NCBI RefSeq assembly: GCF_008801925.2
Contig: NZ_CP062804.1
Span: forward strand, 930,001-994,000
Direction: 5' to 3'
Source: Cupriavidus basilensis
GTDB lineage: Bacteria; Pseudomonadota; Gammaproteobacteria; Burkholderiales; Burkholderiaceae
Length of the DNA stretch: 64,000 bases
Shown here: piece by piece, positions 1 through 64,000 of the stretch
Position numbering within the stretch: position 1 is the stretch's first letter
How the letters are laid out: each line of letters opens with the position of its first letter
The notes under the pieces: generated by a model
Told to the model about the DNA's origin: nothing
The model's database searches: none
The model's input: only the letters and a program-made list of their open reading frames with translations
Translations under genes and position numbers: made by a program

Positions 1-297
1 GAGGCCGATCAGTGCGGCCAGGCTGACGCCAGACATCCACAGCACCTTGAGATCGATATACCGTAGCACCGTGCGGTAGAGCCCGCTCAGGTAGAACACC
101 GGGATGGTGAGGAGTGCAATCGCCAATGGCGGCAATGCGCCGTACTGATTAAGCAGATCGCCATCGCCTTTTCTTAACAGCAGGGCGAGCGAGAAGCATA
201 GGGGCAGCATCATCAAGTCGGCTGCCACCATCAAGGCGACTTTGCCACGACGCGGAAGTGCGAGTAGCCATTGAGTAAGCGCGGATGTCATATGCAT
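1..297 (-). CDS. Polysaccharide biosynthesis protein, CapD/WbpM family, N-terminal part (cut by window edge)
   Basis: The minus strand is open from an ATG at 297 (or a second in-frame ATG at 291) to base 1 with no stop. The translation begins MTSALTQWLLALPRRGK and contains hydrophobic stretches around LMVAADLMMLPLCFSLALLL, PPLAIALLTIPVFYLSGLY and LWMSGVSLAALIGL. Together with the linker LYRTVLRYIDLK this is the usual layout of the membrane domain that precedes the nucleotide-sugar dehydratase/epimerase domain in CapD/WbpM/FlaA1-like proteins. These enzymes act at the inner membrane on UDP-sugars for O-antigen or capsule synthesis. The catalytic Rossmann domain lies outside the window, so the family call rests only on the N-terminal pattern. 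No neighbouring polysaccharide genes are visible here. Confidence 0.7.
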   Translation of the reverse strand, partial: MHMTSALTQWLLALPRRGKVALMVAADLMMLPLCFSLALLLRKGDGDLLNQYGALPPLAIALLTIPVFYLSGLYRTVLRYIDLKVLWMSGVSLAALIGL

Positions 298-1429
298 AGA
301 CCACATTGCGAATCCGACACCAGAGAGATTGGTGCGGTAAATCATGACTGCATTGCGTACTGCAGGATGAGGCGAGGGAATGCCGGATAAGGGCGAGCCG
401 GTTGCGGCTGGCGTCGCGGGAGGCGTCCTTCGTCTTGCGAATGGTGCGAATAGTGCGGCGCGGTGATAGCTACCGGTACCCTGCGTGAGAAGGGAACGCG
501 AGGGGATTGTTAGCGCCATGGTGCGGCATTGCTGGGGGAGGCCCTGCAATGCGCTGTGAGCTCGTGCTGGGGAGGGAAGTCGAAGGGGCGAGAGTGGAGG
601 CGGCGCGTGTCGCTAATCCACTAGCGCATCGCTAGTGCATGGCTAGCGCTATTTAATTTGTCTAATAGGTTTTCGCTTTCTTTTTCGATTTTTCTATCCC
701 TACGTAAGTGGGGATTTCGGTATGGACTCGGATATTGAATTAGGGGCTTTCGATCTCTATCGCCGCTTCGTCGACCTGCTAATTGCGAAACCAGCTCCGG
801 GCGAGTCTGCGTTCCAGTGTGGGCATCGGTGCGGCACTTGCTGAAGACCAGGTTGTCCGCAGGGTAGACGGCGATTTTTCCTGTGAACGGGATATCGGCC
901 CGTTCGGGGATCGACAGCGCGTCGATGACATGGCCCGCACGCTCTCATCGGTTGGGGATCTGCCTGTATCCGCCCGTTTTTTTCAGGGTCCTCGGCTCGA
1001 TTGAAATCGAGGCGCGCGGCACTGGCGGATCGGATGGCGCTTTCGGCACTTGGCGAAATGGCTCCGTGGCGGAAACGGAAAGTGCTCTGTCAGGTGCGTT
1101 TGCAGTTGACGTGGACCGGGCTGGCGCGGTGCCGGATGGCTTGCCGGCGAGGCGCACGCATCACCATGCCGGGCGGCTGGCGTTGCTTACCTGCCAACTG
1201 GAATGCCAATCTCCGCACCAATTGCCAAAAAGTGAGACGCACGGTCAAGAGGCGGGCGGGCGTGGCTTTAATCTTGGCGGCTAGAGACCGTTGTCTATAA
1301 GGCGTGCGCGAAAGGGGGTGGCTTGGCGACCCCTGCCCCAGAACTCGAAGAGAGCGGGGGAACCGACGCAACCGGGGCAACGCCGGCAGCGATCCGGTGT
1401 CTTGATGGGTCATTAGGCGTACGACGGGC
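298..1429. other. Long intergenic region with no recognisable gene
   Basis: About 1.1 kb separates the CapD-like gene from the next credible gene. Several short reading frames exist on both strands between 757 and 1300, but none has a recognisable domain, a convincing ribosome binding site or a hydrophobicity pattern like a real protein. The stretch 640-720 is clearly AT-richer than its surroundings and could hold promoters for the CapD-like gene. The only structured element seen is the 11-bp repeat at 621-653. Confidence 0.5.
621..653. repeat. 11-bp tandem repeat, 3 copies
   Basis: Three consecutive 11-bp units read CTAGCGCATCG, CTAGTGCATGG and CTAGCGCTATT. CTAG is usually rare in proteobacterial DNA, so three copies in 33 bp are conspicuous. 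The block lies at the edge of an AT-rich stretch upstream of the CapD-like gene and could be an operator array or a slipped-strand product. Confidence 0.6.
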
Positions 1430-2323
1430 ATGATGGGGGTGTTGGTGATGGCTGATGTATCTGGTTTTGCTGGTTTGTCTAGTTTGTCTGATATGTCTGG
1501 AATGACGGAGCAGGGTGGGGGCGCCCTGAGCCGTGAGCAGCTCGATGCTTACTTTGCTTCCTACGTGGGCATGGAGGGGGGAAGTCCGGCCGGCGCGGTC
1601 TGGTTTTGCGACGCCATGCCAACTTCGGACAGCACGCGGCTGCCCGCGCAGCTTGAGCCGGCGCGCGAGGTGCCGGCGTGGGATGCGCAGTTCAGGCTGC
1701 GCCATCTGCACGAGATGGGCAAATGGCAAACGCACCAGCGCATTGCGCGCATCATGGCGGCGGCCCGGGAGATGGTGCTGTTCGGCCGGGACGATAGCGG
1801 CGATTGGCAGCGCTATCTTGCGCAATATCTTTACCGGCCGCGCGGATGGGATTTCAAGCTGAGCTTGTTCCCCTTGGCCATCCGTTCTGAGAACGGGTTG
1901 CCGTGGACGCAACTGCACGGCAGCCAGCCGGAGCTGAACCCTAAATCCAAATACCTCGCGCTGTGTCGCAATGGCGCCCGGTTCCGCTTTATCGCCCAGT
2001 TGCGCCGGCGCGAGCGGCCCAAGGTGGTGGTTTGCCTTGGCGAGCGCTTCGAGGCGGATTATCTGCAGGCATTTGGCATGCGGGGCGTGCCATTTACCAC
2101 ACACACATTGCAGCCGGCCGATCAGGCGAGGGAGTTGCGCGTTTATGAAAGCGAGGGCACAAACCTGATTATTTGTCCCGCGGTGGCCGGGGCTGCCGGA
2201 TTAGCCTCTGATGTGCTGCTGAACGCCATGGGGCGTTTTATCAGCCAATGGTTGACCTTGGCCGATTTTCAGGTAAGACCGCACGAGACGGCGCTTTACG
2301 AGGCGGAGTACTACCCGGCCTGA
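1430..2323 (+). CDS. Hypothetical protein, possible uracil-DNA-glycosylase-like fold (paralogue 1)
   Basis: This 297-residue protein is a clear paralogue of the product of 4167-4949. The two share blocks such as SREQLDAYFASYVGMEGG, IARIMAAAR, FKLSLFPL, RPKVVVCLGER and a C-terminal segment around ASDVLLNAMGR. A beta strand ending in AVWFCD, then LSLFPL, then an Arg/Phe helix followed by KVVVCLG, recalls the UDG-like superfamily order (first pocket loop, second strand, then the helix and strand PkvvvalG). The usual Gly/Glu residues after the first strand are replaced (FCDAMPTSDS), so catalysis is doubtful. The N-terminus has an extra Ser/Gly/Met-rich stretch absent from the paralogue; a later ATG inside it may be the true start. 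The fold assignment is my inference. Confidence 0.6.
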   Translation: MMGVLVMADVSGFAGLSSLSDMSGMTEQGGGALSREQLDAYFASYVGMEGGSPAGAVWFCDAMPTSDSTRLPAQLEPAREVPAWDAQFRLRHLHEMGKWQTHQRIARIMAAAREMVLFGRDDSGDWQRYLAQYLYRPRGWDFKLSLFPLAIRSENGLPWTQLHGSQPELNPKSKYLALCRNGARFRFIAQLRRRERPKVVVCLGERFEADYLQAFGMRGVPFTTHTLQPADQARELRVYESEGTNLIICPAVAGAAGLASDVLLNAMGRFISQWLTLADFQVRPHETALYEAEYYPA

Positions 2324-2378
2324 GATGGCGATGCGGTGGCCGTTGGCGCGCGGCTCCGCCCGGTTCTCAGCAGGGTTC

Positions 2379-3488
2379 TCAGCACTGTTGCCGATGTAGC
2401 CACTGCCGGAAGTCATCACCTTGCACGGCGAACGCGGCTTGCCGGAATTCGGTGTTCAGGGGGCTGGTGGCATAGGCGCGCAGGTCGCTGGGCGACATGC
2501 CCAGGGATCGGCGGAACGCCCGGGTGAAGTCCGATGCACTATTGAAGCCCAGTCCGTAGGCGATGTTGCTGATCGGCAAGCTGGGGAACTTCACCAGGTC
2601 GGCGGCGGCGGCCCGCAGGCGGCTCTTGCGGATATAGGCCTGCACGCCGCCTTCTTGCTCGAACAATCGATATAAGGTCGGGCGGGAGATTTCCATCCTG
2701 GCGAGGAGCTTGTCAGGGGACAACTCTGCCGCGCCGGGGTCGGCGTCGATCAGCCGGCGCGCCCGGGCCAGCATGGCGCTGCGCGCGGCGGCGCGGGCGC
2801 CTTCCTCAAGGCGCGCGCCTTTGCGAAAGGCGGCAGTGAGCAGTTGCACGCTGGCGTGCATGGCCCGGGCAGCCGCTTGCGGCGCCATGCAGGGGATCTC
2901 GCGGCTTAGCGCCGTCAGGTGCGCCACGGCCAGCCGGGTCAGCGGGGTGTTGGTTTGCACGATGCGCCCGTGTGCGGCCTCGGCGCCGAGAAAGATGGCA
3001 TCCATCATCGCGCGTGGCACGAAGACCGAGAGCGCGCGCACGGCACCCCGGTGCATGTGGATGGGCTGCCCATGGTCCGTGAGCAGGATGCCGCCCCGTT
3101 GCGGCATCGGGTTGTGCCGCATGCCCTCGACCACGCCGGCGTTGCCCTCGACGAAGACCTGGAGCGCATAGTGCCGCATGGTGTCCGTGGAGATGCGCGC
3201 GACGTTGCGCGCAAGGGAGAGGCCATCGCAGCGGCAGTCCGTGAAGAGCATGTCCTCGACCAGGTAGCGGTCGATGGAGGCCTGGAACGGCGCGGCCAGG
3301 GCGTCCCGGGTGAGGCTGACGTCCATCACATGCCCGACTCGTTGGCGCCAGGCGAGGATTTGTCCCACGCTGGCGTCACGGGGCCCGTCGCCGCCTGCCT
3401 GGAAATGGGTATGCGGCACGCGCGCGTCTGGGGCCGTGGGCTGTGGTTCCGATCGGGGCGGTGCAAGTGCGATGGGAGGCTCGGTCAT
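2379..3488 (-). CDS. AraC family transcriptional regulator
   Basis: The product is about 369 residues. The C-terminal 110 residues carry two helix-turn-helix units. The first is around MEISRPTLYRLFEQEGGVQAYI. The second is the AraC signature ISNIAYGLGFNSASDFTRAFRR followed by LGMSPSDLR. The N-terminal 200 residues resemble the AraC-binding-like domain of the AraC_binding_2 type (segments SIDRYLVEDMLF and GILLTDHGQPI), which usually senses a small ligand. I chose the ATG at 3488 because the frame upstream of it reads through the 11-bp repeat array as low-complexity protein. The gene lies between two paralogous genes of unknown function (1430-2323 and 4167-4949) and may control one or both. The repeat array at 3604-3680 is a natural candidate for its operator. 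Confidence 0.85.
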   Translation of the reverse strand: MTEPPIALAPPRSEPQPTAPDARVPHTHFQAGGDGPRDASVGQILAWRQRVGHVMDVSLTRDALAAPFQASIDRYLVEDMLFTDCRCDGLSLARNVARISTDTMRHYALQVFVEGNAGVVEGMRHNPMPQRGGILLTDHGQPIHMHRGAVRALSVFVPRAMMDAIFLGAEAAHGRIVQTNTPLTRLAVAHLTALSREIPCMAPQAAARAMHASVQLLTAAFRKGARLEEGARAAARSAMLARARRLIDADPGAAELSPDKLLARMEISRPTLYRLFEQEGGVQAYIRKSRLRAAAADLVKFPSLPISNIAYGLGFNSASDFTRAFRRSLGMSPSDLRAYATSPLNTEFRQAAFAVQGDDFRQWLHRQQC

Positions 3489-3603
3489 GGGCGTTGGGCG
3501 CACCCGGTGCTGCATAGGACCGGCAACACGCCGGCGCATCGGCACCACTCTATCGAAAAACCGGGGCTCTTGCAGGCAACGCGTTGTGCCTGTCCCACTT
3601 GCA

Positions 3604-3680
3604 TGCCTGTACTTGCCATGTATTTGCCATGTACCGGCCATGTCTGTGTCACGTACTTGGCGTGCACGTGCCATTTACCG
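3604..3680. repeat. Array of seven 11-bp direct repeats upstream of the AraC gene
   Basis: Seven consecutive 11-bp units start at 3604, 3615, 3626, 3637, 3648, 3659 and 3670. The best conserved units read GCCATGTATTT, GCCATGTACCG and GCCATGTCTGT; the outer ones are degenerate (GTCACGTACTT, GCCATTTACCG). The period is close to one turn of DNA, so all copies face the same side of the helix. The block begins 116 bp upstream of the AraC start codon, in the region shared with the divergent gene at 4167. Confidence 0.75.
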
Positions 3681-4166
3681 CCGCCCGATTGTGCGATGCC
3701 GCGCAAAGTGTCGTTACCCCGCGTAAGAAGGGAAAGAAGACTGCCGCGAATCCCTCCAAAGGGGGGCGCGTCATGATCAAATCTCACGAAGAATCTTGCA
3801 CCGCCAAGTGATTGTTTCGCGCAAACGAGATCGGGCTTTTTTGGGGCGGTAGCCGGAGCGTCGCGGGATTGACGATAAACGTTCCGGCAATCGTTTTCCC
3901 AAAGGGAAAAGCACCGATCCAGATTGGTTGTAGGCAGGTCAAATCCGTCGGAGCCAGGCTTTGGTTTTATGCCGGCCGGCATCCGAGACGAAGCGGGTGG
4001 GAAGCGCGAAAGCGCGGGAAGTTCTGCATTCCCCGCCAGCGGGTTGTCTCCATCGTTCTATTAGAGATTTGCCGATGCATTCGAGGCGTCTCACGGCCCG
4101 TCACGTCGTATAGGTAAGTATTGCCTCAGCGCGTGGGCATCTTTAATTCCACCAAGCGGTAGGGGC
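3681..4166. other. Intergenic region between the AraC gene and paralogue 2
   Basis: Nearly 490 bp lie between the repeat array and the next gene. Open frames in it are short and unlike any known protein. The region presumably carries the promoters for the divergent AraC gene and for 4167-4949. I see no clear terminator or palindrome. Confidence 0.4.
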
Positions 4167-4949
4167 ATGGAAATAGAACAGAAGACAGTATTTTCACGTG
4201 AGCAGCTGGACGCGTACTTCGCGTCTTACGTTGGTATGGAAGGGGGAAATCCGGCGGCGGCAGTCTGGTTTTGCGACAGCACGCCGCATCCTTGGGTCGA
4301 GTCACTGGTAGCGCCGCTGGAGCCGCGCATGCAACCGGGGGCCTGGGACCGCGCATACCGCGAGCGCCATCGCGAGAGCATGGAGCGCTGGCAGTCGCAT
4401 CAGAAGATCGCAAGGATCATGGCGGCGGCGCGTGCGCAGACCTTTGCGTCCCCGCAGAGCGATTGCGACTGGAAGCATTACTTCGATCAGCATCTCTATG
4501 CGCCGGGGGGCGCGGAGTTCAAGCTCAGCCTGTTTCCGTTGCCGGCGCACCTGATTGGCCAGACGCCCTGGTCCAGGGCATTTCGCGGGCAGCCGGCGCT
4601 GGTGCCCAAGCAGCGCTACCTGGATCTGTGCCGCGCCGGCAACCGCTTTCGCTTTATCGAGGGCATTCGCCGGGAATGGAAGCCCAAGGTGGTGGTGTGC
4701 CTGGGCGAGCGGCATTTCTCGGATTTCGTATTGGCATTCGGGCTTGAGCAAGCCCGCATGGGGGATTTCATTTTGCAGCCGGCCGATCTGGCCAAGACGC
4801 TGCGCGTGCTGGAGCACGATGGCACGACCTGGATCATGTGCCCTGCGCTGGCGGGCGCCTCGGGGCTGACTTCCGATGTATTGCTTGAAGCCATGGGCCG
4901 ATATGTGGCGCGCTGGCTGGTGCGGGAGGATTTTCCGGTTATGCACTAA
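4167..4949 (+). CDS. Hypothetical protein, possible uracil-DNA-glycosylase-like fold (paralogue 2)
   Basis: This 260-residue protein matches the product of 1430-2323 along its whole length, without that protein's extended N-terminus. Shared landmarks are EQLDAYFASYVGMEGG near residue 12, AVWFCDS near 33, IARIMAAARAQ, FKLSLFPLP, RFRFIEGIRREWKPKVVVCLGER and SDVLLEAMGRYVARWL near the end. The order of strands and helices fits a UDG-like alpha/beta fold, but the catalytic or pocket residues of characterised uracil-DNA glycosylases are not obvious. It is divergent from the AraC gene. The ATG at 4167 follows TAGGGGC, a weak Shine-Dalgarno sequence. The function is unknown; the paralogue pair around a regulator suggests duplication of one functional unit. 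Confidence 0.65.
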   Translation: MEIEQKTVFSREQLDAYFASYVGMEGGNPAAAVWFCDSTPHPWVESLVAPLEPRMQPGAWDRAYRERHRESMERWQSHQKIARIMAAARAQTFASPQSDCDWKHYFDQHLYAPGGAEFKLSLFPLPAHLIGQTPWSRAFRGQPALVPKQRYLDLCRAGNRFRFIEGIRREWKPKVVVCLGERHFSDFVLAFGLEQARMGDFILQPADLAKTLRVLEHDGTTWIMCPALAGASGLTSDVLLEAMGRYVARWLVREDFPVMH

Positions 4950-5184
4950 GCGTGAAGTCATGGGATGCGAGGCGAGGCAAGGCTTGGATACGCGTTAATG
5001 CGCGTTAGCCGGCATCGTTTTACGCATCCTGACAACCGTAGGAATGGCACGCGGCAGCGATGCCGTTGCAGCTCTCGCGGGGGTGGGGGTTACGGGCCGA
5101 TATGCAAGTCTGCGCTTTCCCCCGCCTAGTAGGGGTGACACGGTTGTGGAGATTGTTTATCTAGTGAGGCTGGTAAAGGCAGCA

Positions 5185-5208
5185 GCGCAGTAACGCAGTA
5201 GCGCAGTT
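5185..5208. repeat. 8-bp tandem repeat, 3 copies
   Basis: Three adjacent units read GCGCAGTA, ACGCAGTA and GCGCAGTT, followed by a more degenerate TCGCTGTA. It shares the 8-bp unit length, but not the sequence, of the block at 5342-5405. Confidence 0.5.
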
Positions 5209-5341
5209 TCGCTGTAGTGCTGCCGATTCCGATTGCAAGAGCCAGCCAAGGTATCCATGAGATGCGACGAGCCAGGGCGGTGAAGGGCGCCACATGTGGT
5301 GCGCTGCCAAGGCGTGGTCAGGATCCATAGACAACCTAGTG

Positions 5342-5405
5342 ACCCATTGACCTATCGACGTATCGACGCATTGACGCATTGACATATCGACATATCGACG
5401 TATCG
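5342..5405. repeat. 8-bp tandem repeat, 8 copies, next to a ribosome binding site
   Basis: Eight contiguous 8-bp units follow the pattern AC-N-YATYG: ACCCATTG, ACCTATCG, ACGTATCG, ACGCATTG (twice), ACATATCG (twice) and ACGTATCG. The block ends 4 bp before the AGGAG of the lipoprotein gene at 5423. Gain or loss of a unit would move promoter elements relative to the start codon without touching the reading frame. Confidence 0.8.
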
Positions 5406-5422
5406 ATTCAGGAGTGAGAAGA

Positions 5423-7132
5423 GTGCAAACCAATATCAGGAATATCTTTACCCTCGGCATCATGGCTTCCGCGGCGGCGGCACTTGTGGCTTGCGGGGGT
5501 GGCTCGGACTCGACGCCGACCCCGACGACGCCATCGGTCACCGTGCAAGGCAAGGCCGTCGACTTCTACCTGTCACAGGCTACGGTGACGTTCCTCGATT
5601 GCAGCAACCAGACCACCACGACTAACGCGACCGGGGACTTCACGTTCCCGGCTGGCTGCGCCACCAGCGCGCTCAAGGTGACCGGCGGTACCGACATTGG
5701 TACCAACCAGCCCTTCACCGGCGTGCTGCAGGCACCGGCGGTGACCTACAAGGCCGGCGTGACCCCGGTGATCACGCCGCTGACGACGCTGGTTGCGCAA
5801 CTGGGCGCAACCCAGGCCGCGGCGCTGGCGACCAAGCTTGGCCTGCAAGGCAAGGACCTCACCACGCTGGACCCGATGCAGGACGCTGCGGTGCTCAAGG
5901 CAGCCGTGCTGGTGCAGCAGCTGGTGGACCAGGTTGCGAAGACGCTGGCAGGCTTGTCGAAGGCCACGGGCGGCACGTTGACGGCGGAAGCTGCCGCGGC
6001 GGCGGCGGCCAGTGCCGTGGCTAACGCTGTGAACAACGCCTCGGGTACCGCTAACCTGGCCAACAGCACGCTGGTCACGTCGGTGATCAACTCGGCCGTG
6101 CAGAACGCCAAGGCAGGTTTCCCGGCCAGTGTCCAGGCCAATATTGCCGCAGTGGCGGCCAACGTCGCCGCGCTGGCTGGCCCGGTTGTGGCCACCCAGG
6201 TGTCGAACGTGAACACCGCGCTGGGCACGATCGTGCTGGGCGCAAGCCCGGCCGCCACGCTGGCCGCCTTGCAGCAAAGCGGCTCGGTCAATGCGGTGAC
6301 CAACAGCGCCAAGTCCACGACGAGCACTGCGCTGGTGGCGGCGGTCACGCCGGCCGCGCTGGCTGACCCGACGCTGACGACCAACCTGGCTGCGCTCGGC
6401 GCTGCAGTGTCTACCGGCAACGCCACGGCAATCCAGACCGCGGCTGGCAACCTGGGCGGCAGCGTCAACAGCGGCGCCATCAACGATGTGGCCAACAGCG
6501 TCAAGCCGACCAACTTCATCCAGCTGGCCAGCATGACCATCAACGGCCAGCAGTTCCCGGTGAGCAGCGCCGTGACGGTGACCGGCGGTACGCTGAGCTC
6601 CATCAAGGTGGCGACTTCGCAAAGCGGCGATGCCTTTGCCGGCGGCGCAGCGCAAGTGCGTGCCGGCCTGAGCTACACGTACAACGGCAACAAGGTCGAC
6701 GTGATCATCGAGAATGTTGCGCTCACCTTCAGCAACGGTGCATTGACCGGCGCGCAGGTGCCGGCCAACACGGCCTACTCGTTCCGCATCGGTGGCGGCA
6801 GCATCACGGCTAGCGTGGGCCTGACCAACGCAACGGCCGACAACCTGTTCGACAGCGCCAACGGCGGCTCGCTGAACCTGCCGTTCACGGTCTTCTTGTC
6901 CAAGCTGCAGAGCGCCGGCGCGCTGAACGCCACGCAGATCGCCTCGCTCACGCCCAAGGCGACCAGCACCTTCCCCGTGACGTTTGCGGTGGCGGGCCAG
7001 GGCGGCAAGGCCGTTAGCGTTGCCACCCTGGTGAGCAGCAGCCCGCAGAACACGCTGGCGCAGACGGTGCAGACCGCCACGTCTACGGTTAGCGGCAACG
7101 GCATCACGACCTCGGTCACGCTGAACCCCTGA
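5423..7132 (+). CDS. Alanine-rich lipoprotein with N-terminal carboxypeptidase-regulatory-like domain
   Basis: I start the gene at GTG 5423 because AGGAG at 5410-5414 is 8 bases upstream; an earlier in-frame GTG at 5414 overlaps that site. The 569-residue product has a type II signal peptide (MQTNIRNIFTLGIMASAAAA) ending in the lipobox LVAC, then GGGSDSTPTP, as in surface lipoproteins. Residues 40-110 look like a beta-sandwich of the carboxypeptidase-regulatory kind (VTFLDCSNQTTTTNATGDFTF) followed by a TPLTTLVAQ segment. The middle is very rich in Ala, Asn, Thr and Val and low in charge. The C-terminal third (from about 370) is predicted beta-rich. The lipoprotein coded at 11504-12835 starts with the same plan. 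Its role is unknown; surface exposure or adhesion is plausible. Confidence 0.8.
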   Translation: MQTNIRNIFTLGIMASAAAALVACGGGSDSTPTPTTPSVTVQGKAVDFYLSQATVTFLDCSNQTTTTNATGDFTFPAGCATSALKVTGGTDIGTNQPFTGVLQAPAVTYKAGVTPVITPLTTLVAQLGATQAAALATKLGLQGKDLTTLDPMQDAAVLKAAVLVQQLVDQVAKTLAGLSKATGGTLTAEAAAAAAASAVANAVNNASGTANLANSTLVTSVINSAVQNAKAGFPASVQANIAAVAANVAALAGPVVATQVSNVNTALGTIVLGASPAATLAALQQSGSVNAVTNSAKSTTSTALVAAVTPAALADPTLTTNLAALGAAVSTGNATAIQTAAGNLGGSVNSGAINDVANSVKPTNFIQLASMTINGQQFPVSSAVTVTGGTLSSIKVATSQSGDAFAGGAAQVRAGLSYTYNGNKVDVIIENVALTFSNGALTGAQVPANTAYSFRIGGGSITASVGLTNATADNLFDSANGGSLNLPFTVFLSKLQSAGALNATQIASLTPKATSTFPVTFAVAGQGGKAVSVATLVSSSPQNTLAQTVQTATSTVSGNGITTSVTLNP

Positions 7133-7148
7133 TCGGTGCGCAGTGAAG

Positions 7149-7171
7149 CCCTCCCCGTGGTCAGGGGAGGG
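7149..7171 (+). terminator. Hairpin after the lipoprotein gene
   Basis: CCCTCCCC (7149-7156) and GGGGAGGG (7164-7171) form an 8-bp perfect stem with a 7-base loop, 17 bp after the stop codon at 7132. No T-run follows, so it may be a weak or Rho-assisted terminator, or a partial read-through point into the outer-membrane protein gene. Confidence 0.5.
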
Positions 7172-7305
7172 TCTGCCCGGTCATTCGTCATGCGCGCCAT
7201 CTGGCGCTTGTGACGGGTGGCCGGCTTCTTTTTGTGTGCAGTCGGCCGGACCAGGAACTGGCTGACGCCATGGATGAGGTCCGCCCCCGGCCTCGGAGTC
7301 TCCCT

Positions 7306-8427
7306 ATGCTGTTGTATCGCACGCGCCGGCTCCGCCATGCCGGTGCCTTGATGCTGGGTTTGTCGTGCGTCGGCGTTGCCCATGCGGCCCCCGATGATGT
7401 GTTTTTGCAGGCCGAGCCCGCTACGGGCGAGTTCACGTCATTTCGCGTGGAGGCCAGCTATGACATGGTCAACAAGACCGTGGATGTCTTTAACCTGCGA
7501 GAGGGCCAGGGTGCCGTGCCGGACAATGCCGGCGACTATCGTGGCGGCAAGCTGATGCTGGGCTACAAGTTTTCGCCGAAGTGGTCGGGATCGGCCACGT
7601 ACTGGCGCCGCGGCATCGACTACGGGCAGGACAACAACCAGATCGATAGCTGGATGCTGGCCTTGCACTATGACCCGCTGGCCGAGCCTGGCGCGCGGGA
7701 CCGCATCATGCTGCGCTTCTCCCTTTGGGGCGACCGTGCCGGCAGCCTGACCCGCTCGTCCGCGCTCAAGGTCAGGAATGCCACGTTCAACAGCGTCACG
7801 GTCAACGACGCCAACGATATCCAGGGCCAGGCCGATGTGATTTTTTCTGGCGACCTTACCGAGCGCAACAAGCTCACCGGGTTTATTGGCCTTGGCGTCA
7901 GCCGCGTGACCATTGGCAGCATCAATACGCGGCTGCAGCAGGGCGCGTGCAATTTCAATGTGAGCATTGGCTCGGACAATATTGCCAGCGGCAACCTGGC
8001 CGCGCCTTGCCGCGTGGGCAACACCAACTTGCAGTCGGCGTCGTTTTCAACGGACGCCAGCCAGTACGGCCTGAACATCAATGACGATTTCAATTACACG
8101 GCCGGCTTCCTGAACCTGGGTGGCTCCTGGCGCTGGAAGTACGAGAACTTCAGCGCGCGGCTGGGCTATCAGTTCCAGTACCTGTTGCGCAGCAACGTCG
8201 ATAGCCGCGCCAGTGCGTACGGCTATTCGCCGATCAAGTCAAACCATACGCTGGGGATGGAGCTGTCGTACGCGGTGGTGAAGAATGTCGAGGTGTTCCT
8301 GCGTGGGCAGGCATCGCTGTACAACTTCGTTGGCACGATCCCGTTTCTCTATAACGCGGCTACCGCGGGCAAGCTCGATCGCTATTACGGCTATGGCTCG
8401 ATCGGCATTCGCTTCTCGGGATTTTAA
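7306..8427 (+). CDS. Outer-membrane beta-barrel protein
   Basis: The ATG at 7306 follows GGAG (7295-7298) by 7 bases and gives a good signal peptide, MLLYRTRRLRHAGALMLG then LSCVGVAHA, cleaved before APDDVF. The mature chain has alternating polar/hydrophobic strands typical of a transmembrane beta-barrel (FRVEASYDMV, GGKLMLGYKF, WSGSATYWRR, NHTLGMELSYAVV, VEVFLRGQASLY) and ends in the strand GYGSIGIRFSGF with a C-terminal Phe, the BAM recognition signature. The length of about 373 residues fits a 12-16 strand barrel. It lies directly downstream of the Ala-rich lipoprotein and may be co-expressed with it. I do not recognise a specific porin or transporter family. Confidence 0.75.
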   Translation: MLLYRTRRLRHAGALMLGLSCVGVAHAAPDDVFLQAEPATGEFTSFRVEASYDMVNKTVDVFNLREGQGAVPDNAGDYRGGKLMLGYKFSPKWSGSATYWRRGIDYGQDNNQIDSWMLALHYDPLAEPGARDRIMLRFSLWGDRAGSLTRSSALKVRNATFNSVTVNDANDIQGQADVIFSGDLTERNKLTGFIGLGVSRVTIGSINTRLQQGACNFNVSIGSDNIASGNLAAPCRVGNTNLQSASFSTDASQYGLNINDDFNYTAGFLNLGGSWRWKYENFSARLGYQFQYLLRSNVDSRASAYGYSPIKSNHTLGMELSYAVVKNVEVFLRGQASLYNFVGTIPFLYNAATAGKLDRYYGYGSIGIRFSGF

Positions 8428-8497
8428 AGCGGGTATTTAGGGCGGGGATTTCAAGGCGGGGATCGGGACAATGCGGGCTTGGGCGGGACACCCTGGC

Positions 8498-8535
8498 AAA
8501 AAAAAGGAGGTGTAGGCGCAGGGTGCTCCTACACC
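8498..8535 (-). terminator. Rho-independent terminator on the minus strand
   Basis: A perfect 8-bp stem (GGTGTAGG with CCTACACC, 11-base loop) is followed on the minus strand by CC and an uninterrupted run of eight T, the complement of the A-run at 8498-8505. It is the clearest intrinsic terminator in this part of the window and faces away from any annotated minus-strand gene. Confidence 0.6.
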
Positions 8536-8600
8536 CCTTGAACAGTTCAGCAAGGGGTCAGTCTTGCTAGTGTGGATTGTCTTACGGCTTGTATTACGTC
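8498..8600 (-). ncRNA. Candidate small RNA (minus strand) ending in an intrinsic terminator
   Basis: Read on the minus strand, this stretch contains two consecutive hairpins and then a U-run. The first stem pairs the complements of 8551-8557 and 8534-8540 (CCCCTTG with CAAGGGG, 10-base loop). The second pairs GGTGTAGG with CCTACACC (8528-8535 and 8509-8516) and is followed by CC and eight T. No minus-strand protein gene ends here; the flanking genes (7306-8427 and 8780-9799) both run on the plus strand. The pyrimidine-rich CCUCCUUU end could pair with a ribosome binding site. The 5' end is not defined; 8600 is a guess. Confidence 0.35.
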
Positions 8601-8696
8601 AGTACCCTGCCTTGGTAGGTGGTCCTCCTTCAGAGGGGAACCTGCGTGATGCGTGGCCATGCGGGCACTGAAAGAATAGGGTTGTGCCTGCATATG

Positions 8697-8732
8697 TGTG
8701 TCTGCGCATGTGTCTGCGCATGTGTCTGCTTA
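8697..8732. repeat. 12-bp tandem repeat, 3 copies
   Basis: Units TGTGTCTGCGCA, TGTGTCTGCGCA and TGTGTCTGCTTA are contiguous and end 47 bp before the start of the EAL-domain gene. A further partial unit, TGTG, follows. Confidence 0.65.
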
Positions 8733-8779
8733 TGTGCGGGCCAGCCTTGTAGCATTGCCGGGCGGAATGGCGGTATGGA

Positions 8780-9799
8780 GTGCTAGCGCGCGAGCTTGAT
8801 GTGATGCGTGTGCATGTTGCACCGGACCGTCCAAATGCCTTCCAGGAGCTTAGATTGCGTTACGCGTTTTTCAGTGGCACGGTGTCTCCCTGCACAAGGG
8901 GGCCGCATCCGGACGGGGGCGGCGCCGGCATCGAGAGTGGCGCACCCGATCCGGTGGCCGCGCGCTTGGCCCGGCTGCGCCAGAGGATGGGGTGGCCTTC
9001 AGGCGGATCGGAGGGCGTGGATGCCACGGAGCGCGGCCTGGATCACGAGGAACTGCTCTCGCTCACGCGGGGGGACCTCATTGGTGCGATCGAGTTCGGG
9101 CATATCTACCCGGTGTTCCAACCGCAGATCAGCGCGCAGCACGGTGGCATCGTCGGGCTGGAGGTGCTGGCGCGCTGGTCCGACAAGGGGCGGCACCATG
9201 CCCCGGACAAGTTTGTCGGCAGCATCACCAGCCATGGCGTGGAGACGCTGTTGCTGGACCATTTCCTTGGCGCATGCGGGCGGGTGCAGACGCGGTTTCC
9301 GCAATATACGGGCCGGTTCTCCCTGAACGTCAGCCCGAGGACGGCGGCGGCGGCCGGCTTCGTCCAGGGCTTCGTGCGCGCAAGCATTTCCCATGGGCTG
9401 GATATCGCCCGCGTGGTGCTGGAGCTGACCGAGCAGACCCGCATTGCCCGCGACAGCGAGGCGCGTCTGCTGGAAAACCTCAACGCGCTTTCCGCCCGTG
9501 GCATGGTGATCTCCCAGGACGATTTCGGCTCGGGCTATGCCTCGCTGCAGGCCCTTGGGCTACTGCCGTTCAAGCAGGTCAAGGTGGACAAGATCTTGCT
9601 GCACCGCGCACGCCACGCCGAGCGCGCCCGGCGGCTGTTCTTTTCCTCGATGGCGCTGGCGCGCTCGCTGGAAATGCAGACGGTGGCCGAAGGCGTGGAG
9701 AGCCCGGACGACGTGGTGCTGGCAAGGTCGCTCGGCGCGGATTTGCTGCAGGGGTACGCCATTTGCCCCCCGATGCCCTTTGAGCTGCTCCAGCTTTAG
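8780..9799 (+). CDS. EAL-domain protein, probable cyclic-di-GMP phosphodiesterase
   Basis: The EAL domain occupies about residues 95-335. The signature Glu is in EVLARW (128-130), and the other metal-binding or catalytic motifs are present: NVSP, ELTEQ, DDFGSGYASL, KVDK, AEGVE and LQGY. This predicts an active enzyme that hydrolyses c-di-GMP to pGpG in the cytoplasm. No GGDEF, PAS or membrane segment is evident, so regulation would come from expression or from the first 90 residues, which are not recognisable. The start is uncertain: GTG 8780 gives 339 residues, and an ATG at 8804 is an alternative. The upstream region carries 12-bp tandem repeats. Its neighbours (secreted and outer-membrane proteins) suit a role in surface or biofilm control. 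Confidence 0.85.
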   Translation: MLARELDVMRVHVAPDRPNAFQELRLRYAFFSGTVSPCTRGPHPDGGGAGIESGAPDPVAARLARLRQRMGWPSGGSEGVDATERGLDHEELLSLTRGDLIGAIEFGHIYPVFQPQISAQHGGIVGLEVLARWSDKGRHHAPDKFVGSITSHGVETLLLDHFLGACGRVQTRFPQYTGRFSLNVSPRTAAAAGFVQGFVRASISHGLDIARVVLELTEQTRIARDSEARLLENLNALSARGMVISQDDFGSGYASLQALGLLPFKQVKVDKILLHRARHAERARRLFFSSMALARSLEMQTVAEGVESPDDVVLARSLGADLLQGYAICPPMPFELLQL

Positions 9800-9918
9800 G
9801 CCATGCCTGCCGCGGCCCGCTCCGGCCTGCGTTTGACTACCGTTATATACATCGCTATATTTCGGTCTTAGGGCATTCCCCTTCTTTGTTGCCGGCCCGG
9901 CTCCACAAGGCATTGCCC

Positions 9919-10500
9919 GTGAACCAGTCGTTGCTGATCCTCGATGCGTTCTCGCTCTCTCCCGGCGAGCCGGCTTGCCGCGCCCTGGCGGGCGTGCTGG
10001 AAAGCGCCAACGCTGCCAGGCTGCCCCGGTTCGCGCAATGGCTCGGGCTTGCCGAGCCCGAGTTCTGGCAGATGCTGGATCACTGTTTTCCGGGTGCCAG
10101 GGCGGCGGGGTGGGCGCCGGAGTCAGCGCCGGTCGATGCCGCCGCATTGCCTTGCGAGTTTGCCGACCTGGTGCAGATGCTGATCGCATCGGGCGATCCC
10201 GCTCGCCCCGCTCGCCCCGAAACGCGCTGGGCCGCCCACGCGCTGGCCAGCGGCTGCTTTGGCGGCTCTCATCTCTGGCACGACATGGGCCTGTCGGGCC
10301 GGCACGACGTTTCGCGCTTGCTGCAGGCGTATTTCCCCTCGCTCTACGCGGCCAACACTACGGACATGAAGTGGAAGAAGTTCTTCTACCACGCGCTATG
10401 CCAGCGGCTGGACCTGCACCCGTGTCCCGAACCGGCCTGCGCCGGATGCGACAACTACGCTAGCTGCCACGGCACCGAGTCGGTGATCGGCTGGCGCTAG
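9919..10500 (+). CDS. nifQ: NifQ family protein (orphan)
   Basis: The C-terminus carries the NifQ cysteine motif C-x4-C-x2-C-x5-C (C169, C174, C177, C183; CPEPACAGCDNYASC) preceded by DMKWKKFFYHALCQR, which matches the family's conserved block. NifQ proteins bind an Fe-S/Mo cluster and pass molybdenum to FeMo-cofactor synthesis. The usual CFG after the last cysteine is CHG here. I start at GTG 9919 because AAGG lies 8 bases upstream; a TTG at 9886 is the alternative. The product is about 193 residues, a normal length for the family. No nif, molybdate transport or molybdopterin genes are in the window, so a nitrogenase role cannot be assumed; another molybdenum-related role is possible. Confidence 0.8.
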   Translation: MNQSLLILDAFSLSPGEPACRALAGVLESANAARLPRFAQWLGLAEPEFWQMLDHCFPGARAAGWAPESAPVDAAALPCEFADLVQMLIASGDPARPARPETRWAAHALASGCFGGSHLWHDMGLSGRHDVSRLLQAYFPSLYAANTTDMKWKKFFYHALCQRLDLHPCPEPACAGCDNYASCHGTESVIGWR

Positions 10501-10609
10501 GCTGCCACGCCAGCGGCCTGGCTGACGTAGAATCCGTCGCTTGAAAATCGCCATAAACAGCAAAATCGCTGCGTGTGGGCGGATTCAATCCGACATGAGG
10601 GGCATCGTA

Positions 10610-10654
10610 GCAATGGTGGCAATGGTGGCAATGGTGGCAATGGTGGCAATGGCC
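10610..10654. repeat. 9-bp tandem repeat, 5 copies, each with an in-frame ATG
   Basis: Four copies of GCAATGGTG are followed by GCAATGGCC. Each unit adds an in-frame ATG in the frame of the secreted protein that follows, coding Val-Ala-Met repeats if translated from an upstream start. Copy-number change adds or removes three codons without a frameshift. Confidence 0.8.
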
Positions 10655-11443
10655 AGAACCTCCCCTTTCCTGAATAGCGTCATCCTGCTGGCAGCATTGG
10701 CGCTGCCCGGCATCTCGCAGGCCCGCGAATACCGCGGCCCTGGAACGGTCGGCCAAGGCCCATACCGGCATCAGTTCGTGCTGCGCGATGCCGTGACCGG
10801 CGCACCAATGGCGCAAGCGCGCTATCGGCTGGCCCTGCCTGAGCACCAGATCGCCGGCATACCGGTTGGGCCGGGGGACACGGCCAGCGTGGTCTTCGGT
10901 ATGACCGACCGGCAAGGCCGTACCGTGTCGGTGCGCCTGCCCGGGCGCCATGCGCAGTCGCAATGGATTCTTGACGCCATCGTGGGGGAGGGCGATTTTG
11001 GCCGGTCATTCTCCACAACGGGTGGCGCCGATGGCGCGCCGGTGCCGAAGATGACGTATGTGCTGGACGTTGAGGGCAGCTATCTGTTCTGCGGCATGAC
11101 GAATAGCCGCGGAAGCACGCACTTTGCGCAGAGCCGCCAGGTGCGCACGCTAAGTGTGACGGTGGGCGGCACGGACCTGGGCGCAGCGGATTTTGCCTGG
11201 TGCAAGCGGGAGGCGGAGGTGATCGGCGCGCTGCCGGCCGACGCTGCGCCGGCGCTGGTGTTCCGGCAGATGCTCGGCCTTTATGAAGCCGGCAAGGCGG
11301 GGCTCGATCCGGATTTCCAGGCGCGTATCCGCAGAAAGCTGCGGGACCTGGCACTGGCGAGCGGGGATAGCCAGCAACTGGTGATCGCGCGCAGCCTTGC
11401 GCCGGTGCCCGCGCAGCCGCGCTCGGCGCCGCCCGGGCAATGA
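10649..11443 (+). CDS. Secreted hypothetical protein with repeated start codons
   Basis: The last ATG of the 9-bp repeat (10649) gives a typical Sec signal peptide, MARTSPFLNSVILLAALALP then GISQA, cleaved before REYRGP. Starts at the earlier repeat ATGs, or at ATG 10595, would add a Val-Ala-Met stretch. The mature protein (about 235 residues) begins with a beta-rich segment (YRHQFVLRDAVTGAPMAQARYRL, then GMTDRQGRTVSVRLP) that looks like a carboxypeptidase-regulatory or transthyretin-like fold. It has a lone Cys pair (FCGM, WCKRE) and ends in a Pro/Ala tail. I do not recognise the family. It lies between the NifQ-like gene and the convergent collagen-like lipoprotein. Confidence 0.65.
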   Translation: MARTSPFLNSVILLAALALPGISQAREYRGPGTVGQGPYRHQFVLRDAVTGAPMAQARYRLALPEHQIAGIPVGPGDTASVVFGMTDRQGRTVSVRLPGRHAQSQWILDAIVGEGDFGRSFSTTGGADGAPVPKMTYVLDVEGSYLFCGMTNSRGSTHFAQSRQVRTLSVTVGGTDLGAADFAWCKREAEVIGALPADAAPALVFRQMLGLYEAGKAGLDPDFQARIRRKLRDLALASGDSQQLVIARSLAPVPAQPRSAPPGQ

Positions 11444-11503
11444 ACGCGTCCGAGGTTTGAGCAGGAAGGAAGCCGGCTTCTTGTGTCCCCGGCCTCCGGC
11501 TGC

Positions 11504-12835
11504 TTAGCTTCGCGTGGGGTAGAGGCCCTCAGTGCAGATCATGTACGTCAGGCCGTTGGGCGTGACGGACGCAAGATTCGGCAGCGCAAAGTTGCTTGTG
11601 CCGTTGCCGCCGAAGTTAGTCCCCAGCAGCGAGAACAGCGCCGCGTATTGTGCGATGGGGAGCAGCCGGCCATCGGCCGGCAGGCCTGCCCCGAACGTCG
11701 TGGCGGTTAGCCACACGCTGCCCATCGTGCATTCGGCGCCGCCGCTGCCGCCGCCTGCCGCGTTTCCGGTGTTTTGCCCCAGACCTGGGTTGATGGGGCC
11801 TGTGGCGCCGGTCGCGCCCGTCGCCCCCGTGGCCCCTGTGGCACCCGTTACGCCTTGCGCACCGGTGGCGCCGGTCGCACCCGTCGGGCCAGTGGCACCC
11901 GTGGTGCCTTGGGCGCCGGTGACTCCCGTCGGGCCTTGCATGCCGGTGGCGCCCGTGGCCCCGGTCGCGCCCGTCGGCCCCGTCACGCCTTGCGCACCGG
12001 TGGCGCCAGTAGCGCCAGTCGCGCCGGTAGCGCCCGTGGCGCCATTGCTCCCGTCGGCACCTTGCGGGCCCTGCGCGCCGGTTGCCCCCGTGGCCCCTGT
12101 CGCCCCGGTGGCCCCTATTGCGCCGGTAGCCCCGGTGGGACCGGCCGCACCCGTGGCGCCGGTCGCGCCCGTTGCCCCTGCCGGGCCCACATCGCCCCGG
12201 GCCAGCTCCTGCGACACAGTGACCAGCGTGGCGTTGTTGGCCTTCAGGCGCACGATCAGCGCTTCGAGCTTGTCGTCATACGCGTCGCCGGCTTGCGGCT
12301 GGAACACCTGGTTGAGCAGGTTCAGCGTGTCCACCGTCACGCCCAGATTGGCCAGGCGCTGCTTGGTCAAGGTCAGGGCAGTGGGCAGGCGGTTGCTTGC
12401 CGCGCCGGCCGAGGTGGCGGAGAACGTGTTGAAGAAGGCTTCGGTGTCCGGGTTTCCGGTGGCGCTGGCCACCACCAGCTCGGTGATCGGCGTGATGTTG
12501 GTCACGCCGGGGCCGAGGATCAGCGTGTGCAGCACGCCGCTCGGGCCGGTCACGCGCGCCGCGCACGGCAGCACCAGGCCGGCGGTGGTGACCGACCAGG
12601 CGCCGGTAGCCGAGGTGGTGACGGAGGCCGTGCCGGACACGCATTTCAGTTCCACGGTGGCATTGGCAATGGGCGCGCCGGTGGCGGCAACGCCGGAGAT
12701 CGAGGCTGCCGGCGCCACCGTGACCGGCGCGCTGCCAGATGATTGCGCGGTATCGCTGCCGCCGCCACCGCATGCGTTCAGCAGCGAGGCCGCGGCCATG
12801 GACAGATAGAGAGCCCGCAATTTTGTTTGCATCAT
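11504..12835 (-). CDS. Collagen-like lipoprotein with C-terminal phage tail-collar domain
   Basis: I start at ATG 12835 (12832 is an alternative); the frame upstream is unlike protein. Residues 1-22 form a lipoprotein signal ending LLNAC-GGGG. Next comes a beta-sandwich segment ([20 protein letters not shown]) of the same plan as in the lipoprotein at 5423, then an alpha-helical linker. After that come about 44 uninterrupted Gly-X-Y triplets, mostly GAT with GAQ, GPT and GVT. The last 70 residues ([40 protein letters not shown]) match the tail-collar domain of microcystin-dependent/phage fibre proteins. The modular order suggests a surface-anchored trimeric stalk with a globular tip. It could act in adhesion; no host partner is known. 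The convergent neighbour ends at 11443. Confidence 0.85.
11800..12190 (-). repeat. Collagen-type coding repeat (Gly-X-Y)
   Basis: The coding DNA is a 9-bp-period repeat, GGNGCNACN, coding Gly-Ala-Thr triplets with occasional GPT, GVT and GAQ. The high internal similarity makes copy-number change by slippage likely without frame loss. Confidence 0.85.
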
Positions 12836-13095
12836 GATTTCCCGTGATTTCCCAAAAAACAGTGATCCGCTTGCACACGTCTCGATCGATGCCGAGGTGC
12901 ACTTTTTATACGTATTGAAATGAAATGGAGTGGCAGCGCCCGCCGGGCGCAGCGGGGCGTATTTTATCGACGGTTGTCCGCGAGACGGCAAAGTCATTTG
13001 CGGTTTCGCCGGCAGATTTTGATGTCGTTGCCAAAACCCAACGAAGCCGGCCAGGCATCGGCAGGGCCGAGGCGCAATGGCCCGCTACAGCATGT

Positions 13096-14487
13096 CTACA
13101 GCATGGCCGAATGCAGATGGTGCGGATCGTCCAGCGTATCCGCCACGATCTGCAGCGATTCTTCCATCTCGTCGCGCTCGCCCGGCCCGCCCAGGCAGAT
13201 GCGGATGGCATCCGGGGGGTTGCCATCGGTGGCGAACGCCGCGCTCGACACCACGCCGATGCCGCGCGAGCGCAGGTGCAGCGCCAGCTCGGAGGGGCGC
13301 CAGCCGCTGTCCGGGGGAATCGGCAGCCAGAGATGGAAGCCTTCCGGGTCGGCGTCATATGGCCGCCCCGCCAGCACGTCGCGGGCCAGGAGCTGGCGGG
13401 CCACGCACTCGGCGCGGATGGCCTTGAGCATGTCGTCGGCCGTGCCGTCCTTGATCCACGACGTGGCCAGCAGCGTATTGAACGGGCTTGCCATGACGGT
13501 GGTGGCGCGCAGGGTGCCGGCCAGCCGCTGGGTCTGGCGCGCGGTGGGGCCGTGGATAAAGGCGATGCGCAATCCGGCGCCAAAGCATTTCGACAGGCCG
13601 GTGACGTAGTAGGTGAGTTCCGGCGCGAGCGTGGCCATGGCATCCGGCGTGCGCTGCGGCAGCATGCCGTAGGCATCGTCCTCGATGATCGGCACGCTGT
13701 AGCGCAGGGCGATATCCGCCAGGATTTCGCGCCGTCCCTGGGGCATGGTCCTGGTGCTGGGGTTCTGCAGCGTGGGATTGCAGTACAGCGCGCTTGGCTT
13801 TTGCGTCTTGCAGAGTGTTTCGAAGGCCGGGCCGAGGGGGCCTTCCTCATCGCTGGGCAGGGCCTGCAGCTGCACGCCGAGCTGCGTGGCAATGGCTTTG
13901 ATACCGGGATAGGCCAGCGTATCCAGGCAGATCGTTTGCCCGGGCCGGGCCAGCAGCGACACCAGCGCCACCAGGGCGCTGTGAATCCCCGGGCAGATCA
14001 GCACGGTATCCGCGCGGCAGGCGGGCACATAGCGTTTGAGCCAGTCCACCGCTACCGCGCGATCCGCCGGCGTGCCGCCGAAATCCTGGTAGCGCAGCAG
14101 GTCGTAGGGATCGGTCGTGCTCATCAGGCGCGCCGCCGACTCGCGCAGCCTGACCGTCAGCGCCGCCGGCTCGGGCGGGTTGTTCATGGTCATTTCGGCG
14201 CCCGTGCCCGCGCGCAGCGGCAGGGCCGGAGCGCGCCCGCGCACAAAGGTGCCGCTGCCGGCCTTGGCGTCGATCAGGCCGCGCTTGCGGGCTTCGGCGT
14301 AGGCACGGGCCACGGTGGTGTAGTTGAGCTGCAGCGCGTCGGCCAGGTCGCGCAGCGCCGGCAGGCGGTCGCGCGCTTGCAGGCGCCCGCTTGCCAGGTC
14401 TTCCTCGATCAGGTCGGGGATCATCAGGTAAGCGGGTTTGGTGCTCTCGCCGAGGCGTTTGAGCCAGTGGCTGGCAAGTCCGGGCAA
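13096..14487 (-). CDS. MocR-type GntR/aminotransferase transcriptional regulator
   Basis: The 463-residue protein starts with a GntR winged helix (LIEEDLASGRLQARDRLPAL, NYTTVARAYAEARKRGLI) and continues with a class I aminotransferase domain. The PLP-binding lysine sits in TGLSKCFGAGLRIAF, and IIEDDAYG holds the conserved aspartate. MocR proteins use PLP to sense amine or amino-acid metabolites. The start is TTG 14487, with AGGAG a few bases upstream on the minus strand. The gene diverges from the Nit1C operon (first start 14908), and the intergenic region carries repeated TTGATCG motifs, so it is the probable regulator of that operon. Confidence 0.9.
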   Translation of the reverse strand: MPGLASHWLKRLGESTKPAYLMIPDLIEEDLASGRLQARDRLPALRDLADALQLNYTTVARAYAEARKRGLIDAKAGSGTFVRGRAPALPLRAGTGAEMTMNNPPEPAALTVRLRESAARLMSTTDPYDLLRYQDFGGTPADRAVAVDWLKRYVPACRADTVLICPGIHSALVALVSLLARPGQTICLDTLAYPGIKAIATQLGVQLQALPSDEEGPLGPAFETLCKTQKPSALYCNPTLQNPSTRTMPQGRREILADIALRYSVPIIEDDAYGMLPQRTPDAMATLAPELTYYVTGLSKCFGAGLRIAFIHGPTARQTQRLAGTLRATTVMASPFNTLLATSWIKDGTADDMLKAIRAECVARQLLARDVLAGRPYDADPEGFHLWLPIPPDSGWRPSELALHLRSRGIGVVSSAAFATDGNPPDAIRICLGGPGERDEMEESLQIVADTLDDPHHLHSAML

Positions 14488-14565
14488 GGTGGGCTCCTGG
14501 TGTTCGCGTGTTCGCGGTTGTCGGATGCGGCTTTAGCTGGGTCAGCTGAGGCCTCAGGCTACCAC

Positions 14566-14598
14566 AATGATCGTTTTTTGCGCTTAAATTGATCGCAT
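14566..14598. promoter_or_regulatory. Candidate MocR operator, TGATCG direct repeats (site 1)
   Basis: TGATCG occurs at 14568-14573 and 14590-14595, 22 bp apart (two helical turns), with A/T tracts between. The second copy is part of the 11-mer ATTGATCGCAT (14588-14598), which recurs exactly at 14802-14812. MocR regulators typically bind direct repeats. Confidence 0.4.
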
Positions 14599-14769
14599 TT
14601 TTGTTTGCGCAATGATGGTGCGATATGGCGAGATTGCACCGCTTCCGGGCGTGTTTCCGAGCTGGCGCGGTCCACCACGGTGCATGGCGGCAAAAGGCCA
14701 GTAGCGGGCCGGTAGCGGCTAACGCACAAGCGTTTTCCGCACATTTCGCCATCCGGGAAATCGGCGGTG

Positions 14770-14812
14770 CGATCAATGAGAGATTCGCTGCTTGATCGGC
14801 CATTGATCGCAT
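14770..14812. promoter_or_regulatory. Candidate MocR operator, TTGATCG repeats (site 2)
   Basis: TTGATCG is present at 14792-14798 and 14803-14809 and inverted (CGATCAA) at 14770-14776. The last copy sits in the exact 11-mer ATTGATCGCAT also found at 14588. The block is about 95 bp upstream of the first Nit1C gene. Confidence 0.4.
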
Positions 14813-14907
14813 GATTGGGCGTGGCAGATGGCATGTCCCATGCTCAAGGTTTGGTGTCGGCCCAGCGCCGATCGATCGACAGATCCACCAACCCTATGGA
14901 GTGCAAC

Positions 14908-15390
14908 ATGCCCGCAGTGAACAAACCGGCCCACAAGAAAGGCGACTTCCTGGTCGACTATGAAGAGAAGGTATTCGAGGACGTCAAGGCAGAACCGGGC
15001 GAGAAGGCGCTGGTCACCTTTCACACCGTGGCCTTCGAAGGCTCGATCGGCTTCGTCAACCTGTTGCAGGCCACGCGCCTGCAACGCAAGGGCTTCGAGA
15101 CCTCCATCCTGCTGTACGGCCCGGGCGTGACGCTTGGCCTGCAGCGCGGTTTTCCCACGCTGGGCGACGAGGCCTTCGCCGGCCATCTCAACTTCAACAA
15201 GCAGATCACCAAGTTCATGGAAGAGGGCGGCAAGGTCTACGCCTGCCGCTTTGCGCTGCAAGCGCTGTATGGCCATGGCGAAGCGTCGCTGATCGAAGGC
15301 ATCCGCCCGATCAGCCCGCTCGATGTGCTGGACCTGAAGCTGATCCACCGCAAGGAGAACGCGCTGATCCTGGATACCTGGACGGTTTAA
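14908..15390 (+). CDS. MSMEG_0572 family nitrogen-starvation response protein (Nit1C)
   Basis: This 160-residue protein ([20 protein letters not shown]...) is the first gene of the Nit1C cluster. It has a DsrE/F-like alpha/beta pattern ([47 protein letters not shown]). The ATG at 14908 follows GGAG by 6 bases; an in-frame ATG further upstream is less likely. The family is found almost only beside the Nit1 nitrilase, a radical SAM protein, GNAT, AIR-synthase-like, MSMEG_0570 and a flavoprotein, all present here in that neighbourhood. Nit1C has been linked in other bacteria to growth on cyanide as nitrogen source. The biochemical role of this subunit is not known. Confidence 0.85.
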
Positions 15391-15400
15391 GGCTCCAACG

Positions 15401-15432
15401 CATTCACGCATTCACGCATTCATGCATTCACG
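15401..15432. repeat. 8-bp tandem repeat, 4 copies, before the nitrilase gene
   Basis: Units CATTCACG, CATTCACG, CATTCATG and CATTCACG lie between the stop at 15390 and the ribosome binding site of the nitrilase gene, inside the operon leader. Confidence 0.75.
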
Positions 15433-15457
15433 CTGAACAGAAAGGGCGGGCATCACC

Positions 15458-16474
15458 ATGTCACAGAAACGCATTGTGCGCGCGGCTGCGGTCCAGATCT
15501 CACCGGACCTGGAGCACGGCGAAGGCACGCTTGGCAAAGTCTGCGAGGCCATCGACCGCGCCGCACGGGAAGGCGTGCAACTGATCGTCTTTCCGGAAAC
15601 CTTCCTGCCGTACTACCCGTACTTCTCCTTTGTACGGCCACCCGTGCAATCCGGCAGCGACCATATGCGGCTGTACGAGCAGGCGGTGGTGGTGCCCGGC
15701 CCCGTCACCCATGCCGTGTCCGAGCGCGCGCGCCGGCACGCCATGGTGGTGGTGCTCGGTGTCAACGAGCGCGACCACGGCAGTCTTTACAACACGCAGC
15801 TCATCTTCGATACCGACGGCCGCCTGGTGCTCAAGCGCCGCAAGATCACGCCGACGTTCCATGAGCGGATGATCTGGGGCCAGGGCGACGCGGCCGGCCT
15901 GAAGGTGGCCGAAACCGCCATCGGCCGCGTGGGCGCGCTGGCTTGCTGGGAGCACTACAACCCGCTGGCCCGCTACGCGCTGATGACCCAGCACGAGGAA
16001 ATCCACTGCAGCCAGTTTCCCGGCTCGCTGGTGGGCCCCATCTTTGCCGATCAGATCGAAGTCACCATCCGCCATCACGCGCTGGAGTCCGGCTGCTTCG
16101 TGGTGAACGCCACGGGCTGGCTGACCGACGAGCAGATCGCCTCGGTGACCACCGACCCCGCCTTGCAAAAGGCGCTGCGCGGCGGCTGCAACACCGCCAT
16201 CGTGTCGCCGGAGGGCCAGCACCTGGCGCCGCCGCTGCGCGAGGGCGAGGGCATGGTGATCGCGGACCTGGATATGTCGCTCATCACCAAGCGCAAGCGC
16301 ATGATGGATTCGGTGGGGCATTACGCCCGGCCTGAATTGCTCAGCCTTGCCATCAACGACCGGCCGGCGGCGACCGCATCGCCCATGGCCAGCGCATTCT
16401 CCAACTACCACGGGAGCACCCACCATGAACTCCAGCGAGATGACGCCGGCCTCGAGCCGGTTGTCGGTAACTGA
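15458..16474 (+). CDS. Nitrilase of the Nit1 type (sll0784 family)
   Basis: The 338-residue product has the complete carbon-nitrogen hydrolase triad. Glu47 lies in [12 protein letters not shown], Lys129 in RRKITPT, and Cys163 in [14 protein letters not shown]. These residues hydrolyse nitriles to carboxylate and ammonia through a cysteine thioester. The ATG at 15458 is preceded by GAAAGGGCGG. It overlaps the radical SAM start by 50 bases, pointing to coupled translation. Nit1 nitrilases define the Nit1C cluster, which other work ties to cyanide assimilation. The natural substrate is not established; it may be a nitrile made by the other enzymes of the cluster. Confidence 0.92.
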
Positions 16475-17558
16475 GCTTCGGACCGAGCTGCAATCGGTCG
16501 GGCTGCGCCTGCTGGACCCGGCAGCGGGCGCCGCCAGCCGGCGCGGCGGCGCGGGCCCGTCCGACCACAAGGCGGTGACCGTGGATGGCGTGACCATCAT
16601 GGTGCCGGTGCATACCAATACCGCCTGGCATTCGCCGTACGTGGCGTCGGCGCCGGATGGCAAGGGCACCAGTGCGCTGCTGCGCGGCACCATCCCGATT
16701 GCGAACATCAGCTTTCCGAAGGCGCCGCGCTTCTATGCGCTGCAGACGATGGAGGGCGTGCCGTACTCGCACATCGCCACGCTGCACAGCGCGGACGTGC
16801 TGGCCACCACGGTGCTGCAAACCTGCATCCGCTACGAGAGCCGGCGCAAGACCTGCAAGTTCTGCGCGATCGGGCAATCGCTCGCGGCCGGTCGCACCAT
16901 CGCGCGCAAGACGCCGGAGCAACTGGCCGAAGTGGCGCGCGCCGCCGTGCTGCTGGACGGCGTCAAGCATATGGTGCTGACCACCGGCACGCCGCCCACG
17001 CCGGACCGCGGCGCCGCCATTCTTTGCGAAAGCGCCTTTGCCATCAAGGCTGCGGTGGATCTGCCCATCCAGGCGCAATGCGAGCCGCCGGACGACGACC
17101 GCTGGTTCGAGCGCATGAAAGCCTCCGGCATCGATACGCTGGGCATGCACCTGGAAGTGGTCACGCCCGCCCTGCGCGAGCGGATCATGCCGGGCAAGGC
17201 GGCGGTGCCGATCAGCCGCTATATGGAAGCCTTCAAGGCTGCGGTTGCCGTGTTCGGCCGGGGGCAGGTGAGCACCTATATCCTCGCCGGGCTCGGCGAT
17301 AGCGTTGAGACCATCCTGTCGATCTCGAAGGAACTGGTCGCGCTTGGCGTCTATCCCTTCGTGGTGCCCTTTGTGCCTATCACCGGCACGCCGCTGGAAG
17401 ACCATCCCGCGCCGCCGCCTGAATTCATGAAGGCCATCCTCAAGCCGCTGGGCGCGATGATCAGCGCGGCGGGCATGCGCTCGGCGGATATCAAGGCGGG
17501 CTGCGGCAAGTGCGGCGCCTGCTCCTCGCTGTCTTCGTATGAAGAGGTGGCGGCATGA
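16425..17558 (+). CDS. MSMEG_0568 family radical SAM protein
   Basis: I start at ATG 16425, preceded by CGGGAG, so the gene overlaps the nitrilase end. The 377-residue protein has an atypical radical SAM iron-sulfur motif, C134-x9-C144-x2-C147 ([15 protein letters not shown]), in place of the usual CxxxCxxC. It also has the strand pattern of a TIM-barrel SAM enzyme ([20 protein letters not shown]). A second cluster-like motif, C-x2-C-x2-C (C360, C363, C366; CGKCGAC), lies near the C-terminus and may bind another Fe-S centre. It belongs to the Nit1C cluster, and its stop overlaps the next start as ATGA. Confidence 0.88.
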
Positions 17559-18100
17559 ATGACGATCTCTGTGTGGAAGTGCCCGCGGCCACGACGTTTC
17601 GCATCCGCTGGGCCGGGGCGCAGTGGGAGGCGGACGAGGCCATGGCGCTGCGCCGGGCGGTGTTCTGCCATGAGCAGGGCATCTTTGTTGGCGACGACCG
17701 CGACGCGATCGACGACACCGCGCAGTTGCTGGTGGCGGTGAAGTGCGAGGCGGATGCGCCGCAGAAGGTGGTCGGCACCGTGCGCATCCACGAAACCGAG
17801 CCCGGTGTTTGGTTTGGCTCCCGGCTGGCGGTGCACGCCGCGTACCGCAGCCACGGCAAGATCGGCGCGACGCTGATCAAGCTGGCGGTGAGCAGCGCGA
17901 ACGGGCTGGGCTGCACCCGATTCCTCGCGCATGTGCAGAGCCAGAATGTGCCGCTGTTCCGCCGCTTGCATTGGGATGTGCTGGCCGAGGAAACGCTGCT
18001 TGGCCGCCCGCACCACCTGATGCAGGCGGACCTGGACTACTACCCAGCGTGCCTGACGCCGCGCATTGGCCTGTCGACGCTGGGCAGGAGCGGGACATGA
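17555..18100 (+). CDS. MSMEG_0567 family GNAT N-acetyltransferase
   Basis: The 181-residue protein has GNAT strands and the acetyl-CoA loop region (VVGTVRIHETEPGVWFGSRLAVHAAYRSHGKIGATLIKLAV). Here the R-x-x-G-x-G/A motif appears as RSHGKIGATL. It is the standard GNAT of Nit1C clusters and presumably acylates an amine intermediate. Its ATG overlaps the radical SAM stop (ATGA), and its own stop overlaps the next start in the same way, so it is translationally coupled on both sides. In some species this domain is fused to the AIR-synthase-like protein; here they are separate. Confidence 0.88.
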   Translation: MNDDLCVEVPAATTFRIRWAGAQWEADEAMALRRAVFCHEQGIFVGDDRDAIDDTAQLLVAVKCEADAPQKVVGTVRIHETEPGVWFGSRLAVHAAYRSHGKIGATLIKLAVSSANGLGCTRFLAHVQSQNVPLFRRLHWDVLAEETLLGRPHHLMQADLDYYPACLTPRIGLSTLGRSGT

Positions 18101-19107
18101 ATGTCGCGCACATCGTGGAAAGCCTGCGCGCCAGCCGCGGCTTTGGCCACAAGACCGATATCGCCGGCGTGCTGTCGTCGCTGGGCAATGCGCTGCCGGG
18201 CGGCATGCGCGATCTCGGCCAGGCGGTGGCGGTGGGCGACGATTGCGCCGCGATTGCCGACCATGACGGCTACCTGCTGTTTGCGATCGAAGGCATGGTC
18301 CGGGATTTCATCGCTGCCAGGCCGTGGTTCGCGGGCTATAGCGCGGTGATGGTCAACGTCAGCGATATCTATGCCATGGGCGGCCGTCCGCTGGCGGTGG
18401 TGGACGCTATCTGGAGCGACGGCGTGGCGCAGGCCGCCGAAGTGCTCAAGGGCATGGCGGCGGCCTCCGCGGCCTATGGCGTGCCCATCGTCGGCGGGCA
18501 TAGCAATGCCCGCAGCGATCAGGCCCAGCTTGCGGTGGCCATTGTCGGGCGGGCGCGGCGCCTGCTATCGAGCTTCGCGGCGCGCCCGGGCGACCGGTTG
18601 CTGATGGCCGTCGATTTGCGTGGCGCCTTTGCCGAGCCGTACCCGTACTGGAACGCCTCCACCGAAGCGCCGCCCGCGCGGCTGCGGGCCGATCTCGAAC
18701 TGCTGCCCGCGCTGGCCGAGGACGGCTTGTGCGCCGCGGCCAAGGACATCAGCATGGCCGGCACGCTGGGCACGGCGCTGATGCTGCTGGAGTGCTCCGG
18801 CGTGGGCGCGCGGATCGACCTGGGCCGCATCCCGGCCCCCGTGGGGGTGCCGATGGCGCGCTGGCTTACGGCATTCCCGAGCTACGGCTTTCTGCTGGCC
18901 GTGCGCGAGCAGGACGCGGAGCGTGTGAGCGAGCGTTTCAGGGCGCGGGACATTGCCTGCGCGGACATCGGCGTCATCGACGATTCGCGGCAGGTCTTGG
19001 TCAGCGGCGCCGGCGAAACCGCGCTGCTGTGGGATTTCGCGCGCGATGCATTCATCGTCCCGCAGGCTGGTTGCCCGGCGCGGGATGCCACCCCCATCGA
19101 TGCCTGA
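18097..19107 (+). CDS. AIR-synthase-like protein of the Nit1C cluster (sll0787 family)
   Basis: I start at ATG 18097, which overlaps the GNAT stop and follows AGGAG by 7 bases. The 336-residue protein has the PurM/HypE/SelD-like ATP-binding fold: GDDCAAI near residue 47, SAVMVNVSDIYAMGGRPLAVVDA, and VPIVGGHSNAR. The C-terminal AIRS_C domain follows from PGDRLLMAVDLRG to the end. Such proteins phosphorylate or dehydrate an amide or formamidine using ATP. In Nit1C the substrate is unknown. The C-terminus is somewhat divergent, but the ATP-site motifs are intact. Confidence 0.88.
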   Translation: MNVAHIVESLRASRGFGHKTDIAGVLSSLGNALPGGMRDLGQAVAVGDDCAAIADHDGYLLFAIEGMVRDFIAARPWFAGYSAVMVNVSDIYAMGGRPLAVVDAIWSDGVAQAAEVLKGMAAASAAYGVPIVGGHSNARSDQAQLAVAIVGRARRLLSSFAARPGDRLLMAVDLRGAFAEPYPYWNASTEAPPARLRADLELLPALAEDGLCAAAKDISMAGTLGTALMLLECSGVGARIDLGRIPAPVGVPMARWLTAFPSYGFLLAVREQDAERVSERFRARDIACADIGVIDDSRQVLVSGAGETALLWDFARDAFIVPQAGCPARDATPIDA

Positions 19108-19116
19108 GGAGAGGCC

Positions 19117-19404
19117 ATGCCAGTGACACATTTCCGGGTACGTTGGCCCGATCAGACCGAGGTCACCTGTTACTCCCCGTCCTCGGTGGTCACCGAGTTC
19201 TTTGTCCCGGGACAGGACTACGCGCTGGCCGAGTTCCTGGCGATCGCCAGGCAGGCGCTTGGCAGCGCCTCGGAGCGCGTCAGGGCGAAGTATGGCTATG
19301 CCTGCTCCTCTGCCATGGACCAGCTTGAACAGATCGAGACCACCGCCGCGCGTTTTTGCGCGCAGCCTGGCGCCACGGTGCGCGTGATCGGCTTTGGCCG
19401 GTAG
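19117..19404 (+). CDS. MSMEG_0570 family nitrogen-starvation response protein
   Basis: This 95-residue protein begins MPVTHFRVRWPDQTEVTCYSP and contains EFFVPGQDYALAEFLAIARQAL and two later cysteines (ACSSAMDQLEQIE, ARFCAQPG), as in MSMEG_0570 proteins. It lies 9 bases after the AIR-synthase-like stop with GAGGAG just upstream. No enzymatic motif is evident; it may be a small subunit or carrier. It is known only from Nit1C neighbourhoods, which supports the cluster call. Confidence 0.85.
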   Translation: MPVTHFRVRWPDQTEVTCYSPSSVVTEFFVPGQDYALAEFLAIARQALGSASERVRAKYGYACSSAMDQLEQIETTAARFCAQPGATVRVIGFGR

Positions 19405-19457
19405 CCCGGTTCCCGCAGGCCTTAGCGTATTTATCAGCATTCAAGGAAGGACCCAAC

Positions 19458-20741
19458 ATGTCTACCCCTCTCAACGAAACCCAGGCCACCACCTCCCCCA
19501 AGCACTACAGCGTCATCATCGTCGGTGGCGGCCAGGCCGGCCTGTCCATGAGCTACTACCTCAAGCAGGCCGGCATCGATCATCTCGTCATCGAGAAGCA
19601 CACCGTCACCCATACCTGGCGCAGCCAGCGCTGGGATGCCTTCTGCCTGGTCACGCCAAACTGGCAGTGTGCCTTGCCCGGCTATCCCTACCAGGGCAAC
19701 GACCCGCACGGTTTCATGAAGAAGGACGAGATCACCGCCTACCTCGATGGCTTTATCGGCATGGTGAATGCGCCGGTGCTGGAGCACACCGAGGTGGTGC
19801 GCGTGAAGCCGCTGGAGCAGGGCGGCTATCTGGTCTGCACCTCGCAGGGCGACTTCACCGCCGGTCAGGTGGTGGTGGCCTCCGGCGGCTATCACACGCC
19901 GATCGTGCCGCGCATGGCCGAGCGCCTGCCGGCGGGCATCCGGCAGATCCAGTCCTCCGAGTACCGCAGCCCGCAAGCTTTGCCGGAGGGCGGCGTGCTG
20001 GTGGTGGGTTCCGGCCAGTCCGGCGCGCAGATTGCCGAAGACCTGCACCTGGCGGGCCGCAAGGTGTTCCTGGCCGTGGGACAGGCGCCGCGCTGCGCGC
20101 GTTTCTACCGTGGCCGCGACGTGGTGGACTGGCTGGCCGACATGCAGTACTACGACATGCCGGTGCAGGAGCATCCGCTGCGCGAGGGCGTGCGCGACAA
20201 CACCAATCACTATGTGACCGGCCGCGATGGCGGGCGCGACATCGACCTGCGCAAGTTCGCCACCGAAGGCATGGAGCTGTTCGGCGCGCTGGAGGATTTC
20301 CATGACGGCAAGCTGCGCTTCACGCCGAACCTGAAGGCCAACCTTGACGATGCGGACGATACCTACAACCGCATCAACGCCAGCATCGACAAATTCATCG
20401 ACAAGCACGGCATCGCCGCGCCGCCCGCCAGCACCTATATGCCGGTATGGTCGCCGGGCGAGGAGCGTTGGGCACTGGACCTGGCGCAGGCGGGCATTGG
20501 CGCCATCGTCTGGTGCATCGGCTTTCGCCCGGATTTCAGTTGGCTGGAGGCGCCGGTCTTCAACGGGCGCGGCTATCCCGGCCACGTGCGCGGCGTGACG
20601 GCGCAGGACGGCCTGTATTTCCTGGGCCTGCCGTGGCTGCACACCTGGGGCTCCGGGCGTTTCTCCGGCATTGCGCGCGATGCCGAATATCTGGCGGCCA
20701 TCGTCAGCGAAAAGATTGGCGCGCAAGCCCTGGCAGCCTGA
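19458..20741 (+). CDS. MSMEG_0569 family flavin-dependent oxidoreductase
   Basis: The ATG at 19458 follows AAGGAAGG. The 427-residue protein has an N-terminal FAD motif (VIIVGGGQAGLSMSYYLKQ) and a mid-protein NAD(P)H motif (VLVVGSGQSGAQIAEDLH), the pattern of flavoprotein monooxygenases. It resembles flavin-containing or Baeyer-Villiger-type monooxygenases and is the last gene of the classical Nit1C set. It may oxidise the metabolite later handled by the nitrilase. The next gene begins one base after its stop, so transcription clearly continues into the LnmK-like gene. Confidence 0.9.
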   Translation: MSTPLNETQATTSPKHYSVIIVGGGQAGLSMSYYLKQAGIDHLVIEKHTVTHTWRSQRWDAFCLVTPNWQCALPGYPYQGNDPHGFMKKDEITAYLDGFIGMVNAPVLEHTEVVRVKPLEQGGYLVCTSQGDFTAGQVVVASGGYHTPIVPRMAERLPAGIRQIQSSEYRSPQALPEGGVLVVGSGQSGAQIAEDLHLAGRKVFLAVGQAPRCARFYRGRDVVDWLADMQYYDMPVQEHPLREGVRDNTNHYVTGRDGGRDIDLRKFATEGMELFGALEDFHDGKLRFTPNLKANLDDADDTYNRINASIDKFIDKHGIAAPPASTYMPVWSPGEERWALDLAQAGIGAIVWCIGFRPDFSWLEAPVFNGRGYPGHVRGVTAQDGLYFLGLPWLHTWGSGRFSGIARDAEYLAAIVSEKIGAQALAA

Positions 20742-20742
20742 C

Positions 20743-21606
20743 ATGTTCCGCGCGAGCACAAGCTATGTCGCCGGCATGCCGAACCTGTCCTATACCGGCC
20801 TGTCGGAGAACTGGCTGCTCAAGGCTTGCGGCGACCTGCACTGGCAAGGGCTGGCAGCGCTGTCCGGGCAGGCGTTGCCGGAGTTCCGGGACGCGCAGGG
20901 CAACAAGGCCTATGCCGCGTTCACCGCGATCCGGCTGCGGGAGGCATCGCTGGAAGGGCTTGGCGAAAACGATGGCTTCTCGGTAAACACGCAGCTGATG
21001 CGGGTGGCCGGCGCGCGCCACTTCAGCACGCATGCACTGAGGCGCGATGGCGATGGTGATGGCGAAGGTGATAGTGACGGGCCAGGCGCCAGACGGGCCG
21101 AGGTATCGATGGTGTCCACCTTTATCCGCCGTGAGCGCGAGCGCGACAATCGTTCGGTGGTCAGGGCCGCTTTCAACCTGCCGGCGGACGGGCCGCCACC
21201 CGCGGCGGCGGCGGAGATGGGCGCGCTGGCCAAGCGCTTCCGGGCGGGCGACTGGTCCTGCCATCTTGGCCTGGAGCGGGCGCGGCACGTCGGCAGCCAC
21301 ATGGCCGAGTACCTGCCTTGCCCCTATGCCGACTTCAACGGCGCGGACCTGCTCTACTTCGCCAACTTCCAGGCCATCGTCGATCGTGCCGAATGGCAAT
21401 GGCAGCGTTTTGACGAGCCGCCGGTAATTGCCGGGCGCGACCTGTTTTTCCACGGCAACGTCAACCTTGGCGAAGCGCTGGAGCTGTCGTTCTCCGCGGT
21501 GGAGTTCGGCCAGGACGGGCTGGCCCATTGGTGCGAGGTGCGGCGCGGCAGCGACGGCGAGAAGATTGCCGATGTGGTGACGCGCAAGCGTTGGAGAGTG
21601 CGATGA
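20743..21606 (+). CDS. LnmK-like biosynthesis protein (Pnap_2097 family)
   Basis: The 287-residue protein has a double hot-dog layout. The N-terminal MFRASTSYVAGMPNLSYTGLSENWLLKACGDLHW and the later CPYADFNGADLLYFANFQAIVDRAEW and DLFFHGNVNLGEALELSF match the LnmK-like family (Pnap_2097 type). LnmK converts methylmalonyl-CoA to propionyl-ACP as an acyltransferase/decarboxylase in leinamycin synthesis. The call is made more interesting by the methylmalonyl-CoA mutase encoded next. A run of Asp-Gly dipeptides around residues 103-113 is coded by a hexanucleotide repeat and looks like an insertion. It starts one base after the flavoprotein stop and overlaps the mutase start by four bases. No acyl carrier protein gene is in the window. 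Confidence 0.75.
   Translation: MFRASTSYVAGMPNLSYTGLSENWLLKACGDLHWQGLAALSGQALPEFRDAQGNKAYAAFTAIRLREASLEGLGENDGFSVNTQLMRVAGARHFSTHALRRDGDGDGEGDSDGPGARRAEVSMVSTFIRRERERDNRSVVRAAFNLPADGPPPAAAAEMGALAKRFRAGDWSCHLGLERARHVGSHMAEYLPCPYADFNGADLLYFANFQAIVDRAEWQWQRFDEPPVIAGRDLFFHGNVNLGEALELSFSAVEFGQDGLAHWCEVRRGSDGEKIADVVTRKRWRVR
21046..21078. repeat. Imperfect 6-bp coding repeat (Asp-Gly)
   Basis: Units of GATGGC, GATGGT and close variants code an acidic Asp-Gly/Glu-Gly/Asp-Ser stretch inside the LnmK-like protein. The block is in frame and would vary by two residues per unit. Confidence 0.65.
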
Positions 21607-23714
21607 GCGCAGATACGCATGGCGGACTGGCGCGCAAGCCCGTCTACACGGCCGCCGACCTGGACGGGCTGCGGCATCTGGGCAGCCTGCCTGGCGAGGC
21701 GCCGTTCGTGCGCGGGCCGCATCGCTCCATGTACGCGGGCAAGCCGTGGACCATCCGGCAGTACGCGGGCTTTGCCGACGCCACCGCCTCCAACCTGGCA
21801 TTCCGGCAGGCGCTGGCGCAGGGGGCGCAGGGTTTGTCGGTCGCGTTCGATCTGCCGACCCATCGTGGCTATGACTCCGATCACCCGCTGGCGCAGGCGG
21901 ATGTTGGCATGGCTGGCGTGGCGATCGATTCCGTCGAGGACATGAAGCGCCTGTTCGATGGCATCGCGCTGGACCGCGTCTCCGTCTCCATGACCATGAG
22001 CGGCGCCGTATTGCCGGTACTGGCCGCGTTCCTGGTGAGCGCCGAAGAAGCTGGCATCCCGCTCGATCGGCTCAGCGGCACGATCCAGAACGACATCCTC
22101 AAGGAGTACATGGTCCGCAACACGTGGATCTTCGCACCCGGGCCGTCGATGCGGATCTGCGCGGATGTGGTGGCTTACCTGTCGCGGCATGTGCCGCGGT
22201 TCAACGGCATGTCGATCTCCGGCTACCACTTCCAGGAAGCCGGGGCGGACCCGGTGCTGGAACTGGCGCTGACGCTGGCCAACGGGCAGGAATACGTCAG
22301 GCAGATGGCCGCGCGCGGGCTGGATGTGGATGATTTTTGCGCCCGCCTGAGCTTCTTCTTTGGCGTGGGCAAGGATTTCTTCACCGAGATCGCTAAGCTG
22401 CGCGCCGCGCGCCTGCTGTGGTGTGAGATCGTCCGCGAGCTGGGTGCCACCACGGATCGGGCCACCATGCTGCGCACGCACTGCCAGACCTCGGGATGGT
22501 CGCTGGCGGCCTCGCAGCCGGACAACAACATCGTGCGGACCACGGTGGAAGCCATGGCTGCGGTGTTCGGCGGCACGCAGTCGCTGCACACCAATGCTTA
22601 TGATGAAGCGCTGGCATTGCCCAGCGCCGCATCCGCCCGGCTCGCGCGGGACACCCAACTGATCTTGCAGCACGAGATGGGCCTGTGCGACGTGGCCGAT
22701 CCATGGGCGGGCTCCTACATGATGGAAGCGCTCACGGCGCAAATGGCGGACAAGGTGCGCGCGCTGATGGCGGAGATTGCCGCTGCCGGTGGCGTGCTGG
22801 CCGCGATCGACTCAGGCTGGGTCCATGAGCGGATTCATCGCGCGGCCGTGGCCACGCAGGCCGATATCGACGAAGGGCGGCGCGTGATTGTCGGCGTCAA
22901 CCGCTACCAGGCGGGGGCCGATGAGGCGCCCGCCTGCCTGGAGATCGATGGGCGGCAGGTCCGGGCGCAGCAGGCCGAGCGGCTGTCCCGCCTGAAGGCA
23001 AGCCGCGATGGCGCGGCCGTGGCACAGGCGCTGCGCGCGCTAACGGCCGCCGCGCGCGGCGGCGAGCAAAACCTGCTGCCGCTGACCATGAACGCCATCC
23101 GCTGCCGCGCGACCCTTGGCGAGTGCACGCAGGCGCTGGAGCTGGTGTGGCCGCGCCATGCGATGGCGCCTCGCTACGCGCGCCAAGCCTACGGCGAGGC
23201 CGTGCACGACAGCCCCGCCTGGGACGCGGCCCGCGCGCAGGTCCGTGCGCTGGCCGCGCGCCTGGGCAGAGCGCCGCGCATCCTCATTGCCAAGCTGGGG
23301 CAGGACGGGCATGACCGCGGGGCCAAGGCCGTGGCCGCGGCGTTCTCCGATGCCGGGTTCGCGGTCACGCTGGGGCCGCTGTTCCAGTCGCCGCAGGACG
23401 CCGTGGCGATGGCCCTGCACGGGCAGGTCGACGCGGTGGGCGCATCGTCCCTGGCGGGCGCGCACCTGGCGTTGCTGCCTTGCCTGATCGATGGACTGCG
23501 CGATGGCCTGCGCGATGGCCGGCCAGGCGTGCTGGTGTTCGCGGGCGGCGTGATTCCCGCCAGCCACGCCCGGCGCCTGCGCGCCCAGGGCGTGAGCGCG
23601 ATCTTCGGGCCGGGCGCCACCATGGCGGCCATCGTCATGGGGATCGCGGGCGCGTTGCTGCGGCATGCGGGCAAGGCGAGCCTGCCCGATGCCCAGCTGG
23701 AAAGTGCCGGCTAG
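21603..23714 (+). CDS. Methylmalonyl-CoA mutase, large subunit with B12-binding domain
   Basis: The 703-residue protein has the mutase barrel (residues 1-520) with [56 protein letters not shown] and [11 protein letters not shown]. It ends with the cobalamin domain bearing the lower-ligand motif DGHDRG near residue 568. Tyr54 (RQYAG) and Arg172 (MVRNT) occupy the positions that separate methylmalonyl-CoA mutases from isobutyryl-CoA mutases, so methylmalonyl/succinyl-CoA interconversion is likely. The ATG overlaps the stop of the LnmK-like gene (ATGA), placing it firmly at the end of this operon. No meaB/ArgK chaperone or small subunit is nearby. Confidence 0.9.
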
Positions 23715-24115
23715 CGCTCGCGCCGCGCTTGGGCCGCGCTCGGGTCGGGGCCGTTGTCGCTGCTTTGCCAGCCGGCTCGCCTTGCCCGCGAACCCCTTTC
23801 ATTTCGTCGGGATTCATTGCCCATGGCCAGCGCCTGGGCTATCGTTCGTCTTGGCTCGAAGCGGCTGCGGGAACGCATGCGGCTGGGCTACCCCCCCGCA
23901 AAAGGAAAACGGAGAGACCATATCGTCCTCCCGCTGTACTGCGAGCTACTGCAAACAACAGCGCAGTACAGCGCACAACTGAAAAGATCAACGCATGTCA
24001 CGCCCTGGCAGCCACTGGCGCTGGCGTTTATTCCGGCTCGGTGATGGGTGCCTCCAGGTCCAGGTTGCCCCGCACAGGGCGATCCTTGACGTAGTTTGTT
24101 TGGAGAGTGTCTTCC
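23715..24115. other. Intergenic region between mutase and fumarase genes
   Basis: This 400-bp region ends the Nit1C-plus operon and precedes fumC. It holds a perfect 10-bp inverted repeat (23934-23971) and a possible promoter-like TTGACG at about 24086. No gene is evident. Confidence 0.45.
23934..23971. promoter_or_regulatory. 10-bp inverted repeat upstream of fumC
   Basis: CTGTACTGCG (23934-23943) and CGCAGTACAG (23962-23971) form a perfect inverted repeat with an 18-base centre. It could be an operator for fumC or a hairpin at the end of the mutase transcript; no T-run follows. Confidence 0.4.
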
Positions 24116-25519
24116 ATGCCCGCATTCCGTTCCGAAACCGATTCGATGGGCGCCATCGATGTGCCCGCAGATCGCTACTGGGGCGCGCAGACGCAGCGTT
24201 CCACCATCAATTTCCCGATCGGGGTGAGCCGCTTCCGCTGGCAGCGGCCGGTGATCCGCGCGCTGGGCATCCTCAAGCGCGCGGCGGCCGAGGCCAATGC
24301 GGAGCTTGGCGAATTGCCACCCGACATCGGCCGGCTGATCGTGCAGGCGGCCGACGAGGTCATCTCCGGCAAGCTCGATGAGCACTTCCCGCTGGTGGTG
24401 TTCCAGACCGGGTCCGGCACGCAATCGAACATGAACGCCAACGAGGTGATCTCCAACCGGGCCATCGAGATTGCCGGCGGGGAGCTCGGCAGCAAGAAGC
24501 CGGTGCATTCGAACGATCACGTGAACCGCGGCCAAAGCTCCAACGACACGTTCCCCACCGCCATGCATATCGCCGTGGTCGAGCAGATCCACACCAAGCT
24601 GCTGCCGGCGGTAGGCGCCTTGCGCGATACCCTGGCGGCCAAGGCGCAGGCATACCAGGACATCGTCAAGACGGGCCGCACCCACCTGCAGGACGCCACG
24701 CCCATCACCCTTGGCCAGGAAATCAGCGCCTGGGTGGCGCAGATCGATTTCGGGCTGCATGGCGTCAAGCTGGCGGAGCCGGGCTTGCTGGAACTGGCCA
24801 TCGGCGGCACGGCGGTGGGCACCGGGCTGAACGCGCATCCGCAGTTTGGCGCGCGCGCGGCGGCCTATATCGCCGCGCTGACCGGCCATCCGTTTGTCGA
24901 TGCGCCCAACAAGTTCTTCGCGCTCTCCGCGCACGACGCACTGGTGCAAACCTCCGCCGCGCTGCGCACGCTGTCCGGCGGCCTGATGAAGATGGCCAAC
25001 GACGTGCGCTGGCTGGCCTCGGGCCCGCGCTGCGGCATTGGCGAGCTCAACATCCCCGAGAACGAGCCGGGCTCGTCGATCATGCCCGGCAAGGTCAACC
25101 CGACCCAGTGCGAGGCCATGACCATGGTGTGCGCGCAGGTGTTCGGCAACGATGCCACGGTGGCCTTCGCCGGCAGCCAGGGCAATTTCCAGCTCAACGT
25201 GTACAAGCCGGTGATGGTCCACAACGTGCTGGAAAGCATCGAGCTGATCGCCGATGCCTGCCTGGCCTTCAACGACCATTGCGCGCTCGGCATCGAGCCG
25301 AACCTGCCGAAGATTGCCGAGAACCTCGACAAGAACCTGATGCTGGTGACGGCGCTGAACCGCCATATCGGCTACGACAAGGCGGCCGCCATTGCCAAGA
25401 AGGCGCACAAGGAAGGGCTGACGCTGAAGGCCGCCGCGCTGGCGCTGGGCTATCTCACCGAGGACGAATACGCACGCTGGATCGTGCCCATCGAGATGAC
25501 GCATCCGAACAAGGATTGA
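24116..25519 (+). CDS. fumC: Class II fumarate hydratase
   Basis: The 467-residue length is exactly the class II norm. The fumarase/aspartase signature [17 protein letters not shown] is near residue 320. [18 protein letters not shown] and the active-site segment [16 protein letters not shown] are present. It converts fumarate to malate without an iron-sulfur centre. I start at ATG 24116, 9 bases after GGAGA; the nearby GTG 24107 leaves no room for that site. FumC is often induced under iron limitation or oxidative stress, which fits a TonB-dependent siderophore receptor as its convergent neighbour. Confidence 0.95.
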
Positions 25520-25540
25520 GCGGCCACCATTGAGGCGCCA

Positions 25541-25567
25541 AGCGCCGGCGCGTGCCGCGCCGGCGCT
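25541..25567. terminator. Bidirectional hairpin between fumC and the receptor gene
   Basis: A perfect 12-bp stem, AGCGCCGGCGCG with CGCGCCGGCGCT and a 3-base TGC loop, sits between the convergent stops at 25519 and 25613. It lacks a T-run but is very stable and serves both directions. Confidence 0.55.
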
Positions 25568-25612
25568 GGATCGCCAATCGCAGCAGGCAAACGGCAGGTC
25601 GGCCGGTAGAAC

Positions 25613-27832
25613 TTACAGATGGAAGTTCAGCGTCATCACCGCTGAACGGCCCGGCGCCCACGTTGCGTAGATCGGGTATGCGGCGGAGTAGTACTTCTTG
25701 TCGAAGAGGTTCTGCACGTTCAGTTGCACATCGACGGTCTTGGAGACGCGATACGTTGCCACCGCATCGAAACGCGCGTAGCCCGGCGTCCATTTGCGCG
25801 ACGTTGCCGAGACCGAGGCGTAGGTCAGGCTGGAGATCGTGGCGCCGCCGCCGATCGATAGCTTGGGCAGCACGTCGTAGTAGGTCCACAGCGTGACGTT
25901 GTGCTTGGGCACCATCACCATCGGCAGGCCGGATGCCGAGGCATTGGCGGCGCCGGCATCGATCGTGATGGCATCCAGGTAGGAGTAGCCGCCGAACACG
26001 CGCCACTTGCTGGTGATATTGCCGGCCACGCCCAGTTCCGCGCCGCGCACGCGTTGCTTGCCCGCGTTGACGATGCCGCCCAGGCCATCGCTGACGCGCG
26101 CATTGGTCTTGTCGGTCTGGAACAGCGCCGAGGTCAGTGACAGGCGGCGGTCCAGCGTGTCCCACTTGGCGCCCACTTCGATGTTGCGGCTGCGCTCGGG
26201 CGACAGGTCCTGGTTGGTTTTGGTGATCTGGTCTGTGCCGCCACCCAGGCCGCTGTTGGCGCCCGGCGGATTGGCCGACGTACCGTAGGAGGCATACAGA
26301 CTGACCGTGTCGACCGGCTTGAACACCAGGCCAAGCTGGTAGCTGAACAGGTTGGCGGTGTTCTTCAGGTCCGGCGTGCCGGCCTGCACAGCGGTGACGT
26401 CGAAGCGGTCGAAGCGCGTGCCGGCGTTGAACAGCCAGCGATCGCTCAGCTTCACGCTGTCGAACAGGTAGGCGGACGAGACATTGGTGCGGGTGCTGGT
26501 GGGCGCGCCGGGGAAGCTCTTGTCGCCGTTGAGCACGGTGCTGCCGGTCCACGGGGCGTTGGCATTCCACGCGCCGATCGCGGTGCAGTTGTAGGCGATC
26601 GTGCAGGGACCGCCCGTGCGGATATTGTTGCCCGCGCTGTCGCTCACCAGGTAGCCCTCGTACAGGCTGCGCTCCCAGCTCAATTCCACACCGGCCGTGA
26701 GCGTGTGCTGCATGCCAAGCAACGTGGCCTTGCCGGACAGCTCGGTCTGGTTGGAGACGCTGTTGGTGGCGTATTTCCCGCTCTTGGCTTGCAACTGGAG
26801 GAGGTTCGCGCTGGCGTTCAGGAACTGCGGGTTGGTGGCGATGTAGTCCAGCGTGGAGCGGCCAAACATGGTGGTGTTGCGCACCTTCCAGTTGTCGTCC
26901 ACGCGGTGCTCGATGCGGATCTCGCCGGTGTCCGTCTGCCCGCGCCGGTAGTCGCGGTTGTTCAGGCCGTAGAACTGCGAGCGCTGGATGCTGGTTCCCG
27001 CCCCGGGCGTGCCGCCGCTCGCGCGGAACGGCACGCTGAAGTCCGGCATGTCGTAGGTGTTGACGTGGTAGTAGCTCAGCGACACCGTGGTCGGCGTGTT
27101 CAGCCCGAACGCGACCGATGGCGCCACGCCCCAGCGCTTGCTGTAGACATCGTTGCGCCCGGCCTGGTTGGCGTCGTGGCCCATCACGTTCAGGCGCACC
27201 GCGGTCTCGTCGTTGATGCGGCGGTTGACGTCGAGCGTGGCGCGCTTGTAGGCCTCGGTGCCCAGCCCCAGGCTGGCATTGGTGAAGTCATCCGCCTTGG
27301 GCATCTTGGTGACGATGTCGATGCTGCCGCCCACCGCGCCACGTCCCGCATAAACCGAATCCGGGCCCTTGATGACGCTGATCTGCTCCACCGCGAAGGT
27401 CTCGCGGTTCTGCACGCCGGAGTCGCGCATGCCGTCGACAAAGATCGAGTTGCGCGACTCGAAGCCGCGAATCACCGGACGATCGGCGGAGGGGTTCGCC
27501 GCGGCGTCGCCGCCCAGGAAGGTAATGCCCGGCACGGTCTTCAACGCATCGGCGAAGGTCGTCGCATTGGTCTGCTTGAGCAGTTCCTCCGGGATCACCG
27601 TGACCGAGCGCGGCGTATCCAGCAACGGCGCGACGAACTTGTACGAGGGCAGGCGCTTGGCCTGGAGCGGCGAATCGGCGGTGACAACGGCGGTGGGCAA
27701 GGTGGCTTCCTTCGCGTTGCCGGCGTCGGCGGCGGATTGCGCGAAGGCCGGCGTGGCGGCGAGGAAACCTGTGCAGTAAAGAGCACCAGCGGACGCGAGC
27801 AAACGCGCGCGCGTCTTCAGGGGAGCAGTCAT
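25613..27832 (-). CDS. TonB-dependent siderophore receptor
   Basis: The 739-residue protein has a signal peptide (MTAPLKTRARLLASAGALYC, ending TPAFA-QSA). It continues with the plug domain (RSVTVIPEELLKQTNATTFADALKTVPGI, GGDAAANPSADRPVIRGFESRNSIFVDGMRDSG, VIKGPDSVYAGRGAVGGSIDIVTK) and a 22-strand barrel ending LFDKKYYSAAYPIYATWAPGRSAVMTLNFHL with terminal aromatic/hydrophobic residues. The closest general resemblance is to catecholate receptors of the Fiu type. No sigma/anti-sigma pair or N-terminal signalling domain is visible. The ATG at 27832 is preferred; the frame extends upstream without signal-peptide character. A possible Fur site lies upstream. Confidence 0.92.
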   Translation of the reverse strand: MTAPLKTRARLLASAGALYCTGFLAATPAFAQSAADAGNAKEATLPTAVVTADSPLQAKRLPSYKFVAPLLDTPRSVTVIPEELLKQTNATTFADALKTVPGITFLGGDAAANPSADRPVIRGFESRNSIFVDGMRDSGVQNRETFAVEQISVIKGPDSVYAGRGAVGGSIDIVTKMPKADDFTNASLGLGTEAYKRATLDVNRRINDETAVRLNVMGHDANQAGRNDVYSKRWGVAPSVAFGLNTPTTVSLSYYHVNTYDMPDFSVPFRASGGTPGAGTSIQRSQFYGLNNRDYRRGQTDTGEIRIEHRVDDNWKVRNTTMFGRSTLDYIATNPQFLNASANLLQLQAKSGKYATNSVSNQTELSGKATLLGMQHTLTAGVELSWERSLYEGYLVSDSAGNNIRTGGPCTIAYNCTAIGAWNANAPWTGSTVLNGDKSFPGAPTSTRTNVSSAYLFDSVKLSDRWLFNAGTRFDRFDVTAVQAGTPDLKNTANLFSYQLGLVFKPVDTVSLYASYGTSANPPGANSGLGGGTDQITKTNQDLSPERSRNIEVGAKWDTLDRRLSLTSALFQTDKTNARVSDGLGGIVNAGKQRVRGAELGVAGNITSKWRVFGGYSYLDAITIDAGAANASASGLPMVMVPKHNVTLWTYYDVLPKLSIGGGATISSLTYASVSATSRKWTPGYARFDAVATYRVSKTVDVQLNVQNLFDKKYYSAAYPIYATWAPGRSAVMTLNFHL

Positions 27833-27944
27833 GATTTCAGTGTTGCTAGGGGAGTCGATGCGCGCACGGGGCGCGGAAGATACCTGGCGTGCAAGGAACG
27901 AAAGGCGAGGCCAGGAATAAAAACCAATGCTTGGGTTGAGAACG

Positions 27945-27966
27945 AGAATGCGAGTGATTCGCAATT
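27945..27966. promoter_or_regulatory. Possible Fur box upstream of the siderophore receptor
   Basis: The stretch AGAATGCGAGTGATTCGCAA has an inverted TGCGA-N5-TCGCA core and loosely follows the GATAATGATAATCATTATC consensus. It lies about 115 bp upstream of the receptor start, where iron repression would be expected. Confidence 0.4.
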
Positions 27967-28081
27967 GAGCGGCAGTGTAGCGATTCCGTCTCTACTTGTA
28001 AATGCATGTTTAAGAGGAATTGTGCTGAATGCCGCGCAAGGCGGCGCGGCCCATCCAGTGAAAACCCTAGGAAATTCGCCC

Positions 28082-28111
28082 TTGCCCTGTCCTGTAAACG
28101 AGGTCTAGAAT
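28082..28111 (+). promoter_or_regulatory. Possible sigma-70 promoter overlapping IclR operator A
   Basis: TTGCCC (28082-28087) and TAGAAT (28106-28111) are separated by 18 bp. The predicted start would be near 28118, immediately before operator A, so the bound regulator would block it. Confidence 0.4.
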
Positions 28112-28122
28112 ATTTCATATTG

Positions 28123-28146
28123 CGAATACAAGTTCGCAATCCGAAT
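28123..28146. promoter_or_regulatory. IclR-type operator A
   Basis: The 24-bp site has the pattern CGAAT-N4-GTTCG-N5-CGAAT. Three half-sites create two overlapping inverted repeats. The same layout recurs at 28224 and 28320. Confidence 0.6.
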
Positions 28147-28186
28147 AAAAGTACGGCATCTCAGGGCGCAGGGCAGGATCAAAGAG

Positions 28187-28211
28187 GTGCCGTTGGTTGG
28201 CACTTTTTCTT
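28187..28211 (+). terminator. Intrinsic terminator between operators A and B
   Basis: GTGCC (28187-28191), loop GTTGGTT and GGCAC (28199-28203) are followed at once by TTTTTCTT. A transcript from the promoter at 28082 would end here after about 90 nt, before the IclR gene. Confidence 0.55.
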
Positions 28212-28223
28212 AGCCCCATGATT

Positions 28224-28247
28224 CGAATAAAAATTCGCTATCCGAAT
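28224..28247. promoter_or_regulatory. IclR-type operator B
   Basis: This is the best palindrome of the set: CGAAT-AAAA-ATTCG is perfect, and the following ATTCG-CTATC-CGAAT gives a second overlapping one. It lies 101 bp downstream of operator A. Confidence 0.65.
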
Positions 28248-28319
28248 TTTTAGCGACCCGGCAGCCATGCCGGTGTGTATCCACCCAACTTGAGCGAGGG
28301 CTTTCCTCTGTCAGTTTAT

Positions 28320-28343
28320 CGAATTAAAATTCGGAATCCGAAC
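28320..28343. promoter_or_regulatory. IclR-type operator C
   Basis: CGAAT-TAAA-ATTCG-GAATC-CGAAC repeats the layout of A and B, 96 bp after B and 50 bp before the iclR-type start codon. Its position suits autoregulation. Confidence 0.65.
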
Positions 28344-28392
28344 TCGATTCCGGGTTTGCATCCAGAACAAAGAACTGACAGTGGAGATTGAC

Positions 28393-29259
28393 ATGGCTAC
28401 CGAGAACTCCGTCCCGACCGCATCGAAGGCGAGCAGCGCGGGCGACGCATCCAAGAATACGGTGCAGTCGCTGGCGAAGGGCTTCCGCATTCTCGAAGCG
28501 TTCACGGCGCAGGAACCCGAGCTCACCATGGCGGAAGTCGCGCGCCGCTCCGGGCTGGACAATGCCACGGCCTTTCGTTTCCTCAATACGCTGGTGGATA
28601 TCGGCTACGTGCAGCGTGTGCCGGACACGCGCTTGTTCCGCCTGTCGCTGAAAGTACTGGATCTGGGCTTCGATGCCATCGCTCATTCCGATCTACGCAC
28701 GCGGGCCAGGCCGATCCTGCGCGCGCTGGTGGGGGAGATCAATGAAGCCGCCTCCATCGGCGTGCTGGATGGCCCGGACGTGCTTTACGCGGAACGGATC
28801 CAGGCCGGGCTGACGCGGCTTGGCGTGGATATCCGCATCGGCAGCCGGGTGCCGGCGTATTCCACCGCCGTCGGCTACGCCATCCTGGCGTGGCTGCCGC
28901 AGGACATGCAGGCCCGCGTGCTGGACGCCCAGCCCCGGCAGAAGCTGACCGACCACACGCTCACCGAGCTCGACACCATCCTCGAGCGGCTCAAGACCGT
29001 GCGCGCCAAGGGCTATGCGTTGTCGGACCAGGAAACGGTGTCCGGCCTCTATGTGGTGGCCGCGCCGGTGCTGGATGTGGACGGCGTGCCGGTTGCCGGC
29101 CTGAGCGTGGCGGCGCCGGCCATGAATACCTCGCTTGACGATTTCGAATCCACCACGGCCCCGGCGGTAGTGCATGCCGCTACCGAGCTGGCCCGTGCGC
29201 TGCAACCCTCCGGCGGATTCATTCCGCCCACCTTGACACCCACCCGAACGCGCAAATAG
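28393..29259 (+). CDS. IclR family transcriptional regulator
   Basis: The ATG at 28393 follows GGAG by 6 bases. The 288-residue product has the IclR winged helix (LAKGFRILEAFTAQEPELTMAEVARRSGL, NATAFRFLNTLVDIGYV) at about residues 25-95. The IclR effector domain follows (RPILRALVGEINEAASIGVLDGPDVLYAERI, VPAYSTAVGYAILA, KGYALSDQETVSGLYVVAAPV). The effector is probably a small acid from the downstream pathway, such as tartrate. Three matching operators precede the gene. It is followed 24 bases later by the DHDPS-family gene, so it likely controls the 28.4-32.8 kb locus and itself. Confidence 0.92.
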   Translation: MATENSVPTASKASSAGDASKNTVQSLAKGFRILEAFTAQEPELTMAEVARRSGLDNATAFRFLNTLVDIGYVQRVPDTRLFRLSLKVLDLGFDAIAHSDLRTRARPILRALVGEINEAASIGVLDGPDVLYAERIQAGLTRLGVDIRIGSRVPAYSTAVGYAILAWLPQDMQARVLDAQPRQKLTDHTLTELDTILERLKTVRAKGYALSDQETVSGLYVVAAPVLDVDGVPVAGLSVAAPAMNTSLDDFESTTAPAVVHAATELARALQPSGGFIPPTLTPTRTRK

Positions 29260-29283
29260 CGCAAGCCATACCAGGAGACGAAC

Positions 29284-30225
29284 GTGCCTGATATCAATTT
29301 CCACGGCATCATTCCCGCCATCGCGGTTCCCTTCAACGCGGACTACAGCATCAACGAGCCGGAGCTGCGCCGCTTTGCCAGGTGGCTGGGCGGCCAGGCA
29401 GGCGTGACCGCGTTGATGACCAATGGCCATACCGGTGAAGTCTTCTCGCTGACGCCGTGCGAGCGCGCCGAAGTGACCCGCATCACCGCCGACGCCACCC
29501 GGGGCATCTGCCCGGTGATCTCGTCAGTGGTCTGCGAAGGCATCAACGACGCCGTGGAACAAGCTGGCTGGGCCAAGGAAGCGGGCGCCGCCGGGCTCGA
29601 TATCATGCCGCCGCATCACTGGCTGCGCTTTGGCTTCAAGCCGGAGCATTGTCTCGACTACTTCAACGCCATCGGCAAGGCCAGCGGGCTGCCGCTGGTG
29701 GTGCATATCTACCCGGCCTGGACCCGTGGCTCCTACTCGTCGGAGCTGCTCGCGGAACTGGCCAAGCTGCCGTATGTGAAGGCCTTCAAGATGGGCGAGC
29801 GCGAGATGAACAAATACGCGCGCGACATCAAGGAGATCCGCGCGGCCGATCCCACCAAGGTGCTGATGACCTGCCATGACGAATACCTGCTCGCGTCGAT
29901 GGTGCAGGGCATCGACGGCGCGCTGGTCGGCTTTGCCTCGCTGATTCCCGGCCTGATCAACGACCTGCTCAAGGCGGTCAAGGCAGGCGACCTGCATGAA
30001 GCCATGCGCGTGCAGGCCCTGATCAACCCGCTCAAGGATGCGGTGTACGGCGCGGGCGAGCCCACCGGCGAAGCGCACGGCCGCATGAAGGCCGCCATGG
30101 CGCTGGCCGGCATCCTGCGCGATGGCACCGTGCGCCCGCCGACCCACGCGCCGTCGGCCGAGGAACTAGCCGCCATCCAGGCCGCGCTGGAACTGGCCGG
30201 CATTACCCAGAAAGCCGCGGCCTGA
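29284..30225 (+). CDS. Dihydrodipicolinate synthase/N-acetylneuraminate lyase family protein
   Basis: The 313-residue TIM-barrel aldolase has the TNGHTGEVFSLT motif near residue 46, Tyr143 in HIYPAW and the Schiff-base Lys169 in KAFKMGE. It starts at GTG 29284 with AGGAG just upstream. DHDPS-family lyases cleave or form bonds on pyruvate or related 2-keto acids. In this context (IclR regulator, D-tartrate dehydratase, Bug receptor) it could be a keto-deoxy sugar-acid dehydratase or aldolase. The exact substrate is not predictable from motifs. Confidence 0.85.
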   Translation: MPDINFHGIIPAIAVPFNADYSINEPELRRFARWLGGQAGVTALMTNGHTGEVFSLTPCERAEVTRITADATRGICPVISSVVCEGINDAVEQAGWAKEAGAAGLDIMPPHHWLRFGFKPEHCLDYFNAIGKASGLPLVVHIYPAWTRGSYSSELLAELAKLPYVKAFKMGEREMNKYARDIKEIRAADPTKVLMTCHDEYLLASMVQGIDGALVGFASLIPGLINDLLKAVKAGDLHEAMRVQALINPLKDAVYGAGEPTGEAHGRMKAAMALAGILRDGTVRPPTHAPSAEELAAIQAALELAGITQKAAA

Positions 30226-30261
30226 ACCCGCACCGGTCCGGCATCCCGCCGCGCAGGCTAC

Positions 30262-30504
30262 ATGCGAACTGCGGTGCTTGGTGAGCTGAAACCTGAAGAC
30301 GGCGAGGGCATGTGGCGCATCCATGTGGAAGCCGCCGCGGTGCTGGCCAACGCGCTGATGCCGACGCTGCCGGATGGCGCGCGCATCGTGCTGATCGGCA
30401 GCCGCACGGCGGCGGGCGCCCCGGGGCGCAGCCAGTACGCCGCGACCAAGGCGGCGGCGGGTCGCTGTAGCGCACCTAGCCGGCGTACCGAACAACCCGA
30501 TTAG
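30262..30504 (+). pseudogene. Short-chain dehydrogenase remnant
   Basis: The frame codes a central SDR piece only: MWRIHVEAAAVLANALMPTL, then GARIVLIGSRTAAGAPGRSQYAATKAA with the YxxxK active-site motif. The N-terminal Rossmann glycine motif and everything after the lysine helix are missing; the frame drifts into unrelated sequence and stops. It lies between the lyase and tartrate dehydratase genes and is best read as a decayed SDR gene. Confidence 0.75.
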
Positions 30505-30542
30505 CTGATTACCGAAAGACACTAGAACACTGGAGACAAGCC

Positions 30543-31715
30543 ATGTCCGTGCGCATCATTGACGTCCGCGAAGTGACGAAGCCGATTTCGTCGCCCATTC
30601 GCAATGCCTATATCGATTTCTCGAAGATGACGAGCAGCCTCGTCGCCGTGGTGACCGACGCGTTTCGCGACGGCAAGCGCGTGATCGGCTACGGCTTCAA
30701 CTCCAATGGCCGCTACGGCCAGGGTGGCTTGATCCGCGAGCGTTTTGCACCGCGTATCCTGGCGGCCGATCCAGCATCGCTGCTGGACGACGCCGGCACC
30801 AACCTCGATCCCAATCGCGTGTGGGCCGCCACCATGTCCAATGAGAAGCCGGGCGGCCATGGCGAGCGCTCGGTCGCGGTCGGCACCATCGACATGGCCG
30901 TGTGGGACGCCGTGGCCAAGATCGCCGGCGTGCCGCTGTTCCAGTTGCTGGCCGAGCGCCACGGCGTCAACGCCAACCCGCGCGTGTTCGTCTACGCCGC
31001 CGGCGGTTATTACTATCCGGGCAAGGACCTCGGCGCGCTGCGCGCCGAGATGCGCTCCTACCTGAAGCGTGGCTACAACGTGGTCAAGATGAAGATCGGC
31101 GGCGCCAGCCTGGAAGAAGACAGCGCGCGCATCGAGGCCGTGCTGCAGGAAATCGGCCCGGACGCGCAGCTCGCGGTGGATGCCAACGGCCGCTTCGACC
31201 TGGACACCGCCATCGCCTACGCCAAGATGCTGCGTGACTATCCGCTGTTCTGGTACGAGGAAGCCGGCGATCCGCTGGACTACCACCTGCAGGCCACACT
31301 CGCCGAGTACTACCCCGGCGCCATGGCCACCGGCGAAAACCTGTTCAGCCACCAGGACGCGCGCAACCTGATCCGCTACGGCGCCATGCGCCCGGACCGC
31401 GACTACCTGCAGTTCGACTGCGCGCTGTCCTACGGGCTGGTGGAGTACGAGCGCACGCTGGAAGTGCTGAAGACCTTTGGCTGGTCACCAAGCCGCTGCA
31501 TCCCGCACGGCGGCCATCAGATGTCGCTCAATATCGCCGCCGGCCTGGGCCTGGGCGGCAACGAGAGCTACCCCGATTTGTTCCAGCCCTATGGCGGTTT
31601 CCCCGATGGCGTGAAGGTGATCGATGGGCATATCACCATGCCGGCGCTGCCGGGCATCGGTTTCGAAGGCAAGGCCGATCTGTATGCGGAGATGGCGGCG
31701 CTGGCGCAGCCTTGA
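30543..31715 (+). CDS. tarD: D-tartrate dehydratase, enolase superfamily
   Basis: The 390-residue protein matches the enolase-superfamily D-tartrate dehydratase in length and in every catalytic position. Lys184 lies in VVKMKIGG, the metal ligands are Asp213 (AVDANGRF), Glu239 (WYEE) and Glu265 (ATGENLF), and the His of CIPHGGHQMS is His322. The N-terminus MSVRIIDVREVTKPISSPIRNAY is also typical. The enzyme removes water from D-tartrate to give oxaloacetate. The ATG at 30543 follows GGAGACAAGCC. The downstream Bug receptor may bind tartrate or a related acid. Confidence 0.9.
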   Translation: MSVRIIDVREVTKPISSPIRNAYIDFSKMTSSLVAVVTDAFRDGKRVIGYGFNSNGRYGQGGLIRERFAPRILAADPASLLDDAGTNLDPNRVWAATMSNEKPGGHGERSVAVGTIDMAVWDAVAKIAGVPLFQLLAERHGVNANPRVFVYAAGGYYYPGKDLGALRAEMRSYLKRGYNVVKMKIGGASLEEDSARIEAVLQEIGPDAQLAVDANGRFDLDTAIAYAKMLRDYPLFWYEEAGDPLDYHLQATLAEYYPGAMATGENLFSHQDARNLIRYGAMRPDRDYLQFDCALSYGLVEYERTLEVLKTFGWSPSRCIPHGGHQMSLNIAAGLGLGGNESYPDLFQPYGGFPDGVKVIDGHITMPALPGIGFEGKADLYAEMAALAQP

Positions 31716-31732
31716 GAGCGGACAAGAAATCA

Positions 31733-31816
31733 GAGCGCCGAAATAAGAGCGCCGACATAAGAGCGCCGACATAAGCGCGCCGAAATCAGAGCACCGAGAT
31801 AAGAGCACCCCATAGG
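31733..31816. repeat. 14-bp tandem repeat, about 6 copies
   Basis: Contiguous 14-bp units start at 31733, 31747, 31761, 31775, 31789 and 31803. The core is GAGCGCCGACATAA with a few substitutions; the last units are degenerate. The block fills most of the gap between tarD and the Bug receptor gene. Confidence 0.75.
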
Positions 31817-31848
31817 GGCGCACCTGCAGTCGAGACAGGAGACAAACC

Positions 31849-32814
31849 ATGCTGTTCCACCGGATTTTCCGCAGCGCCGCCGGCGCGTTGCTGGCCTGCG
31901 CCGCCGCCAGCGCCTTCGCGCAGGGTTACCCCAACAAAGCCGTGCGCGTCATCATTCCGTTCCCGCCCGGCGGCCCCACCGACACCGTCGGCCGCATGCT
32001 GGCGCAAAAGCTCTCCGAGCAGACCGGCCAGAGCTTTATCGTCGACAACCGGCCCGGCGGCCAGGGCATCATCGGCGCCGACGCGGTGGCCAAGGGCGCG
32101 GCGGACGGCTACACGCTGTTGTTCAGCGCCTCCACCTTCACCACCACGCCCATGACCCTGAGATCGTCGCCTTACGACGTGGCCAAGGATTTCGTGCCGA
32201 TCGCGCTGGTCGGCAAGGGGCCGCTGGCGGTCTCCGTCAACAAGAACCTGCCGGTGAAGAACATCAAGGAGCTGATCGCCTACGCGCAGGCGCATCCCGG
32301 CAAGATGTCGTTCGCGATTGGCTCGCAGGCGTCCGCGGGGCATTTGTCCACGGAGTTGCTCAAGCGGGCCGGCAAGATCGATTACCTGGTGGTGCCGTAC
32401 AAGGGCTCCGCGCCCGCTTACCAGGACCTGATCGGCGGCGCCATCGATGGCTTTATCGATCCCGTGCTCGGCGCCTTGTCCTATCACAAGAGCGGCATGG
32501 TTCGCGTGGTCGCGGTGACCTCCAGGGACCGGCTGCCTTCCATGCCCGACGTACCGACCGTTGGCGAGACGGTGCCGGGCTATGAGTTCTACTCGTGGTA
32601 TGGCCTGTGGGGCCCGGCCAAGCTGCCGGCCGATGTGACCAGGCGGCTCAACGCCGAGGTCAACAAGGCGCTGGGGTCGGACCTGCGCGGCAGACTGGCC
32701 GAGCAGGGCTACCTGCTCTCGCCAGGCACGCCGGAGGACTTCGCCCGCTTCGAGAAGGAGGACATGGAGCGCTCCGCCAAGATCGTGGCCGAAGCCAGGA
32801 TCCGCGCGGAGTAA
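31849..32814 (+). CDS. Bug/TctC family periplasmic substrate-binding protein
   Basis: The 321-residue protein has a Sec signal (MLFHRIFRSAAGALLACAAA, then SAFA-QGYP) and the TctC/Bug core: VRVIIPFPPGGPTDTVGRMLAQ, VDNRPGGQGIIGADAVAKGAADGYTLL and FVPIALVGKGPLAVSVN. Bug receptors bind small acids in the periplasm and mostly lack dedicated permease genes nearby, as here. Given tarD next to it, tartrate or a similar dicarboxylate is a reasonable ligand. It follows a 14-bp repeat block and GGAGACAAACC. Confidence 0.9.
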   Translation: MLFHRIFRSAAGALLACAAASAFAQGYPNKAVRVIIPFPPGGPTDTVGRMLAQKLSEQTGQSFIVDNRPGGQGIIGADAVAKGAADGYTLLFSASTFTTTPMTLRSSPYDVAKDFVPIALVGKGPLAVSVNKNLPVKNIKELIAYAQAHPGKMSFAIGSQASAGHLSTELLKRAGKIDYLVVPYKGSAPAYQDLIGGAIDGFIDPVLGALSYHKSGMVRVVAVTSRDRLPSMPDVPTVGETVPGYEFYSWYGLWGPAKLPADVTRRLNAEVNKALGSDLRGRLAEQGYLLSPGTPEDFARFEKEDMERSAKIVAEARIRAE

Positions 32815-32862
32815 AGCCCCACGCGCTTGCCTGGCGCTGTCGCGCTGCCGCGCTGCCCGGGC

Positions 32863-33966
32863 CTAGGCCGCCAGCGCCAGGTCCGCGATCACGGCCGCCA
32901 GGAAGCGCGCGGCCTCGCCGCCTGTGACCACCCGATGATCGAAGGTCAGGCTGAGCGGCAGGATCCGGTGCACGACGGGCATGCCGCCGGCCGCAACCAC
33001 CGCATCGTGGATACGGCCGGCGCCGAGGATGGCGACGGTTGGCGGCACCACGATCGGCGCCGCGTACTTGCCGGCGATCATGCCGAAGTTGGACAACGTG
33101 ATGGTGTTGCCGCGCATCTCCTCGGGGGCGATCGTGCGCGCACGCACATCCGCGCGCATGCGGTCCAGGCCGCGCCGCAGGTCTGCCGCGTCGCGCTTGC
33201 CGGTATCGCGCAGCACCGGCACGAACAGGCCTTCGGGCAGGTCGACCGCAATCCCCACGTCGATCCGCGCCGGCACATGGCGGCGCCCGGTCTGGCTTTC
33301 ATACCAGGCGTTGAGGCCGGGCTCGGCGCGGCAGCCGGCAACCAGTGCGCGCACCAGCCGGATGGTGGTGTCGGTGCCGGGCGCCCAGGCATGGATATCG
33401 GCGTCGTCGATCACGGTTGCCGCGGCGACCTCGCTTTGGGCGCGCGCCATGTTCTGCGCCATGGCGCGCCGCACGCCGCGCAGGACTTCCGGCGGCCCCA
33501 GGTCCGCCAGCGTCGCGGCAACGCGGCGCACATCGGCGGCGCTGATGATGCCGTCCGCGCTCGTTGGGGTGACCATCGCCAGGTCCACGTCGAGCTGGCG
33601 CGCCAGGGCGCGCACGGCCGGCACGGCCCGCACCGCGCCGCCGCCACGGGACAGGGCGGCGGGCGCTTCCGCGACCACCTGCGTGCCGACTTTGACATCG
33701 CCCACCACCGCGCCCGCGTCCTCTTGCCCGCCTGCGCCTTCGAAGCCCGCCAGCGGCGCGCCAAGGTGCACGATCTCGCCCGGCTGGGCAAACAGCTTGG
33801 CAACCTGCCCGGCGTAGGGCGACGGTATCTCGACGATCGCCTTGGCGGTCTCGACCGAAACCAGCGGCTGGTCGGCCGCCACCGTGTCACCGGGTTTGAC
33901 GTGCCATTCGGTGATCTCGGCTTCCTGCAGGCCTTCGCCCAGGTCGGGCAACTTGAAGATCTTCAT
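32863..33966 (-). CDS. 2-oxoacid dehydrogenase E2 component (lipoyl acyltransferase)
   Basis: The start is ATG 33966. The 367-residue protein has a lipoyl domain (MKIFKLPDLGEGLQEAEIT) with the lipoyl-lysine Lys42 in VETAKAIV. A peripheral-subunit binding domain follows (AVPAVRALARQLDVDLAMV, GIISAADVRRV), then the catalytic domain ending in TFDHRVVTGGEAARFL. The usual DHRxxDG is DHRVVTGG here; the histidine is retained, but the aspartate of the motif is Thr. It moves acyl groups from E1 to CoA. It is the third gene of the E1 alpha - E1 beta - E2 operon; no E3 gene is present. Confidence 0.9.
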   Translation of the reverse strand: MKIFKLPDLGEGLQEAEITEWHVKPGDTVAADQPLVSVETAKAIVEIPSPYAGQVAKLFAQPGEIVHLGAPLAGFEGAGGQEDAGAVVGDVKVGTQVVAEAPAALSRGGGAVRAVPAVRALARQLDVDLAMVTPTSADGIISAADVRRVAATLADLGPPEVLRGVRRAMAQNMARAQSEVAAATVIDDADIHAWAPGTDTTIRLVRALVAGCRAEPGLNAWYESQTGRRHVPARIDVGIAVDLPEGLFVPVLRDTGKRDAADLRRGLDRMRADVRARTIAPEEMRGNTITLSNFGMIAGKYAAPIVVPPTVAILGAGRIHDAVVAAGGMPVVHRILPLSLTFDHRVVTGGEAARFLAAVIADLALAA

Positions 33967-33987
33967 CAATGCTCCCGGGGAAAAACG

Positions 33988-34965
33988 TCAGGCGGCCATG
34001 GCCTTGCGGGCCGCGTCGGCAATCCGCGCCACGCTGGGCAGGTACGTGTACTCGAGCCTGGCCATCGGCACCACGGTGTCGTAGCCGGTGACGCGCTGCA
34101 CCGGCGCCGCCAGCGAGTACAGCCCCGCATCGGCGAGGTTCGCCGCGATCTCGGCACCGAAGCCGGCGCAGCGGGGCGCCTCGTGGACGATGACGCAGCG
34201 GCCCGTCCTGGTGACCGATTCCAGTATGGTGTCCATGTCGAGCGGCTTGAGCGTGGCGACGTCGATGACGGCGGCGGCGATGCCTTCGTCCAGCAGCAGG
34301 TCAGCCGCGGCGAGCGTTTCTTGCAGCATCGCCCCCCAGCTCACCAGCGTGATGTCGTCGCCGTCGCGCAGTGTGAAGCAGGTATCGAGCGGCAGCGCCT
34401 CGCCACTGTCCGGTACTTCCTCGCGGAACAGGCGGTAGAGCCGGGTGGGTTCGAGGAACACCACCGGGTCGGGGTCGCGCACGGCCGCCAGCAGCAGGCC
34501 ATAGGCACGCGCCGGGGTGGACGGTATCACCACCCGGATGCCGGGGATATGGGCAAACATCGCCTCGGGGCTTTCGGAGTGATGCTCCGGCGCATGGATG
34601 CCGGCGCCATAAGGCGAGCGCAACACCATCGGGCAGCTCAGCCTGCCGCGCGTGCGGTGGCGCAGGCGGCCGGCATGATTGATGATGTGGTCGATGGCCG
34701 GGTAGATAAAACCGGTGAACTGGATTTCCGCAACTGGCGCCAGCCCCATGGCCGCCATGCCGATCGCGGCCCCGGCGATACCGGACTCGGCCAGCGGCGT
34801 ATCGATCACGCGCTCCGCGCCAAAACGGGCTTGCAGCCCCGCCGTGGCGCGAAACACACCGCCATTCACGCCAATGTCCTCACCGAGCAGCACCACGCGC
34901 GGGTCGTGTTCCAGCGCATGAGCCAGCGCCTGGTTGACGGCTTCGACCAGATTGATTTCAGCCAT
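33988..34965 (-). CDS. 2-oxoacid dehydrogenase E1 component, beta subunit
   Basis: The 325-residue protein begins MAEINLVEAVNQALAHALEHD and has LLGEDIGVNGGVFRAT, IDTPLAESGIAGAAIGMA, EIQFTGFIYPAID and HIPGIRVVIPSTPARAYGLLLAA, all typical of E1 beta of pyruvate/branched-chain complexes. It shares the TPP site with E1 alpha. The ATG at 34965 overlaps the E1 alpha stop by 8 bases, which indicates coupled synthesis of the two subunits. The E2 gene follows after a 21-base gap. Confidence 0.92.
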   Translation of the reverse strand: MAEINLVEAVNQALAHALEHDPRVVLLGEDIGVNGGVFRATAGLQARFGAERVIDTPLAESGIAGAAIGMAAMGLAPVAEIQFTGFIYPAIDHIINHAGRLRHRTRGRLSCPMVLRSPYGAGIHAPEHHSESPEAMFAHIPGIRVVIPSTPARAYGLLLAAVRDPDPVVFLEPTRLYRLFREEVPDSGEALPLDTCFTLRDGDDITLVSWGAMLQETLAAADLLLDEGIAAAVIDVATLKPLDMDTILESVTRTGRCVIVHEAPRCAGFGAEIAANLADAGLYSLAAPVQRVTGYDTVVPMARLEYTYLPSVARIADAARKAMAA

Positions 34966-36073
34966 GATCCTGCTCGCTCTTGTCTTCGTTGTCCTTGCCC
35001 CGGGCACCCGGAGCAAAGCGATGCGCGGTCGCCACTTGCCCCGCCAGCGCCTTGGGCAGGCTGGCATACAGGTAATCGAACATCGCTGCCGTTTCCGGCA
35101 GGGGCGTTGCCAGGTAGGCCTGCACCGCGGCCGCCACTTGCGCCGCGCAATCCTTGGCAAGCGCGTCTTCGCGTGCCGCATCCCATGCGCCAAGCCGCAG
35201 CAGATAGTTGCGCAGCCTGGCCACCGGCTCCAGCAGCCAGTGCTGCCTGACCTGTTCGCTGTCGCGGTAGCGCGAGGCATCGTCCGCCGTGGTGTGGTCG
35301 CCAAGCCGGTAGGTGATCGCCTCGATCAGCGTGGCGCCGCCACCGCTGCGCGCCCGCTCCAGCGCGTCGAGCGTGAGCTGGCGCACCGCCACGACATCGT
35401 TGCCATCCACCTGCAGCCCAGGGATACCGGCCGCGATGGCCTTTTGCGCGAGCGTCTGCGCGGCGGTCTGCTGGCTGCGCGGCATGGAGATCGCCCACTG
35501 GTTGTTGTTGACGACCAGCACGAGCGGCGCATGCCAGGCGCCCGCCATATTCATGCCTTCGTAGAAATCGCCCTTTGACGTGCCGCCGTCCCCGAGCAGG
35601 CAAACCGCGGCGCGCGGCTCGCGGCGCAGCTTCATCGCGTAGGCGATGCCGGCAGCGTGGCAGACCTGGTTGCCGATAGGCACGCAGTTCGCAAAATCAT
35701 GCGGCGCCGCCGCGAACGCATTGCCGCGCTCGTCGCCACCCCAATACAGCAGGCTCTCGGTCATGGAGACGCCGCGCTGGAACTGCGCGGCGTGATCGCG
35801 GTAGGACGGCACGAGCACGTCCTGCGCGCGCATGGCGCTGGCAACGCCAACGCCGACAGCCTCCTGGCCAAGCGCCGAGGCGAACGTGCCGATCTGTCCG
35901 GTGCGCTGCAGCGCAATGGCCTTGAGGTCGAACTGGCGGGTGAGCACCATGGCCCGGTAGAGCGGGAAAAGGGCCTCTGGATCGAGCGCAAATGCAGGCA
36001 GCGCTTGGGTCGGCTCACCTTGTGGATCGAGAAACTGCGTGTACTCGATGTCGAATGTCGCGACGGTCGCCAT
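34958..36073 (-). CDS. 2-oxoacid dehydrogenase E1 component, alpha subunit
   Basis: I start at ATG 36073 (MATVATFDIEYTQF). The 371-residue protein has the TPP-binding motif GDGGTSKGDFYEGMNMAGA through VNNNQWAISMP. It also has YRDHAAQFQRGVSM and TYRLGDHTTADDASRYR, the phosphorylation-loop region typical of this family. It decarboxylates a 2-oxoacid and passes the acyl group to lipoyl E2. The alpha/beta architecture is that of pyruvate dehydrogenase of the PdhA/PdhB kind or branched-chain dehydrogenase; sequence alone does not separate them. Confidence 0.92.
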   Translation of the reverse strand: MATVATFDIEYTQFLDPQGEPTQALPAFALDPEALFPLYRAMVLTRQFDLKAIALQRTGQIGTFASALGQEAVGVGVASAMRAQDVLVPSYRDHAAQFQRGVSMTESLLYWGGDERGNAFAAAPHDFANCVPIGNQVCHAAGIAYAMKLRREPRAAVCLLGDGGTSKGDFYEGMNMAGAWHAPLVLVVNNNQWAISMPRSQQTAAQTLAQKAIAAGIPGLQVDGNDVVAVRQLTLDALERARSGGGATLIEAITYRLGDHTTADDASRYRDSEQVRQHWLLEPVARLRNYLLRLGAWDAAREDALAKDCAAQVAAAVQAYLATPLPETAAMFDYLYASLPKALAGQVATAHRFAPGARGKDNEDKSEQDHG

Positions 36074-36201
36074 GCTATGCCCTTTATTCTTGTGTTCCAG
36101 TCGTTGCACTGGGGGCTGTCTTCTCGTCTTTTTTCTCTTCTTCTTTTCTTTTGTGCGCGCCCCGGATCATGGAGCCGCAACGCGCACGCTGCACCTGCCT
36201 G

Positions 36202-36522
36202 TCAATGCTTGGGGCCCTTCATCGCCTCGGCTTCCCTGGCCGCCATCCGCTCCTCGCCGGCCTCGATCGGATCCATGGCCTCGTCCACCGAAGCCGCCGC
36301 GCGCTCGGCGTCCGCGTTGGCTTCTTCGGCAGGGGATTCGAAGTCTTCGTCCTCGATGCTTGGCGGCCTCAGCATATCCTCGAGCATGGCGGCTAGCTCA
36401 GGTGTATCCCATGGCGCACTGCGCTGCTTTTTCCGCTTGATGTAGTGCCTGACTTCCGCATCCTGTTCCGGGGTCAGGGGAAGACCACGAAAGGTGCTTT
36501 GAGGGCCATTGGCGTCCATCAT
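36202..36522 (-). CDS. Small acidic hypothetical protein
   Basis: The 106-residue protein (MMDANGPQSTFRGLPLTPEQD...) is highly acidic, with a basic segment HYIKRKKQRSAPWD followed by ELAAMLEDMLRPPSIEDEDFESP. It has no signal peptide or membrane segment. A second ATG directly follows the first. It lies upstream of the E1 alpha gene on the same strand, separated by 128 bases. Codon pattern and composition look like a real gene, but I recognise no family. Confidence 0.55.
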   Translation of the reverse strand: MMDANGPQSTFRGLPLTPEQDAEVRHYIKRKKQRSAPWDTPELAAMLEDMLRPPSIEDEDFESPAEEANADAERAAASVDEAMDPIEAGEERMAAREAEAMKGPKH

Positions 36523-36779
36523 GGCGCTCCGGAGGGTTGTCTCGTTTTCAGTGTAGCCCTAACCCCATTGCAATGGTTGGGGCGATCGCGGGAATTGACG
36601 GGACCACGCGGAGACACGCTTCAGGCTTGCCGCAGCAGCCAAAACCTCAACTTGCCGTCAGGCTGGTCGATATCCAATGGGGGGAGTGGCGAAAAGGTCG
36701 CTACGCCTGACAAGCGCCCGCTCAGGGAACAAACCTGACGGAACACTGCCCGGCACAGGTGTTGGCCGGGCCATGATCC

Positions 36780-38432
36780 ATGGGCGCGCCGTTCGATAGG
36801 ACAAGATCCGGATTTCCGGCGGTATCTGAGAGGATGAAAGTGGGAGACACGGACGACACCTGCGCAAGACTGGCAGCCGCGCTCGATGGCGGCTTGCTCC
36901 GGCCGGCATTCCAGCCATTGATCTGCTTCGAAACCGGCGCCATCGTCGGCTTCGAGGTGCTCGCCCGCTGGACGGACCCTGCAACGGGCCCGGTTTCCCC
37001 CGTTACCTTTATATCGATCGCGGAGTCGTGCGGGCTTATCGATCGCCTGACTTCCCATATCGTGCGCACGGCGTGCGCGCAGGCCGTGGGCTGGGGCCAG
37101 GGCTTTGTGCTGGCGTTTAACGTGTCTCCGGTGCAATTGCGCGACAAGGCGGTCGTCGCGCTGATCGCGGACGCCGTCACGCAGACGGGATTCCCGCTGG
37201 AGCGCATACAGATCGAAATCACCGAGGGCGCCATGGAGACGGATGTGGAGCTCGCGCGTGCCATCATCGACGATCTGAAGGCGCTCGGCATCGGTATCGC
37301 GCTGGACGACTTTGGCACCGGCTATGCCAGCCTGACACGCCTGCATGCCCTGCCATTCGACGAGATCAAGATCGATGCCAGCTTTGTGCGCGGCATGCTC
37401 GACGACCAGGAGTGTCGCCGGATCGTGACGGCGATCGTGGGGCTGGGCCACAGCATCGGCATGCGTGTCGTCGCGGAAGGCGTGGAGCGCGAAGAGCATG
37501 CCACGATACTGCGCAAGCTGGGATGCGACATCGGCCAGGGATGGCTGTGGGCACGGGCGCTGCAACCGGAGTGGATTCCCGCGCTGATCCAGCGGCTTGG
37601 CTTGCGCGCGCCGGAGCCGCGGCCGTTGGACCGTTCGCCGTATCAGCGCCTGCATCAGCTGGAGGCGCTTTATGTCGGCGCGCCAGTCGGCCTGTGCTTC
37701 CTGGACACGCGCTTGCGGCATGTGCATGTCAACGGGCGCTATGCGGAAATGTTCGGCACCCAGGCGGACGCCCTTGTCGGCGCCCAGCTCTGCGCGGCCT
37801 GCATGTCCGAAGCCGGCAGATCGGTCTGCTCGCTGGCGCATGCCGTGCTTGCCATGGAGACGCACTCTCCGATGGAGCGCGAGATTGCCGCGAACGGCGA
37901 GGTCTACCTGGTGGTCGGCCAGCGCGTCAACGATGACATCGGGGACGTGATTGGCGTCTCCCTCGTTGCCATTGGCATCTCGGCGCGCAAACGGGCCGAG
38001 CTGGCCTTGCGGGAAAGCGAGGAGCATTTCCGCTGCTCGGTCGAGCTGAGCCCCCATATTGCGTGGGCGGCGGACCCTGATGGCACGCTGTGCTATATCA
38101 GCCCGAACTTCCGCGACAGCGCAGGGTGCGCCATGCAGGACCGCATCGACGCCTGGCGTGCCACGGTCCATCCTGATGACCAGTTGCGCATCCGGGCAGA
38201 GTGGCTTGCCTGGATCCCGAGCGGCCAGCCATTCGCGACCCGGTTCCGCATCCAGTGGCCGGACGGCAGCTGGCGCCACATGCTGAGCCGTGCCCAGCCG
38301 CATATCGGTGCGAATGGCGCGATCGATCGCTGGTATGGCGTCGTCAGCGATATCAGCGCGCAAGCCGGCATGAAGCTGCGGATCGCGGATCTTGAGGACC
38401 AGGTTCGTGCCCTGATGGCGCCCGTGGCATAG
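36780..38432 (+). CDS. EAL-domain protein with C-terminal PAS domains, c-di-GMP phosphodiesterase
   Basis: The 550-residue protein starts with the EAL domain (about 30-270): EVLARW at 59, FNVSPVQL, IEITEGAM, DDFGTGYASL, EIKID, VAEGVE and IGQGWLWA, all consistent with an active phosphodiesterase. Two PAS-like domains follow, one around LEALYVGAPVGLCFLDTRLRHVHVN and one around FRCSVELSPHIAWAADPDGTLCYISPNF with PDGSWRHMLSRAQPHI. Most such proteins have PAS first, so the order is reversed. Sensing by the PAS part could control the enzyme. An in-frame ATG at 36834 is an alternative start. No GGDEF domain is present. Confidence 0.88.
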   Translation: MGAPFDRTRSGFPAVSERMKVGDTDDTCARLAAALDGGLLRPAFQPLICFETGAIVGFEVLARWTDPATGPVSPVTFISIAESCGLIDRLTSHIVRTACAQAVGWGQGFVLAFNVSPVQLRDKAVVALIADAVTQTGFPLERIQIEITEGAMETDVELARAIIDDLKALGIGIALDDFGTGYASLTRLHALPFDEIKIDASFVRGMLDDQECRRIVTAIVGLGHSIGMRVVAEGVEREEHATILRKLGCDIGQGWLWARALQPEWIPALIQRLGLRAPEPRPLDRSPYQRLHQLEALYVGAPVGLCFLDTRLRHVHVNGRYAEMFGTQADALVGAQLCAACMSEAGRSVCSLAHAVLAMETHSPMEREIAANGEVYLVVGQRVNDDIGDVIGVSLVAIGISARKRAELALRESEEHFRCSVELSPHIAWAADPDGTLCYISPNFRDSAGCAMQDRIDAWRATVHPDDQLRIRAEWLAWIPSGQPFATRFRIQWPDGSWRHMLSRAQPHIGANGAIDRWYGVVSDISAQAGMKLRIADLEDQVRALMAPVA

Positions 38433-38481
38433 CAATCACTCGGGCCGGCTGCCATGGCGGCTGGATAGCATCGCAGCAGCT

Positions 38482-38991
38482 TCAGATCGGAAACTGCGTC
38501 GTCGACAGCACCTGCTTGAGCACCATGAACGAGCGTATCTGGCGGACCCCCGGCAGATACAGCAGTTGCTCCGCATGGAGGCGATTGAAGCTCTCGCTGT
38601 CCTTGGTGCGCAGCATCATGAAGTAGTCGAACTCGCCCGTCACCACGTGGCACTCCATGCAGCCGGAGACCTGCTGGGCGGCCTTCTCGAACTCGGAGAA
38701 GGATTCCGGCGTGGACCGGTCCAGCACCACGCCGATCATCACCAGCATCCCCGCGTCCAGCGCGGCCGGGTTCAGCAGCGCCACGATCCCGCGAATCAGC
38801 CCGAGTTCCTTGAGCCGCTCCACGCGCCGCAGGCAGGCTGGCGGGCTCAGGCTGACTTTGGCTGCCAGCGCCACATTCGAGATGGACGCGTCGCGCTGGA
38901 GCGTGCGCAGGATGGCTTTATCGGTGCGATCCAATGCCTCGGAATGCGGCACGGGGTGCTCGGTTTTGGTGCGCAATTTTGTTTCGTCCAT
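38482..38991 (-). CDS. acdR: Lrp/AsnC family regulator of acdS
   Basis: The 169-residue protein has the Lrp winged helix (LDRTDKAILRTLQRDASISNVALAAKVSLSPPACLRRVERLKELGLI) and the C-terminal RAM domain (MLVMIGVVLDR, SGCMECHVVTGEFDYFMMLRTKD). It is divergent from the ACC deaminase gene at 39241 with 249 bp between. In many beta- and gammaproteobacteria AcdR, an Lrp-type protein divergent from acdS, activates acdS in response to ACC. The pairing makes the symbol reasonable. Confidence 0.88.
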   Translation of the reverse strand: MDETKLRTKTEHPVPHSEALDRTDKAILRTLQRDASISNVALAAKVSLSPPACLRRVERLKELGLIRGIVALLNPAALDAGMLVMIGVVLDRSTPESFSEFEKAAQQVSGCMECHVVTGEFDYFMMLRTKDSESFNRLHAEQLLYLPGVRQIRSFMVLKQVLSTTQFPI

Positions 38992-39117
38992 GATGCTTTA
39001 TAAAAAACAAAACAGTAAAAACAGGTGCCATGAATTTTTTATAGTGCATAAATGGATTGATATTTGCAACCATGTTTCGCGCCTTTTTTTCTAGGATTGA
39101 GTCCGTCGCAGCATCAA

Positions 39118-39156
39118 CGAAAGGTGGCGCCGAAAGGTGGCGCCGAAAGGTGGCTC
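39118..39156. repeat. 13-bp tandem repeat, 3 copies, before acdS
   Basis: Units CGAAAGGTGGCGC, CGAAAGGTGGCGC and CGAAAGGTGGCTC are contiguous in the acdR-acdS intergenic region, about 85 bp before the acdS start. Confidence 0.75.
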
Positions 39157-39240
39157 CACATGCCAGTGTTCTTCGCCAGCCTTGATGCCTGGATCCCCGC
39201 TCTTAACCCGAGTCATCCAAGAAACCCAGGAGTTGCCAGC

Positions 39241-40257
39241 ATGAATCTCAAACGCTTTCCCCGCCACCAGCTGACGTTCGGCCCCACGCCCATCCAGCCG
39301 CTCAAGCGCCTGAGCGCGCATCTCGGCGGCAAGGTCGACCTCTATGCCAAGCGTGAGGACTGCAACAGCGGCCTGGCGTTTGGCGGCAACAAGACGCGCA
39401 AGCTCGAATACATCATTCCGGACGCGCTCGCCCAGGGGTGTGACACGCTCGTCTCCATCGGCGGCATCCAGTCCAACCAGACGCGCCAGGTGGCTGCCGT
39501 GGCGGCGCATCTCGGCCTGAAGTGCGTGCTGGTGCAGGAGGACTGGGTGAACTACTCCGATGCCGTCTATGACCGCGTTGGCAATATCCAGATGTCCCGC
39601 ATCATGGGCGCGGACGTGCGCCTGGTCAGCGATGGCTTCGATATCGGGATCCGCAAGAGCTGGGAAGAGGCCATGGAGAGCGTGCGCCAGGCGGGCGGCA
39701 AGCCCTACCCGATCCCCGCAGGGTGTTCCGAGCATCCGCTGGGCGGCCTGGGCTTTGTCGGTTTTGCGGAAGAAGTGCGCGCACAGGAAGCCGAGCTCGG
39801 TTTCAGGTTCGACTATGTCGTGGTCTGCTCGGTGACCGGCAGCACGCAGGCTGGCATGGTGGTCGGCTTTGCCGCCGATGGCCGGGCCAACCGTGTGATC
39901 GGCATTGACGCATCGGCCAAGCCGGCGCAGACCCGGGCGCAGATCCTGCGCATTGCCCGCAACACCGCGCATCTGGTCGACCTCGGCCGCGATATCACCG
40001 ACGACGACGTGGTGCTCGACACGCGCTACGGCGGGCCGGAGTATGGCTTGCCATCCGATGAGACGCTCGAAGCCATCCGGATGAGTGCCAAGCTCGAAGG
40101 CATGATGACCGATCCGGTCTACGAAGGGAAATCGATGCAGGGCATGATCGACATGGTTCGCCGCGGCGAATTTCCGGAAGGCGCCAAGGTGCTCTACGCC
40201 CACCTGGGCGGTGCCCCGGCGCTGAGCGCTTATAGCTTCCTGTTCCGCAACGGCTGA
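39241..40257 (+). CDS. acdS: 1-aminocyclopropane-1-carboxylate deaminase
   Basis: The 338-residue PLP enzyme matches AcdS throughout: [19 protein letters not shown], Lys51 in [48 protein letters not shown] and [19 protein letters not shown]. The specificity residues Glu295 (in VYEGKSM) and Leu322 (in AHLGG) are present, which separate true ACC deaminases from D-cysteine desulfhydrases. It cleaves ACC to 2-oxobutanoate and ammonia, lowering plant ethylene. The ATG at 39241 follows AGGAG. acdR is divergent, as usual. Confidence 0.95.
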
Positions 40258-40336
40258 GCCCGCGCGCCTGGCTGCCCCCTGATGCCGGTGGTGCAACGCC
40301 GGCATCGGGGCTCGCTCGTCCGGCAAAGCCTCCCGT

Positions 40337-40366
40337 CATCAAGCTCCATCAAGCCACATCAAGCCG
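40337..40366. repeat. 10-bp tandem repeat, 3 copies
   Basis: Units CATCAAGCTC, CATCAAGCCA and CATCAAGCCG lie at the 3' end of the LysR gene, overlapping its last codons and stop. Confidence 0.6.
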
Positions 40367-41261
40367 CGGTCAACTGGCGCAGTGCTTCCAGCAGCTTGAC
40401 CGCGGGGCCGGGCAGGATGCCCTGGCGCCGCCGGAAGGCCGTCAGCGTACGCGTGCCGACCCCGCCGGGAATGTCCAGAATGTCGATCACGCCGGCCTTG
40501 CGCTCGGCCTCCACCATCGGCTCGGCCATCCAGCTCAGAAAGCCGGATTGCGCGACCAGGCTCTTCAGCGCGGTCACCGAACGTGTCTCCACCACGATGT
40601 TCGGCAGGCCCAGCCCCTGCGCCGCAAACACCTGCCGCATGTGCTCGAACGGCCCGGTGCCCCGGGGCGGGATGGCCCATTGCTGCTCAAGGGTATCGGC
40701 CAGGGTCAGTGCCGGCTTGCGCCGCAGCGGGTGGCCCGGCGCTGCCACCACGTAGCTGCGGTCCTCCCACCGGCAGTCGGCAATGGCCTCGATCTCGTCG
40801 GTGTCCGGCGCGCAGATGCTGAGCGCCAGGTCGATCTCATGCCGGATCAGGCTTTGCGCCAGCCGGTCCCACACGCCCTCCGTAATCTCCACGCGCAGGT
40901 TCGGCCACGCCTTGGTGACCCGGCCAACCGCCAGCGGCAGCACCAGGCTGGCGATGCTGCCCACCGCGCCCACCTTGATGGTGCCCTTGGCCAGGCCGCG
41001 CATGGCATCGATCTCCTCACGCGCGTGCTCGGCCTCGCGCTGCAGCAGCGTGGCATGGGGGAGCAGGGCGCTGCCCACCGCGGTGAGCTGCATGCCCTTG
41101 GTGTGCCGCTCGAACAGCGGTGCGCCAAGCTCGTCCTCCAGCCGCTTGATGGTGCGGCTTAGTGCGGGCTGGGTCACGTGCAGCGCGTCGGCGGCCCGGC
41201 CCAGGCTGCCGCTGGCGACGATGGTGGTGAAGGCCTTGAGCTGGCGCAGATCAAAAGTCAT
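40359..41261 (-). CDS. LysR family transcriptional regulator
   Basis: The start is ATG 41261 (MTFDLRQLKAFTTIVASGSL). The 300-residue protein has the LysR HTH (GSLGRAADALHVTQPALSRTIKRLEDELGAPLFERHTKGMQLTAVG) and the periplasmic-binding-like effector domain (IKVGAVGSIASLVLPLAVGRV, SLIRHEIDLALSICAP). It is divergent from the benzoylformate-decarboxylase-like gene with 135 bp between, in which an inverted repeat lies (41274-41294), so it probably controls the 41.4-48.3 kb cluster. A much longer frame continues upstream, antisense to that cluster; it is not a gene. Confidence 0.92.
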   Translation of the reverse strand: MTFDLRQLKAFTTIVASGSLGRAADALHVTQPALSRTIKRLEDELGAPLFERHTKGMQLTAVGSALLPHATLLQREAEHAREEIDAMRGLAKGTIKVGAVGSIASLVLPLAVGRVTKAWPNLRVEITEGVWDRLAQSLIRHEIDLALSICAPDTDEIEAIADCRWEDRSYVVAAPGHPLRRKPALTLADTLEQQWAIPPRGTGPFEHMRQVFAAQGLGLPNIVVETRSVTALKSLVAQSGFLSWMAEPMVEAERKAGVIDILDIPGGVGTRTLTAFRRRQGILPGPAVKLLEALRQLTAA

Positions 41262-41273
41262 GCACAAAAGTAA

Positions 41274-41294
41274 TGCCTTTTGGCCAAAAAGGCA
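41274..41294. promoter_or_regulatory. Candidate LysR operator between regulator and mdlC-like gene
   Basis: A 21-bp near-perfect inverted repeat has arms TGCCTTTT and AAAAGGCA around GGCC. It lies 13 bp from the regulator's start codon, at a typical distance for a LysR recognition site. Confidence 0.5.
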
Positions 41295-41396
41295 ATATTC
41301 AATTAAGGGTCGGGCTCGCATACATTGGGCACCAGGCACGCACTGGCCTTGATTGGGCCAGGCGTTCCAGCGAATGCATCGACGGGAGAGATTGGC

Positions 41397-43028
41397 ATGA
41401 CCGGTAGCACGACAACCGTGGCGGGCGCCGCGCGTAACGCAACCAGCGCAACCAGCGCAACCAGCACCGTGCGCGACGCCGTGATCGACCTGCTGCGCCA
41501 GCTTGGCATCACTTCGGTGTTTGCCAATCCTGGCTCGACCGAGTTGCCGATGTTCCGGGATTTCCCCGCCGACTTCCGCTACGTGCTCGGGCTGCAGGAG
41601 GCGGTGGTGGTGGGCATGGCCGATGGTTTTGCGCAGGCCAGCCGCAATGCGTCGCTGGTCAACCTGCATTCGGCGGCTGGCGTGGGCAACGCCATGGGCA
41701 ATATCTTCACCGCGTTCAAGAACCGCACGCCGATGATCGTCACGGCGGGCCAGCAGGCGCGCTCGATCCTGCCGTTCGATCCCTTCCTGTCGTCTGCCCA
41801 GGCCACCGAGCTGGCCAAGCCCTACGTCAAGTGGAGCATCGAGCCGGCGCGCGCCGCGGATGTGCCGCTGGCCATCGCACGCGCCTATTACGTGGCGATG
41901 CAGGAGCCGCGTGGCCCCGTGCTGGTCTCGATCCCGGTGGACGACTGGGACCAGCCGGCGGAGCGCGTGGCCGCGCGCACGGTGAGCCATACGGTGCGGC
42001 CGGACCCGGAGGCGATTGCGCGCGTTGGCGTGGCGCTGGATGCCTGTGAGCGGCCTGCCTTTGTCGTCGGCGGGCAGGTCGACCGCGCCGGCGCATGGGA
42101 CGACGTGGTACGCCTGGCCGAGACGCACAATGCGCGCGTCTATGTGGCACCGATGTCCGGTCGCTGCGCGTTCCCGGAAGACCATCGCCTGTTCGCCGGT
42201 TTCCTGCCCGCCATGCGCGAGAAGATCGTCGGCCTGCTGGGCGGGCACGACCTGATCCTGGTGCTGGGCGCGCCGGCCTTTACCTATCATGTGGAAGGCG
42301 CTGGCCCGCACGTGCCGCAGGGTGCCACGCTGTATCAGCTGATCGACGATCCCGCCATCGCCGCCTGGACGCCGGTGGGCGCATCGGTGGTGGGCAATAT
42401 CCGGCTCGGCGTGCTTGACCTGCTGGCGCGGCCCGCGCCCAGGGCGCGCCCGCTGCCTGCTCCGCGCCAGCCGCGTGCGCGTGCCGAACCGACGCGGCTG
42501 ATGTCCACCGCCTATGTGCTCCAGACCCTGGCCGAGGTGCGCAACGCCGCCGACATCGTGGTGGAAGAAGCGCCCAGCGCGCGTCCCGTCATGCAGGGCT
42601 ACCTGCCGTTCACGCAAAGCGGCACCTTCTACACCATGGATAGCGGTGGCCTGGGCTACGGCATGCCCGCCGCCGTTGGCGTGGCGCTGGCGCGGCCGGG
42701 GGCGCGCGTCATCGCGCTGATCGGCGACGGCTCCAGCATGTACGCGATCCAGGCCATCTGGAGCGCGGTCCAGCTCAAGCTGCCGATCACCTTCGTGATC
42801 CTCAACAACGCGCGCTACGCCGCGCTGCAGGACTTCGCGCCAGAGTTTGGCTTTGCCCCGGCCGATCCGGTGCAGGGCACGGACCTGCCGGGGATCGATT
42901 TCGTGGCGCTGGCCAAGGGGATGGGTTGCGAAGGCGTGCGGGTGCGCGACGCTGAGCGATTGCGCGATGCCCTGGCCGACGCGTTGCGCTCGCCAACGGC
43001 GATGCTGGTGGAGGTTGAGGTGGCATGA
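41397..43028 (+). CDS. mdlC: Benzoylformate decarboxylase-like thiamine diphosphate enzyme
   Basis: The 543-residue protein parallels the benzoylformate decarboxylase of the mandelate pathway. FANPGSTELPMFRDFP has Ser47, LGLQEAVVVGMADGFAQASR has Glu68 and LVNLHSAAGVGNAMG has His91. These equal Ser26, Glu47 and His70 of the Pseudomonas enzyme. APAFTYH and the ThDP motif GDGSSMYAIQAIWSAVQLKLP then ILNN complete the site. It decarboxylates an aromatic 2-oxoacid to an aldehyde, the substrate of the next gene. The N-terminus carries a 9-bp coding repeat (41439-41465, Ala-Thr-Ser). The ATG at 41397 follows GGGAGAG. Substrate range is not certain. Confidence 0.85.
   Translation: MTGSTTTVAGAARNATSATSATSTVRDAVIDLLRQLGITSVFANPGSTELPMFRDFPADFRYVLGLQEAVVVGMADGFAQASRNASLVNLHSAAGVGNAMGNIFTAFKNRTPMIVTAGQQARSILPFDPFLSSAQATELAKPYVKWSIEPARAADVPLAIARAYYVAMQEPRGPVLVSIPVDDWDQPAERVAARTVSHTVRPDPEAIARVGVALDACERPAFVVGGQVDRAGAWDDVVRLAETHNARVYVAPMSGRCAFPEDHRLFAGFLPAMREKIVGLLGGHDLILVLGAPAFTYHVEGAGPHVPQGATLYQLIDDPAIAAWTPVGASVVGNIRLGVLDLLARPAPRARPLPAPRQPRARAEPTRLMSTAYVLQTLAEVRNAADIVVEEAPSARPVMQGYLPFTQSGTFYTMDSGGLGYGMPAAVGVALARPGARVIALIGDGSSMYAIQAIWSAVQLKLPITFVILNNARYAALQDFAPEFGFAPADPVQGTDLPGIDFVALAKGMGCEGVRVRDAERLRDALADALRSPTAMLVEVEVA
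41439..41465. repeat. 9-bp coding repeat, 3 copies
   Basis: GCAACCAGC occurs three times in a row, coding Ala-Thr-Ser repeats in the N-terminal extension of the decarboxylase, before the conserved domain starts. Confidence 0.7.
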
Positions 43029-43096
43029 GTACTGAGGCAAAGGCCGAAGCCAACAGGATGCGCCAGCGCCGTCTGCAATGACGACGGCCGTTACTG

Positions 43097-43135
43097 CCTC
43101 TCCCCTCATGGGGAGAGGGCTGGGGAGAGGGGCGG
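43097..43135. repeat. REP-like hairpin between mdlC-like and aldehyde dehydrogenase genes
   Basis: CCTCTCCCC (43097-43105), loop TCAT and GGGGAGAGG (43110-43118) form a perfect 9-bp stem, followed by GCTGGGGAGAGGGGC, a third related arm. This CTCTCCCC/GGGGAGAGG form is widespread as a repetitive extragenic palindrome in Burkholderiales. It may modulate expression inside the operon. Confidence 0.6.
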
Positions 43136-43247
43136 TTTGGCTAGGAGCCACTCGAAGCGAAGCCAATGGCTTCTTCCGCGTACAGAAATCCCTCCCGCAA
43201 GCGCAGAGCGAAGCAAACCGCAGGCAAGCAAAACCAAGGAGACAAGA

Positions 43248-44699
43248 ATGCAGAAGATTTCGTTGCTGATCGACGGCCAACAACGCCAGGCCGGCAATGG
43301 CGCCACCTTCGAGCGCCGCAATCCCCTGGACGGCGAGATAGCCACGATTGCCCCGGCCGCGACGGTCGCCGATGCGCTGTCGGCGGTGGACGCCGCTGCC
43401 GCAGCCTTCGACGCCTGGGCCGCCATCGGCCCGAGCGAGCGCCGCGCGTTGCTGACCAAGGCCGCGCATGCGCTGGAAGCCCGCAGCGAAGCCTTTGCTG
43501 CCGCGATGGCCGCCGAGACCGGCGCCTCCGCCATGTGGGCCGGCTTCAACGTGCACCTGGCCGCGGCCGGCCTGCTTGAAGCGGCCAGCCTGACCACGCA
43601 GATCCATGGCGAGGTCATTCCGTCGGACGTGCCGGGCAGCCTGGCCATGGGCGTGCGCCAGCCGGCCGGTGTGGTCCTCGGCATGGCGCCCTGGAACGCT
43701 CCGGTCATCCTGGCCGTGCGCGCCGTCGCCTTGCCGCTGGCCTGCGGCAATACCGTGGTGCTGAAGGGGTCGGAGATCTGTCCGGCCACGCACGGCTTGA
43801 TCATCGAAGCCATGCAGGAGGCCGGCCTGCCCAGGGGCGTGGTGAACTTCGTCACCAATGCGCCGGCCGATGCGGGCGAACTGGTGGAAGCCATGATCGC
43901 CCATCCGGCGGTACGGCGCGTGAACTTCACCGGGTCCACGCGCGTGGGCAAGGTCATCGCCGCCAGTTGCGCCAGGCACTTGAAGCCGGTGGTGCTAGAG
44001 CTCGGCGGCAAGGCCCCGTTGCTGGTGCTGGACGATGCCGATATCGATGCCGCCGTCGCCGGCGCCGCCTTTGGCGCATTTGCCAATTCCGGCCAGATCT
44101 GCATGTCGACCGAGCGCATCATCGTCGACAACAAGATCGCGGACGCCTTTGTCGCGCAACTGGCGGCCAAGGCCCGCGCGCTGCCGCTGGGCGACCCGCG
44201 CAAAGGGCCGGTGGTGCTGGGCTCCGTGGTGGACATGAGCACGGTTGCGCGCTGCAACGCCTTGATCGACGATGCCTTGGCCAAGGGCGCGACGCTGTTG
44301 TGCGGCGGCAAGGCGGACAGCACCCTGATGCCGGCCACGCTGCTCGATCACGTCACGCCGCGGATGCGGATCTATGCGGAGGAGTCGTTCGGCCCGGTCA
44401 AGCCCATCGTGCGCGTCAGCGGCGAGGCCGAGGCCATCGCCTGCGCCAACGACAACGAGTACGGGCTGTCGTCGGCCGTATTCAGCCGCGACGTGGCGCG
44501 GGCCATGAACGTGGCCAGGCGCATTCAATCCGGCATCTGCCATATCAATGGCCCGACGGTGCACGACGAGGCGCAGATGCCCTTCGGCGGTGTGAAGAGC
44601 AGCGGCTTTGGCCATTTTGGCGGGCAGGCCGGCATTGCCGAGTTCACGGACCTGCGCTGGGTCACCGTGCAGACGACGCCGCGCCACTACCCGTTCTAG
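43248..44699 (+). CDS. Aromatic aldehyde dehydrogenase (vanillin/salicylaldehyde dehydrogenase-like)
   Basis: The ATG at 43248 follows AAGGAGACAAGA. The 483-residue NAD(P)-dependent protein has the catalytic Glu in VLELGGKAPLLVL, the catalytic Cys in SGQICMSTERI and the cofactor-site motif NFTGSTRVGK. The C-terminal GGVKSSGFGHFGG is typical of the vanillin/salicylaldehyde dehydrogenase branch. It would oxidise the aldehyde made by the decarboxylase upstream to the aromatic acid. It lies in the same operon, separated from it by a REP-like hairpin. Confidence 0.9.
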   Translation: MQKISLLIDGQQRQAGNGATFERRNPLDGEIATIAPAATVADALSAVDAAAAAFDAWAAIGPSERRALLTKAAHALEARSEAFAAAMAAETGASAMWAGFNVHLAAAGLLEAASLTTQIHGEVIPSDVPGSLAMGVRQPAGVVLGMAPWNAPVILAVRAVALPLACGNTVVLKGSEICPATHGLIIEAMQEAGLPRGVVNFVTNAPADAGELVEAMIAHPAVRRVNFTGSTRVGKVIAASCARHLKPVVLELGGKAPLLVLDDADIDAAVAGAAFGAFANSGQICMSTERIIVDNKIADAFVAQLAAKARALPLGDPRKGPVVLGSVVDMSTVARCNALIDDALAKGATLLCGGKADSTLMPATLLDHVTPRMRIYAEESFGPVKPIVRVSGEAEAIACANDNEYGLSSAVFSRDVARAMNVARRIQSGICHINGPTVHDEAQMPFGGVKSSGFGHFGGQAGIAEFTDLRWVTVQTTPRHYPF

Positions 44700-44770
44700 G
44701 CCGCAGGCGGCCGGGTTGCCGCCACGCCCAGACAACGCCATCCAACCAGCGCCGGATCGCGGCGACGCCT

Positions 44771-45724
44771 ATGAACACAATCGCAATTCTCGGGGCCGGG
44801 GCCATGGGCTCACTGTTTGGCGCACGCCTTGCCCAAGCGGGCCATGTCGTCACCCTGATCGATATCAACGACGCGCATCTCGACGCGATCCGCCGCTTCG
44901 GCCTGCGCCTGCAGACCGATGAGGCGGACCGGCGGGTCCACGGCATGCGGGCGGTGCGCCCGGAACAGGCGGATGCCATCCCCGATCTGCTGATCGTCTT
45001 CACCAAGTCCATGCACACGCGCGCCGCGATGACGGGCGTGCGCCACCTGCTGGGGCCGGACACGATTGTGCTGACATTGCAGAACGGCCTGGGCAGCGTC
45101 GAGGCGATCTCCGGATTCGTGCCGGCGCAGCGGCTCCTGATCGGGGTCACCACATGGCCGGCCGACCTGGCTGGCCCCGGGCAAGTGCATTCGCACGGCG
45201 AGGGCGGGATCCGGATGATGAGCGCCGATGGCGTGGACCGGCCCGCCGTGGCAGAGACGGTAGCGGCGCTGGAGCGCGCCGGGCTGCACTGCCGCGCCGA
45301 TGCGGATGTGTGGGCAGCGATCTGGGAGAAGGTGGCATTCAACGCCGCGCTGAATCCCCTGTGCGCGGTCACTGGCAGCACCGTGGACCAGCTGGGCAAT
45401 ATCCCGGATGGCACGGCGCTCGCCTTGTCCGTGGTGGCAGAGGTGCTGGCCGTGGCCAGGAGCCAGGGCGTGGCTGTCGATGCGGACAAGGTCGGCGCCA
45501 ACGTGCTGCACGCGATTGGTCACCACATCGGCCACAAGCCTTCCATGCTGCAGGACATCCTTGCCGCCCGGCGCACCGAGATCGATGCGATCAACGGCGC
45601 CGTGGTGGCCGCGGCGCGGCGCCACGGGGTGCCGGTGCCGTGCACCGAGAGCCTGCTGCAACTCGTCCGGCTGATCGAAGCCCGCGCGGCAAACGGCGGG
45701 CAGGGCGCCAGCCCGCTGCGCTAG
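44771..45724 (+). CDS. 2-dehydropantoate 2-reductase family protein (ApbA/PanE-like)
   Basis: The 317-residue protein begins MNTIAILGAGAMGSLFGARLAQAG, an NADP Rossmann motif, and has LLIVFTKSMHTRAAM, VLTLQNGLGSVEAI and the C-terminal IWEKVAFNAALNPLCAVTG with the conserved catalytic lysine. Members reduce 2-ketopantoate, but this catabolic context (aromatic 2-oxoacid genes) suggests another 2-oxoacid or hydroxyacid. Whether the genome has another panE cannot be seen from here. The first ATG of the recognisable domain, 44771, is used. Confidence 0.85.
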   Translation: MNTIAILGAGAMGSLFGARLAQAGHVVTLIDINDAHLDAIRRFGLRLQTDEADRRVHGMRAVRPEQADAIPDLLIVFTKSMHTRAAMTGVRHLLGPDTIVLTLQNGLGSVEAISGFVPAQRLLIGVTTWPADLAGPGQVHSHGEGGIRMMSADGVDRPAVAETVAALERAGLHCRADADVWAAIWEKVAFNAALNPLCAVTGSTVDQLGNIPDGTALALSVVAEVLAVARSQGVAVDADKVGANVLHAIGHHIGHKPSMLQDILAARRTEIDAINGAVVAAARRHGVPVPCTESLLQLVRLIEARAANGGQGASPLR

Positions 45725-45754
45725 CACTGAGCCACGGCGCGCCGTGGCCTAAAG

Positions 45755-45775
45755 ACGCAACACGCAAGACGCAAG
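45755..45775. repeat. 7-bp tandem repeat, 3 copies
   Basis: ACGCAAC, ACGCAAG and ACGCAAG are contiguous, about 50 bp before the small ORF at 45825. A perfect 18-bp palindrome, GCCACGGCGCGCCGTGGC (45731-45748), lies just upstream, directly after the previous stop codon. Confidence 0.55.
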
Positions 45776-45824
45776 ACAAAAAAGCGCTGGCCCCGGCCAA
45801 AGCGCCCATCGACAGGAGACACGC

Positions 45825-45968
45825 ATGAATACGCAAATGAACACGCATCTGTTCCGCGCCATTGCCGCGGGCCGCATTTCCATCGCGCGGCGCAAGCGCC
45901 GTCTGGCCACGATCCCGGCCGGCGCGGCGCAAGCGCCCGGCGCGCATCGCCATGGAGCGCAAGCATGA
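45825..45968 (+). CDS. Small ORF (47 residues) coupled to the MFS gene
   Basis: The ATG at 45825 has a strong site, ACAGGAGACACGC. The frame MNTQMNTHLFRAIAAGRISI continues with a basic stretch ARRKRR and ends HRHGAQA. Its TGA overlaps the ATG of the transporter (ATGA), so translation of the transporter, which has no good site of its own, is probably coupled to it. It could be a leader or a small protein; nothing is known of its function. Confidence 0.5.
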   Translation: MNTQMNTHLFRAIAAGRISIARRKRRLATIPAGAAQAPGAHRHGAQA

Positions 45969-47347
45969 GCGCGAACCTGCGGCAAGCCGGCACGCCCGTC
46001 GACGTGGGCAGCGTGCTTGATGACGGCCCCTACACAACCATGCAGAAGATCGTCGTGATGCTGGCGGCGCTGTCCATCGTGATGGACGGCTTCGATGGCC
46101 AGTTGATCGGCTTCGCGATCCCCGTGCTGATCAAGGAGTGGGGCATCACCCGCAGCGCCTTCGCGCCCGCGGTGGCGGCCGGGCTGGTGGGCATGGGCAT
46201 TGGCAGCGCGTGCGCGGGCCTGCTGGCGGACCGCTTCGGGCGCCGGTGGGCCGTGATCGGCAGCGTCTTCCTGTTCGGCGCGGCCACCTGCGCCATCGGC
46301 TTCGCCCCGGACACGACGATGATCGCCGTGCTGCGCCTGATCGCCGGGCTTGGCATCGGCGGCGCTTTGCCAAGCTCCACCACCATGACGGCCGAGTTCA
46401 CCCCGGCACGCAGCCGCACGCTGGCGGTGACGGCCACCATCGTCTGCGTGCCGCTGGGCGGCATGCTGGCCGGCCTGTTTGCCAGCGTGGTCCTGCCGGC
46501 CTACGGCTGGCGCGGCTTGTTCTTTATCGGCGGCGCCCTGCCGCTGGGCCTGGGCGTGCTGCTGATGCTGGTCCTGCCCGAGTCGCCGCGCTTCCTGGTG
46601 CGCCGAGCGCACCGGTGGGACGAACTGCGCCGGCTGCTCGGCCGCATGTCCAGGCCGCTGCCGGCGGACGCCGTCTTCACCGACCTGGCCGAGCGCGGCG
46701 CGGAAAGCCGCAAGGGCTTCGGCGCGCTGTTCGCGCCCGGGCAGGCGCGCGACACGCTGGCGATCTGGTGCGCCTTCTTCATGTGCCTGCTGGCCGTCTA
46801 CAGCGCCTTTAGCTGGCTGCCGACCATGCTGGCATCGGAGGGGCTGAACGTGGCGGTCGCGGGTTCCGGCCTGACCGCCTACAACCTCGGCGGCGTCATC
46901 GGCGCGCTGTGCTGCGCGGTGGCCATCGCGCGCTTCGGCTCGCGCTGGCCGCTGGCGATCTGTTGCGCCGGCGGGGCGGCCAGCGCGCTGTTGCTGCAAG
47001 GCGTGGATGTTCGCCACAGTACGGGGTTGCTGATCGTTGGCCTGGGCGTGCACGGCATGTTCGTCAACGCGGTGCAGTCGACCATGTACGCGCTGTGTGC
47101 CTTCGTGTACCCCACGGCAGTGCGGGCCACCGGCACGGCCTCGGCGCTGGCCTTTGGCCGCCTCGGGGCCATCCTCAGCGCTTTCGCGGGCGCGGCGGTG
47201 ATCACCGCGGGCGGCGCGTCGTCCTACCTCGGCATGCTCGGCGCGGCGATGGCCGCCGTGCTGGTGGCGCTGCTTGCGGTCAAGGGGCATATCCCGAAGC
47301 TGGCGCGTGCGCCGGCCAGCGGTGACGCGGTCCTGGCACGCAGCTGA
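45965..47347 (+). CDS. MFS transporter, aromatic acid:H+ symporter (AAHS) family
   Basis: The 460-residue protein has 12 predicted membrane segments and the AAHS signature near its start: MDGFDGQLIGFAIPVLIKEWGI, with the MFS loop motif GLLADRFGRRWAVIG. The second half has LPESPRFLVRRAH after helix 6. AAHS carriers import aromatic acids such as benzoate, 4-hydroxybenzoate or vanillate with protons. Its place after the decarboxylase and aldehyde dehydrogenase genes suggests it imports the aromatic 2-oxoacid or the acid product's relative. Confidence 0.92.
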   Translation: MSANLRQAGTPVDVGSVLDDGPYTTMQKIVVMLAALSIVMDGFDGQLIGFAIPVLIKEWGITRSAFAPAVAAGLVGMGIGSACAGLLADRFGRRWAVIGSVFLFGAATCAIGFAPDTTMIAVLRLIAGLGIGGALPSSTTMTAEFTPARSRTLAVTATIVCVPLGGMLAGLFASVVLPAYGWRGLFFIGGALPLGLGVLLMLVLPESPRFLVRRAHRWDELRRLLGRMSRPLPADAVFTDLAERGAESRKGFGALFAPGQARDTLAIWCAFFMCLLAVYSAFSWLPTMLASEGLNVAVAGSGLTAYNLGGVIGALCCAVAIARFGSRWPLAICCAGGAASALLLQGVDVRHSTGLLIVGLGVHGMFVNAVQSTMYALCAFVYPTAVRATGTASALAFGRLGAILSAFAGAAVITAGGASSYLGMLGAAMAAVLVALLAVKGHIPKLARAPASGDAVLARS

Positions 47348-47467
47348 GGCCAGGGACGGCACATCCGCAATTCGCTATGATCCGGGGTCGGAACCGTCTT
47401 TCGCGCGTCCGGCATCCCCAGGTGCGCCGAGGCAGATCGCCGCGCCCGGCGGCCAGACGGCGCGCCC

Positions 47468-48328
47468 ATGCCAATGACCCGGATCAACCTCAAAACGCCT
47501 GTCGCTTCAGCCCAACCCGAAGCGCAGGCGGCCGCCCTGTTGCAACAATCCGAACGGATCGTCACCGATGCCGATGGCTGCCGCATCGTCTGGCGCCGCT
47601 TTGGCGAGGGGCAACCCGTGGTGCTGCTGCATGGCGGGCATGGAAGCTGGTTGCACTGGGTGCGCAATATCGAGGCGCTGGCCGCGCACCGCACGGTGTG
47701 GGCACCGGACATGCCGGGGTTTGGCGAGTCGGACGATATCGCCAGCGATCTTGCGGTGATGACCGGCGCGCTTGTCAGGGGCATCAGGCAGTTGCCCGGC
47801 TGCGGCAAGGCGCTCAGTCTGGCCGGCTTCTCCTTCGGCGGGCTGGTGGCGGCCAACGTGGCCGCATCGCTTGGCACCGTGCGCCGGCTGGCACTGATGG
47901 GCTCAGGCGGCCATGGTGGCATCCGCCGCCAGCAGCGCGCGCTGGTGGACTGGCGCAAGGCCGGGGATGCCGAGGCCCTGGCGCTGTCCATGCGCTACAA
48001 CCTGGAGGCGTTCATGCTGGCCGACCCGGCCAAGATCGATGCCATGGCCATGTACGCGCACACCGAGTCGTGCCGCCTCACGCGCTTTCGCAGCAAGACC
48101 ATCTCCCGCTCCGGCGACCTGCGCGGCGCGCTGGACCGCTTCGGCGGCGAGGTGCTGCTGGCCTGGGGCGAGCACGACGTCACGGCGGATCCTGTCCCGG
48201 CCATCGCGGCAATGACCCGGGACAACCCGCGCCGCGAAGGCCGCGTCGTTGCCGGCGCGGGCCACTGGGTCCAGTACGAGGCCCACGGGCCAGTCAACGC
48301 ACTGCTGGACGGCTGGTTGCCGAAGTAG
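47468..48328 (+). CDS. Alpha/beta hydrolase
   Basis: The 286-residue protein has the oxyanion segment VVLLHGGHGSW, the nucleophile Ser in LAGFSFGGLVAAN, the Asp in AWGEHDVTADP and the His in VAGAGHWVQYEA, a full catalytic triad. It resembles meta-cleavage product hydrolases and aryl esterases and may hydrolyse an ester or ring-cleavage product of the aromatic pathway upstream. Its 3' end overlaps the convergent DUF934 gene by 35 bases. Confidence 0.88.
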   Translation: MPMTRINLKTPVASAQPEAQAAALLQQSERIVTDADGCRIVWRRFGEGQPVVLLHGGHGSWLHWVRNIEALAAHRTVWAPDMPGFGESDDIASDLAVMTGALVRGIRQLPGCGKALSLAGFSFGGLVAANVAASLGTVRRLALMGSGGHGGIRRQQRALVDWRKAGDAEALALSMRYNLEAFMLADPAKIDAMAMYAHTESCRLTRFRSKTISRSGDLRGALDRFGGEVLLAWGEHDVTADPVPAIAAMTRDNPRREGRVVAGAGHWVQYEAHGPVNALLDGWLPK

Positions 48329-48878
48329 CCGGCGCGGCCGCCGCCGGGTACGTTTTCTGGTAATGCACCGTGAACGTCCCTAGCGCCGCCAGCGCGGCCT
48401 GCGGGTCGTGGCTCGGCTTGACGGCGAAGGCATCAAAGCCGCAGCGCGCCATGTAGTGCACGGTATCGATCATCACGTCGCCCACCGCGCGCAGCTCGCC
48501 GCCCCAGCCATATTGCGTGCGCAGCAGCTGCGCCAGCGAATAGCCGCGCCCGTCCGTATAGACCGGGAAGTCGATCGCCAGGTGCGCGATGCCGGTGGCG
48601 TCGATGGTGGCGGCGCCCGCCTCAAGCAGGTCTTCTGGGTCCGCATCCGGGCCCAGGTACACGGCCACCGGGTGGCGGCGCAGGCGCAGCGCATCGCGTG
48701 CTGCCCGCCATGTGGCAAGGGTGACCAGCCAGCCGTTTTCGTCCGGCGGCAGCGCGTGCGTTGCCGATGCTGATGCCGGCGCGTTCTCGTCCGGCACGAA
48801 GGCGCGCCAGATGTCCGCTTCCAGCTGGCCGTTGCGAATCACATTGTTCAGCGGTGGCATGGATTGGTGATCAGGCAC
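48294..48878 (-). CDS. DUF934 family protein
   Basis: I start at GTG 48878, which follows GGAG by 7 bases and overlaps the reductase stop by 8; an ATG at 48860 is the alternative. The 194-residue protein has VTLATWRAARDALRLRRHPVAVYLGPD, IDFPVYTDGRGYSLAQLLR, ELRAVGDVMIDTVHYMARCGFDAF and FTVHYQKTY, as in the DUF934 protein usually coded beside the sulfite reductase of betaproteobacteria. It probably assists reductase assembly or electron transfer; its biochemistry is not known. Confidence 0.85.
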   Translation of the reverse strand: MPDHQSMPPLNNVIRNGQLEADIWRAFVPDENAPASASATHALPPDENGWLVTLATWRAARDALRLRRHPVAVYLGPDADPEDLLEAGAATIDATGIAHLAIDFPVYTDGRGYSLAQLLRTQYGWGGELRAVGDVMIDTVHYMARCGFDAFAVKPSHDPQAALAALGTFTVHYQKTYPAAAAPATSATSRPAVR

Positions 48879-50610
48879 GGGCTTGCTCCGTTTGCTGCCG
48901 CCGCGCGACGATCCTCGGGTCCTGGTAGACCGCCTGCTTGAAGGGTTCCAGGCCAACCCGCTCCACCACGTCGATAAACCGCTCCGCCTCGCTGTCGCGC
49001 AGGGACAGGTAGGTATCGATCAGCAGCGCCACCACATCCGGGATTTCATCGCGCGCGAACGACGGGCCGATGATGCGGCCGATCGCCGCGCCGCCGCCCT
49101 TGTGCTGATCCAGCAGCGCATGGCCGGCCGCGCCGTTCTGGCGCCCGCCGATGGTCACCTGGTACCACGCCTCGCCAGCCTTGTCCACGCCGAGGATGCC
49201 GATGTGGCCCACGTGGTGGTGCCCGCAGGAGTTGATGCAGCCGGAGATGTTCAGGTCCAGCTCGCCGATCTCGAACAGGTAGTCCAGGTCGTCGAAGCGG
49301 CGCTGGATGGCCTCCGCCAGCGGAATCGACACCGCATTGGCCAGCGAGCAGAAATCTCCGCCCGGGCAGGCAATGATATTGGTGAGCAGGCCGATGTTGG
49401 CGGTGGCCAGGTTCAGCGCGTCCAGCGCCTGCCAGAGCGCAAATAGCGCGCTCCGGCGCACGTCGGCCAGGATCAGGTTCTGCTCGTGCGAGACCCGCAG
49501 CTCGCCAAAGCCGAAGCGCTCCGCCAGGTCCGCCACCGCATCCATCTGGTCGGCGGTGATGTCGCCGGGCGGCATGCCGGTGGCCTTCAGCGAGACGGTC
49601 ACGGCGGCGTAGCCGGGCACGCGATGCGCATGCACATTGCTGCGCAGCCAGCGGGCAAAGCGCGGATGCGCCGCCGCCAGTTCGGGATCCGGGCCGGCCT
49701 CGTGCGCCGCCGCGGGATCATGGTCCGGCATGGTGAAGCGGCCCGCCACGCCGGCCACGAAGTCCGCGCTGACCGTGTCCGGGCCGCCGCGGATCCGCTG
49801 CCACTGCTCGTCTACCTGTTGCGCGAACACGCCCGGCGTCAGGTCCTTGACCAGGATCTTGATGCGCGCCTTGTACTTGTTGTCGCGCCGCCCGTGCAGG
49901 TTGTAGACGCGCAGCGTGGCCTGCAGGTAGGTGAGCAGGTCGGACCAGTGCACGAAGGCGTTGATCAGCTTGCCGACCATGGGCGTGCGGCCCATGCCGC
50001 CACCCACCCACACGCGAAAGCCAAGCTCGCCATCGCGCTCCACCGCCTGCAGGCCGATATCGTGCACGCCCACCGCTGCGCGGTCCGTGGTGGCGCCGCT
50101 CACCGCGATCTTGAACTTGCGCGGCAGGAAGGCAAACTCGGGATGCAGCATCGACCACTGGCGGATGATCTCGCACCACACCAGGGGGTTCACGATCTCA
50201 TCCGGCGCCAGCCCGGCGAAGTGGTCGGTGGTGGTGTTGCGGATGCAATTGCCGCTGGTCTGGATGGCGTGCATCTGCACGGTCGCCAGCTCCGCCAGGA
50301 TAGCGGGCGCGTCCTCCAGGCGGGGCCAGTTGAACTGCATGTTCTGCCGCGTGCTGAAGTGCCCGTAGCCGCGGTCAAAGCGGCGCGCTATCTCGGCCAG
50401 CTTGCGCAGTTGCCGCGACACCAGCATGCCGTAGGGGATCGCCACGCGCAGCATGGGCGCATGCCGCTGGATGTAGAGGCCGTTCTGCAGCCGCAGCACG
50501 CGGAACTCGTCCTCGGTGAGCTGGCCGTTGAGAAACCGTTCGGTCTGGCCGCTGAACTGCGCAACGCGCTGGTCGACCAGTTGCTGGTCGACGGTGTCAT
50601 ACACATACAT
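48871..50610 (-). CDS. cysI: Siroheme-dependent sulfite/nitrite reductase, hemoprotein
   Basis: The 579-residue protein, from ATG 50610 with GGAAG just upstream, has paired ferredoxin-like halves. The [4Fe-4S]-siroheme cysteines lie in NIIACPGGDFCSLANA (C-x5-C) and LNISGCINSCGHHHVG (C-x3-C). RQNMQFNWPRLEDAP and SGNCIRNTTTDHF are also typical. It reduces sulfite to sulfide, or nitrite to ammonia, using electrons from a flavoprotein or ferredoxin partner. It is followed by the DUF934 gene as in cys clusters, but cysH, cysD and cysN do not follow. The symbol cysI is by family only. Confidence 0.9.
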   Translation of the reverse strand: MYVYDTVDQQLVDQRVAQFSGQTERFLNGQLTEDEFRVLRLQNGLYIQRHAPMLRVAIPYGMLVSRQLRKLAEIARRFDRGYGHFSTRQNMQFNWPRLEDAPAILAELATVQMHAIQTSGNCIRNTTTDHFAGLAPDEIVNPLVWCEIIRQWSMLHPEFAFLPRKFKIAVSGATTDRAAVGVHDIGLQAVERDGELGFRVWVGGGMGRTPMVGKLINAFVHWSDLLTYLQATLRVYNLHGRRDNKYKARIKILVKDLTPGVFAQQVDEQWQRIRGGPDTVSADFVAGVAGRFTMPDHDPAAAHEAGPDPELAAAHPRFARWLRSNVHAHRVPGYAAVTVSLKATGMPPGDITADQMDAVADLAERFGFGELRVSHEQNLILADVRRSALFALWQALDALNLATANIGLLTNIIACPGGDFCSLANAVSIPLAEAIQRRFDDLDYLFEIGELDLNISGCINSCGHHHVGHIGILGVDKAGEAWYQVTIGGRQNGAAGHALLDQHKGGGAAIGRIIGPSFARDEIPDVVALLIDTYLSLRDSEAERFIDVVERVGLEPFKQAVYQDPRIVARRQQTEQARA

Positions 50611-50862
50611 GAAGCACTTCCAGGTGTGCCGTGCGGGGAGGGGGGAGTTCGCCCCGCCGGCGAGGGGCTTGTGGGTAGCCTTGAGGCTAGCGCCCCTTGC
50701 GCGCGCCGAACAGGAGCAGACGGGACCTGTTCTGGCCGGAGCAGATGCCTTGCCGGTCGCGAAGCCGTGCGCGTCACCCGGTTTCCAGTGCCACCGTGTT
50801 CCGGTCCGGTCCGGTTTGCCGTGCCGGTTCCTTGTTGTTTCAGGCGCAAGCCTGGGCTGGCC

Positions 50863-50940
50863 TCTGACACCTTCGGGCTTTGGAAGCACCGCGAGGTGGA
50901 TGGCCTTGCGTATCAGGAAAAGCTGCGGGAGGCGTGGTGA
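50863..50940 (+). pseudogene. Antitoxin remnant (VapB-type C-terminus) before the VapC toxin
   Basis: The frame ending at 50940 reads SDTFGLWKHREVDGLAYQEKLR then EAW, which resembles the C-terminal tail of VapB-type antitoxins that wraps the toxin (FGLWKDR..vdgLaYqrkLR pattern). No N-terminal DNA-binding domain is present upstream in any frame; the sequence there belongs to the region before cysI. The stop overlaps the toxin start as GTGA, the normal coupling of such pairs. Confidence 0.6.
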
Positions 50941-51281
50941 ACGCGCTCTTTGACACCAACATCCTGATCGACCACTTGAATGGAATCGAAGAGGCCATGA
51001 TCGAGATGCGCCGCTACGCGTCAAGGGCGATCAGTGTCATCACCTGGATGGAGGTGATGGTGGGCGCAACAGCTGAAGAAGAGCAGACATTGCGCGCGTG
51101 GCTCAATGGGTTCCGGCTGATTGCAGTCGATGATGCGGTTTCCTCTCGCGCGGTCCAGATCCGGAAAACCGCACGCATCAAGCTGCCTGACGCGATTATC
51201 TGGGCGTCAGCGCAAGCGCATTCCATGCTGCTGGTCACACGCAATACCAAAGTCTTCTCAGCCAGCGAGCCTGGCGTGTGA
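50937..51281 (+). CDS. vapC: VapC-type PIN-domain toxin (orphan)
   Basis: I start at GTG 50937, with GGAGG just upstream and GTGA overlap with the antitoxin remnant. The 114-residue protein has the PIN acidic residues: Asp6 in LFDTNILIDHL, Glu39 in WMEVMVG and Asp85 in LPDAIIWA. LLVTRNTKVF follows with Asn103 in place of the last acidic residue, as in many VapC. VapC toxins cleave tRNA or rRNA and are held in check by VapB. Here the partner is nearly gone, so the toxin may be inactive, silent or neutralised in trans. Confidence 0.82.
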   Translation: MNALFDTNILIDHLNGIEEAMIEMRRYASRAISVITWMEVMVGATAEEEQTLRAWLNGFRLIAVDDAVSSRAVQIRKTARIKLPDAIIWASAQAHSMLLVTRNTKVFSASEPGV

Positions 51282-51344
51282 ATTCCCTATCAACGCAAAT
51301 GAGCGAGCGATGGAATCCATTGCAGCCCGGCGCTGCCGTGCCAG

Positions 51345-52337
51345 TCATTTCCCGGCAAAGCCATCCAGCCTCTCCACGGCCTGCACCGCTGCCGCGCGGG
51401 CGGCCGGTGACACCGTGAGCATGATGTGGCCGGTGCCGGGCACCAGCGTGACCGGAATATCCGGGCGGCCCGCGTCGGCGAACACCTGTGCAAACCTGGC
51501 GGCGACAAACACTTCATCGTCCTGCCCGGCCAGTACCGCCGCCGGCTTGTGGATCTCGCGAATGTCGCGCTGGTAGTCCTCATCGGGCTGGAAACTCGTC
51601 GCCAGCGCATAGGAATAGGTCGGCGTCAGTTCGGCGCGCGGTGCGTCGTTGATGGCAAAGGCCAGTACGGGCAAGTGGTTGAAGGCGGTGATGCCGAACC
51701 GGTTCAGCAGCGTGAGCGCGATCACGCGCGGCACGCCGACCGAGACCCAGCCGCCGGCGTCGGGGCGGAACGTGGGCGCGCGGCGGTTCGTATAGGGCGC
51801 CATGAACAGGTAGTTGTCGAACAGGGCCTGGCGCGCGCCGCCGGCCACGCGCAGCGCAAAGCCGCCGCCCGATGAGAATCCCACCAGCGTCTTCGGGCCG
51901 GCGGGCTGGACGGTGCTCACAAAGTCTTCCAGGTCGTCATCGAGCTGCCCGATGTAGGCAATGTCGCCACGCGGGCCAGAGGCCCCGTGGCCGCGCATAT
52001 CCAGGGCGTAGGCCGTGAAGCCGGCCTGCGCGAAGCGCTGCGCAAGCGGATGCATGCTCTGGCTGTTGGCCGAGGAGCCATGCACCAATACCACGCTGCC
52101 CCGGCTGGGCAGGCCGGCGGCGGGGGGATAGCGGCGGTAGGTGAGTTGCGCGCCATCGCGTGCCGCGTATTGGGCGGGCGCCGCCAGCGCGGAGAAATCC
52201 ACGTCCTTGAACGGATCGCTGATGCTTAGCATCGGCTTTGGCCGGGTCGGGCCACCTGCGGCCAGTGCCGCGGCAAGGGCCACGAGCACCACGAAAAGTA
52301 CGGCGGAGACGGCGAGCGTGGCGGTTCGGAGTTTCAC
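51345..52337 (-). CDS. Membrane-anchored alpha/beta hydrolase
   Basis: The GTG at 52337 gives MKLRTATLAVSAVLFVVLVA then LAAALAAGG, one N-terminal membrane segment, and a 330-residue chain. The hydrolase domain has SVVLVHGSSANSQSMHPLAQ, ALDMRGHGASG, the nucleophile Ser in VGFSSGGGFALRV, the Asp in LAGQDDEVFV and the His in VPGTGHIMLT. It resembles monoglyceride lipase/lysophospholipase-like serine hydrolases. The active domain is predicted to face the periplasm. The substrate is unknown. An upstream ATG in the same frame adds unlikely sequence. Confidence 0.82.
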   Translation of the reverse strand: MKLRTATLAVSAVLFVVLVALAAALAAGGPTRPKPMLSISDPFKDVDFSALAAPAQYAARDGAQLTYRRYPPAAGLPSRGSVVLVHGSSANSQSMHPLAQRFAQAGFTAYALDMRGHGASGPRGDIAYIGQLDDDLEDFVSTVQPAGPKTLVGFSSGGGFALRVAGGARQALFDNYLFMAPYTNRRAPTFRPDAGGWVSVGVPRVIALTLLNRFGITAFNHLPVLAFAINDAPRAELTPTYSYALATSFQPDEDYQRDIREIHKPAAVLAGQDDEVFVAARFAQVFADAGRPDIPVTLVPGTGHIMLTVSPAARAAAVQAVERLDGFAGK

Positions 52338-52668
52338 GGTATTCGCTTTGCGCAAGGGGTGGAATGGTGGAATGGTGGAATAGCGGAAGAGACCGCGCTG
52401 GCCGGACAGAAGCGAAAAGTGCGCTAGTCCAGCCCGGAAGCTAGCACCGAATCGGGCGCCGCGCGACATCCGCTAGTCAAAGGCGTGAATTCTTCCGCGT
52501 GCGTCAAGAGTGTTTTCCCATCCCGGCATTTCTTTCCACCCGGCGGAAGGCTAACGTGCACTGGCGCGTCCGCTGGCTGTGGTTTATGTCCGTGCAAGGC
52601 CACAAGCGCCGGGCAAGACACACGACAAGCGGGCACAGAACCTGATCCTTGCGGAGGAAGACAAAGCC
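52338..52668. other. Divergent intergenic region before the maleylacetate reductase gene
   Basis: This 331-bp region separates the membrane-anchored hydrolase (minus strand) from the maleylacetate reductase gene (plus strand). It has an 8-bp tandem repeat (52358-52381) near the hydrolase start. No gene, clear palindrome or terminator was seen. Confidence 0.5.
52358..52381. repeat. 8-bp tandem repeat, 3 copies
   Basis: GGTGGAAT is repeated three times exactly, 21 bp upstream of the membrane-anchored hydrolase start (GTG 52337). Confidence 0.7.
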
Positions 52669-53736
52669 ATGCCAACGTCATTTTTATACGTGGCCCAGCC
52701 CACGCGCGTGCTGTTTGGCGCGGGCACCCTGAGCCAGGTGGGGCAGGAACTGGAGCGGCTGGGCGCCAGGCGGGCGCTGGTGCTATGCACGCCCAACCAG
52801 GCCGAAGACGCAACGCGGTTGTCCGACGCGCTCGGGCCGTTGTCCGCCGGCATCTATCCTGGCGCCGTGATGCACGTGCCGGTGGAATCCGCCCGCGCGG
52901 CGATTGCGCACGCGCAGGAAGTGGGCGCGGATTGCATGATCGCCCTTGGCGGCGGGTCGACCACCGGGCTGGGCAAAGCCATCGCGCTGACCTCCGGCCT
53001 GCCGATCCTGGCGATTCCCACCACCTACGCCGGGTCCGAGATGACGCCGATCTACGGCCTCACCGACGCCGGCCTGAAGAAAACCGGGCGCGACCCGCGC
53101 GTGCTGCCGCGCACCGTGATCTACGATCCCGTGCTGACCGTGGGCCTGCCGGTGGCATTGAGCGTGACCAGCGGCCTGAACGCCATTGCGCACGCCGCCG
53201 AGGGGCTGTACGCCGAGGATGCCAACCCGGTGACGTCGCTGATGGCCGAGGAGGGCATCCGGGCGCTGGCCAGCGGCATTCCCCGCGTGTTCGCCGCGCC
53301 CACCGACCTGGATGCCCGCGCCGATTGCCTCTACGGCGCATGGCTGTGCGGCACGGTGCTGGGCAGTGTCGGCATGGCGCTGCACCACAAGCTGTGCCAT
53401 ACGCTGGGCGGCAGTTTCAACCTGCCCCATGCCGAGACGCACACGGCGGTGCTGCCGCACGCCATGGCCTATAACGCCTTGGCCGCGCCGGATGCCATGG
53501 CGCGGATCCGCCGGGCCATGGGCGGCGAGGGCATCTCCGCCGCCGCCGCGCTTTACGACCTGGCCGCCCGCCACGGCGCGGCCACGGCGCTGCGCGATAT
53601 CGGCATGAAGGCCGAGGACCTGGACCGCGCCGCGGATATCGCCTTGGCCAACCCGTACTGGAATCCGCGCCCGATCGAGCGCGCGCCGATTCGCGCATTG
53701 CTGCAGGCCGCCTTTGAAGGCGTGCGCCCGGACTGA
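52669..53736 (+). CDS. Maleylacetate reductase
   Basis: The 355-residue iron-type alcohol dehydrogenase family protein begins MPTSFLYVAQPTRVLFGAGTL and has the cofactor loop IALGGGSTTGLGKAIAL. AIPTTYAGSEMTPIYGLTDAGLKKTGRDPRVLP is specific for maleylacetate reductases. The His-rich site (NAIAHAAEGLYA, HKLCHTLGGSFNLPHAETHTAVLPH) follows. It reduces maleylacetate to 3-oxoadipate with NAD(P)H. In this window the intradiol dioxygenase at 62157 can supply maleylacetate from hydroxyquinol. GGAGG lies about ten bases before ATG 52669. Confidence 0.92.
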   Translation: MPTSFLYVAQPTRVLFGAGTLSQVGQELERLGARRALVLCTPNQAEDATRLSDALGPLSAGIYPGAVMHVPVESARAAIAHAQEVGADCMIALGGGSTTGLGKAIALTSGLPILAIPTTYAGSEMTPIYGLTDAGLKKTGRDPRVLPRTVIYDPVLTVGLPVALSVTSGLNAIAHAAEGLYAEDANPVTSLMAEEGIRALASGIPRVFAAPTDLDARADCLYGAWLCGTVLGSVGMALHHKLCHTLGGSFNLPHAETHTAVLPHAMAYNALAAPDAMARIRRAMGGEGISAAAALYDLAARHGAATALRDIGMKAEDLDRAADIALANPYWNPRPIERAPIRALLQAAFEGVRPD

Positions 53737-53747
53737 GCGGGCCAGCA

Positions 53748-53782
53748 AACACAAAACACAAAATACAAAACACACAACACAC
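53748..53782. repeat. 7-bp A/C tandem repeat, 5 copies
   Basis: Units AACACAA, AACACAA, AATACAA, AACACAC and AACACAC fill the gap between the maleylacetate reductase stop and the next ribosome binding site. Confidence 0.65.
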
Positions 53783-53801
53783 ACCGCACCGGAGACAAAC
53801 A

Positions 53802-54680
53802 ATGCAAATCGGCTTTATCGGAATCGGCAAGATGGGCTTGCCCATGGGGCGTCACCTGGCCGCCGCCGGGCACGCTGTCGAAGGCTTCGACCTGTCGCCC
53901 GCCGTGCTGGAAGCCGCGCGCCAGGCCGGGCTGAAGACGGCCGGCTCGCTCGCGCAGGCAACCGCCGGCAAGGACGTTGTGTTCAGCTCGCTGCCGCACG
54001 ACGCGGCCTTCGAAGCCGTGGGCGCGCAAGTGGCTGAGCTGGCCGCGCCGGGCACGCTGTATGTCGATACCAGCACGGTGTCGCCGCAAGCGTCCGCCCG
54101 CGTGGCCGCTTTGCTGGCGCAGCGCAACATCCCGTACCTGCGCGTGACGGTATCCGGCAACAACAAGATGGCCGAGGCGGCGCAGCTGACCTCGCTGGTG
54201 TCCGGTCCGGCGGCCGCCTATGCGGTGGCCAAGCCGCTGCTGGCCGCGCTCGGGCCGGCCCAGTTCTACCTGGGCGAAGCCGAGCAAGCGCGGCTGATGA
54301 AGCTGGTGGTGAACCTGATGATCGGCCTGACTTCCGGCATGCTGGCCGAAGCGCTGGCACTCGGCGCCAAGGGGGGCCTCAAATGGCAGGACATGTGGTC
54401 TGTCATCACCGCCAGCGCGGTGGCCGCGCCCATCGTCAAGGCCAAGTCCGCGCAGCTGGTCGAGAACGACTACACCCCCACCTTCACCGTGGACCAGATG
54501 CTCAAGGACGTGGGACTGATCCTGGATGCGGGCGCCGACCTGCGCGTGCCGCTGTCGCTCACGGCGCTGCTGGGCCAGATGCTGCAGGGCGCCGCCGCGC
54601 AGGGCATGGCCGGTGATGACTACGCCGCGGTGATCAAGTCCGCGCGGCTCGCCGCCGGGCTGCCCAGCGTCAATGGCTAG
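53802..54680 (+). CDS. NAD(P)-dependent 3-hydroxyisobutyrate dehydrogenase-like protein
   Basis: The 292-residue protein starts MQIGFIGIGKMGLPMGRHLAAAGH (NAD-binding motif) and has VDTSTVSPQAS, the substrate loop region RVTVSGNNKMAEAAQLTSLVSG and the catalytic lysine in RLMKLVVNLM. The loop differs from the usual DAPVSGG, so substrate specificity may be altered. The family oxidises beta-hydroxyacids to semialdehydes or reduces semialdehydes and glyoxylate-like compounds. It lies 65 bases after the maleylacetate reductase stop, likely in one operon. The physiological substrate is not predictable. Confidence 0.85.
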   Translation: MQIGFIGIGKMGLPMGRHLAAAGHAVEGFDLSPAVLEAARQAGLKTAGSLAQATAGKDVVFSSLPHDAAFEAVGAQVAELAAPGTLYVDTSTVSPQASARVAALLAQRNIPYLRVTVSGNNKMAEAAQLTSLVSGPAAAYAVAKPLLAALGPAQFYLGEAEQARLMKLVVNLMIGLTSGMLAEALALGAKGGLKWQDMWSVITASAVAAPIVKAKSAQLVENDYTPTFTVDQMLKDVGLILDAGADLRVPLSLTALLGQMLQGAAAQGMAGDDYAAVIKSARLAAGLPSVNG

Positions 54681-54701
54681 GCTGGGCGCCTAAGCGCGCC
54701 G

Positions 54702-55616
54702 TCACGACGTCCACTTGCGCTCGTAGTCCATGCGCTCGAAGTGCGCCACCAGGTAGTCGATGAACAGGCGCACCTTGGCGGCCAGGTAGCGCCGGCTCTG
54801 GAAGGCGATGTTGATGGTGAGCCGGGGCAGGTCCCAGTCGTCCAGCACCGGGATCAGCCGGCCCGCCACGATATCGTCGTAGACGATGTACTTGGGCTGC
54901 ACCAGGATGCCCAGGCCTTCCAGCGCGGCCGCGCGGATCACCTGGCCGTCGTTGGACTCCAGCTTGCTGCGCACCGTGACCGTTTTCTCCTCTGCATTGC
55001 GGGTGAAGGCCAGCTCGTGCGGCCGGTTGGCGTACGAGTAGATCAGCATGTGGTGGCGCAGCAGGTCGTCGACGTCGCGCGGCGTGCCCATGCGGTCCAG
55101 GTAGCGTGGCGAGGCGGCCAGGATGCGGCGCGTCTCGGCCAGCCGGCGCACGGTCAGGCCGGAATCCGGCTCGAATTCCCGCGTGCGGATGGCCAGGTCG
55201 ATGCCACTGTCCATGATGTCGTAGTAGCGGTTGGCCGCCAGGATGTTCACGTCCACCTTGGGATAGAGGCTGGTGAAATCCGGCAGCAGCGGCGCGAGGT
55301 GCTTCATGGAAAACGACAGCGATGCGGTGACCGTCAGCGTGCCGCCCGGCTCCAGCACATTGGCGTTGACCGCGGCTTCCGCCTCCTTCATTTCCGTCAG
55401 CACGCCCTTGCAGCGCCGGAAAAACTCGTGCCCCACATCGGTCAGGTAAAGACGGCGCGTATTGCGCTCGATCAGCCGCGCCGATAGCCGCTGCTCCAGC
55501 GAGGTGAGGTAGCGGCTTGCCGCCGCGTTGGAAATGTCCAGGCTCTCGGCGGCCTTGCTGATGCTGCCCAGCTCCGCGATCTGGACGAAGAGTTCGAATT
55601 CGGTCCAACGGTCCAT
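54702..55616 (-). CDS. LysR family transcriptional regulator
   Basis: The 304-residue protein from ATG 55616 has the LysR HTH (ELGSISKAAESLDISNAAASRYLTSLEQRLSARLIERNTRRLYLTDVG) and the effector domain (GGTLTVTASLSFSMKHLAPLLPDF, GIDLAIRTREF). It belongs to the branch with extended wing sequences often close to catabolic genes. It is divergent from the amidohydrolase gene at 55828, separated by 211 bp, and convergent with the dehydrogenase gene, so it may control genes on both sides. Confidence 0.92.
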   Translation of the reverse strand: MDRWTEFELFVQIAELGSISKAAESLDISNAAASRYLTSLEQRLSARLIERNTRRLYLTDVGHEFFRRCKGVLTEMKEAEAAVNANVLEPGGTLTVTASLSFSMKHLAPLLPDFTSLYPKVDVNILAANRYYDIMDSGIDLAIRTREFEPDSGLTVRRLAETRRILAASPRYLDRMGTPRDVDDLLRHHMLIYSYANRPHELAFTRNAEEKTVTVRSKLESNDGQVIRAAALEGLGILVQPKYIVYDDIVAGRLIPVLDDWDLPRLTINIAFQSRRYLAAKVRLFIDYLVAHFERMDYERKWTS

Positions 55617-55827
55617 GCTTTGTCTCCCCGTGTGTCCCTTGGTCCGCCGCGCGAGCCGTTTTGATTCTCTCGCCTGGCGGAAAGAAGATTTCCTTATCCG
55701 TCGTTTTTTTCCATTTGCCGGCAGTATAGAGTTTGTTCCAGCACCTGTCAGGCATGACAGGATGCCCACAAAATCCAGAGCGGCGCGCCGGCCACTGGCA
55801 GCGCCGCCAGGCAACGGAGACACACCC

Positions 55828-57153
55828 ATGATCCTGGTACGCGGGGCCACTCTGGTCACCATGGAACCCGCCCTCGGCGAGTTCACCGGCGACCTGCTGA
55901 TCGACGGCGAGCGCATCGCCGCCATCGCACCGCATCTCGAAGCGCACGACGCCGAGCTGATCGACGCGCGCGGCTTCATCGTCGCCCCGGGCTTTGTCAA
56001 CGCGCATATGCACACCTGGCAGACCGCGCTGCGCGGCGTTGCCTCGGGCTGGACGCTGACCGAGTATTTCCGGCAGATGCATGCCGGGCTGGCCACGCGC
56101 TTCACGCCCGATGACATCGGCATCGCCACGCTCGTCGGCGCCTGGAACCAGCTCGATTGCGGTACCACCACGCTGGTGGACTGGTGCCACAACAATCCCA
56201 CGCCGGCGCACAGCGATGCCGCGCTGGACGCGCTGGAGCATGCTGGCATCCGCGCCGCGTTCCTGCACGGCTCGCCCAAGCCAGACCCCAAGCCCGGCGC
56301 GCTGCCGTTCTGGGAAATGCCGCACCCGCGCGGCGAGGTGGAACGCCTGTCCAGGCGGCTGCAAGGCTCATCCCTGCTCAGCCTCGGCCTGGCCATCCTC
56401 GGCCCGCATTACGCGACGCTGGAAGTGGCGCTGCACGATTTTGCGCTGGCACGGGAATTTGGCCTGCTGGCCAGCATGCACCAGGGCGGCGGCAGCGCCC
56501 GCACGCCGCAGGGATGGGCGCGGCTGGAGCAGGCCGGGCTGCTTGGCCCCCATATCAACATCGTGCACGGCAACAACCTCACCGACGCGCAGCTGGCGCG
56601 CTTCGTCGGGCTGGGCATGAGCTTCTCCGTCACGCCGGAGAACGAACTGACGCAGGGCCATGGCTTCCCCATCACGGGCCGGCTGACGCGCCTGGGCGCC
56701 GCGCCGTCGCTCGGCGTGGACCTGGAATCGGGTTTGTCCGGCGAGATGTTCATCGCCGCGCGCATGGCGCTGGGCATCCAGCGCGCGCTGGACCATGCGG
56801 AGTACCGCCAGCAGCACGGCGAGATCGCTCCCGCGCACGCGGTGAGCTGCCGCGACGCGCTGGACTGGATCACGCTGGCCGGCGCGCGGATGCTCGGCAT
56901 GCAAGACCGCATCGGCTCGCTGGCCGTGGGCAAGCAGGCCGACCTGGTGATGATCGACGCCCGCAAGCTCAACATGATGCCGCTGCACGACCCGGTGAGC
57001 GCCATCGTGATGCAGGCCAGCCTGGCCAACATCGACAGCGTGTTCGTGGCAGGCAAGGCGCGCAAGCGCCACGGCCGGCTGCTGGTGGACGGGCTGCCGG
57101 GCAAGCTTGAAGCGCTGCGCGCGTCGGGCGAACGCCTGGCGGCGGAGCGGTGA
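55828..57153 (+). CDS. Amidohydrolase, TrzA/AtzA-like or 8-oxoguanine deaminase-like
   Basis: The 441-residue protein has the metal motif GFVNAHMHTWQ (His60, His62) near the start of the barrel and further probable metal or catalytic positions in SMHQGGGSAR and NIVHGNNLTD. The tail RIGSLAVGKQADLVMIDARKLNMMP is typical of the cytosine deaminase/TrzA/AtzA/SsnA group, which removes amino groups from ring compounds or related substrates. The ATG at 55828 follows GGAGACACACCC. It is divergent from the LysR gene and lies upstream of the ABC importer genes. A nitrogen-containing ring compound as substrate is a reasonable inference only. Confidence 0.88.
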   Translation: MILVRGATLVTMEPALGEFTGDLLIDGERIAAIAPHLEAHDAELIDARGFIVAPGFVNAHMHTWQTALRGVASGWTLTEYFRQMHAGLATRFTPDDIGIATLVGAWNQLDCGTTTLVDWCHNNPTPAHSDAALDALEHAGIRAAFLHGSPKPDPKPGALPFWEMPHPRGEVERLSRRLQGSSLLSLGLAILGPHYATLEVALHDFALAREFGLLASMHQGGGSARTPQGWARLEQAGLLGPHINIVHGNNLTDAQLARFVGLGMSFSVTPENELTQGHGFPITGRLTRLGAAPSLGVDLESGLSGEMFIAARMALGIQRALDHAEYRQQHGEIAPAHAVSCRDALDWITLAGARMLGMQDRIGSLAVGKQADLVMIDARKLNMMPLHDPVSAIVMQASLANIDSVFVAGKARKRHGRLLVDGLPGKLEALRASGERLAAER

Positions 57154-57546
57154 GCGAGAGGGGAGCCAACCAGCGGCAAGATCAACCAACTGGTGTAGCC
57201 GTGTGAAGCGCCCGCAGGGCGGGCCACACCCCAAGCGCGATGCGAAGCGAGCCGTCAAGGTTCACCCAGGCCGTATGGGGCGCCTCGGGCTTCGGCGAAA
57301 AGAGCGGAAAAGAGGGACCCATGTCTGAGTATCGCCTTAAGGCGATGCGAGTTTGGGTCCCGGCCGCTCTTTTCGCCGAAGCCCGAGGGGGTAGTCGCCC
57401 CATCCGGCGCGCCTTCTTTGCCTACTTTCTTGGCAAGACAAGAAAGTAGGTCGCCGCCCCGCAGGGGCGGTGAAACAGCAGTTGCCTTTGCCGTCATCAA
57501 CGTGCCACCAGCACCAGGAAGCCACCAACGATAAGAAGGAGACCAC
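57154..57546. repeat. Composite palindromic repeat element
   Basis: This intergenic stretch between the amidohydrolase and ABC genes is built of hairpins. A perfect 25-bp inverted repeat (57283-57307 and 57364-57388) encloses GGGACCC (57314-57320) with GGGTCCC (57355-57361) and a perfect 16-bp palindrome ATCGCCTTAAGGCGAT (57331-57346). Two more hairpins follow: CCTACTTTCTTG with CAAGAAAGTAGG (57421-57450) and CCGCCCC with GGGGCGG (57454-57470). The last two resemble repeats often seen between genes in Burkholderiales. The whole looks like a non-autonomous repeat element; no open reading frame of transposase type is inside. Confidence 0.7.
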
Positions 57547-57611
57547 ATGCATCGACAACCCGCCCCGCACGGCATCGGCGCCGGCGCCGACAAGATCTTC
57601 AGGCCCGCATC

Positions 57612-57615
<4 letters not shown>
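57547..57615 (+). CDS. Small leader ORF (22 residues) coupled to the ABC ATPase gene
   Basis: The ATG at 57547 follows AAGGAG by about five bases. The product is MHRQPAPHGIGAGADKIFRP plus AS. Its TGA overlaps the ATG of the ABC ATPase (57612). The ATPase start has no good site of its own, so this short frame appears to carry the ribosome in. Whether the peptide has a function is unknown. Confidence 0.45.
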
Positions 57616-59112
<1,497 letters not shown>

Positions 59113-59120
<8 letters not shown>

Positions 59121-60069
59121 TACCAACGCACTACCGCGGCCGCTCGGCCTGTCCATCGGCAAGGTGCCCGGATCGGTCTGGGTGCTGCTGCTGCTTTCGC
59201 TGGGCTTCAGCGCAACGGGCTCGGGCTTCCTGAGCGTGGAGAACCTGCTGAACATCGGCGCGCAATCCACCATCCTGCTGCTGATCGCCTTGCCGATGAC
59301 GCTGATCATCATGACCGAGGGGCTGGACCTGTCGATGGGCGCCGTGCTGACGCTATGCGGCGTGGTGCTGGCGATGGTGATGGTGGCCACGGAATCGCTG
59401 CCGCTGGCCTTGGGCGCGGCGCTGCTGACCGGGCTGGCGTTCGGCCTGCTCAATGGTGCGCTGGTGTCGTGGCTGGAGATCCCGCCGTTCGTGGCCACGC
59501 TGGGCACGCTGGGCGTCGCGCAGGGGCTGGCGCTGGTGGCCACCGATGGCCAGAGCGTGACCGGCATCGGCGACATGATTCCGCTGATCTACGCCGGGCA
59601 ACTGCTGGGCGTGCCGCTCCCGATCTGGATCGCGGCGGTGTTCTACGGCCTGTTCCACTGGCTGCTCTACCACACCCGCTTTGGCGCCTATGTGTTCGCG
59701 CTGGGCGGCAACCGCGAGGCGCTCAAGTTCTCCGGCGTGCGCATCAATGTCTATCTGATCGCTGTTTATGCGCTGGGCGGGCTGATGGCCGGCGTGGCCG
59801 CGCTGCTGCTCACGGCGCGCATGAATGCCGGGCACCCCACGGCGGCCATCGGGCTGGAGTTCGATGCCATCGCCGCGGTGGCGGTGGGCGGCACCACCTT
59901 CGACCGCGGCAATGGCTGGCTGCCCGGCACGGTGCTGGGGGTGCTGGCGGTAGGCGTGCTGCGCAACGGGCTCAACCTGGTGGGCGTGCAGTCGTCGGTG
60001 CAGGTGGCGGCCATCGGGCTGCTGGTGCTGGTGGTGCTGCTGATCGAATCGTTCAAGGGGAAAGCATGA
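59113..60069 (+). CDS. Ribose-type ABC transporter permease 1
   Basis: The 318-residue integral membrane protein has about eight or nine hydrophobic segments and the BPD_transp_2 signature: GLDLSMGAVLTLCGVVLAMV near residue 77 and TTFDRGNGWLPGTVLGVL near the end. It forms the membrane channel with the second permease. It overlaps the ATPase stop by 8 bases, and its own stop overlaps the next start (ATGA). It is one of two unequal permeases, so the channel is probably a heterodimer. Confidence 0.92.
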
Positions 60070-61034
60070 ACACGGCGACTCTGTTCCCGCCACTCTCGGC
60101 GGATGCCCGCTCGTTTGCCTACCGGCTGTTTGCGCTGGGCCTGCTGTGCCTGCTGCTGGCGGTGGCGTCCGACGCGTTCCTGACGCTGGGCAACATCCTC
60201 AACGTGCTGCGCCAGGCCAGCCTGTTGTTCCTGCTGGCGTCGGGCGTGACGCTGGTGATCCTGACCGGCGGGCTGGACTTGTCGGTGGGCGCCAACGTGG
60301 CCATGTCGGCCTGCGTGGCGGCCACCGTGATGAAGGCCACCGGCTCCACCCTGCTCGGCGTGGTGGCGGGGCTGGGCACTGGCGCGCTGATCGGGCTGGC
60401 CAACGGCCTGCTGGTGGCCATGCTGCGCATCCCGCCATTTATTGCCACCTACGGCATGTTGTGGGTGCTGCACGGCGTCACCTACTGGTTCATGGCGGGC
60501 GAGACCATCCACGGCTTCCCGCCGGCGTTCCGGGCGATCGGCAGCGGCTACCTGTGGGGCGTGCCCATTCCGGTGTACCTGATGCTGGCGTTCCTGGTGG
60601 CGGGCACCGCCATGTCGCAGAAGACCACCTATGGCCAGGAGATCTACGCCATCGGCGCCAATCCCGTCGCGGCCCGGCTCTCCGGCGTGCCGGTCAGGCG
60701 GCGGCTGGTGCTGGTGTACCTGGTGAGCGGCGCCATGGCCGGCATCGCCAGCCTGGTGTTCCTGGCGCGGCTCAACTCGGCCGAAGGCGACATTGGCGAG
60801 GCGCTGACGCTGCCCGCCATCGCCGCGGTGCTGATCGGCGGCACCTCGCTGTTCGGCGGCGTGGGCCGGGTATCCGGCACGCTGGTCGGCGCCATCATCC
60901 TCACGCTGGTGCTCAACGGCATGAACCTGCTCACCGTCAGCGCCAACTGGCAACCGCTGGTGACGGGCGTGATCGTGGTGCTGGCGGTATTCCTGGATAC
61001 GCTGTCGCGCAAGCGGCTGGGCGTGAAGTCTTAG
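60066..61034 (+). CDS. Ribose-type ABC transporter permease 2
   Basis: The start is ATG 60066, overlapping the first permease's stop. The 322-residue protein has the same membrane layout with GGLDLSVGANVAMSACVAATVM, GANPVAARLSGVPVRRRLVLVYL and GGTSLFGGVGRVSGTLVGAIILTLV. Its sequence is clearly related to permease 1 but not identical. Translational coupling along ATPase, permease 1 and permease 2 indicates one complex. Confidence 0.92.
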   Translation: MNTATLFPPLSADARSFAYRLFALGLLCLLLAVASDAFLTLGNILNVLRQASLLFLLASGVTLVILTGGLDLSVGANVAMSACVAATVMKATGSTLLGVVAGLGTGALIGLANGLLVAMLRIPPFIATYGMLWVLHGVTYWFMAGETIHGFPPAFRAIGSGYLWGVPIPVYLMLAFLVAGTAMSQKTTYGQEIYAIGANPVAARLSGVPVRRRLVLVYLVSGAMAGIASLVFLARLNSAEGDIGEALTLPAIAAVLIGGTSLFGGVGRVSGTLVGAIILTLVLNGMNLLTVSANWQPLVTGVIVVLAVFLDTLSRKRLGVKS

Positions 61035-61052
61035 CTCGACGTCGCCAATCAG

Positions 61053-61091
61053 GGTCGTCAAACAAGGTCGTCAAACAAGGTCATCAATCGA
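61053..61091. repeat. 13-bp tandem repeat, 3 copies
   Basis: GGTCGTCAAACAA occurs twice, followed by GGTCATCAATCGA, between permease 2 and the binding protein gene. It ends 35 bp before that start codon. Confidence 0.7.
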
Positions 61092-61126
61092 GGTGGCAGC
61101 TTTTCATCAGAGACAAAGGAGACAAC

Positions 61127-62092
61127 ATGAACGTACGTAACCTGAAGCAACTGGCCGGCTTGCTGGCCCTCGGCATCCTGGCCGCGCCGGCCCACGCGGA
61201 CGGCGAGCGCATCGCAGTGTTCACCAAGAACCAGACTAACCCGTTCTTCCAGGTCGTGCGCCAGGGCGCGGATGCGGCGGCCAAGAGCATGAACGCGCGC
61301 GTCACCCACTACATCCCCACCAAGCCGGACAGCATCCCGGAGCAGATGAGCCAGATCGAGGACGTGATCGTCAAGAAGGCCGACGCCATCGTCTTCGTCC
61401 CGGTGGACTACAAGGCCATGGGCCCTGGCGTGAAGAAGATCAACGCGGCCAATATCCCGGTGGTCAACGTGACCGACAAGAGCGACGTGGGCAATTTCGT
61501 CTCCTTCATCGGCGCCAGCGACTACGACCTGGGGCTGAAGACCGCCACGCACCTGTTCAAGGCCATGGGCGGCAAGGGCAATGTGGTGCTGCTGGAAGGC
61601 ATCAAGGGCTCGCTGACCAATATCGACCGCGTCAAAGGCATGCACGACGCGCTCAAGGCCTTCCCCGGCATCAAGCTGGTGGCTTCGCAGCCGGCCAACT
61701 ACCAGCGCCTGCAGGCCTTGCAGGTGATGGAGAACCTGATGCAGTCGTACCCGCAGATCGACGGCATCTTTGCCACCAACGACGCCATGGCCATCGGCGC
61801 CATCGAGGCGCTGCAGGGCGCCAACCGCAAGGCGCTGGTGTCCGGCATCAACGGCACGCAGGAGGCCATCGACGCGATCAAGGCCGGCACCATGCTTGCC
61901 ACGGGTGACTACAATGGATTTGCCCAGGGTTGCCTGGGCATGACCGCCGCCATCCGCAAGCTGCGCGGCATGCCGGTCACGCAGAGCATCGTGCTGCCGG
62001 CCACGGTGGTGGACAAGACCAACTACCAGTCGATCGACATCCCGGTGAGCAAGCGTGCCTGCCCGCGTTGGGAAGATGCCACCAAGGCCTGA
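61127..62092 (+). CDS. Ribose-type ABC transporter substrate-binding protein
   Basis: The 321-residue protein has a Sec signal (MNVRNLKQLAGLLALGILAA then PAHA-DGERI) and the periplasmic-binding fold of the ribose family: IAVFTKNQTNPFFQVVRQGADAAAK, DAIVFVPVDYKAM, FVSFIGASDYDLGLK, IDGIFATNDAMAIGAIEAL and KAGTMLATGDYNGFAQG. The two-lobed fold is clear; the ligand-contact residues do not match ribose or galactose well by eye. The locus around it is aromatic catabolism, so the ligand may not be a sugar. The ATG at 61127 follows AAGGAGACAAC. Confidence 0.9.
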   Translation: MNVRNLKQLAGLLALGILAAPAHADGERIAVFTKNQTNPFFQVVRQGADAAAKSMNARVTHYIPTKPDSIPEQMSQIEDVIVKKADAIVFVPVDYKAMGPGVKKINAANIPVVNVTDKSDVGNFVSFIGASDYDLGLKTATHLFKAMGGKGNVVLLEGIKGSLTNIDRVKGMHDALKAFPGIKLVASQPANYQRLQALQVMENLMQSYPQIDGIFATNDAMAIGAIEALQGANRKALVSGINGTQEAIDAIKAGTMLATGDYNGFAQGCLGMTAAIRKLRGMPVTQSIVLPATVVDKTNYQSIDIPVSKRACPRWEDATKA

Positions 62093-62099
62093 TCCTGAT

Positions 62100-62147
62100 G
62101 TCCGCAAGAACGACCACAATAACGTCCACAAGAACGACCACAAGGGA
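62100..62147. repeat. 12-bp tandem repeat, 4 copies
   Basis: Units GTCCGCAAGAAC, GACCACAATAAC, GTCCACAAGAAC and GACCACAAGGGA are contiguous and end 9 bp before the dioxygenase start; the last unit contains the ribosome binding site AAGGGA. Confidence 0.65.
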
Positions 62148-62156
62148 ACACGCATC

Positions 62157-63044
62157 ATGCGCAACCTAGACGAAGAGACCATCACCCAGGCCGTGCTGGC
62201 GCGGCATGCCGACATGCCCAACGGGCGGATGAAGGAGATCATGACCAGCCTGGTCCAGCATCTCCACGCCTTTGCCCGCGAGGTGCATCTCACCGAGGCC
62301 GAATGGGCCGAAGGCATCAAGTTCCTGACCGAAGTCGGCCACACTTGCACCGGCAGCCGGCAGGAGTTCATCCTGCTGTCCGACACGCTTGGCCTGTCCA
62401 CGCTGGTCACGGCGCAGAACCACAAGAAGCCGCGCGGCTGCACCGAGGCCACTGTGTTCGGGCCGTTCTACGTGGACGACGCGCCAGAGTACGAGCTGGG
62501 CGCCGACGTGGCCAACGGCATGACCGGCGAACCGTGCTACGTCAGCGGCAAGGTCAAGAGCGTGACGGGCGAGGCGGTGCCGAACGCGCGGCTGGAAGTC
62601 TGGCAGGCGGATTCGGAAGGCTTCTACGATGTGCAGCAGGCAGGGCTCGATGGCCACCAGGGCCGCGGCACGCTGATAGCCGACGAGCGCGGCGGCTTTC
62701 ACTTCAAGTCGATCGTCGCCGAGTGCTACCCGATTCCGCACGACGGCCCGGTGGGCCGCATGCTCGATGCCATGGGCCGCCATCCGTGGCGTCCCGCGCA
62801 CCTGCACTTCATGATCTCGGCGCCGGGGTTTGAGACGCTCATCACCCATGTGTTCCGCGAGGGCGGCGAATACCTGGATTCCGATGCGGTCTTCGGTGTG
62901 CGCAGCTCCCTCATCGGGGACTGGGTGCGGCACGAGGCCGGCACCGCCCCGGATGGCACGCCATCGGCCACGCCGTTTTACACGCTGGATTTCGATTTCA
63001 TTCTCAACCCGGTACCGGCAGCGCCGGCGCCGACCCGGAGGTAG
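62157..63044 (+). CDS. Intradiol ring-cleavage dioxygenase, hydroxyquinol/catechol 1,2-dioxygenase type
   Basis: The 295-residue protein has the N-terminal helical linker domain (LVQHLHAFAREVHLTEAEWAEGIKFL) and the beta-sandwich core. The Fe(III) ligands Tyr157 (EGFYDVQ), Tyr191 (AECYPIPHDGP), His215 and His217 (WRPAHLHFMI) are present. TEATVFGPFYVDDAPEYELG is like that of hydroxyquinol dioxygenases. It opens the ring between the two hydroxyls; hydroxyquinol gives maleylacetate, the substrate of the enzyme at 52669. Catechol or chlorocatechol cannot be excluded. It follows the ABC importer genes with a 12-bp repeat block between. Confidence 0.9.
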   Translation: MRNLDEETITQAVLARHADMPNGRMKEIMTSLVQHLHAFAREVHLTEAEWAEGIKFLTEVGHTCTGSRQEFILLSDTLGLSTLVTAQNHKKPRGCTEATVFGPFYVDDAPEYELGADVANGMTGEPCYVSGKVKSVTGEAVPNARLEVWQADSEGFYDVQQAGLDGHQGRGTLIADERGGFHFKSIVAECYPIPHDGPVGRMLDAMGRHPWRPAHLHFMISAPGFETLITHVFREGGEYLDSDAVFGVRSSLIGDWVRHEAGTAPDGTPSATPFYTLDFDFILNPVPAAPAPTRR

Positions 63045-63049
63045 GCCTC

Positions 63050-63352
63050 ATGCTGTTCGTATTCCATCTTCTCGACAAGCCCGGCACGGGCGAACTGCGC
63101 GCCCGCGTGCGCCCGGCGCACAAGGTTTATCTCGGCGCCAAGGCCGACAGCATCGCTTTCGCGGGCCCGCTGCTGGCCGAGGACGGCACCACCATGGCCG
63201 GCAGCCTGCTGGTGATCGATTTTCCGTCGCTTGCCGAGGCCAAGGCGTGGCTGGCCGGCGAGCCCTTCACGCAGGCCGGCGTTTATGGGCAGTCGACCGT
63301 GCATGGCTTTAGCAACCTGTGGCCGCAGAAGGTCGGTTTCCCGCCGGCCTGA
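63050..63352 (+). CDS. YciI-like protein
   Basis: The 100-residue protein (MLFVFHLLDKPGTGELRARVRPAHKVYL...) has the ferredoxin-like fold of YciI proteins: IAFAGPLLAEDGTTMAGSLLVIDFPSLAEAKAWLAGEPF and the C-terminal GVYGQSTVHGFSNLW. Members act in some dechlorination or isomerisation steps of aromatic catabolism, for instance as muconolactone or dienelactone-related enzymes, but most are of unknown function. It lies 5 bases after the dioxygenase stop, so it is in the same operon. Confidence 0.8.
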   Translation: MLFVFHLLDKPGTGELRARVRPAHKVYLGAKADSIAFAGPLLAEDGTTMAGSLLVIDFPSLAEAKAWLAGEPFTQAGVYGQSTVHGFSNLWPQKVGFPPA

Positions 63353-63357
63353 CGTGA

Positions 63358-63393
63358 AGAACATCGAGAACATCAAGAACATCAGGAAAATCA
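63358..63393. repeat. 9-bp tandem repeat, 4 copies
   Basis: Units AGAACATCG, AGAACATCA, AGAACATCA and GGAAAATCA separate the YciI-like and Dabb genes. Confidence 0.6.
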
Positions 63394-63428
63394 GCCAAGA
63401 TCCGCCAAGATCGGCAAAGGGAGAAATC

Positions 63429-63740
63429 GTGTCCATCGTCAAACACATCGTGATGTGGAACCTGCGCGGAGAAACCGAAGTCGACAAGCAAGACGCCGTG
63501 GCGCGGCTCAAGCTTGCGTTCGAAGGGCTTCGCGGCCGGATCCCCGGAATGCGCCACCTGGAAGTTGGCGTGGACTCCAGCAAGGTCAACTACGCCTGCG
63601 ACGTGGTCCTGTACTCCGAGTTCGAATCGCAGACGGCGCTGGAAGGGTACGCCACCCACCCGGAGCACCTGCGGGTGAAGGAGGAACTGGGTGACTTGCG
63701 CATTGCACGCCACCAGGTGGACTACGAGCCGTCTGCGTGA
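63429..63740 (+). CDS. Dabb (stress-responsive A/B barrel) family protein
   Basis: The 103-residue protein begins VSIVKHIVMWNLRGETEVDKQDAVARLKLAFEGLRGRIPGM and has the dimeric alpha/beta-barrel pattern (DVVLYSEFESQTALEGYATHPEHLRVKEEL) of Dabb proteins, which may act as small enzymes or stabilisers. I start at GTG 63429, six bases after GGGAG. It is the last gene of the hydroxyquinol-type operon. A direct catalytic role in the pathway is possible but not shown. Confidence 0.85.
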   Translation: MSIVKHIVMWNLRGETEVDKQDAVARLKLAFEGLRGRIPGMRHLEVGVDSSKVNYACDVVLYSEFESQTALEGYATHPEHLRVKEELGDLRIARHQVDYEPSA

Positions 63741-63814
63741 ATGGCATAGAGAGGGAAACGGGAGGCGGTCAGGCGCTGCGCGCGCCGGTCCGCCTTTGTC
63801 CGCCTTGGTGCGCT

Positions 63815-64000
63815 TCAGTCTCGGTCCCGGCCAGCGCTGCGTGACATCAGCAGGCCCAGGATGATGCCTACGCCAACCGCCATGCCCATGGACCGCAGCG
63901 GCTGCGCCTTGACATAAGCCGCGGTGTCTTCCGCGCGCTGCGTGATCTGCTGGCGCACGTTGTCCGAGATGCCTTTGGCCGCCTCCTTGGTCGTGGCCAT
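63815..64000 (-). CDS. DUF883 family membrane-anchored protein (cut by window edge)
   Basis: The minus strand is open from the window edge, where an ATG happens to lie at 64000, to a stop at 63815. The 61 visible residues, ATTKEAAKGISDNVRQQITQ then RAEDTAAYVKAQP, end in GMAVGVGIILGLLMSRSAGRDRD, a C-terminal membrane segment with a charged tail. This is the pattern of the ElaB/YqjD (DUF883) proteins, which tether ribosomes to the membrane in stationary phase. The usual N-terminal half is probably outside the window, so the visible ATG may not be the true start. Confidence 0.7.
   Translation of the reverse strand: MATTKEAAKGISDNVRQQITQRAEDTAAYVKAQPLRSMGMAVGVGIILGLLMSRSAGRDRD

Follow-up and report, generated by a model that had tools for sequence, protein, structure and literature searches.

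The window, the 64,000-nucleotide stretch of Cupriavidus basilensis DNA that was analysed, carries a Nit1C gene cluster that continues directly into a gene for an LnmK-like protein and a gene for a methylmalonyl-CoA mutase. The features are as follows.

13096..14487, minus strand: MocR-type regulator (GntR plus aminotransferase-like domain, PF00392 and PF00155), divergent from the operon
14908..15390, plus strand: MSMEG_0572/Sll0783 family protein (NitB); TIGR04044, 288.8 bits, cut-off 109.85
15458..16474, plus strand: Nit6803-type nitrilase (NitC); TIGR04048, 588.8 bits, cut-off 502.6
16425..17558 (start codon not fixed), plus strand: MSMEG_0568 radical SAM protein (NitD); TIGR04043, 597.7 bits, cut-off 303.7
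17555..18100, plus strand: MSMEG_0567/Sll0786 GNAT acyltransferase (NitE); TIGR04045, 246.1 bits, cut-off 68.45
18097..19107, plus strand: sll0787-type AIR synthase-like protein (NitF); TIGR04049, 489.2 bits, cut-off 321.3
19117..19404, plus strand: MSMEG_0570 family small protein (NitG); TIGR04042, 126.2 bits, cut-off 79.85
19458..20741, plus strand: MSMEG_0569 flavin-dependent oxidoreductase (NitH); TIGR04046, 694.6 bits, cut-off 498.35
20743..21606, plus strand: LnmK-like (Pnap_2097 family) double hot-dog protein, predicted methylmalonyl-CoA decarboxylase/acyltransferase
21603..23714, plus strand: methylmalonyl-CoA mutase with catalytic and B12-binding domains on a single chain; NF006944, PF01642 and PF02310

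The sequence-only reading had placed the cluster between 14908 and 23714 with all seven Nit1C genes intact and in one direction, and both points were borne out, each product scoring above its NCBI curated cut-off from an open frame on the plus strand. Within the Nit1C part (14908-20741) the genes share this strand and overlap or are separated by short gaps, as in an operon. The two junctions of the extension were likewise found as described: a single base separates the NitH stop (TGA, 20739-20741) from the LnmK-like start (ATG, 20743-20745), and the LnmK-like stop (TGA, 21604-21606) overlaps the mutase start (ATG, 21603-21605) in an ATGA. Judged from sequence, the junctions between the genes, those of the extension included, are of the operon type. 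The arrangement agrees with Nit1C (nitBCDEFGH) as given by Podar et al. 2005, with seven genes of curated families in one direction and, as in proteobacterial Nit1C, the flavoprotein last; according to these authors, conservation between the species does not extend beyond Nit1C and its variant with a glycosyltransferase. Unlike the Nit1C of Podar et al. 2005, the C. basilensis cluster is followed by the LnmK-like gene and the mutase, which recur widely, and lacks the optional glycosyltransferase. This eighth gene, of the MSMEG_0565 type, is located between the AIR-like and MSMEG_0570 genes in 33 of 80 related loci. A MocR relative was present in 63 of the 80, and nine Pseudomonas loci matched a different regulator in its place, which we take, by a sequence motif, to be of the sigma54 type. 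No RNA family reached its gathering score in the 64-kb window, and scans of 14400-24150 yielded no sigma-70 promoter sites (1.1 expected) and six terminators (4.9 expected).

Jones & Kunz list 270 bacteria with Nit1C. Here the distribution of the genes was examined in 249 genomes drawn from the host's family, in which Nit1C was scored by MSMEG_0572. The LnmK-like gene was found in 27 of these genomes, all among the 50 with Nit1C. The mutase scored above cut-off in 24 of the 27 and in none of the 23 Nit1C genomes without the LnmK-like gene; it directly adjoins the LnmK-like gene in 23 of the 24, the other genome (G037) being split over contigs, and two of the three LnmK genomes without a mutase (G032 and G234) carry only an LnmK fragment. 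Among 80 LnmK-like loci, the Nit1C nitrilase was present at 73 and the mutase at 63, and the loci with Nit1C span beta-, gamma- and alphaproteobacteria and several gene orders. The mutase and the LnmK-like gene share a strand at all 63 loci that have both and, by best match, lie within 300 bp of each other at 62. The mutase also travels with the LnmK-like gene in rearranged loci (L064, L068, L079, L096 and L107); the displaced pair is accompanied by a second GNAT (L064), by both a second GNAT and a second flavoprotein (L068) or by a second flavoprotein alone (L079), and at these three a full Nit1C stands beside the pair or elsewhere. In the cyanotroph Pseudomonas monteilii BCN3, an LnmK-like gene bears the next locus tag after those of Nit1C. 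The two genes could in principle be chance neighbours of Nit1C, and the 23 family genomes that have Nit1C without either gene would fit this, but chance is exceedingly improbable against Nit1C in 27 of 27 LnmK genomes and a nitrilase at 73 of 80 loci from three proteobacterial classes. Instead of lying rarely beside Nit1C elsewhere, as the sequence-only reading had allowed for, the extension recurs as a conserved unit; a local accident is refuted by the family co-occurrence, the recurrent loci and the adjoining mutase. At the level of sequence, the LnmK-like gene and the mutase are a conserved, jointly moving unit with Nit1C, and since 23 of 50 Nit1C genomes of the family lack the module, it is optional.

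More distant relatives of LnmK were also seen away from Nit1C (L112, L203 and L243). Of 289 genomes drawn from the class to which L127's genome belongs, three had TIGR04099 above cut-off, one of them new (G748); no Nit1C genes were found within the 19 kb examined around the LnmK relative of G748, which was for this reason kept out of the mutase count. In a kinship-controlled test on the flavoprotein tree, LnmK presence differs within seven supported independent pairs, and a mutase follows it in 6.9 of them (p = 0.016); the same test gave p = 0.06 with five pairs on the radical SAM tree and p = 0.25 with three pairs on the nitrilase tree. These trees were built without L056, L064, L068, L078, L079 and L112, and L191 and L192, which hold LnmK fragments, were counted as LnmK-minus. 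LnmK presence changes 12 times on the GNAT tree, 12 times on the flavoprotein tree and 14 times on the nitrilase tree; since the first two sort by LnmK not clearly better than the third, no specialisation is seen. The 30 most recurrent neighbour groups (frames of at least 70 aa) were, by eye, regulators, transport and flank genes or shadow frames; no extra recurrent gene, such as one for a carrier protein, was recognised in them.

The cluster mutase resembles a single-chain methylmalonyl-CoA mutase (MCM) in matching NF006944 over its whole length (1025 bits, cut-off 876), in its MCM-type Tyr and Arg and in its DxHxxG, a B12-binding motif. Its closest PDB match is the human mitochondrial enzyme, and the Tyr/Arg/His/Gln positions and the Asp/His positions for B12 are conserved. 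In an alignment of 70 rows, the substrate-pocket residues Y54 and R172 are each kept in 65 of the 65 rows with a letter there, and D568 and H570 of DxHxxG in 63 of 63. Isobutyryl-CoA mutase has Phe/Gln where methylmalonyl-CoA mutase has the substrate-pocket Tyr/Arg, and a specificity of the former type is excluded by the MCM-type pocket residues. The mutase's own epimer is (2R)-methylmalonyl-CoA. A protein search with the mutase as query returned many relatives; 17 housekeeping-type mutases are 53-60% identical to it and all fall on one side of a supported branch, and the mutases of G205 and G104, which occur without Nit1C, group with them. Unlike the usual single-chain enzyme, the cluster mutase is bound to a gene cluster and resides in a genome without a stand-alone MeaB gene. 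It is the sole match in the C. basilensis genome above the methylmalonyl-CoA mutase cut-off, which speaks for a catabolic mutase, working on propionate, methylmalonate or odd chains in the direction of succinyl-CoA, that rides along with Nit1C. We regard this as unlikely, because the mutase tracks the LnmK-like gene and not Nit1C alone (24 of 27 versus 0 of 23), keeps its strand and proximity and moves with it in rearranged loci. In addition, the stand-alone MeaB chaperone was found in none of 32 cluster-mutase genomes, nor was the epimerase needed for carboxylase-derived (2S)-methylmalonyl-CoA found in any of them, C. basilensis included, although the epimerase test is weak, the model exceeding its cut-off in just 3 of the 16 genomes that have no cluster mutase.

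Genomes that lack a cluster mutase usually encode one elsewhere. Among 16 LnmK-locus genomes of this kind, 15 have another mutase (13 at full length, scoring 1259-1298 bits, and two that are partial or frame-broken), and a second mutase was found in none of the 62 genomes with the cluster mutase (Fisher p = 3.7e-15, kinship ignored). This comparison leaves out two of the 80 loci, L078 and L056, where the contig ends after LnmK and a cluster-like mutase lies on a separate contig. Coordinates compared by hand place the single high-scoring mutase within the locus in 61 of the 62; at L080 a contig end truncates the mutase gene, whose remainder opens another contig. Second partial matches in G967 (551 bits) and G970 (379 bits) fall under the cut-off and were not counted. 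In the remaining case, C. campinensis (L059 = G619), the LnmK-like gene is intact and no methylmalonyl-CoA mutase match other than IcmF was found. On the LnmK tree, mutase presence changes only four times (two supported pairs, p = 1), so few independent events underlie the swap. Since the cluster mutase occurs only where no other mutase was found, the pathway enzyme would be the LnmK-like one, with the mutase as its supplier. Cyanide binds cobalamin, and the mutase or its B12 might conceivably be tied to cyanide itself, as a cyanide ligand or reserve enzyme with no acyl supply. Such a role would suit the link of Nit1C to cyanide assimilation (PMC11049912), but it is very improbable, leaving unexplained both the LnmK-like gene and the loss of the cluster mutase where another mutase exists.

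The LnmK-like protein scored above cut-off with TIGR04099 (333.1 bits, cut-off 125) and TIGR04098 (301.3 bits, cut-off 100), reached 21.7 bits with Pfam LnmK_N_HDF, under the gathering score of 26.5, and has the double hot-dog fold of LnmK. Its Y57, invariant in 18 sequences, aligns with the Tyr at chain position 62 of LnmK (6x7l), which is presumably the acyl-accepting residue. Also invariant is N199 (DFNGADLLYF), which aligns with DVNGVGLLYF of LnmK and may correspond to the catalytic asparagine that PMC8666670 places on a loop of LnmK. In leinamycin biosynthesis, LnmK (PDB 4hzn, 6x7l) serves as a bifunctional methylmalonyl-CoA acyltransferase/decarboxylase; the PDB names it as a CoA:ACP acyltransferase, and by the title of Lohman & Shen 2020 it specifies (2R)-methylmalonyl-CoA. 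The C. basilensis protein differs from it in sequence (about 20% identity), in belonging to its own subfamily (Pnap_2097, TIGR04099) and in its setting, as no polyketide synthase or carrier protein was seen in the cluster. No mention of Pnap_2097 or of the NCIMB 11764 locus tags was found in the open-access papers searched. A phage link of the LnmK-like gene was rejected, with no match in phages and none among viral contigs by the patterns used. The specificity residues of the mutase, the LnmK fold and the mutase swap all favour the earlier claim that both extra genes act on methylmalonyl-CoA, from which the two probably produce an acyl building block.

In our preferred reading, to which we assign a probability of about 0.5, the operon would combine Nit1C with an acyl-supply module. 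The B12-dependent mutase would convert succinyl-CoA to (2R)-methylmalonyl-CoA, the LnmK-like enzyme would decarboxylate this via an acyl-tyrosine to a CoA- or carrier-bound propionyl donor, and a cluster acyltransferase, most likely the GNAT NitE, would put the acyl group on an intermediate of the pathway that the flavoprotein, radical SAM protein, AIR-like protein and nitrilase would act on as well. We infer from the genes which reactions take place, in which direction, and that the GNAT accepts the acyl group. Points in favour are the co-occurrence and joint movement of the two genes with Nit1C, the mutase swap, the conserved residues and fold, the LnmK-linked acyltransferase fusion in Roseobacter litoralis, where a hexapeptide acyltransferase is fused to an LnmK domain, the second GNATs and flavoproteins at L064, L068 and L079, and the match in the (2R) epimer with no epimerase found in the 32 cluster-mutase genomes; points against are the module-free Nit1C genomes, C. 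campinensis, the lack of a recognised carrier gene and of a stand-alone MeaB, the few events behind the swap, the weak epimerase test, the GNAT and flavoprotein trees without specialisation, and the more distant LnmK relatives. It is possible, with distinctly lower probability, that the LnmK-like enzyme uses methylmalonyl-CoA, hence the mutase, and provides no propionyl group for the GNAT, acting instead by thioester hydrolysis or by transfer to a carrier elsewhere, the latter implying a link to fatty-acid or polyketide chemistry. As for acyl supply to Nit1C, the sequence-only reading had set an acylated metabolite against simple nitrile hydrolysis; that contrast falls with the nitrilase at 73 of 80 loci, while an acylated product may still be made. 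The nitrilase and the BCN3 locus tag indicate that the module adds to Nit1C, and the two extra genes hint at a cluster that assembles a small molecule, beyond nitrile splitting. Speculatively, the extended Nit1C could make an N-acylated (propionylated) small molecule, perhaps trapping cyanide as a nitrile for the nitrilase, with the acyl group drawn from succinyl-CoA through the B12 mutase and the LnmK-type decarboxylase, a non-polyketide use of LnmK in nitrogen scavenging.

A comparable pairing is found in E. coli MadA (YiiD), in which a GNAT, nearest to 5JQ4, and a hot-dog malonyl-ACP decarboxylase of fatty-acid initiation form one fused protein (PMC8666670). The C. basilensis cluster similarly pairs a SACOL1063-kind GNAT with a predicted hot-dog thioester decarboxylase, and the best matches of the NitE family profile among solved GNATs were 1q2y and SACOL1063 (5jq4). 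MadA differs in being a fusion, in drawing its hot-dog from another Pfam family and in using malonyl-ACP; it works alike and is not a member. No description of the LnmK-like/mutase extension was found in the open-access papers searched, and Nit1C with the methylmalonyl-CoA module is a new Nit1C variant. The module gives a chemical handle on Nit1C, whose gene roles have stayed mostly open since the 2005 description, by pointing to a likely class of metabolite (propionyl or methylmalonyl derived) and by offering an isotope-labelable precursor and two enzymes with simple assays. Nit1C is reported to be needed for growth on cyanide in P. pseudoalcaligenes CECT5344 and P. fluorescens NCIMB 11764 (PMC11049912), and the locus tags of BCN3 bring the question of the module into a strain whose cyanide phenotype is known.

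The sequence-only reading had proposed that a complete, one-directional Nit1C cluster is extended in this window by an LnmK-like gene and a methylmalonyl-CoA mutase gene, and this arrangement was borne out, with the operon entirely on the plus strand and a regulator opposite to it:

13096-14487, minus strand: MocR-type regulator, divergent from the operon
14908-20741, plus strand: complete Nit1C cluster, by profile matches
20743-21606, plus strand: LnmK-like gene, directly after Nit1C
21603-23714, plus strand: methylmalonyl-CoA mutase gene

The single base that it placed between the flavoprotein stop and the LnmK-like start, as well as the ATGA overlap at the LnmK-mutase junction, were likewise found in the sequence. 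The next reading frame after the operon (24107-25519, plus strand), presumably class II fumarase-like by its signature, starts ~390 bp past the mutase stop, and further downstream lies a frame that we take, also by signature, to be TonB-dependent receptor-like (25613-27964, minus strand). The host genome is 8.9 Mb in size. On the far side of the regulator from the operon, a reading frame of 497 aa contains long GATGAT repeats that look collagen-like (11504-12997, minus strand), and another frame has a short unit repeated in its N-terminal part (10541-11443, plus strand; MVAMVAMVAMVAMVAMA).

Among 249 genomes from the host's family, TIGR04099 (the LnmK-like model) was found in 27, 24 of them over the cut-off, and TIGR04044 (the MSMEG_0572 model that marks Nit1C) in 50. 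All 27 LnmK-like genomes carried the marker, and none of the 199 marker-free genomes of this sample had an LnmK-like gene; by coordinates, the two genes were less than 8 kb apart on one contig in 26 of the 27, and on separate contigs in genome G037. Nit1C also exists without the LnmK-like gene, because in a class sample of 369 genomes TIGR04044 was found in four, the own genome included, and TIGR04099 over the cut-off in the own genome only. Species genomes were then scanned with the LnmK-like protein alignment, and the best 80 of 132 relatives were kept as loci. These 80 loci contained the flavoprotein in 79 cases, the Nit1C nitrilase in 73, the mutase and a MocR relative in 63 each and an MSMEG_0565-type glycosyltransferase in 33, several of the absences being contig ends; the mutase shared the LnmK-like strand in all 63 loci that have it. 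By record title, the hosts were Cupriavidus, Ralstonia, Paraburkholderia, Caballeronia, Burkholderia, Pandoraea, Pseudomonas, Methylophilus, Methylobacillus, Marinobacterium, Oceanobacter, Achromobacter, Derxia, Rhodoferax, Methyloversatilis, Azospirillum and others. In a plasmid collection, 59 records matched the LnmK-like protein; six were examined by tblastn, of which five had Nit1C with the LnmK-like gene (one of these also the mutase) and the sixth, from Roseobacter litoralis, was without Nit1C. In Polaromonas glacialis, the Nit1C nitrilase model had no hit in the genome; upstream of its LnmK-like gene (L112:3313-4278), recombinase-like reading frames were seen by eye.

The genes occur in several orders, a variety that argues against simple descent of one fixed arrangement. 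Ralstonia sp. NFACC01 (L064) has MocR, a second GNAT, LnmK, mutase and then Nit1C; in six Pseudomonas loci (L096, L107-L110, L115) a regulator, which we take to be sigma54-type by its motif, is followed by LnmK and mutase, and the seven nit genes run divergently from these. Two further genomes, those of Caballeronia sp. dw_19 (L068) and of a Paraburkholderia bin (L079), carry at another site a complete Nit1C that lacks both LnmK and mutase (L235 and L236, respectively) and, in addition, a small second operon, consisting of MSMEG_0572', GNAT', flavoprotein', LnmK and mutase in the former (L068:7399-12933) and of flavoprotein', LnmK and mutase in the latter (L079:8591-12933). Overall, the coupling of LnmK and mutase to Nit1C is real and conserved, in several arrangements.

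Of the 27 LnmK genomes in the family sample, 24 had a mutase that passed the cut-off, directly adjoining LnmK in 23 of these 24, as against 0 of 23 Nit1C genomes without LnmK; 34 of the 199 other genomes also had one, 29 of them from a single genus (g12). LnmK stood without mutase in a C. campinensis contig with intact LnmK (G069) and in G032 and G234, which have an LnmK fragment only. The species scan gave 16 genomes with LnmK and no cluster mutase. In 13 of them a full-length mutase of the housekeeping type was encoded at another site (1259-1298 bits), and in two (L117 and L133) a partial or frame-broken one. The one clear exception was Cupriavidus campinensis (L059, the species of G069 again), with an intact LnmK-like gene in Nit1C (L059:9968-10816) and no methylmalonyl-CoA mutase match in the genome beyond IcmF. 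None of the 62 genomes with a cluster mutase had a second match over the cut-off; their further matches, at about 275-340 bits, were nearly all IcmF-like, and an additional partial mutase was seen in two (551 and 379 bits). Cluster mutase versus mutase elsewhere gave a Fisher p of 3.7e-15, a value that ignores kinship; the LnmK tree shows no more than 4 changes in mutase presence and has two independent pairs with support. Trees of the Nit1C proteins show 10-11 changes in LnmK presence, and among the supported pairs a mutase goes with LnmK in 6.9 of 7 for the flavoprotein (p 0.016), 4.9 of 5 for the radical SAM protein (p 0.06) and 2.9 of 3 for the nitrilase (p 0.25). On the mutase tree itself, 17 of 17 housekeeping-type rows fall on one side of a supported branch. 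The cluster mutase looks like a supplier, which genomes that encode another mutase can do without.

A stand-alone gene for the chaperone MeaB was present in 14 of the 16 genomes without cluster mutase versus 0 of 32 with it (own included), the latter showing at most the IcmF-embedded domain in the MeaB search, so that the cluster mutase may act unprotected or with the help of the G-domain of IcmF. No epimerase was found in these 32 genomes at E 1e-10, a weak negative, as just 3 of the 16 others had a match that passed the cut-off of the model.

The mutase would convert succinyl-CoA to (2R)-methylmalonyl-CoA, from which the LnmK-like enzyme would form a propionyl donor. Going by the title of a 2020 paper, Lohman and Shen reportedly found that LnmK specifies (2R)-methylmalonyl-CoA, and an epimerase would therefore be unnecessary. 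The acceptor step may fall to the GNAT NitE, the sole acyltransferase of known fold in the cluster here. Extra GNAT or flavoprotein copies accompany the displaced LnmK-mutase pairs, a hint toward GNAT, and a second hint for acyl transfer at NitE comes from the Roseobacter litoralis plasmid protein (L203:8338-9795), which joins a hexapeptide acyltransferase domain (residues about 49-191) to one of the LnmK type (229-479). This fusion gene sits in a polysaccharide gene cluster. Similarly, E. coli MadA is a GNAT fused to a hot-dog decarboxylase, its GNAT domain being nearest PDB 5JQ4 according to PMC8666670; since 5JQ4 is also among the top matches of the NitE profile, this too hints at NitE. Against a NitE role, the GNAT and flavoprotein trees had no clear LnmK-bearing clade, and no carrier protein was recognised among the 30 most recurrent groups of neighbours at the LnmK-like loci. 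An acyl-donor role of the LnmK-mutase module is likely.

Pseudomonas monteilii BCN3 grows with cyanide as sole nitrogen source, and the seven genes of its Nit1C cluster bear the tags D0894_12380 to D0894_12410, numbered in steps of five (PMC6318355). Its LnmK-like protein (P0120) is D0894_12415, the next locus tag, an adjacency by tag number only. The cyanotroph NCIMB 11764 has an LnmK-like protein as well (B723_21895, P0090). According to PMC11049912, no gene is linked to nit1C across Pseudomonas, and its main text contains neither LnmK nor methylmalonyl nor mutase.

The 2005 description of Nit1C includes a glycosyltransferase variant and reports no other conserved neighbour (PMC1199592). In open-access literature from 2018 on, no paper among the matches listed joined Nit1C and methylmalonyl. 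Titles and abstract openings named no Nit1C in open-access papers on methylmalonyl-CoA with cyanide and nitrilase or, among the matches listed, on LnmK; Pnap_2097 was not mentioned in the open-access papers searched. In NCBI annotation the tag 'biosynthetic process' is attached to the nitrilase, radical SAM, AIR-like and glycosyltransferase proteins and, in some records, to the Pnap_2097 protein as well, indicating that the builders of the NCBI models had by then taken the cluster for a biosynthetic one; they may also have known the Pnap_2097 association. Since this biosynthetic view is already in the annotation, the LnmK-mutase extension is not categorically new.

The closest public loci include that of Cupriavidus basilensis OR16 (L080), where best-segment protein identity was 87-98% across the seven genes of Nit1C, 91% in LnmK and 74% in the mutase, the last over a short piece only as a contig end cuts the gene, and that of Burkholderiaceae bacterium 16 (L056), with 86-99% for Nit1C and 85% for LnmK.
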